The notes under the pieces were generated by a model. The model was not told where the DNA came from, did not search any database, and saw only the letters and a program-made list of their open reading frames with translations. Source: a virus. Taken from it: 20,373 bases of DNA. The translations under genes were made by a program, and so were the position numbers. This document shows, piece after piece, positions 1-20,373 of the stretch. Location: positions 1 through 20,373 of IMG/VR virus record IMGVR_UViG_3300035698_009557, one strand, 5' to 3'. Numbering within the stretch: position 1 is the stretch's first letter; the number at the start of each line of letters is the position of its first letter.

Positions 1-4
1 AATA

Positions 5-208
5 ATGAGAGAACAAACAACTACAAGAACATATAAAGGATATACTATCACAGGAAGTAATTTTAATGGATACACTATCACAAGATATGGCATAGAACAA
101 GAAATCTTTAGAATTGAATATACACTGGCCTCAACCAAGGAAACAGTAAATTTATTAATAGAAAGACGAAATGAATTAGAAAGAGAAGCATTAACTACAG
201 CGGCATAA
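5..208 (+). CDS. Small hypothetical protein, possibly 5'-partial
   Basis: I do not recognise this 67-residue protein. Its N-terminal half has a short internal duplication: the pentapeptide GYTIT occurs at about residues 12-16 and 22-26, each preceded by an aromatic or Gly/Asn stretch. The C-terminal half is charged and probably helical (ETVNLLIERRNELEREAL). The first ATG lies at base 5, so no ribosome binding site can be judged and the frame is open to the window edge; the real start may be upstream. It is followed after 9-18 bases by the next small gene, so the two are probably cotranscribed. The position ahead of the terminase module suggests an early or middle accessory gene. Confidence 0.6.
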   Translation: MREQTTTRTYKGYTITGSNFNGYTITRYGIEQEIFRIEYTLASTKETVNLLIERRNELEREALTTAA

Positions 209-226
209 AAAGGAGAGGTGGAAACC

Positions 227-436
227 ATTAAAAGCGAACGGCAGAGAGCCAGGGAAGAGCGTAAGATAAGCCGGAAGGCCAACAGGAAGGCCGCTAAAGG
301 GAATATATTTACAGAGGAGTGCATGGATATCAATTCATGCCTTTCTTGTATAGGAGGGCTATATTGGGACGTTATTTGCAGTGATACTACGTGCCATCAT
401 TATAAAAATATTAAGAGGAGAGGAGATAAATTATGA
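227..436 (+). CDS. Small Cys-rich hypothetical protein with probable ATT start
   Basis: This unrecognised protein has about 69 residues. The N-terminal third is very basic (RQRAREERKISRKANRKAAK). The rest carries five cysteines (EEC, SCLSC, ICS, TTC) plus a His pair, a layout that could bind zinc, though this is inference. The frame is open from a GTG at 218, but the AAGGAG at 210-215 would be only two bases away. An ATT at 227 is six bases behind GAGGTG (215-220), the normal spacing, so I place the start there. The stop overlaps the next start (ATGA at 433-436), showing translational coupling. Confidence 0.6.
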   Translation: MKSERQRAREERKISRKANRKAAKGNIFTEECMDINSCLSCIGGLYWDVICSDTTCHHYKNIKRRGDKL

Positions 437-768
437 AAGAAGATAGAAAAGAAAAGCTACAGGATATTTTTGACTATAAATACATAGCATGTGTGTATAT
501 CAAAAAACCAGAATATTATTCGGAAGATTTTGAAGAGAAGACTAAGATCATGTTACAGGAAAAGAATCCAGGTAAAATTTTGAGTAATTATATTTTCCAT
601 ACTAAGGAAATGGTTTGCCCTATAACAAAAGAGATTTGCATAGGAGTAGGTATCGATTTTATCATAGCAGAGAATCGGGAAGGGTTTGAGGTAGCTAAAG
701 AGTTACTAAAGACAGGGGAAGGTAATACGATATTGAGAATGAAGAGAGATGATAGAGGTAAATCATGA
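433..768 (+). CDS. Hypothetical protein
   Basis: I do not recognise this 111-residue protein. It looks soluble, with no membrane segment or signal peptide. It begins with a charged helix (MKEDRKEKLQDIF), and the middle has two cysteines in MVCPITKEICIG at about residues 67-78. The C-terminus is a basic helix. The start is supported by the purine-rich AGGAGAGGAG just upstream (416-425) and by its ATGA overlap with the preceding gene. Its own stop overlaps the start of the next small ORF in the same way, so three small genes form one tightly coupled unit. Confidence 0.75.
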   Translation: MKEDRKEKLQDIFDYKYIACVYIKKPEYYSEDFEEKTKIMLQEKNPGKILSNYIFHTKEMVCPITKEICIGVGIDFIIAENREGFEVAKELLKTGEGNTILRMKRDDRGKS

Positions 769-923
769 ACCTAAAACTCACACTCACAAGGATAGCAAGA
801 TTTATGCCAAGAGTTAGAATCTATATGAATAATTATCCATTGTTTGGCATATTTATACATTGTGGGAGCAGGTCCGTAGAGTTGGGATATATAAGTGTAC
901 ATTGGCAAGTGAAAGCCATGTAA
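765..923 (+). CDS. Short hypothetical protein (52 aa)
   Basis: This short ORF encodes about 52 residues (MNLKLTLTRIARFMPRV...). Its ATG overlaps the previous stop as ATGA (765-768), and AGAGG lies six bases upstream at 754-758, so it is likely translated. The product is basic at the N-terminus with a hydrophobic middle (PLFGIFIH) and one Cys. The stop codon TAA (921-923) falls inside the palindrome at 917-941, so the end of the gene and the control site are interleaved. The function is unknown. It could also be an untranslated remnant, but the overlap and ribosome binding site argue for a gene. Confidence 0.5.
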   Translation: MNLKLTLTRIARFMPRVRIYMNNYPLFGIFIHCGSRSVELGYISVHWQVKAM

Positions 924-930
924 TTACATT
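902..930 (+). promoter_or_regulatory. Candidate sigma-70 type promoter overlapped by operator
   Basis: A TTGGCA (902-907, five of six consensus matches) and a TACATT (925-930, four of six) are separated by exactly 17 bases. The -10 hexamer lies inside the palindrome at 917-941. This is the usual geometry of a repressor-controlled promoter. It would give a leader of about 300 bases before the sigma-like gene at 1238. AT-rich DNA produces such matches by chance, so this is tentative. Confidence 0.35.
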
Positions 931-941
931 GTAATTACATG
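917..941. repeat. Perfect 25-bp palindrome made of two tandem TGTAATTACA sites
   Basis: The arms CATGTAATTAC (917-927) and its exact complement (931-941) flank a three-base ATT centre. Inside it the 10-base self-complementary word TGTAATTACA occurs twice (919-928 and 930-939), 11 bases apart, which is about one helical turn. That spacing would put two bound dimers on the same DNA face. It overlaps the end of the short ORF before it and a candidate -10 box. No T-run follows, so it is not a terminator; an operator is the likeliest reading. Confidence 0.7.
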
Positions 942-1237
942 TAGAAAAAACGTTCGGCACCATCGATAAAAAATCTTCTATAAGAACTCATGAATGATCG
1001 GCCATGATATAAGGTCTCAACTGTTCAAATACACACATATAAGCAGGTATATACGCACATAAAATAGCGAGTATAATAATTCACACATATTCTATAATGG
1101 GAGTATAAATAGTATCAAGTAATACTTTACCCATAGGGTAGATAATATAGGCCATTCATAAAGTGTATAATTATACAAGTTCAACTCATAACTCATAATT
1201 CATAATTCGCGAATCAAAAAGGGGAGGGCACTAAATC
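924..1237. promoter_or_regulatory. Non-coding control region rich in small palindromes
   Basis: I see no convincing ORF or tRNA in this stretch. Besides the end of the 917-941 palindrome it contains an AGTAT/ATACT inverted pair (1111-1126), TACCC-ATA-GGGTA (1128-1140), the perfect 14-base palindrome TGTATAATTATACA (1164-1177), three tandem 7-base units ACTCATA/ACTCATA/ATTCATA (1184-1204) and ATTCGCGAAT (1205-1214). TATAAT occurs at 1072-1077 and 1093-1098, but neither has a good -35 box. The density of symmetrical sites points to regulation of the sigma-like/terminase module that begins at 1238. Confidence 0.55.
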
Positions 1238-1615
1238 ATGAAGAATTTCGATATACTAAAGTATGAAAACTTATGCCATAAGATAGTTCACAAGGTTCTA
1301 CGTAAGTGCGATCACTCGCGTCTCTATGAAGATTGCATGCAGGAGGCGAGGATCGCACTTATAGAGGCAGACGATAGATATTTAAAAGAAAAAGGCACAA
1401 CGTTCACAACTTATGCCACATACATATTGAGGACAAGAGTACAAGAATTTCTGGCCTCTCAAAGATATCCAATAAGCATGTCTACATATACATATCGCAC
1501 GTTACAGAAGTTTTTTGCAACAGAAGGTAAAGGATTTAAAACAAAACAGTTAAAGAGTCTAAATGAATTAAAATCACTACTTACGATGGATGATATTTCT
1601 GATATAGAGATATAA
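1238..1615 (+). CDS. Short sigma-70 region-2-like transcription factor
   Basis: This 125-residue protein resembles region 2 of sigma-70 factors, which binds core RNA polymerase and melts the -10 element. Residues 31-47 (EDCMQEARIALIEADDR) match region 2.2, normally EDLxQEGxxGLxxAxxR. Residues 55-72 (TFTTYATYILRTRVQEFL) match regions 2.3-2.4. YPISMSTYTY (77-86) recalls the start of region 3. No region 4 helix-turn-helix follows, so it could not read a -35 box by itself. The start is preceded by GGGGAGGG (1221-1228). It lies just ahead of the terminase genes, so it may act in late transcription, as the T4 late sigma gp55 does. The sigma-like fold is a pattern judgement and needs a profile search. 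Confidence 0.65.
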   Translation: MKNFDILKYENLCHKIVHKVLRKCDHSRLYEDCMQEARIALIEADDRYLKEKGTTFTTYATYILRTRVQEFLASQRYPISMSTYTYRTLQKFFATEGKGFKTKQLKSLNELKSLLTMDDISDIEI

Positions 1616-1645
1616 AATAATGAAATGAAGACTAGGGAGGATAAT

Positions 1646-2395
1646 ATGCCAAGTGGAAAAGGTAAAGATATTAAGTATGATGCCATGAAGATTAACTCAA
1701 AATTCGCGACAAAGAAGGAAGAGGCTAAAGCTAAAGTGGAAGCTAAAAAGGTCAAGAAGAGAGAAGATAAACAAGACCTCATAAAGGCCAAGGCACAGAT
1801 ACAGATAGATAAACAGAAGGTAAAGGCAGCGGAATCAGCAGCAGCAGCAAAAGTGAGAGCTCAGAAGTCGGTTGCGAGCCCGAAGGGCGAGCCACCTACA
1901 CAGACTATAGATCTACTTAAACTATTAAGCACAAGGAAGTGGCAGGACATATTTAGGATGGGAGCTAAACCCGCAGAACATGAAGTGGAACTCACCAAAG
2001 CCGCGCTTACATTAGTGGCACAGTTTCCAAAGATATTTTTCCTATCACAGATATTTGGTATCATGGGGATTACTAAACACATGTTTTATAAACATATCTA
2101 TAAAGGTGAGAACATAGATGAAATAAACATACTCTTAAGAAGGAATAGAAGTATAGGCGCGATTATAGCAATGGATAGATTAGAGAAGTGCGGATCAGCG
2201 GCAGCCATTATAACAGAAATTAAGATTACCTCACCAGAGGCCAGACATATAATTAGAGACGAGTCAGATAGTAGTCATGAATCCGATAGAAAGGTTCTTA
2301 CAAGAGAGCAGAAGATTGAAGAGATTAAGAAGACTAAAAAGTTATTAGAGGTTAACACCGATAGCTCCGATGATGAGGAAGAAGCTGATGATTAA
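1646..2395 (+). CDS. Probable terminase small subunit (TerS-like)
   Basis: The call rests mainly on position: this gene lies immediately before, and overlaps, the large terminase gene. TerS binds phage DNA and passes it to TerL for packaging. The start at 1646 is preferred over ATG 1625 because GGGAGG (1635-1640) sits five bases before it. The 249-residue product has a Lys/Ala/Glu-rich helical N-terminus (about residues 20-85), then a hydrophobic middle with a helix-turn-helix-like stretch (IFGIMGITKHMFYKHI, about 137-152). It ends in a very acidic tail (SSDDEEEADD). The acidic tail might contact TerL. I recognise no TerS family signature, so another DNA-binding or scaffold role is possible. 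Confidence 0.55.
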   Translation: MPSGKGKDIKYDAMKINSKFATKKEEAKAKVEAKKVKKREDKQDLIKAKAQIQIDKQKVKAAESAAAAKVRAQKSVASPKGEPPTQTIDLLKLLSTRKWQDIFRMGAKPAEHEVELTKAALTLVAQFPKIFFLSQIFGIMGITKHMFYKHIYKGENIDEINILLRRNRSIGAIIAMDRLEKCGSAAAIITEIKITSPEARHIIRDESDSSHESDRKVLTREQKIEEIKKTKKLLEVNTDSSDDEEEADD

Positions 2396-3890
2396 TATTC
2401 CAGAAGATCAGCTAAGTAAACTCACAGATGAAGAGCTCGATCAACTCATGGAAAGTCTGGAAAAGTTAAAGATCATGAAGGAAGAGAATCTTATAGAATA
2501 CACAGATTGGGATTTCTATGCTAAGCAAGGAGACTTTAGAGCTAAAGTATTAAGAGCGGTTCGCACCAAGAAGGGAAAGTCTATATTTGTGGTATTTGGT
2601 GGCAATAGATCAGGTAAGTCAGTTATGGGATCATCAATAGTGGCAGAATTATTTGCAAAGGATGAAAACTTAAATATCTGGTGTGCAACAGAGGCAGATG
2701 CAAGTATAAAGACTCAGCAACCTCTACTACATGAGTGGATACCTAAAAATTCAATTAAAGAAGGTGACTTTAATCATAGTCGTGGATGGAAGAATGGGAT
2801 CATAGAAGGTAAGACAGGGACAAGGATCTGGTTTAAGACATACAGCCAAGACAGGAGATCATATCAGGGCGCCACCTTAGATATGGTCCACTTTGATGAG
2901 GAATGCCCTTATGATATATACCAAGAGTGTTTGGCTCGCGTCATGGATAGAGCAGGAATTATATTATTTACGTTTACCTCTCTTATGGGATTTACGCGGC
3001 TCGTGAACAAACTCTATGACGATAAAGATCCTAAGATGGCAAAATTAGTTGAGAGAATCACTTTATCACAGCTGGATAATCCTTATGTGTCAGATAAGAA
3101 GAAGGCTAAGTATAGAGCTGGATGTGACCCAGATGAAATAGACTCAAGAATTTATGGCAAGCCTATGCAGAAAGAAGGATTAATTTATAAAGAGTTTAAA
3201 GATTCGCACATAATGAAACCGTTTGATTATATTGAGAAATGGATGAATGATAAAGACAGATGGGAAATCTATGAAGGTATAGATCCACACTTAAGAACAC
3301 CTCACCACTGGGCGAGATTCGTATATGATAAAGTTAATAATATCCTATTTCTCGTAGATGAGTTAAAGGCACCAAAGGAGGCCATGGTTATCTCAGAATT
3401 TGCGGCTCTCATAAAAGAGAAGAGGGCTTATAAAGGTAAAGAGATTAAGCCAAGGTATTGTCAGATAGATACGAGTTCACAGATGCCCATACCTATGAAA
3501 GGATTTGGAGAAAATGTTCAAGAGGACTTCACTATAAGGACAGAATTTGCTAAAAGTGGTATACCAACTATATTATGTCAAAAGGATAACTCTATAGGGA
3601 TAGCCGCTGTTAAGAAAAGGTTAATGTTCAATAAGACAGCCACTCAAAAAAATATCGCTGGCTTATATATATTTTCTACATGCACCACCACAGTGTTTGA
3701 ATTAAGGCGTTATTCATGGGCCTCTCACATGTCAGCAAAAGTTGAGGAGAGAAAAGGTGAAATGAACGCCATTCAAAAAAAGAACGACCATTTATGTGAT
3801 ATCATAAAATATCAATGTATAAAACTTATTAACGGAACTATGAAGAAGATTAACTGGAAGAATCCAGCAGACAGGTTTAGAATACAATAA
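2388..3890 (+). CDS. terL: Terminase large subunit, DNA-packaging ATPase/nuclease
   Basis: TerL drives DNA into the procapsid and cuts the concatemer. From the start used here (500 residues) the ATPase shows Walker A GGNRSGKS (71-78), Walker B MVHFDEE (166-172) and a coupling motif FTFTS (194-198). The C-terminal RNase H-like nuclease shows candidate metal-binding Asp residues in GIDPH (D299), QIDTS (D361) and NDHLCD (about D467/D471). ATG 2388 is chosen over ATG 2370 because AGGAAG lies just before it. It overlaps the preceding gene by eight bases. It ends just before the first late-promoter-like box. Length and motif order fit Terminase_6-type enzymes. Confidence 0.93.
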   Translation: MINIPEDQLSKLTDEELDQLMESLEKLKIMKEENLIEYTDWDFYAKQGDFRAKVLRAVRTKKGKSIFVVFGGNRSGKSVMGSSIVAELFAKDENLNIWCATEADASIKTQQPLLHEWIPKNSIKEGDFNHSRGWKNGIIEGKTGTRIWFKTYSQDRRSYQGATLDMVHFDEECPYDIYQECLARVMDRAGIILFTFTSLMGFTRLVNKLYDDKDPKMAKLVERITLSQLDNPYVSDKKKAKYRAGCDPDEIDSRIYGKPMQKEGLIYKEFKDSHIMKPFDYIEKWMNDKDRWEIYEGIDPHLRTPHHWARFVYDKVNNILFLVDELKAPKEAMVISEFAALIKEKRAYKGKEIKPRYCQIDTSSQMPIPMKGFGENVQEDFTIRTEFAKSGIPTILCQKDNSIGIAAVKKRLMFNKTATQKNIAGLYIFSTCTTTVFELRRYSWASHMSAKVEERKGEMNAIQKKNDHLCDIIKYQCIKLINGTMKKINWKNPADRFRIQ

Positions 3891-3891
3891 A

Positions 3892-3916
3892 TACCACCTA
3901 TATTAAGAATGGAGGT
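3892..3916 (+). promoter_or_regulatory. Late-promoter-like box, copy 1 (portal unit)
   Basis: The sequence TACCACCTATATTAAG is followed by AATGGAGGT. It is identical to copy 2 over 23 bases and has one A/T difference from copy 3 over the same stretch. The GGAGG of the box is also the ribosome binding site of the portal gene, whose ATG is at 3922. If transcription starts at the GG (3911), the leader is only about 11 bases long. No terminator is visible upstream, so portal genes could also be read from the terminase transcript. Confidence 0.75.
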
Positions 3917-3921
3917 GACAT

Positions 3922-6003
3922 ATGGAAGAAAATATGGAAGATAATGAAGAAAACAAAGCCTTTCTTGCAAAAATAGAGGAAATGGTTGGACAACAGAATA
4001 TAGTAAATTATTTCTTAGGATTAAAGAAAAAGTATGAAGACCAACGTATTAATTATGAGAGTGACTGGGATGAAGCCTTATTAATCTATTACAATGAAAA
4101 AGAATTAGGAAAAGTATATGATGGCTATTCAAATATAAGAGTTCCAGAAGTTGATAAAAAGGTGAATGGAGTAGTATCAAGAATAGAATCTATACTCTTC
4201 AATGTGCCAAGAATAGGAAGAATCGCAGCAGAAGAAACATCCATGATTGATAAAGATATAGTAACTCTACAAAATAGATACATCTTTGAGAATCAATTAT
4301 CAGACATTGGATTTCATGAGAGTTATCATAACTTTAACTTATTACAGGCAATTCAAGGATCAGCAGTTGCTAAAATTTCACAAGAGTATGAAGTGAAAAA
4401 TATGTCAGATCAAGAGGTTGTAGTTAAAGATAATACTTATTTTAGGCCGCATCCATTGCGCTCTTTTTACTCAGATATCACACATCAGAATATTCAAGAT
4501 AGTAAAGCTAACATTTTATCTACAGAAATTTCCTTTGAAGAAATTAGAAAGAACATGAAGAGAACAGTTAAGGAAATGGTTGAAGTAACTGATGAATTTG
4601 GAAATGTAACAGAAGAAGAGCAGGAACATGAAGAGGGATACTTTATAAATGTTAATATGATTGATCCAACAGGTATAAGTGAAGAGCTTGATGGATATTT
4701 CTCAATTATTGGAATAAGCGATGCAGGTAGAAGTAGTTTTAATTCTCACCTTAAAGAGACTAAAAAAACAGGTATGGTTTCCATATATGAATGTTATGGA
4801 TTATGCGACATAGATGGAGATGGAGAAGAAACAGAGGTCTTAGTAGTCATTGCTAATGGAAATGTAATTATTAGAATAGAAGAAACACCTTATAAACATA
4901 GGCGATACGTTAGGCCATCTATTTTTGGCACATATAAATCTCGCCCATTATGCTTGTATGGAGAATCTAATGTTATCAAAGGTATGCAATTAACACAGGA
5001 ATTAAATGCGTCGAGAACGCAGGTTACAGATGCTAAGGGATTCTCAATATTTCCAATGACTTATGTAAATACTTCTGCAACTATAGACTGGGATGGAGTA
5101 TGGCGTCCAGGTGGGATTATAAGAGGTGATTTACCAGAAATACCTATTAAGTCAATCATTAATCCTAACCTTTCAAATATTGCCATGTCAGATGCACAAG
5201 TAGTTCAGAGAGACTTAGATGAACTTTGGTCTATGTCACCAGTTCAACAAGGAACGTCAGATGCAAGACATTTACCAGAGACAGCAGGGGCAACTAATGC
5301 TTTAATAGCACAAGGTGAATATGTCTTAGATTCTATAGTTCAACATAAAGTGGAAACAGAACTTAAACCTTTGTTTGAAATCTTATTTGAGAGAAATCTA
5401 ACATTTAAGACTATTGATCAAATGGCACAAGTTTTAACAGAAGAAGAAATAAAGACTTTAGATCTGAATCAAGCAATGGATCTATCGAGCTTAGTGTTTA
5501 TGGGGACGGTTAAAATCCTGGGAAACATGAAGCTATCAAAAGAGAGACAAACTCAGCAAGGATATGAAAGGTTACTAACACTAACTCAACAAATACCCAA
5601 TTTAGCTCGGAGAATAGAGTATAAGAAATTAACAGAGCGACTCTTAGCAAGCTATGGGATTATGGACGATTCGAGTGACCTATTTATATCTGAAGAGAGT
5701 GTTCAAGAACAACTAGCTGCTGAACAAGAACAGCAACAAGCAATGCAACAATTGCAACAGCAAGTAGCCCAAGCACAGCAAGTCATGCAGGAGCAGCAAA
5801 ACCAAGTTCAGCAGTTAGCTAAGCAAAACCAACAATTAATTAAAGAGGTTCAACAAACAGAGTCCACGGAGGCTTATTTGGCTAAGCAGGAAATAGATTT
5901 ACAGGTAGAAGCGGCTAAGAATGCAGATAAGACAGAACAGAAGACAATAGAAAGGGTAGCAGAAGCAGAAATAGAGCAACAATCTGGATCTAAAGTAAAT
6001 TAG
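3922..6003 (+). CDS. Portal protein
   Basis: The portal is the dodecameric ring through which DNA enters and leaves the capsid and on which the neck assembles. The 693-residue length, the position straight after TerL and the sequence style fit podovirus-type portals. Examples are the N-terminal YESDWDEALLIYYNE, the stem region SDIGFHESYHNFNLLQAIQGS and the conserved-looking RHLPETAGATNALIAQGE at about residues 452-469. The last about 100 residues are a Gln-rich coiled coil (QEQQQAMQQLQQQVAQAQQ and onward), as in the extended barrel of some portals. The ribosome binding site GGAGGTGA (3911-3918) belongs to promoter-like box copy 1. Confidence 0.88.
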   Translation: MEENMEDNEENKAFLAKIEEMVGQQNIVNYFLGLKKKYEDQRINYESDWDEALLIYYNEKELGKVYDGYSNIRVPEVDKKVNGVVSRIESILFNVPRIGRIAAEETSMIDKDIVTLQNRYIFENQLSDIGFHESYHNFNLLQAIQGSAVAKISQEYEVKNMSDQEVVVKDNTYFRPHPLRSFYSDITHQNIQDSKANILSTEISFEEIRKNMKRTVKEMVEVTDEFGNVTEEEQEHEEGYFINVNMIDPTGISEELDGYFSIIGISDAGRSSFNSHLKETKKTGMVSIYECYGLCDIDGDGEETEVLVVIANGNVIIRIEETPYKHRRYVRPSIFGTYKSRPLCLYGESNVIKGMQLTQELNASRTQVTDAKGFSIFPMTYVNTSATIDWDGVWRPGGIIRGDLPEIPIKSIINPNLSNIAMSDAQVVQRDLDELWSMSPVQQGTSDARHLPETAGATNALIAQGEYVLDSIVQHKVETELKPLFEILFERNLTFKTIDQMAQVLTEEEIKTLDLNQAMDLSSLVFMGTVKILGNMKLSKERQTQQGYERLLTLTQQIPNLARRIEYKKLTERLLASYGIMDDSSDLFISEESVQEQLAAEQEQQQAMQQLQQQVAQAQQVMQEQQNQVQQLAKQNQQLIKEVQQTESTEAYLAKQEIDLQVEAAKNADKTEQKTIERVAEAEIEQQSGSKVN

Positions 6004-6016
6004 GAGACTATAAATC

Positions 6017-6382
6017 ATGATTAAAATATTAGATAAGAACTTTAAGCTATTCATGGATAAGAAAAGTTTTGCTATTCATGGAATGGATAAAATAGATGAG
6101 ATAAATGAATTAATAGATGAGATAAAGTTAATAGATGAGATAAAGGTTAGAATTGAATCAGCTATCAAAAGCCGAGGCATGGTAAGGAATTTAGAGAGTG
6201 TAAAATCATGTCTAGAGCTATTAAATATTACTAATAAGGATGAGAATTATTTAGATCTAATTAATTTAAAAGACTCGGCAGCTGAAAGAATATTTAAGAG
6301 AAATAAAGAATATAAAACGATAAAAAGTCTTATATTCTTTATTGATGTAAGAATTAAAAATCAAAGTCAGGAGGAAAATTAA
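6017..6382 (+). CDS. Hypothetical protein with IDEI repeats
   Basis: I do not recognise this 121-residue protein. It is predicted to be helical and charged. Residues 25-44 contain three IDEI units (DEINELIDEIKLIDEIKV), encoded by an 18-base tandem repeat. TAGGAG (6001-6006) precedes the ATG at a normal distance. The stop and the next start share one base (TAATG). Lying between portal and scaffold genes, it may be a head-assembly or minor capsid factor, but nothing in the sequence proves this. Confidence 0.75.
   Translation: MIKILDKNFKLFMDKKSFAIHGMDKIDEINELIDEIKLIDEIKVRIESAIKSRGMVRNLESVKSCLELLNITNKDENYLDLINLKDSAAERIFKRNKEYKTIKSLIFFIDVRIKNQSQEEN
6110..6145. repeat. Two perfect 18-bp tandem copies within a gene
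   Basis: The unit TTAATAGATGAGATAAAG occurs at 6110-6127 and again at 6128-6145 with no mismatch. A third, imperfect copy lies just upstream at about 6089-6106. The repeats keep the reading frame and encode the IDEIKL-type units of the surrounding gene. Slippage expansion or contraction would change the protein by six residues at a time. Confidence 0.9.
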
Positions 6383-7038
6383 TGAGTAGTTCTAAGAAAA
6401 ATGTAAATAAGAAGGTAAAGAAATCTGGAGTAGAGGAGTTATTAATGGGAAACAGTGAAGAAATACCAATAGTACCAGAGGAAGAGGAGCTACAACCTAT
6501 GGAAGTTGAATGTGATCAGAATGAAGTAGAATTACCACCTATGGAAGTGGAAGTTGATATTAATGTTCCGAAAATTGCTAAAGGTGTTAAATTAGTTCCT
6601 GACTTTAATGAAGACGATTGCATGACAGATGTAGAGAAGGTAATTGATGGGCAACTTTGTAAGGAGAAACTTTATAATGAGAAATTTCAGAAAAAAGGAT
6701 CAATAGCAAGAGGTCAATTAAGAGCGGCTAAAGCCTATAATGTATCTATTTCTCACCTATCAAATGTAGTAGATAAACTTAATGGTAGAAAGATTGATCA
6801 TGTTTTTATTAATGATCTTATTGGTAGACATGGATTTTATGATGGTTCTATCATGAGTAGAGCAGATTTAGGTAGAAAAACAAATACCTCTCTTCAACAT
6901 ATAGAAATTGCAACTAAGAAACTTAAATCAATTGTTAAAAGAGAAGATTATGCAAGAGCTTATATTGAATATTTAGATTTTGAGAAAAAACTTTCTGATT
7001 TATCTGAGGAAGAAAAATTAAGAGGTGGTAATCTGTAA
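6382..7038 (+). CDS. Hypothetical protein with acidic N-terminal repeats
   Basis: I do not recognise this 218-residue protein. The first 12 residues are basic. An acidic, probably unfolded stretch follows (about 17-60), in which PMEVE occurs twice, at 39-43 and 53-57. The C-terminal two thirds looks folded and helical, with ISHLSNVVDKLNGRKIDHVFINDL near its centre. The ribosome binding site is GGAGG (6370-6374), and the gene overlaps the one before it by one base. Its position between portal and scaffold suggests a head-related product. The acidic segment would suit a binding or decoy role, but that is inference. Confidence 0.75.
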   Translation: MSSSKKNVNKKVKKSGVEELLMGNSEEIPIVPEEEELQPMEVECDQNEVELPPMEVEVDINVPKIAKGVKLVPDFNEDDCMTDVEKVIDGQLCKEKLYNEKFQKKGSIARGQLRAAKAYNVSISHLSNVVDKLNGRKIDHVFINDLIGRHGFYDGSIMSRADLGRKTNTSLQHIEIATKKLKSIVKREDYARAYIEYLDFEKKLSDLSEEEKLRGGNL

Positions 7039-7076
7039 TAATGATTAAAATAAAAAGAGGACAGGAGGAGTAAATA

Positions 7077-7928
7077 ATGCCAAAAGACCATAAAGATATG
7101 TCACTTGAAGAATTAAAGAAATATATTGAAGACAATCATAATAATGGAGAATTAGTAGACAATGATGAGGTCCTTGTAGAGGATCAGGAGGTAGTAGAAG
7201 AAGACAAGGATAAGGAACAAGGAGCAGATGAAGCAGCTACGGCAGCTGAGGGTGCCACTGATAAAGAGGTAGAAGTAGTAGATCCTAATAAGGCTAAGTT
7301 TGACGGTAAGTCAGCAGAGGAATTACTAAAGATAATCACAGATCAGCAAGTATTTATCTCAAGACAAGGAAATCAAATAGGTGACTTTAAGAAGGCTCAA
7401 GATGCGGCAGCTTTGGCTACACAAAAGAAAGCAATTGAGGAAAACGACTATGATGATAAACAAGTTAACTTTATTAAGTCACTTGTCTCTCAACAAGTAG
7501 CAGATGAGCGATCTAAGGCAGATACTAAAGCAACAGAAAGAACTCAGGACATACTTAAAGATAATAATACAGCTTATAATAATTTAAAAACTGATCCTGT
7601 TGTATTTGCTAAACTTCGACCATTCTTAGATGAAGCTTATAATAAAGCTGGAGAAGGAGCTTTATATCAACCAGGATGGGTTCAAAACCAAGTAGCAGCA
7701 GCTGTTAAGAGAGTTATGTTAGGAGAAACAGTTTCTGTTAAAAAGGCGGATAATAAGGGTAAAGATTCAGATGACTCAGTAGCTAAAAGAAAGAAAGCAG
7801 CTGTAATGAACTCTGGAGCAGCAAATGGAGGCACTACTGTAAAAGACACCAAAAAAATGGGATCAGAGGAATACTTAAAATACATGACCTCTAAATTTGG
7901 ATTAAAGGATACAAGAACAGGAAAATAG
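7077..7928 (+). CDS. Probable capsid scaffolding protein
   Basis: Scaffolds direct coat-protein assembly and leave before or during DNA packaging. This 283-residue protein has the usual features: a very acidic disordered N-terminal region (about residues 25-70), then FDGKSAEELLKIITDQQ with a coiled-coil-like segment to about residue 150. It ends in a Lys-rich tail (KADNKGKDSD... SVAKRKKAAV) that could bind coat protein. It lies directly upstream of the major capsid gene. GGACAGGAGGAG (7058-7069) is a strong ribosome binding site. A rho-independent terminator follows 13 bases after the stop. The function comes from composition and position, not from a recognised family motif. Confidence 0.75.
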   Translation: MPKDHKDMSLEELKKYIEDNHNNGELVDNDEVLVEDQEVVEEDKDKEQGADEAATAAEGATDKEVEVVDPNKAKFDGKSAEELLKIITDQQVFISRQGNQIGDFKKAQDAAALATQKKAIEENDYDDKQVNFIKSLVSQQVADERSKADTKATERTQDILKDNNTAYNNLKTDPVVFAKLRPFLDEAYNKAGEGALYQPGWVQNQVAAAVKRVMLGETVSVKKADNKGKDSDDSVAKRKKAAVMNSGAANGGTTVKDTKKMGSEEYLKYMTSKFGLKDTRTGK

Positions 7929-7940
7929 AAAGACATATAT

Positions 7941-7969
7941 ATGGCCCTTAGCGGGGTCATTTTATTTTT
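7941..7969 (+). terminator. Rho-independent terminator after scaffold gene
   Basis: A seven-pair stem joins 7941-7947 to 7954-7960, with one G-U pair and a six-base loop. It is followed by TTTATTTTT. It closes the portal-to-scaffold unit directly before promoter-like box copy 2. Confidence 0.8.
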
Positions 7970-7993
7970 ACCACCTATATTAAGAATGGAGAC
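7969..7993 (+). promoter_or_regulatory. Late-promoter-like box, copy 2 (capsid unit)
   Basis: TACCACCTATATTAAG followed by AATGGAGAC starts at the very end of the terminator T-run. It is the only promoter candidate for the major capsid gene, whose coding region begins about 225 bases downstream. The terminator-then-promoter order isolates capsid expression from the upstream unit. Confidence 0.75.
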
Positions 7994-8216
7994 CCTTAAT
8001 TGGATAACCTCCATATCAGTAATAAACTTCGTAATACCACGCAACAAGGAGCATCTTCTTAGATATAACTCCATTAATTAGATATAAGAATTTAAACTAA
8101 TGGATACCTTTTTGGTACAACCCACGAGTATAATTCAATAAATGAATTATGACACATAACTTAACTTGTGTCAATCTTAGGTAATATTTTACCAAAAACC
8201 CAAGGAGTGAAGTCCT
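7994..8216 (+). promoter_or_regulatory. Structured 5' leader of the major capsid gene
   Basis: This non-coding stretch carries several short inverted repeats. ATGGAG (7986-7991, in the box) pairs with CTCCAT (about 8009-8014). TCCATTA (8070-8076) pairs with TAATGGA (8098-8104). Further downstream lie TACC/GGTA around 8105-8117, GACACA/TGTGTC (about 8150-8171) and GGTAA/TTACC (about 8180-8193). The direct repeat TTAGATATAA lies at 8059-8068 and 8078-8087. The leader ends with AAGGAG (8202-8207), the capsid ribosome binding site. Such a leader could stabilise the abundant capsid mRNA or control translation. No riboswitch family is recognised. Confidence 0.5.
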
Positions 8217-9326
8217 ATCGCAGATCAACAATCGACTCATGCATCCCTCTCTAGTGTAGTTAATACTTACTATGAAAAGCAGATGTTAGAAGTCTTTGAA
8301 CCAGAAACACATTTTTATAGATTAGCATCAAGAAGAACCACAATAGCAACAAGTTCAGGTAAGACAGTAGAATTTTCAAAATATCCATCAATTGCAGCAG
8401 TTGCATCAGATGATACCTCAGAATTAGCATCAACTCAAACGTATCAATCAGCTGAAGTTATTACAGCAACAGTTAGAAAAAGAAGTAGATATGTACAAAT
8501 TTCACACATTGCAGATATTATAGCTTTTGGTGATCCACTACAGCAAGCAATGAATAACTTAAGAGAATCAGCAGTTAAAACTCTTGATATTCTTGTAAGA
8601 AACGACATGGCTTTCGTAGTTGCAGACGTTGCAAATTATTCAGGAGTAAACGCTCAGAATTTAGCTATTGATAATGGTGGCACTCTTCATTCATCAGGTG
8701 TTACAGCAAGATTATGGACTACTGATCAGAATAACGGTACAACTGTTCCAACTAAAGGTTTTGATATGTGGCACAATAAAGCTGACTTAGCACAGTCTAG
8801 TACTGTTGTTTCAATTGCTAAATCTGCTATGACTTTCAAAACAGTTCAATCAGCAGTTAATAGACTTCAGGGTAGAAATATCCCAATGGTTAATGGAGCG
8901 TATCAAGGTATTGCTCATCCAACTACTATTTACCAACTACGAACATCAGCTGGTCTTAAAGGTTGGTTATCTCCTACATCAGCAGATGGTGGAAAAATTA
9001 ATCCAACAGATGAAGGAACTATCGCAGGCGTTAATTTCCATAGATCAACTTTAGCTTACAGATATCCATTGTCAGGTGATACATTAGTGGCAAGTTCAGG
9101 TGCAATTTTCGGAACATTGATATTTGGTTCAGGAGCTTATGGTACTATCGATATCGCGGGTGCAAATTCTGGTAAAGGTTTCAGTGTTCTAATGAAACAA
9201 GCTGGACCAACCACTACAAGTGATCCAACCGGAGTTATTAAGACAGCAGCATTCTTACTATACGGTGCAGGAAAAATTCTTGATAAAACAGCAGGACTTT
9301 GGGTAGTAACTACTGAAGTTGTATAA
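8217..9326 (+). CDS. Major capsid protein, N4-gp56 type, probable ATC start
   Basis: This is the shell protein, about 369 residues with the start used here. It resembles the N4-gp56 major capsid family: an N-terminal YYEKQMLEVFEP helix, then GKTVEFSKYPSIA, the RKRSRYVQISHIADI segment and AVKTLDILVRNDM. The first ATG in frame is 8283, but it has no ribosome binding site and would cut off 22 residues that read like a normal capsid N-terminus (ADQQSTHASLSSVVNTYYEK). AAGGAG (8202-8207) is nine bases before ATC 8217, where a homologue would be expected to have ATG. An in-frame stop at 8208-8210 excludes longer versions. A terminator follows. Confidence 0.87.
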   Translation: MADQQSTHASLSSVVNTYYEKQMLEVFEPETHFYRLASRRTTIATSSGKTVEFSKYPSIAAVASDDTSELASTQTYQSAEVITATVRKRSRYVQISHIADIIAFGDPLQQAMNNLRESAVKTLDILVRNDMAFVVADVANYSGVNAQNLAIDNGGTLHSSGVTARLWTTDQNNGTTVPTKGFDMWHNKADLAQSSTVVSIAKSAMTFKTVQSAVNRLQGRNIPMVNGAYQGIAHPTTIYQLRTSAGLKGWLSPTSADGGKINPTDEGTIAGVNFHRSTLAYRYPLSGDTLVASSGAIFGTLIFGSGAYGTIDIAGANSGKGFSVLMKQAGPTTTSDPTGVIKTAAFLLYGAGKILDKTAGLWVVTTEVV

Positions 9327-9350
9327 GTTTTTGTAGAATAGAATAAATGA

Positions 9351-9380
9351 AGGGAGGGGAGAAATCCTCTCTCTTTTTTT
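9351..9380 (+). terminator. Strong rho-independent terminator after capsid gene
   Basis: A ten-pair stem (9351-9360 with 9365-9374, two of them G-U) closes a GAAA tetraloop and runs into seven T residues (9374-9380). It ends the capsid transcript. Box copy 3 begins about 20 bases downstream. Confidence 0.9.
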
Positions 9381-9401
9381 GTGCATTAAAATATTAAAAT
9401 T

Positions 9402-9426
9402 TACCACCTATATTAAGTATGGAGAC
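9402..9426 (+). promoter_or_regulatory. Late-promoter-like box, copy 3 (sugar cassette)
   Basis: TACCACCTATATTAAG followed by TATGGAGAC is placed after the capsid terminator and ahead of the SpoVG-like gene. It is the only visible promoter candidate for the ten-gene cassette that extends to 16405. Confidence 0.75.
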
Positions 9427-9466
9427 TAATGAATATAAAAAATTGATATTAAAAGGTGGTGAAGGT

Positions 9467-9712
9467 ATGATAACTAAATGTAAATTAACAAAAATAGAAC
9501 CCAGGCTAGGAGTAGTCGGGTTCTTTTCGTGTAATTATTACGACTTACACTTAGAATCAATCGCAGTAAAGAAGAAAGAAGACGATACAATTTATTTAAT
9601 GTGTCCAGGAAAAAAGGTGGATAATAAAGTAATACAATACTACTATCCAATATGTTCTGACCTATACAATGAAATTTTGGACGAAGTATTAAAGATGTTA
9701 AATAATGACTAG
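9467..9712 (+). CDS. SpoVG-like protein
   Basis: This 81-residue protein resembles the SpoVG family, small site-specific DNA/RNA-binding regulators common in Firmicutes and their phages. The order of segments fits: an N-terminal strand ITKCKLTKIEP, then a hydrophobic strand, then YDLHLESIAVKK, then YLMCPGKK (compare the family's MPSK), then YYYPICSDLYNEILDEVLKML, where the family has HPI followed by a C-terminal helix. The longer frame from ATG 9419 is rejected because that ATG lies inside promoter-like box copy 3. ATG 9467 has AAAGGTGGTG seven bases upstream. As first gene of the sugar cassette it may regulate that unit. The family call is from memory of the pattern. Confidence 0.6.
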   Translation: MITKCKLTKIEPRLGVVGFFSCNYYDLHLESIAVKKKEDDTIYLMCPGKKVDNKVIQYYYPICSDLYNEILDEVLKMLNND

Positions 9713-9721
9713 GAGGAAGAC

Positions 9722-11431
9722 ATGAAATTAGATATTTTTATACCATGTACAAGAAGTAATAAATTAGATAGATTAATTCAATCAGTTATTGACCAGAAGA
9801 TTGAAGGAACAAGGATTAGTATTTATAATGATTCTGGAAATAAAGAAGTAAATGATATAGTTTCTAAAGCTATGGGAAATCAAGCAACTGTTTCAATTCA
9901 TTTACAGCAAAGGTTTGGAAGAGATTCCAATAAATGCAAAGGAGCCTCATTCGCACGTAATCAAGCTTTTGAGATGACTTCAGAAGATGAAGATACAGAT
10001 GGTCCAGCAGAGTACCTATTATTTATAGATGATGATTGTATTTTAATGCCAGGGATAATCCAGAACATGATTGATATCATGGACAAGGACTCTGGCATTT
10101 CTTTTGTTTATGGAGACTATGAATTTGATTCAGGTAGTGTATTTAAATCAAGAAAGTTTAATCCATACGTGTTAAGAACTCACAATTATATTCCAACAAT
10201 GTCACTTATGAGAAAGAAAGTTTATGAGAAAGTTAAAGGGTTTAATGAAAATCTTGACTACTTTCAAGATTGGGCATTCTTCTATCAAGCGGCAAAGAAG
10301 GGATTTATTGGTAAGTATCTACCAGAGGTAATATTTAAAACATCAGACGCAGACGAAGGATCTATTTCTGGAATTAAATTATCTCTAAACGAAAAGTCCA
10401 AGATTTGGAGAAAGGAAAATAAAGTTAAAGACTCTAAGCTTGTAGTTACTACTTTTGCAGCACAACTACAAGCAGAGCAAAGAGCTGAAATGTTAAATGC
10501 AGACTATGCTGGCATGATGAGTTCATCAGCAGGTGTATTCCCAAATAACTTAAGATTTGATAATTGGGATTGTTCATATATGATTGGCACATTTAATTAT
10601 CCAACTACAGCTTTAATCAATCACATGAATGCAATGGTAGGTCATAAAATAATGCATTTCATTGGTACAGATGTCTTTCAACTAAGAGAAAAGCATGCTT
10701 GGATAAAATTACAACTAATTAAAGATGAACTCATAAGAAGAAAGATTAGAGTACTATCTAATTCTGAGGTTTTAAGAGATGAACTCAATCAGATAGGAAT
10801 AGAGAATAAATTAGTATATACACCAATTTATAACATTGATAGGTTCCAAATGTCAACAACACCAGAACAGTTCACAGTGGCTGTGTATTACTCTGATACT
10901 CCAAATATGAATTTCTTAGATGTACGTAACGATCCATTAAATAACAATAACAATGAGTCTAATATGTACCTTATATGGGAAGTAGCTAAGGCAATGCCTA
11001 ATATTAAGTTTAAGTTCTTTGGTGGACCTGCAGTATTTAAGACAGAGAACGTAGAGTTTTGTGGAAGAATACCAAGTAATAAAATGCCAGAATTTATAGA
11101 ATCATGTTCAATGGTTTTAAGATGCACGGTTCATGATGGTTTTCCACAACTACCCATTCAGTTCTTATTATCTGGACGTGGCGCTTTAGCTTCATATCAA
11201 GGAGAGGATTTAAAGTATGTAGACAAATTAAGCTTTACTGATATTCTACATTATGAAAATTGTAAAAATGAAGTAATGGATAGAATTGATATTTGTAGAA
11301 AGAGTCCACAGGGATTTCAATACAATGCTTTAATAAGACAGTATTACACTGAATTACTAAGTGTACCCACCTATAGGAAAGAAATAAAAAAAATAATGAA
11401 GGAGTTTAAAAATGTCAAAAAACAAAAATAA
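9722..11431 (+). CDS. Two-domain glycosyltransferase (GT-A plus GT-B-like)
   Basis: The N-terminal part (about residues 1-215) is a GT2-type GT-A domain. It has LDIFIPCTRSNKLDRLIQSV at the start, a metal/nucleotide-binding FIDDDC motif at 101-106, and QDWAFFYQAAKKG, which corresponds to the acceptor-side ED motif. The C-terminal half (about 300-530) looks like a GT-B fold transferase, with NIKFKFFGGPAV, FCGRIPSNKMPEFIESCSMVLR and HDGFPQLPIQFLLSGR. The 569-residue protein may therefore transfer two sugars. AGGAGG (9712-9717) precedes the start. It overlaps the next gene by 20 bases. Targets could be virion proteins or host surface glycans; the sequence does not say which. Confidence 0.82.
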   Translation: MKLDIFIPCTRSNKLDRLIQSVIDQKIEGTRISIYNDSGNKEVNDIVSKAMGNQATVSIHLQQRFGRDSNKCKGASFARNQAFEMTSEDEDTDGPAEYLLFIDDDCILMPGIIQNMIDIMDKDSGISFVYGDYEFDSGSVFKSRKFNPYVLRTHNYIPTMSLMRKKVYEKVKGFNENLDYFQDWAFFYQAAKKGFIGKYLPEVIFKTSDADEGSISGIKLSLNEKSKIWRKENKVKDSKLVVTTFAAQLQAEQRAEMLNADYAGMMSSSAGVFPNNLRFDNWDCSYMIGTFNYPTTALINHMNAMVGHKIMHFIGTDVFQLREKHAWIKLQLIKDELIRRKIRVLSNSEVLRDELNQIGIENKLVYTPIYNIDRFQMSTTPEQFTVAVYYSDTPNMNFLDVRNDPLNNNNNESNMYLIWEVAKAMPNIKFKFFGGPAVFKTENVEFCGRIPSNKMPEFIESCSMVLRCTVHDGFPQLPIQFLLSGRGALASYQGEDLKYVDKLSFTDILHYENCKNEVMDRIDICRKSPQGFQYNALIRQYYTELLSVPTYRKEIKKIMKEFKNVKKQK

Positions 11432-12173
11432 GAGTAAGAGTAAGGCATTAAAATTAGTTCCATTACTAGACGAACCAGTTTTAGAAAAAGACTTAACTCT
11501 ATCATTTGTAATGCCAGTCTATAATGAACAGGCAAATATAGCTGATAGCATAAGGTCTTTATTCTCGCAAAATATTCCTGGACAAATAGTAATTATAGAT
11601 GATTGTTCTACTGATCAGACTTTGGAAATTATAGAAACTTTTAGATCAAGAATAGAAGATAAGAATGGGATTATAATTAAAAATACCAAAAGGAAAGGAT
11701 CAGCATGGTGTAGAAATCTTGGAACAAATAAAGCATCAGGAGATATTATACTTGTATGTGATGCCGAGGTTTATCCTAAGGAGAGATCTGAAGCAGCTAT
11801 TGAGATTTTTACAAAACATAAAGAATATGGAGTAATGTATTCAGCTTATCAATTGAGACCTGCAAATGACTTATACAATGTTTTCGAAGTTCCAGTACAA
11901 GAGTGGGATTTTGAAAGTAAATGTACTATCTCACATCCGAGTGTATGTTATAGAAGATCAGTAGCACTTTCTCATCCATATCTAGAGGAAACATTGGATT
12001 CTGATCTATTTGAATTTATGTTACTAGATATGCATAAGGCTGGGGTTAAATTTGCACCTTGTAATAATGTTTTAATGAAAAAGATAGAAGGTAATACAAA
12101 TAGAGACATGACAGCTTCTAAGGAAATTAAATCTGCCAAATATAAAGAATATGGTCTGGAGGTTAAATTATAA
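11412..12173 (+). CDS. GT2 family glycosyltransferase
   Basis: This is a typical GT2 (GT-A fold) sugar transferase. After a Lys-rich N-terminal tail (about residues 1-14), FVMPVYNEQANIADSIRSL (32-50) is the first nucleotide-binding strand and helix. IDDCSTD (62-68) is the classic GT2 motif, and CDAEVYP (116-122) stands where DxD normally lies, here read as DAE. No membrane segment is seen, so the enzyme is probably cytoplasmic. The 253 residues suit a single catalytic domain. The ATG has AAGGAG upstream and lies inside the previous gene. The stop shares a base with the next start (TAATG). Confidence 0.85.
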   Translation: MSKNKNKSKSKALKLVPLLDEPVLEKDLTLSFVMPVYNEQANIADSIRSLFSQNIPGQIVIIDDCSTDQTLEIIETFRSRIEDKNGIIIKNTKRKGSAWCRNLGTNKASGDIILVCDAEVYPKERSEAAIEIFTKHKEYGVMYSAYQLRPANDLYNVFEVPVQEWDFESKCTISHPSVCYRRSVALSHPYLEETLDSDLFEFMLLDMHKAGVKFAPCNNVLMKKIEGNTNRDMTASKEIKSAKYKEYGLEVKL

Positions 12174-12361
12174 TGATTATACCAAGTATTAAAATTACCT
12201 CAAAGGAAATCGTGTTAACTATACCAATTGATTCAATTAATGATGATTTTGGGCATATTTTAAATGATGGATATAACAAAATGTTTAAAGATGCAATAAA
12301 TAGTAGATCAGGTTGGAAAATACCGTATGAAAATATAAGAAATAAATTAGAGGAGAATTAA
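12173..12361 (+). CDS. Small hypothetical protein
   Basis: I do not recognise this 62-residue protein. It starts with strand-like IPSIKITSKEIVLTIPI and ends in a helix. The preceding gene ends in TAATG, which gives this gene its start, and CTGGAGG lies upstream, so translation is likely. It is followed after one base by the next small gene. It sits within the sugar cassette with no indication of a catalytic role. Confidence 0.65.
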   Translation: MIIPSIKITSKEIVLTIPIDSINDDFGHILNDGYNKMFKDAINSRSGWKIPYENIRNKLEEN

Positions 12362-12362
12362 A

Positions 12363-12644
12363 ATGAGTAATGATAAAACAAAAGCCCCAAGAGCAGATAA
12401 CAAGTTAGAAGCAGTATTGCAACATATTTCAATGGATATAGAAGATGTAACTGATTTAGTTAATAAATTAAATATAATGATCGGCTGCCTTATGACTGAT
12501 GAACACCCAGCGCTCGATTCTCAAAAAAATGACTCTGTTCAGCCACCAGAAGGAGATATTTATGGAAAAACTGATCATTTAAAAAATCAATTAGATAGAT
12601 TAAAAGATAAATTACATAGTACTCTTGATAGAATAGACCTATAA
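12363..12644 (+). CDS. Small hypothetical coiled-coil protein
   Basis: I do not recognise this 93-residue protein. It has two predicted helical parts, EAVLQHISMDIEDVTDLVNKLNIMIG (about 16-41) and LKNQLDRLKDKLHSTLDRI (about 73-91), joined by a Pro/Gly/Asp-rich linker. The second part reads as a short coiled coil, so oligomerisation is plausible. GAGGAG (12351-12356) precedes the start. It lies between the glycosyltransferases and the DUF1617-like gene and might belong to virion assembly rather than sugar chemistry. Confidence 0.65.
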   Translation: MSNDKTKAPRADNKLEAVLQHISMDIEDVTDLVNKLNIMIGCLMTDEHPALDSQKNDSVQPPEGDIYGKTDHLKNQLDRLKDKLHSTLDRIDL

Positions 12645-12668
12645 TAAATAAAAATTAAGGAGAAAAAC

Positions 12669-13040
12669 ATGAAAGTAACACTTAGAGAAATTTACAACGG
12701 AAAAGAAGCACTGGAAAGACTTATCGTACTTAAGACACCATTTAAAACATCATACAGATTAGCAAGACTAACAGCTGAGATAGGTAAAGAGTTGGAGTTA
12801 TTTGTAGAGAAAAGAAATGATTTAATTAAAGAACTTGGCACAGAAAATGAAAAAGGTGAGTTATGGATTGATAAAGATGACCACGCAACTCTAGAAAAGT
12901 TTAATAAATCATTAAATGAAGGTATGGATCTAGAAATTGAACTTAAGACAAAGAAATTTTCACCAGAGGATTTTGGTACTGTAGAAATACAACCAACTGA
13001 ATTAATTATGTTGGAATTCATGATGGATATGGGAGACTAA
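12669..13040 (+). CDS. Phage protein resembling DUF1617
   Basis: This 123-residue protein has the pattern of a small phage family I know as DUF1617, of unknown function. It opens with MKVTLREIYNGKEALERL, continues with TSYRLARLTAEIGKELELFVEKRNDLIKELG, has a short polar turn, and closes with a hydrophobic C-terminal helix (TELIMLEFMM). In other phages such genes are found near structural genes. AAGGAGAAA lies upstream of the ATG. The match is from memory and should be confirmed by a profile search. Confidence 0.55.
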   Translation: MKVTLREIYNGKEALERLIVLKTPFKTSYRLARLTAEIGKELELFVEKRNDLIKELGTENEKGELWIDKDDHATLEKFNKSLNEGMDLEIELKTKKFSPEDFGTVEIQPTELIMLEFMMDMGD

Positions 13041-13045
13041 AAGTT

Positions 13046-13672
13046 ATGAGATTTAAATCACAGGAAGATTCTGAGAATTATCATAAAAATAATTACAAAT
13101 CATCAGGTGTATCTAAGGGGAGGTACTCTTTTGGTACTTCTTCTTATAATCTTGGTAGATGGGTAGCAGATCAGGTTCTACCTAATTCTAAAGTATTAGA
13201 TTGTGGGTGTAATTCTGGTGTACTCGGTAAATTATTAAAAGATAAAAATTGTTACATAAATGGAATTGATATAGTACCTTCATTAGTAGAAGAGGCTAAG
13301 AAAAATGGGATATATGCAGAGGTTGGCTCAGTATGTAACCTTGAGAGCTTTAAAAACAAACAGTTTGATTGCGTAGTGTGTGTAGAGGTTCTAGAACATC
13401 TATTTGACCCTATTAAGGCAATTAAAGAGGCTCACAGAGTACATAAGAAGGGTGGTATGTATGTTATGAGCTTTCCAAATGGCTCTATAGAGAAAATTAA
13501 AGGATTAGGAGACTATCATCATAAAGATTACTCAATGAATGATGTATTATCACTAATAAATAAAGCAGGTAAGAATAAATTTTCTGACCTTATAGTCTAT
13601 GAAATCCCAAGATCTCAAAATGGAGTACAAGGATCAGAAGCTCATTGGTATGGATTTAAACTAATTAAATAA
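13046..13672 (+). CDS. SAM-dependent class I methyltransferase
   Basis: The protein has a Rossmann-type methyltransferase domain. Motif I is VLDCGCNSG (50-58), the acidic end of strand 2 is GIDIV (D75), and the post-motif VCVEVLEHLFDP (111-122) is typical of Methyltransf_11/23 enzymes such as UbiE/UbiG-like ones. GGMYVMSFPNG (137-147) fits strand 5. The 208 residues cover the whole domain. It sits among glycosyltransferases, so the methyl acceptor could be a sugar or capping residue, but the substrate cannot be read from the sequence. GGGAG (13031-13035) lies upstream of the start. Confidence 0.85.
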   Translation: MRFKSQEDSENYHKNNYKSSGVSKGRYSFGTSSYNLGRWVADQVLPNSKVLDCGCNSGVLGKLLKDKNCYINGIDIVPSLVEEAKKNGIYAEVGSVCNLESFKNKQFDCVVCVEVLEHLFDPIKAIKEAHRVHKKGGMYVMSFPNGSIEKIKGLGDYHHKDYSMNDVLSLINKAGKNKFSDLIVYEIPRSQNGVQGSEAHWYGFKLIK

Positions 13673-13686
13673 TAAGGGAGTAAAAA

Positions 13687-14604
13687 ATGAATAAAAAATA
13701 TGATAAGACTATTGGAATTATTGGGTATGGAATGTTAGGTGAAGCATTCGAATATGTTTTCGCTCCAAAATGTAACATTTGTATTAACGATTTAGCTTAT
13801 CCAGTAGATAATAAGAAGTTTTTTTCCAAGAAAGAGGTAGTTTTAAGGTCAGATGTCATCATTGTTGGTGTACCGACCCCTTATTCGCTCTCTGATGGAT
13901 ATATACCAAATATCCTTGATGGTGTATTAACTGACCTTGATAATGAGGCTAGAGAGGTTGGATTAATAGCTGTTGTGCTAATTAAGAGTGCTATGTTACC
14001 GTCTCATGTAAAGGAAGTTAGTAAAAAGTATAAAAACCTGGACATTTTAGTATCTCCAGAGTATTTATCAGGAGCAGCTAATATTGCGGATAATGTTCAT
14101 TCAAATATTCACGTAATAGGTGGAAGTACAGATAGCTATAACTTAATAAAGGACATTATACTAAACCATTCAATTTTAAACTGTACATGGTCTAATCCAG
14201 AAATACATCATTGCTCAGCTGTTGATGCCGCACTTATTAAATATGCAGAGAATACTTTTTTAGCTATGAAATGTGTTTTCTTAAGTAGGATACATAAATT
14301 ACATGAAAAGATTAAAACACATGATAGTGTAAGCTTTAATAAATGGATTTCACTATGGCAACTAGATCCTAGAATGGGTTCATATCCTTATAAAATACCT
14401 TATCCAGGTCCATTTGGTGATGAATTAGGATACGACTCCCACTGCCTTCAGAAAGATTCATACGCTTTAGAAGAGGAATTTGAGAGACAAAATGTAGATT
14501 CAGGGATTATCTCAAATATAATAGATGACAATCTTGATCTTAAAAAGGACTTTTTTGATGGAACATGGAGAGGAAAGGCAACTTCTGGTGGACTAATAGA
14601 ATAA
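13687..14604 (+). CDS. Short UDP-glucose/GDP-mannose dehydrogenase-like protein
   Basis: These enzymes oxidise a nucleotide sugar to its uronic acid with two NAD+. The NAD-binding GYGMLG is at 13-18, VGVPTPYS (60-67) and KSAMLP (100-105) follow, and SPEYLSG (123-129) carries a catalytic Glu. K185 and N189 in KYAENTF and C253 and D257 in SHCLQKD keep the spacing of the known catalytic residues. The protein has only 305 residues, where the family usually has about 400-450, and the C-terminal UDP-binding domain appears absent. It may act on an unusual substrate or pair with another subunit. GGGAG precedes the start, and the stop shares a base with the next gene. Confidence 0.8.
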   Translation: MNKKYDKTIGIIGYGMLGEAFEYVFAPKCNICINDLAYPVDNKKFFSKKEVVLRSDVIIVGVPTPYSLSDGYIPNILDGVLTDLDNEAREVGLIAVVLIKSAMLPSHVKEVSKKYKNLDILVSPEYLSGAANIADNVHSNIHVIGGSTDSYNLIKDIILNHSILNCTWSNPEIHHCSAVDAALIKYAENTFLAMKCVFLSRIHKLHEKIKTHDSVSFNKWISLWQLDPRMGSYPYKIPYPGPFGDELGYDSHCLQKDSYALEEEFERQNVDSGIISNIIDDNLDLKKDFFDGTWRGKATSGGLIE

Positions 14605-15284
14605 TGTTAGAATTAAATTTAAATAGTATTAAAAAAGACATTCAAAAATCTAGATTACATTCTATGTGTAATGAAATAAGATTATCAACACTATATAAAT
14701 CAGTTCAATTAATGCAAAATATAGAAGGAGATCTAGTTGAGATAGGAGTATGTAGAGGTGGTTCATCAATGTGTATGGCTTATTCATCTATGAGAATTAA
14801 TACTCTTAAGAAAATTCATTTATATGATACTTTTGCAGGAATGAGTATACCTTGTGAATATGATTTAAAAATACACACAGTTAATACACCTGAATATACA
14901 ATGACTAAATGGGAAGATAAGCAAAAGAAAGATCATAATGAATGGTGTTATGGAGCCCTTTCTGAAGTTAAATCAAATATGAGTTCAACTAAATATCCAG
15001 AGGAATTAATTTCTTATAATGTGGGTGATATTTCCGAAAATTCTACATTTATTCCAGAAAAAATCTCTATATTAAGAATAGATGTCGATTTCTATGAAGC
15101 AACTAGAGCATCTTTAGAGAAGTTCTGGGATAGATTAGCAGTTGGTGGAACTTTAATTATGGATGATTATGGATGTTGGTCAGGTGCTAAAAAGGCTTGG
15201 GATGATTTCGCTAAAGGTAGAGGAATTTTAACAGAATTAATTATAATAGACAAATCTGCAGTATACTTTGTAAAGGAGAAATAA
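14604..15284 (+). CDS. TylF/MycF-like O-methyltransferase
   Basis: TylF-type enzymes methylate sugar hydroxyl groups using SAM and a metal ion. The matching elements are GDLVEIGVCRGGS (42-54, SAM binding), HLYDTFAGM (72-80), LRIDVDFYEATRASLEKFW (157-175) with the metal-binding Asp residues, and MDDYGCWSGAKKAW (186-199). The length of 226 residues fits one domain. I use ATG 14604, which overlaps the previous stop as TAATG, rather than ATG 14565, which lies inside the previous gene. Together with the dehydrogenase-like and transferase genes it suggests that a methylated sugar is made or installed. Confidence 0.85.
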   Translation: MLELNLNSIKKDIQKSRLHSMCNEIRLSTLYKSVQLMQNIEGDLVEIGVCRGGSSMCMAYSSMRINTLKKIHLYDTFAGMSIPCEYDLKIHTVNTPEYTMTKWEDKQKKDHNEWCYGALSEVKSNMSSTKYPEELISYNVGDISENSTFIPEKISILRIDVDFYEATRASLEKFWDRLAVGGTLIMDDYGCWSGAKKAWDDFAKGRGILTELIIIDKSAVYFVKEK

Positions 15285-16405
15285 TGAACATACTATATAT
15301 AAATACAATGAATTTAAATGTATCCTACTTTCGTGTTGAGAATCCAGCTCAAACATTAGTGAAGTTAGGTAAGAAGAATGGTGACATAGTGCATGTTGAA
15401 TATTTTGTTCATCCAGATTATCAATATACTTGGGAAACAGTTATGTATTCTGGAGGGAAAGACTCTGAGATAATTATTGAATCACTTAAATCAGCTTTTC
15501 AACATTTTGATATAATAGTAATTCAAAGATTAGGCGATATGAGAACAGTTGATTTAGTTAATAGATTAAAGGATGAATGTGGAACTAAGTTATTTTTAGA
15601 GCTTGATGACTCGCTAGATAAATCATCTCAGACAGCGCTTAGAATTAACTCTAATAAAGTAGTTCAAGCAAATATGGCACTAGCATCAACATGTGATGGA
15701 ATTATTTGTTCAACTGATTATTTGGCAAATTCTATGAAAAAATACAATAAAAACACTTATGTATTCAATAACTTCATTGCAGATAAAAATTGGAAGTTTA
15801 AAAAGGCAAAAGAAGAAAGTGATAGATGGAGAGTAGGATATTTAGCAGCTTCTGGACACGATCACGATCTAGAGGCTATATGGCCAGAATTAATGGAATT
15901 CATCGAATCTGACCCTATGAATGAGCTCGTAATACGCTATGGAGGGTATATTCCATCATTTATAGATGAGAATCATCCTCAGATAGATTACAGTAACCTC
16001 TCGTGTCACATATCAAAGTACCCTCAAAAGTATGAAGATCTAGGGTTGAACTGTGCAATTGCTCCATTACGAGATCTAGAGTTTAATAGATGTAAATCAG
16101 AAATCAAAGTTTTGGAAGCATTTACTCATAGAATACCAGTGGTGGCATCAGATATGGAAGTGTATAACAATAGTAAAGTAAGTAAATTAAAAGGTAGAGG
16201 TTTATATCTTGCCAATAGAGGTCACTGGGTAGAAGAATTACAAAAGGCTAAAGATGATAAAATATTTGTTGATAAAGAATATTCAAGGAAACTATATAGC
16301 CCAGTAGGTATGGCAAAAGGTTTCAGAGAATGGTTAGTTTTAAATAATAGATTTAACTACGATAAACCAATTTTTAACAAAGAAAAGTACTCCTTTAATA
16401 TTTAA
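15284..16405 (+). CDS. GT-B fold glycosyltransferase (GT4-like)
   Basis: This 373-residue protein looks like a GT-B transferase. Its N-terminal domain ends in LELDDSL (105-111). The second domain starts with VGYLAASGHDHDLEAIWP (184-201), a form of the GxxGSxTHxxDL segment of GT4-like phage and bacterial enzymes. IAPLRDLEFNRCKSEIKVLEA (259-279), then IPVVASDMEVY, form the donor-sugar site. AAGGAG (15271-15276) precedes the ATG, which overlaps the preceding stop (TAATG). Its stop codon is the first part of box copy 4, so the cassette ends exactly where the tail promoter begins. Confidence 0.82.
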   Translation: MNILYINTMNLNVSYFRVENPAQTLVKLGKKNGDIVHVEYFVHPDYQYTWETVMYSGGKDSEIIIESLKSAFQHFDIIVIQRLGDMRTVDLVNRLKDECGTKLFLELDDSLDKSSQTALRINSNKVVQANMALASTCDGIICSTDYLANSMKKYNKNTYVFNNFIADKNWKFKKAKEESDRWRVGYLAASGHDHDLEAIWPELMEFIESDPMNELVIRYGGYIPSFIDENHPQIDYSNLSCHISKYPQKYEDLGLNCAIAPLRDLEFNRCKSEIKVLEAFTHRIPVVASDMEVYNNSKVSKLKGRGLYLANRGHWVEELQKAKDDKIFVDKEYSRKLYSPVGMAKGFREWLVLNNRFNYDKPIFNKEKYSFNI

Positions 16406-16427
16406 CACCTATATTAAGTATGGAGAC
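16403..16427 (+). promoter_or_regulatory. Late-promoter-like box, copy 4 (neck/tail unit)
   Basis: TAACACCTATATTAAG followed by TATGGAGAC differs from copy 3 by a single base (C to A at the third position). It begins in the stop codon of the last cassette gene. Unlike copies 2 and 3, a terminator-like hairpin lies downstream of it and before the gene it should serve. Confidence 0.72.
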
Positions 16428-16439
16428 TACAACCCAAGA

Positions 16440-16489
16440 GGCAGTCTGTACAATTACCCCCTTTTTTGTACAGGTTGCCTTTTTTATTT
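16440..16489 (+). terminator. Rho-independent terminator between box 4 and adaptor gene
   Basis: A stem of at least 13 pairs joins 16440-16452 to 16467-16479, with two G-U pairs. The loop is a pyrimidine-rich stretch, and TTTTTTATTT follows. It would end transcripts of the sugar cassette, but it also lies about 18 bases after the expected start of transcripts from box copy 4. Confidence 0.88.
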
Positions 16490-16502
16490 AAGGAGGTATA
16501 AT

Positions 16503-17183
16503 ATGCCAAGTACTGGACAATCATTACTTAACTTACTAGAAGAACATATAGACGTAGGTGAAACAAGTTCGTCTACAGACCCAACACAATCTCTTTTAGT
16601 CAAATATATAAATATTGCACAAAGAAAAATAGCTTTCCAATTAAAGCCATCAATTCTTAAAAATACTACAGGAACAGATGTTTCAGTAGTATCTGGAGCG
16701 ACATCAGCTGCTGTGCCAGCTACTATATTACAAGTAGATAAAGTCTTTTATATGACTACATCTAAAACATATGTAGAGTTGGTAAAAAAGAAAATAGATA
16801 ATGTAATAAATCCAAGTAACTATTTTGATTCAGATAATACAGTTACTCCTAATTTTTATGAAATAAGAGGTGGTAGTATTGTTATAGATTCACCTTTTCA
16901 ATCAACATCAGCTGCAGGACTTAAAGTATTTGGAATGAGTGCACCAACTGATTTATCAATAGCAGATCTTTCACCTGAAGTTACACTACCAGCAGAATAT
17001 GATATGTTAATAACTTATAAAGCTGCAGGTTTTTATTATTTGAAAGATGATGACTCTAAAAACTTTGGTTTACAGAAAAGATTGGAAACAATGGAATTAG
17101 CAGAGTTAAGATCTATTCTAGAAGATAATTTTCCAAAATCAATAACTCTTGATCGAAACTTCTTTTTAAGAGGAGATAGATAA
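16503..17183 (+). CDS. Head-tail adaptor / tail tube A-like neck protein
   Basis: By position and style this 226-residue protein is the adaptor that docks under the portal in podoviruses (roles of T7 gp11 or P22 gp4). It begins with helices SLLNLLEEHID and SLLVKYINIAQRKIAFQL. A beta-rich middle follows (VDKVFYMTTSKTYVEL, IRGGSIVIDSPF), then the typical LPAEYDMLITYKAAGFYYLKDDD at about residues 162-184 and a C-terminal helix. AGGAGG (16491-16496) is a very strong ribosome binding site. The next gene starts one base after the stop. Confidence 0.72.
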   Translation: MPSTGQSLLNLLEEHIDVGETSSSTDPTQSLLVKYINIAQRKIAFQLKPSILKNTTGTDVSVVSGATSAAVPATILQVDKVFYMTTSKTYVELVKKKIDNVINPSNYFDSDNTVTPNFYEIRGGSIVIDSPFQSTSAAGLKVFGMSAPTDLSIADLSPEVTLPAEYDMLITYKAAGFYYLKDDDSKNFGLQKRLETMELAELRSILEDNFPKSITLDRNFFLRGDR

Positions 17184-17184
17184 T

Positions 17185-18750
17185 ATGGCTAACAGGAAAG
17201 CATTTACTATTACTAAGTTTTTGGGATTAAATAAGAATAATGACGATGCTTCTCTTATACCTGGAGAATTAACTACTTGTGATAATTACATAGTAAAAAA
17301 CAATGGAGATCTAGCAGAACGTGGAGGTGGTGCTAAACTATCAGATCCGCCAGCTGCAGGTGTACTTTATGGATTTGATAACTATAGGAATAATGAAGGA
17401 TCAGAGTTTCTTTTAGCAGTACAATCAACAAAAGTATATTACTATAACGCAGGATGGGTAGATGCTGGAATAACAGTAACAGCAGCTAAGAAGACTAGAT
17501 TTGAACAGGCAGGATTTTCAACTAATCGAAATATGTATGGAGTTAATGGGACAGACGCAGTTATTCAAGTAACAACTACAGCTGCTGTGCCAGCTGCTAG
17601 TTTTGTGGCCTCAAGTCCAACAGATCTAATTAAATTAAAGCTACATAAAAACAGATTATTTGGAATAACAAATAGAGACACTGTTAAATTTACAGATGCT
17701 TCAGCTTTCGAAACATGGGCTACAGGAACTAATGATTTTCAAATAGCTCCAGGTGTAGATGGCTATCTAAAAGGAATAGAAATATGGGGAGATTCAATTT
17801 TCTTCTTTAAAGAGTTTGGAGTATATGTATTACCTAACGCAGCAGATACACCAGCAGATTGGAAAATATTAAAGACAGATGCTTTAACAGGAACTCAGAG
17901 TACAGACTCAGTTGTTAGAACTAAATCTGGTATATATTATTTTTCAACAGATTCTAAGGTAAGGGCTATTTCTCCAAATATAACATTTACTTCGGGAGAA
18001 TATGTTTTAGGTGGATCAGGCTCTCCTGTTATCTCAGAATTACTACAAGATTATATTGATGACATTTTATCTGAGACAAATAAAGATCAAGCAGCAGCAG
18101 TGGTTTTTAAAGATTTATATATATTGAATTTAAATAGCACATCAGCTACGGCTAGTGAGAATGATTTATGCATAGTGGCAGATACTATTAAAAAGAGACA
18201 ATTAGAATTAATTCAAGAACCACAACCTTTATGGATGGAATTCACTAATTTTGAATTTAGTTATTTTGCAATACAATCAGTTACAGGTAAAGAGGAATTA
18301 TATTGTGTTGATATAGCTGGAGCTACTCATGAGAGAATGGATAAAGCTACTCACAATGATTCAGGAAATGCAATAGAATCTAAAACAGTAATAGGGTGGT
18401 TTAATCCAGAAGATTCAAATATATATACAAGATATAATGCTTTAGTATTTTTTGCTTATTTAGAATCTTGGAATTTAGAATACACAATAGATACATTTAA
18501 ATTTGGTGATTTTATACCAGATGAATTAGATGGACCATCAGGTTTAATAGAGGGTGACATTGGAGCTGGTGTAATAGGTACTGCAATTGTTGGTACTGCA
18601 ATTATAGGAAATATTGGAATTAGAACTAAGAAGGTAAGAAGTGGAAAAAGAGGGAATTACATATCTATAGAACTTAAAAATTTAAACATAGATGAGCCAA
18701 CTCAAATACAAAAGATATCACTCTTCTATACCCAAATTCATAGCGAATAG
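17185..18750 (+). CDS. Tail nozzle / tail tube B-like protein
   Basis: The 521-residue, beta-rich protein has the layout of podovirus nozzle or plug proteins (T7 gp12, P22 gp10 roles). The N-terminus, FLGLNKNNDDASLIPGE then CDNYIVKNNGDLAERGGG (about 13-50), is the usual opening of this group. Repeated blade-like strands follow (LHKNRLFGITNRDTVKFTD, IEIWGDSIFFFKEFGVYVL, TKSGIYYFSTDSKVRAI), as in a beta-propeller. Near the C-terminus is a hydrophobic repeat, GTAIVGTAIIGN at about 476-487. It lies between the adaptor and a long repeat protein, as expected for a short-tailed virion. Confidence 0.75.
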   Translation: MANRKAFTITKFLGLNKNNDDASLIPGELTTCDNYIVKNNGDLAERGGGAKLSDPPAAGVLYGFDNYRNNEGSEFLLAVQSTKVYYYNAGWVDAGITVTAAKKTRFEQAGFSTNRNMYGVNGTDAVIQVTTTAAVPAASFVASSPTDLIKLKLHKNRLFGITNRDTVKFTDASAFETWATGTNDFQIAPGVDGYLKGIEIWGDSIFFFKEFGVYVLPNAADTPADWKILKTDALTGTQSTDSVVRTKSGIYYFSTDSKVRAISPNITFTSGEYVLGGSGSPVISELLQDYIDDILSETNKDQAAAVVFKDLYILNLNSTSATASENDLCIVADTIKKRQLELIQEPQPLWMEFTNFEFSYFAIQSVTGKEELYCVDIAGATHERMDKATHNDSGNAIESKTVIGWFNPEDSNIYTRYNALVFFAYLESWNLEYTIDTFKFGDFIPDELDGPSGLIEGDIGAGVIGTAIVGTAIIGNIGIRTKKVRSGKRGNYISIELKNLNIDEPTQIQKISLFYTQIHSE

Positions 18751-18759
18751 GAGGAAAAT

Positions 18760-20373
18760 ATGCAAGATTTTAGTTTCGTACCAAAAGATGCGCGTGCCCT
18801 TGCTCAAGAAACATTTAGATCATCAGCACAGCCATTACAGGAAGCATTTGATAAACAAGCAGAGTCAACTGAAGAATCCTTGTCTAGGAGAGGTATAACT
18901 TTTGGTGGACTTGGAAATACTTTAAGAAGAGATGTATTAGAAAATCAACAAAAAGAATTAGGACAATTAGCATCAAATATTGGTACTAATCTAGGTCAGA
19001 CACAAATACAACAAGCTTTTAATTCAGCTGAAGCTGCTAAGAGTAGAGAATTCCAAAAGGGGTTACAAACTCAAGCAGAAACAGCTCAAAGTGGACTACA
19101 AACAGGAGCTCAACAATTTCAAACAAGTGAATCAGGTCTTGATAGAGCGCAAAGACTTCAAGAGCAACAGGCAGGATTTAACAATCAAGCGAGTCTTCAA
19201 ACTGGAGCTCAACAATTTCAGACAGGTGAAAGTGCTTTAGATAGAGTTCTACAAAAAGAACTTTTAGGCCAACAATTAACTTCAGAAGAACAGAGATTAA
19301 TACAGCAGCAAACATTTGTTGGTGGAGAGTCAGCGCTTGAGAGAGCTTTAAGAAAAGATATGCAAGGATTACAGTTATCAGCTGAGGAAAATAACTTAGT
19401 TAAACAACAACAGTTTCAATCTGGAGAGTCTTCTTTAGATAGAGCTTTACAGAAACAAATGCAAGGTACTCAATTAACAGCTGAGGAAGATAGATTATTA
19501 CAACAACAAGGTTTTTCTGCTGGACAATCAGAATTAGAAAGAGCACAACAAAAAGAATTATTAGGAATGCAATTAACAGCTAATGAGCAAACATTATTGA
19601 AACAACAAGGTTTCACTGCTACTCAATCTGAATTAGATAGAGTTCTACAGAAAACTTTACAAGGGGAACAATTAACTGCAACAGAGCAGAATTTATTTTC
19701 TCAACAAGCATTTCAAACAACTCAATCTGAATTAGATAGATTAAATCAGAAAGAGTTACAAGGAAATCAACTAACAGCTGATGAGAATGCACAGAAAGCT
19801 GCTTTAGAACAACAATTGAATGTACTAAATATACAACAAGAATTTCAAACAACTCAATCTGAATTAGATAGATTACAACAGAAAGAGTTACAAGGAAATC
19901 AACTAACAGCAGATGAAAAATCTCAGAAGACTGCTTTAGAACAACAATTGAATGTACTAAATATACAACAAGAATTTCAAACAACTCAATCTGAATTAGA
20001 TAGATTACAACAGAAAGAGTTACAAGGAAATCAACTAACAGCAGATGAAGCAGCTCAGAAAGCTGATTTAGAACAACAATTAACAGTGTTGAAAAGTCAA
20101 CAAGATTTTCAAGAAGGAGAATCACAATTAGACAGAGATCTAACAGCCTCCGAGTCTACAAAACAGCAGGATTTTCAAACTACACAAGCTGACTTAAATA
20201 GGACTCATGATTTACAAATACAAAATAATCAAATATCAGCAGATGATGCCGCAATTCAGAAACAACTTGATTTTACAGCAAAACAATCTGAAGATGCAAG
20301 AGATTTATCTCTAATTCAATCAGGAGCTATTACAGGTAATGAAGCACTTAATAGATCAAGAGAAATCTTTGGA
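18760..20373 (+). CDS. Long Gln-rich 11-residue-repeat virion protein, 3'-partial
   Basis: The frame is open from ATG 18760 (GGAGG at 18750-18754) through the window end, giving 538 residues without a stop. The first 85 residues resemble an N-terminal segment found in several short-tailed-phage proteins (EESLSRRGITFGGLGNTLRRDVLENQQ). From residue 87 the protein is built of 11-residue units, with a Phe at 87, 98, 120, then every 33 residues from 120 to 318, then at 362, 406, 450, 472 and 505. A consensus block is FQTTQSELDRL, QQKELQGNQLT, ADE.... This suggests a long right-handed coiled coil. A tail fibre shaft, ejected internal protein or spacer are possible; function is unknown. Confidence 0.8.
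   Translation, partial: MQDFSFVPKDARALAQETFRSSAQPLQEAFDKQAESTEESLSRRGITFGGLGNTLRRDVLENQQKELGQLASNIGTNLGQTQIQQAFNSAEAAKSREFQKGLQTQAETAQSGLQTGAQQFQTSESGLDRAQRLQEQQAGFNNQASLQTGAQQFQTGESALDRVLQKELLGQQLTSEEQRLIQQQTFVGGESALERALRKDMQGLQLSAEENNLVKQQQFQSGESSLDRALQKQMQGTQLTAEEDRLLQQQGFSAGQSELERAQQKELLGMQLTANEQTLLKQQGFTATQSELDRVLQKTLQGEQLTATEQNLFSQQAFQTTQSELDRLNQKELQGNQLTADENAQKAALEQQLNVLNIQQEFQTTQSELDRLQQKELQGNQLTADEKSQKTALEQQLNVLNIQQEFQTTQSELDRLQQKELQGNQLTADEAAQKADLEQQLTVLKSQQDFQEGESQLDRDLTASESTKQQDFQTTQADLNRTHDLQIQNNQISADDAAIQKQLDFTAKQSEDARDLSLIQSGAITGNEALNRSREIFG
19711..20106 (+). repeat. Three tandem 132-bp repeats within the Gln-rich gene
   Basis: Units start at 19711, 19843 and 19975. The first roughly 70 bases of units 2 and 3 are identical, and unit 1 differs from them by few bases there. 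Each unit encodes 44 residues, four blocks of 11. Upstream the same gene has six diverged 99-bp units (19117-19710). The high identity of the 132-bp units suggests recent duplication. Confidence 0.92.

Follow-up and report, generated by a model that had tools for sequence, protein, structure and literature searches.

What directs transcription of the late genes in a stretch of viral DNA that carries both a small sigma-like gene and a set of repeated, promoter-like boxes? The window, as we call the whole stretch that was analysed, is the entire virus record IMGVR_UViG_3300035698_009557 (20,373 bp), an incomplete fragment. Its sigma-like gene stands upstream of all four boxes, and the initial annotation had proposed that the gene product, a factor with region 2 alone, could read them.

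The 125-residue protein and its gene neighbourhood

The ORF at positions 1238–1615 (+ strand) has an ATG start codon and a AAGGGGAGG ribosome-binding site and encodes 125 amino acids. It and the genes that bear on its role are as follows.

924..1237, + strand: noncoding leader of 314 nt before the sigma gene, with no ORF of 50 aa or more
1238..1615, + strand: sigma-like protein, 125 aa (Pfam, PHROG, PDB and NCBIfam matches; AlphaFold2 model); region 2 at residues ~12–76, a region 3.0-like helix at residues ~77–95, then a 30-residue tail
1625..2395, + strand: probable small terminase subunit gene, terS (from its position before terL and a short similarity to the equivalent ORF of locus L105)
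2370..3890, + strand: large terminase subunit gene, terL (Terminase_6N, 3.3e-14)
3922..6003, + strand: portal protein of SU10 type, behind box 1 (SU10_portal, 2.6e-17)
8217..9326, + strand: major capsid protein, behind box 2 (PHROG 1357, 1.5e-21, and relatives)
16503..17183, + strand: adaptor protein of SU10 type, behind box 4 (SU10_adaptor, 2.2e-12)

Residues 12–76 of the 125-aa protein match Pfam Sigma70_r2 (E 9.2e-10, 38.6 bits, cut-off 24), and residues 6–95 match PHROG 351, a sigma factor family (3.6e-13); the match to NCBIfam sigma70-ECF (3.9e-9) lies under that model's whole-protein cut-off, as is expected because the protein is a single domain. Its closest sequence relatives are the housekeeping sigma factors SigA/RpoD (phmmer 3.9e-7, 21 of 72 residues identical), and the best PDB matches are SigA chains, which align without gaps to residues 24–95, a span that comprises region 2 and the first helix of region 3 (region 3.0). 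Profile scans of the protein gave no match to region 4, and only 30 residues follow the region 3.0 helix. Given this short tail, and given that terS begins 10 nt past the sigma stop codon, the gene looks compact rather than truncated. The initial annotation had recognized region 2, perhaps the start of region 3, and no region 4, and these matches agree with it. We consider the identification of the product as a sigma region-2 protein to be firm at the level of sequence; this is the claim made here, not membership among complete sigma-70 proteins, and some accepted phage sigma factors (gp55) are also without region 4.

Comparison with SigA shows that the protein keeps the equivalents of E. coli sigma 70 D403, Q406 and E407, which we take to be core-binding residues, and of F427 and Y430, which we take to function in melting of the -10 region. 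Changed, on the other hand, are the equivalents of W433/W434, Q437, T440, H455 and E458, presumably the residues that read the -12 position and the extended -10. Such a pattern would fit a sigma factor of altered specificity that reads ACC plus a hexamer (below).

An AlphaFold2 model made from single-sequence input (pLDDT 70.6) is helical, with a region-2-like order of helices. In VIA-align this weak model reaches Z 5–6 against many sigma 2 domains (residues 1–77) and unrelated helical folds reach Z 7, and a Foldseek search with it returned no match at E <= 0.001; because unrelated helical folds score as high, the model appears to add little to the sequence evidence for sigma identity. A gp55-like clamp epitope was considered for the C-terminus (TMDDISDIEI), which is hydrophobic and acidic, and rejected, since its likeness to gp55 SLDFLYEAND is too generic. 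Short "phage" matches to the sigma protein in human faecal records were likewise discarded as being in reality bacterial dnaG-rpoD operons. Two records named "Bacteriophage sp." from human faeces (L020 and L021; MT837412.1 and MT839157.1) contain dnaG-rpoD operons with full-length SigA and are apparently mislabelled bacterial DNA.

The gene order is sigma, terS, terL, portal, with box 1 at 3892, and the sigma gene opens the module ahead of the first box, as had been noted from the sequence. Only weak sigma-70-like sites are present in the leader, which presumably holds a host-type promoter for the sigma gene. Because the portal and adaptor proteins belong to SU10 families, the virion module can be assigned to the phiEco32/SU10 type.

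Three other features of the virion region deserve mention. The capsid gene seems to start at 8217–8222 with ATC, since its frame closes nine bases upstream and a strong AAGGAG precedes it; the capsid genes of L102 (below) and L022 begin ATG-GCN-GAY-CAA-CAA at the place equivalent to 8217, and the ATC there is either a near-cognate start codon or a sequencing error. Between the capsid and adaptor genes (9722–16405) there is a cassette of glycosyltransferase-like, methyltransferase-like and dehydrogenase-like genes, kept across the clade and partly reordered, which perhaps serves glycan decoration of the virion. Finally, a Gln/Glu-rich protein with repeats (e.g. EFQTTQSELDRLQQKELQGNQLTADE) occupies 18760–20373 and runs off the fragment; its L102 homologue is shorter.

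Box families in the window and its closest relative

The window contains four near-identical 23-bp boxes (TAMCACCTATATTAAGWATGGAG), all on the + strand, which is the gene strand. They are listed here with the terminator-like hairpins that accompany them.

3892..3914, + strand: box 1, ahead of the portal gene (3922), with a GGAG that doubles as the ribosome-binding site
7941..7960, + strand: terminator-like hairpin right before box 2 (hairpin search)
7969..7991, + strand: box 2, ahead of the major capsid gene and 9 nt past the terminator-like hairpin
9349..9376, + strand: terminator-like hairpin ahead of box 3; the equivalent place in L102 has a GGCC hairpin and a T run
9402..9424, + strand: box 3, before ORF 9419/9467, ~25 nt past the terminator-like hairpin
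16403..16425, + strand: box 4, before the adaptor gene (16503)

The 13-base box core, [AC]ACCTATATTAAG, occurs four times on the + strand, never on the - strand, and never in 300 dinucleotide shuffles. The boxes carry the -10-like hexamer TATATT, and no -35 element is conserved across the four, conservation ending ~8 bases before ACCTAT; the earlier description of four boxes with TATATT and no -35 was correct. In box 2 the -35 position overlaps the terminator hairpin. Between box 4 and the adaptor gene (16436–16483) lies an 18-pair hairpin followed by a T-rich run (z -2.1), which as a terminator would block the unit headed by box 4; there is no such hairpin in the shorter gap of L102.

Collecting relatives of the window required alignment-based searches, as single-protein searches with the sigma protein, TerL or the capsid protein alone found none. 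The closest relative found is L102 (IMG/VR 3300027901_000227, 22,562 bp), which is 59% identical to the window in TerL, 53% in portal and 54% in capsid protein. Some 50 further loci complete the clade, and those compared are 42–53% (TerL) and 42–50% (capsid) identical to the window. A cultured-phage collection yielded no clade member at close range, and a search of host genomes with the capsid alignment gave no match. The L102 contig ends inside terL, exactly where the sigma gene would lie.

An independent search for intergenic repeats in L102 found a box family, AACCTATTA, which occurs five times in the whole contig, each time on the gene strand. Three of the copies coincide in position with window boxes 1, 3 and 4 (before the portal gene, the 9419 homologue and the adaptor gene), two extra ones precede 3310 and 21902, and none precedes the L102 capsid gene. 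That L102 has a box family of its own, with three copies so placed, is the new observation here; the boxes are real and positionally conserved in the relative, their reading as promoters is the more credible for it, and we consider it likely that they are promoters. When the nine boxes of the two genomes are aligned, ACCTAT is common to all, its TAT being the start of the -10-like hexamer (TATTAT in four of the five L102 boxes and TATTAC in the other). The two genomes differ at positions -6 to +4 from the supposed start; what their boxes share is the -16..-7 core, which sigma regions 2.4/3.0 would contact. Five of the nine boxes (box 1 of the window and four in L102) are followed within ~35 nt by a Shine-Dalgarno sequence and start codon, which requires the box itself to be upstream of the transcription start. 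Terminator-like hairpins precede two window boxes and one L102 box.

No comparable boxes were found in the clade records examined other than the window and L102, and a search with the L102-type box recovered L102 itself as the only relative. An exact search of viral contigs for the box gave 11 contigs with one copy each, all in the same stretch of an unrelated phage family and with no second box, which we ascribe to coincidence; a lone match to the box core before the L122 portal gene, again with no second copy, was treated as chance. Sigma70_r2 is absent from 37 other clade records, all of them fragments, of which 12, with some near-duplicates among them, extend 3 kb or more upstream of terL. 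Replication, packaging and methylation genes are represented in a non-redundant set of 82 clade proteins, each of about 140 aa or longer, and the families listed for this set include no transcription enzyme. When regions upstream of clade genes were scored for sigma-70 promoters, only a few TTGACA sites gave a clear signal. In L126 and L023, where no sigma gene or boxes were detected, there are repeated AATTAWTAGTTGACA motifs (e.g. at L126 930, 3868, 5651 and 5768) that are sigma-70-like -35 elements, which suggests that these two use host-type promoters. Just upstream of terL, L023 also has a long run of 25-residue repeats (DUF4116-like) that extends through several adjacent genes (562–4546).

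Candidate readers of the boxes

With moderate confidence we favour a model in which late promoters of a single element are served by the host core RNA polymerase together with a minimal phage sigma factor, as in phiEco32 with gp36; the 125-aa protein is, on balance, the probable reader of the boxes. To judge from the retained residues, its region 2 would dock on the host core at the beta-prime clamp helices. Promoter opening would need the box core alone, in which ACC is flush with the -10-like hexamer (TATATT in the window, TATTAT in the relative), and transcription would start ~7 bases downstream, at the G of GGAG. As for timing, we infer that a host-type promoter would first drive the sigma-terS-terL unit and that the sigma factor would then turn on the portal, capsid, 9419 and adaptor units, two of these four late units being insulated by terminators from upstream reading. 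The original proposal that a region-2-only factor reads the boxes has thus gained the L102 boxes at three orthologous places, the shared -16..-7 core and the failure to find a T7-type polymerase gene in the fragments searched (below); its direct link between protein and boxes is still one that we infer. Counting against the model, the sigma gene sits with terS and terL, which have no box, and the window boxes show near-identity over an unbroken 23 bases with GGAG included, reminiscent of the stretch from -17 to +6 in T7-type promoters. The part of the genome beyond the 20-kb fragment may also encode a single-subunit polymerase or a partner with region 4.

A stricter version of the favoured model can be put forward only tentatively. 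In it a free-standing sigma factor, consisting of region 2 and the region 3.0 helix and having neither region 4 nor a partner, would bring host RNA polymerase to late promoters of a single element, in which related phages retain the ACC-hexamer core but let the start-proximal half drift. If this is true, the 125-aa protein would be among the smallest self-sufficient sigma factors. The protein could instead be the region-2 half of a split sigma factor, with a region-4/flap-binding partner elsewhere (cf. SigO-RsoA and gp55-gp33), an arrangement that seems rather doubtful to us and whose estimate overlaps that of the main model, of which it is a sub-case. There are precedents in SigO-RsoA, with sigma 4 and sigma 2 on two proteins (PMC8103513), and in T4 gp55 plus gp33, described as a split sigma (PMC2988020), and a lone region 2 would otherwise be weakly held; however, no region-4 match was found among the scanned window ORFs, and a region 4 would find no -35 element to read in the boxes. 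Because gp55 works with gp33 and RsoA with SigO, a partner encoded outside the fragment is a serious possibility.

It is unlikely that a single-subunit (T7-type) RNA polymerase, with its gene outside the fragment, uses the boxes as its promoters and that the sigma-like protein has some other role. The 23 contiguous near-identical bases do end in TAT-GGAG(A), comparable to the TATA-GGGAGA at the end of T7 promoters, and the incompleteness of the 20,373-bp record leaves room for such a gene. On the other hand, neither the window nor any of 26 clade records (all fragments) matches PF00940 in a search that gave 9.9e-110 for the T7 control, and between the window and L102, two genomes only, the upstream half (ACCTAT) is kept and the start-proximal half differs. 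In the T7, T3, SP6 and K11 promoters it is the start-proximal CACTATAG that is kept and the upstream part that differs. A shared ACCTAT with a divergent downstream half would appear to suit sigma 2.4/3.0 better than a T7-type polymerase. The initial annotation had named a single-subunit polymerase gene as one thing to look for; none turned up in those fragments, and the contiguous 23-bp box would suit such an enzyme as well.

Less probable again is that a host sigma-70-type holoenzyme, with a phage activator or otherwise, reads the boxes, or that they are operators for a regulator, and that the sigma-like protein acts on host genes. TATATT and TATAAT are good sigma-70 -10 elements and the window box has a partial dyad, CC-N4-TTAA-N4-GG, but the dyad is lost in L102, conservation reaches no further than ~20 bases ahead of the supposed start and takes in neither a -35 nor an upstream activator site, and ACC, being flush with the -10, would be too close for a separate activator. 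Finally, the 125-aa protein could be a remnant without function, or could mimic a sigma factor and sequester core RNA polymerase or an anti-sigma factor, but we consider this very improbable: region 4 is missing and W433/W434 are replaced, but the ORF is intact, with a strong ribosome site and in a tight operon, the core-binding and melting residues are kept, and there is no decayed region 4, since terS starts 10 nt later.

Comparison with known systems

The favoured model of a region-2 sigma factor acting with host polymerase would show in minimal and testable form what a sigma factor requires, namely one domain and one short promoter element. It would also enlarge the small group of phages known to run their late genes with their own sigma factor and the host polymerase by a lineage that apparently has no cultured members, and the two related promoter families would be material for the study of joint change of a sigma factor and its promoters.

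phiEco32 gp36, which is reported to have no region-4 homology, uses host core polymerase and single-element promoters (tAATGTAtA) that lie before middle and late genes and start transcription 6–8 bp downstream (PMC8948821). Like the window protein it is a phage sigma factor with a recognizable region 2, and phiEco32 shares SU10-type portal and adaptor families with the window, where single-element boxes, putative promoters, stand before late genes at orthologous places in two genomes. It differs in having 214 aa with a long C-terminal part, only a weak Sigma70_r2 match (0.002), a different consensus (ACCTATWWT in the window and L102) and a gene that lies in the middle-gene block rather than before terS; BLASTP found no significant similarity between the two proteins. 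In T4 gp55 sigma similarity is confined to domain 2, and the late promoters have a -10-type element only (PMC2988020), and in both respects the window system resembles it; gp55 is longer, however (185 aa; Sigma70_r2 0.087), BLASTP found no similarity to the window protein, and no gp33 or sliding clamp was seen within the 20-kb fragment. The T4 late system, first offered as the precedent, is a sound one, and phiEco32 gp36 is closer because it shares the SU10-type portal and adaptor and its sigma factor reads single-element late promoters.

B. subtilis RsoA, the small 9-kDa member of the SigO-RsoA pair (PMC10141391), is also a small stand-alone region-2 protein; it is bacterial and acts together with SigO on its promoters (PMC8103513), whereas no SigO-like partner was found in the window fragment. 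T7-type promoters resemble the window boxes in being 23-bp contiguous boxes on one strand before structural genes, and differ in the half that is conserved between relatives, which is the opposite one, and in the polymerase gene, which was not found here. In comparison with SigA/RpoD, the window protein is without region 1, most of region 3 and region 4, and its specificity residues are changed; by sequence it is closer to these housekeeping sigma factors than to gp36 or gp55.
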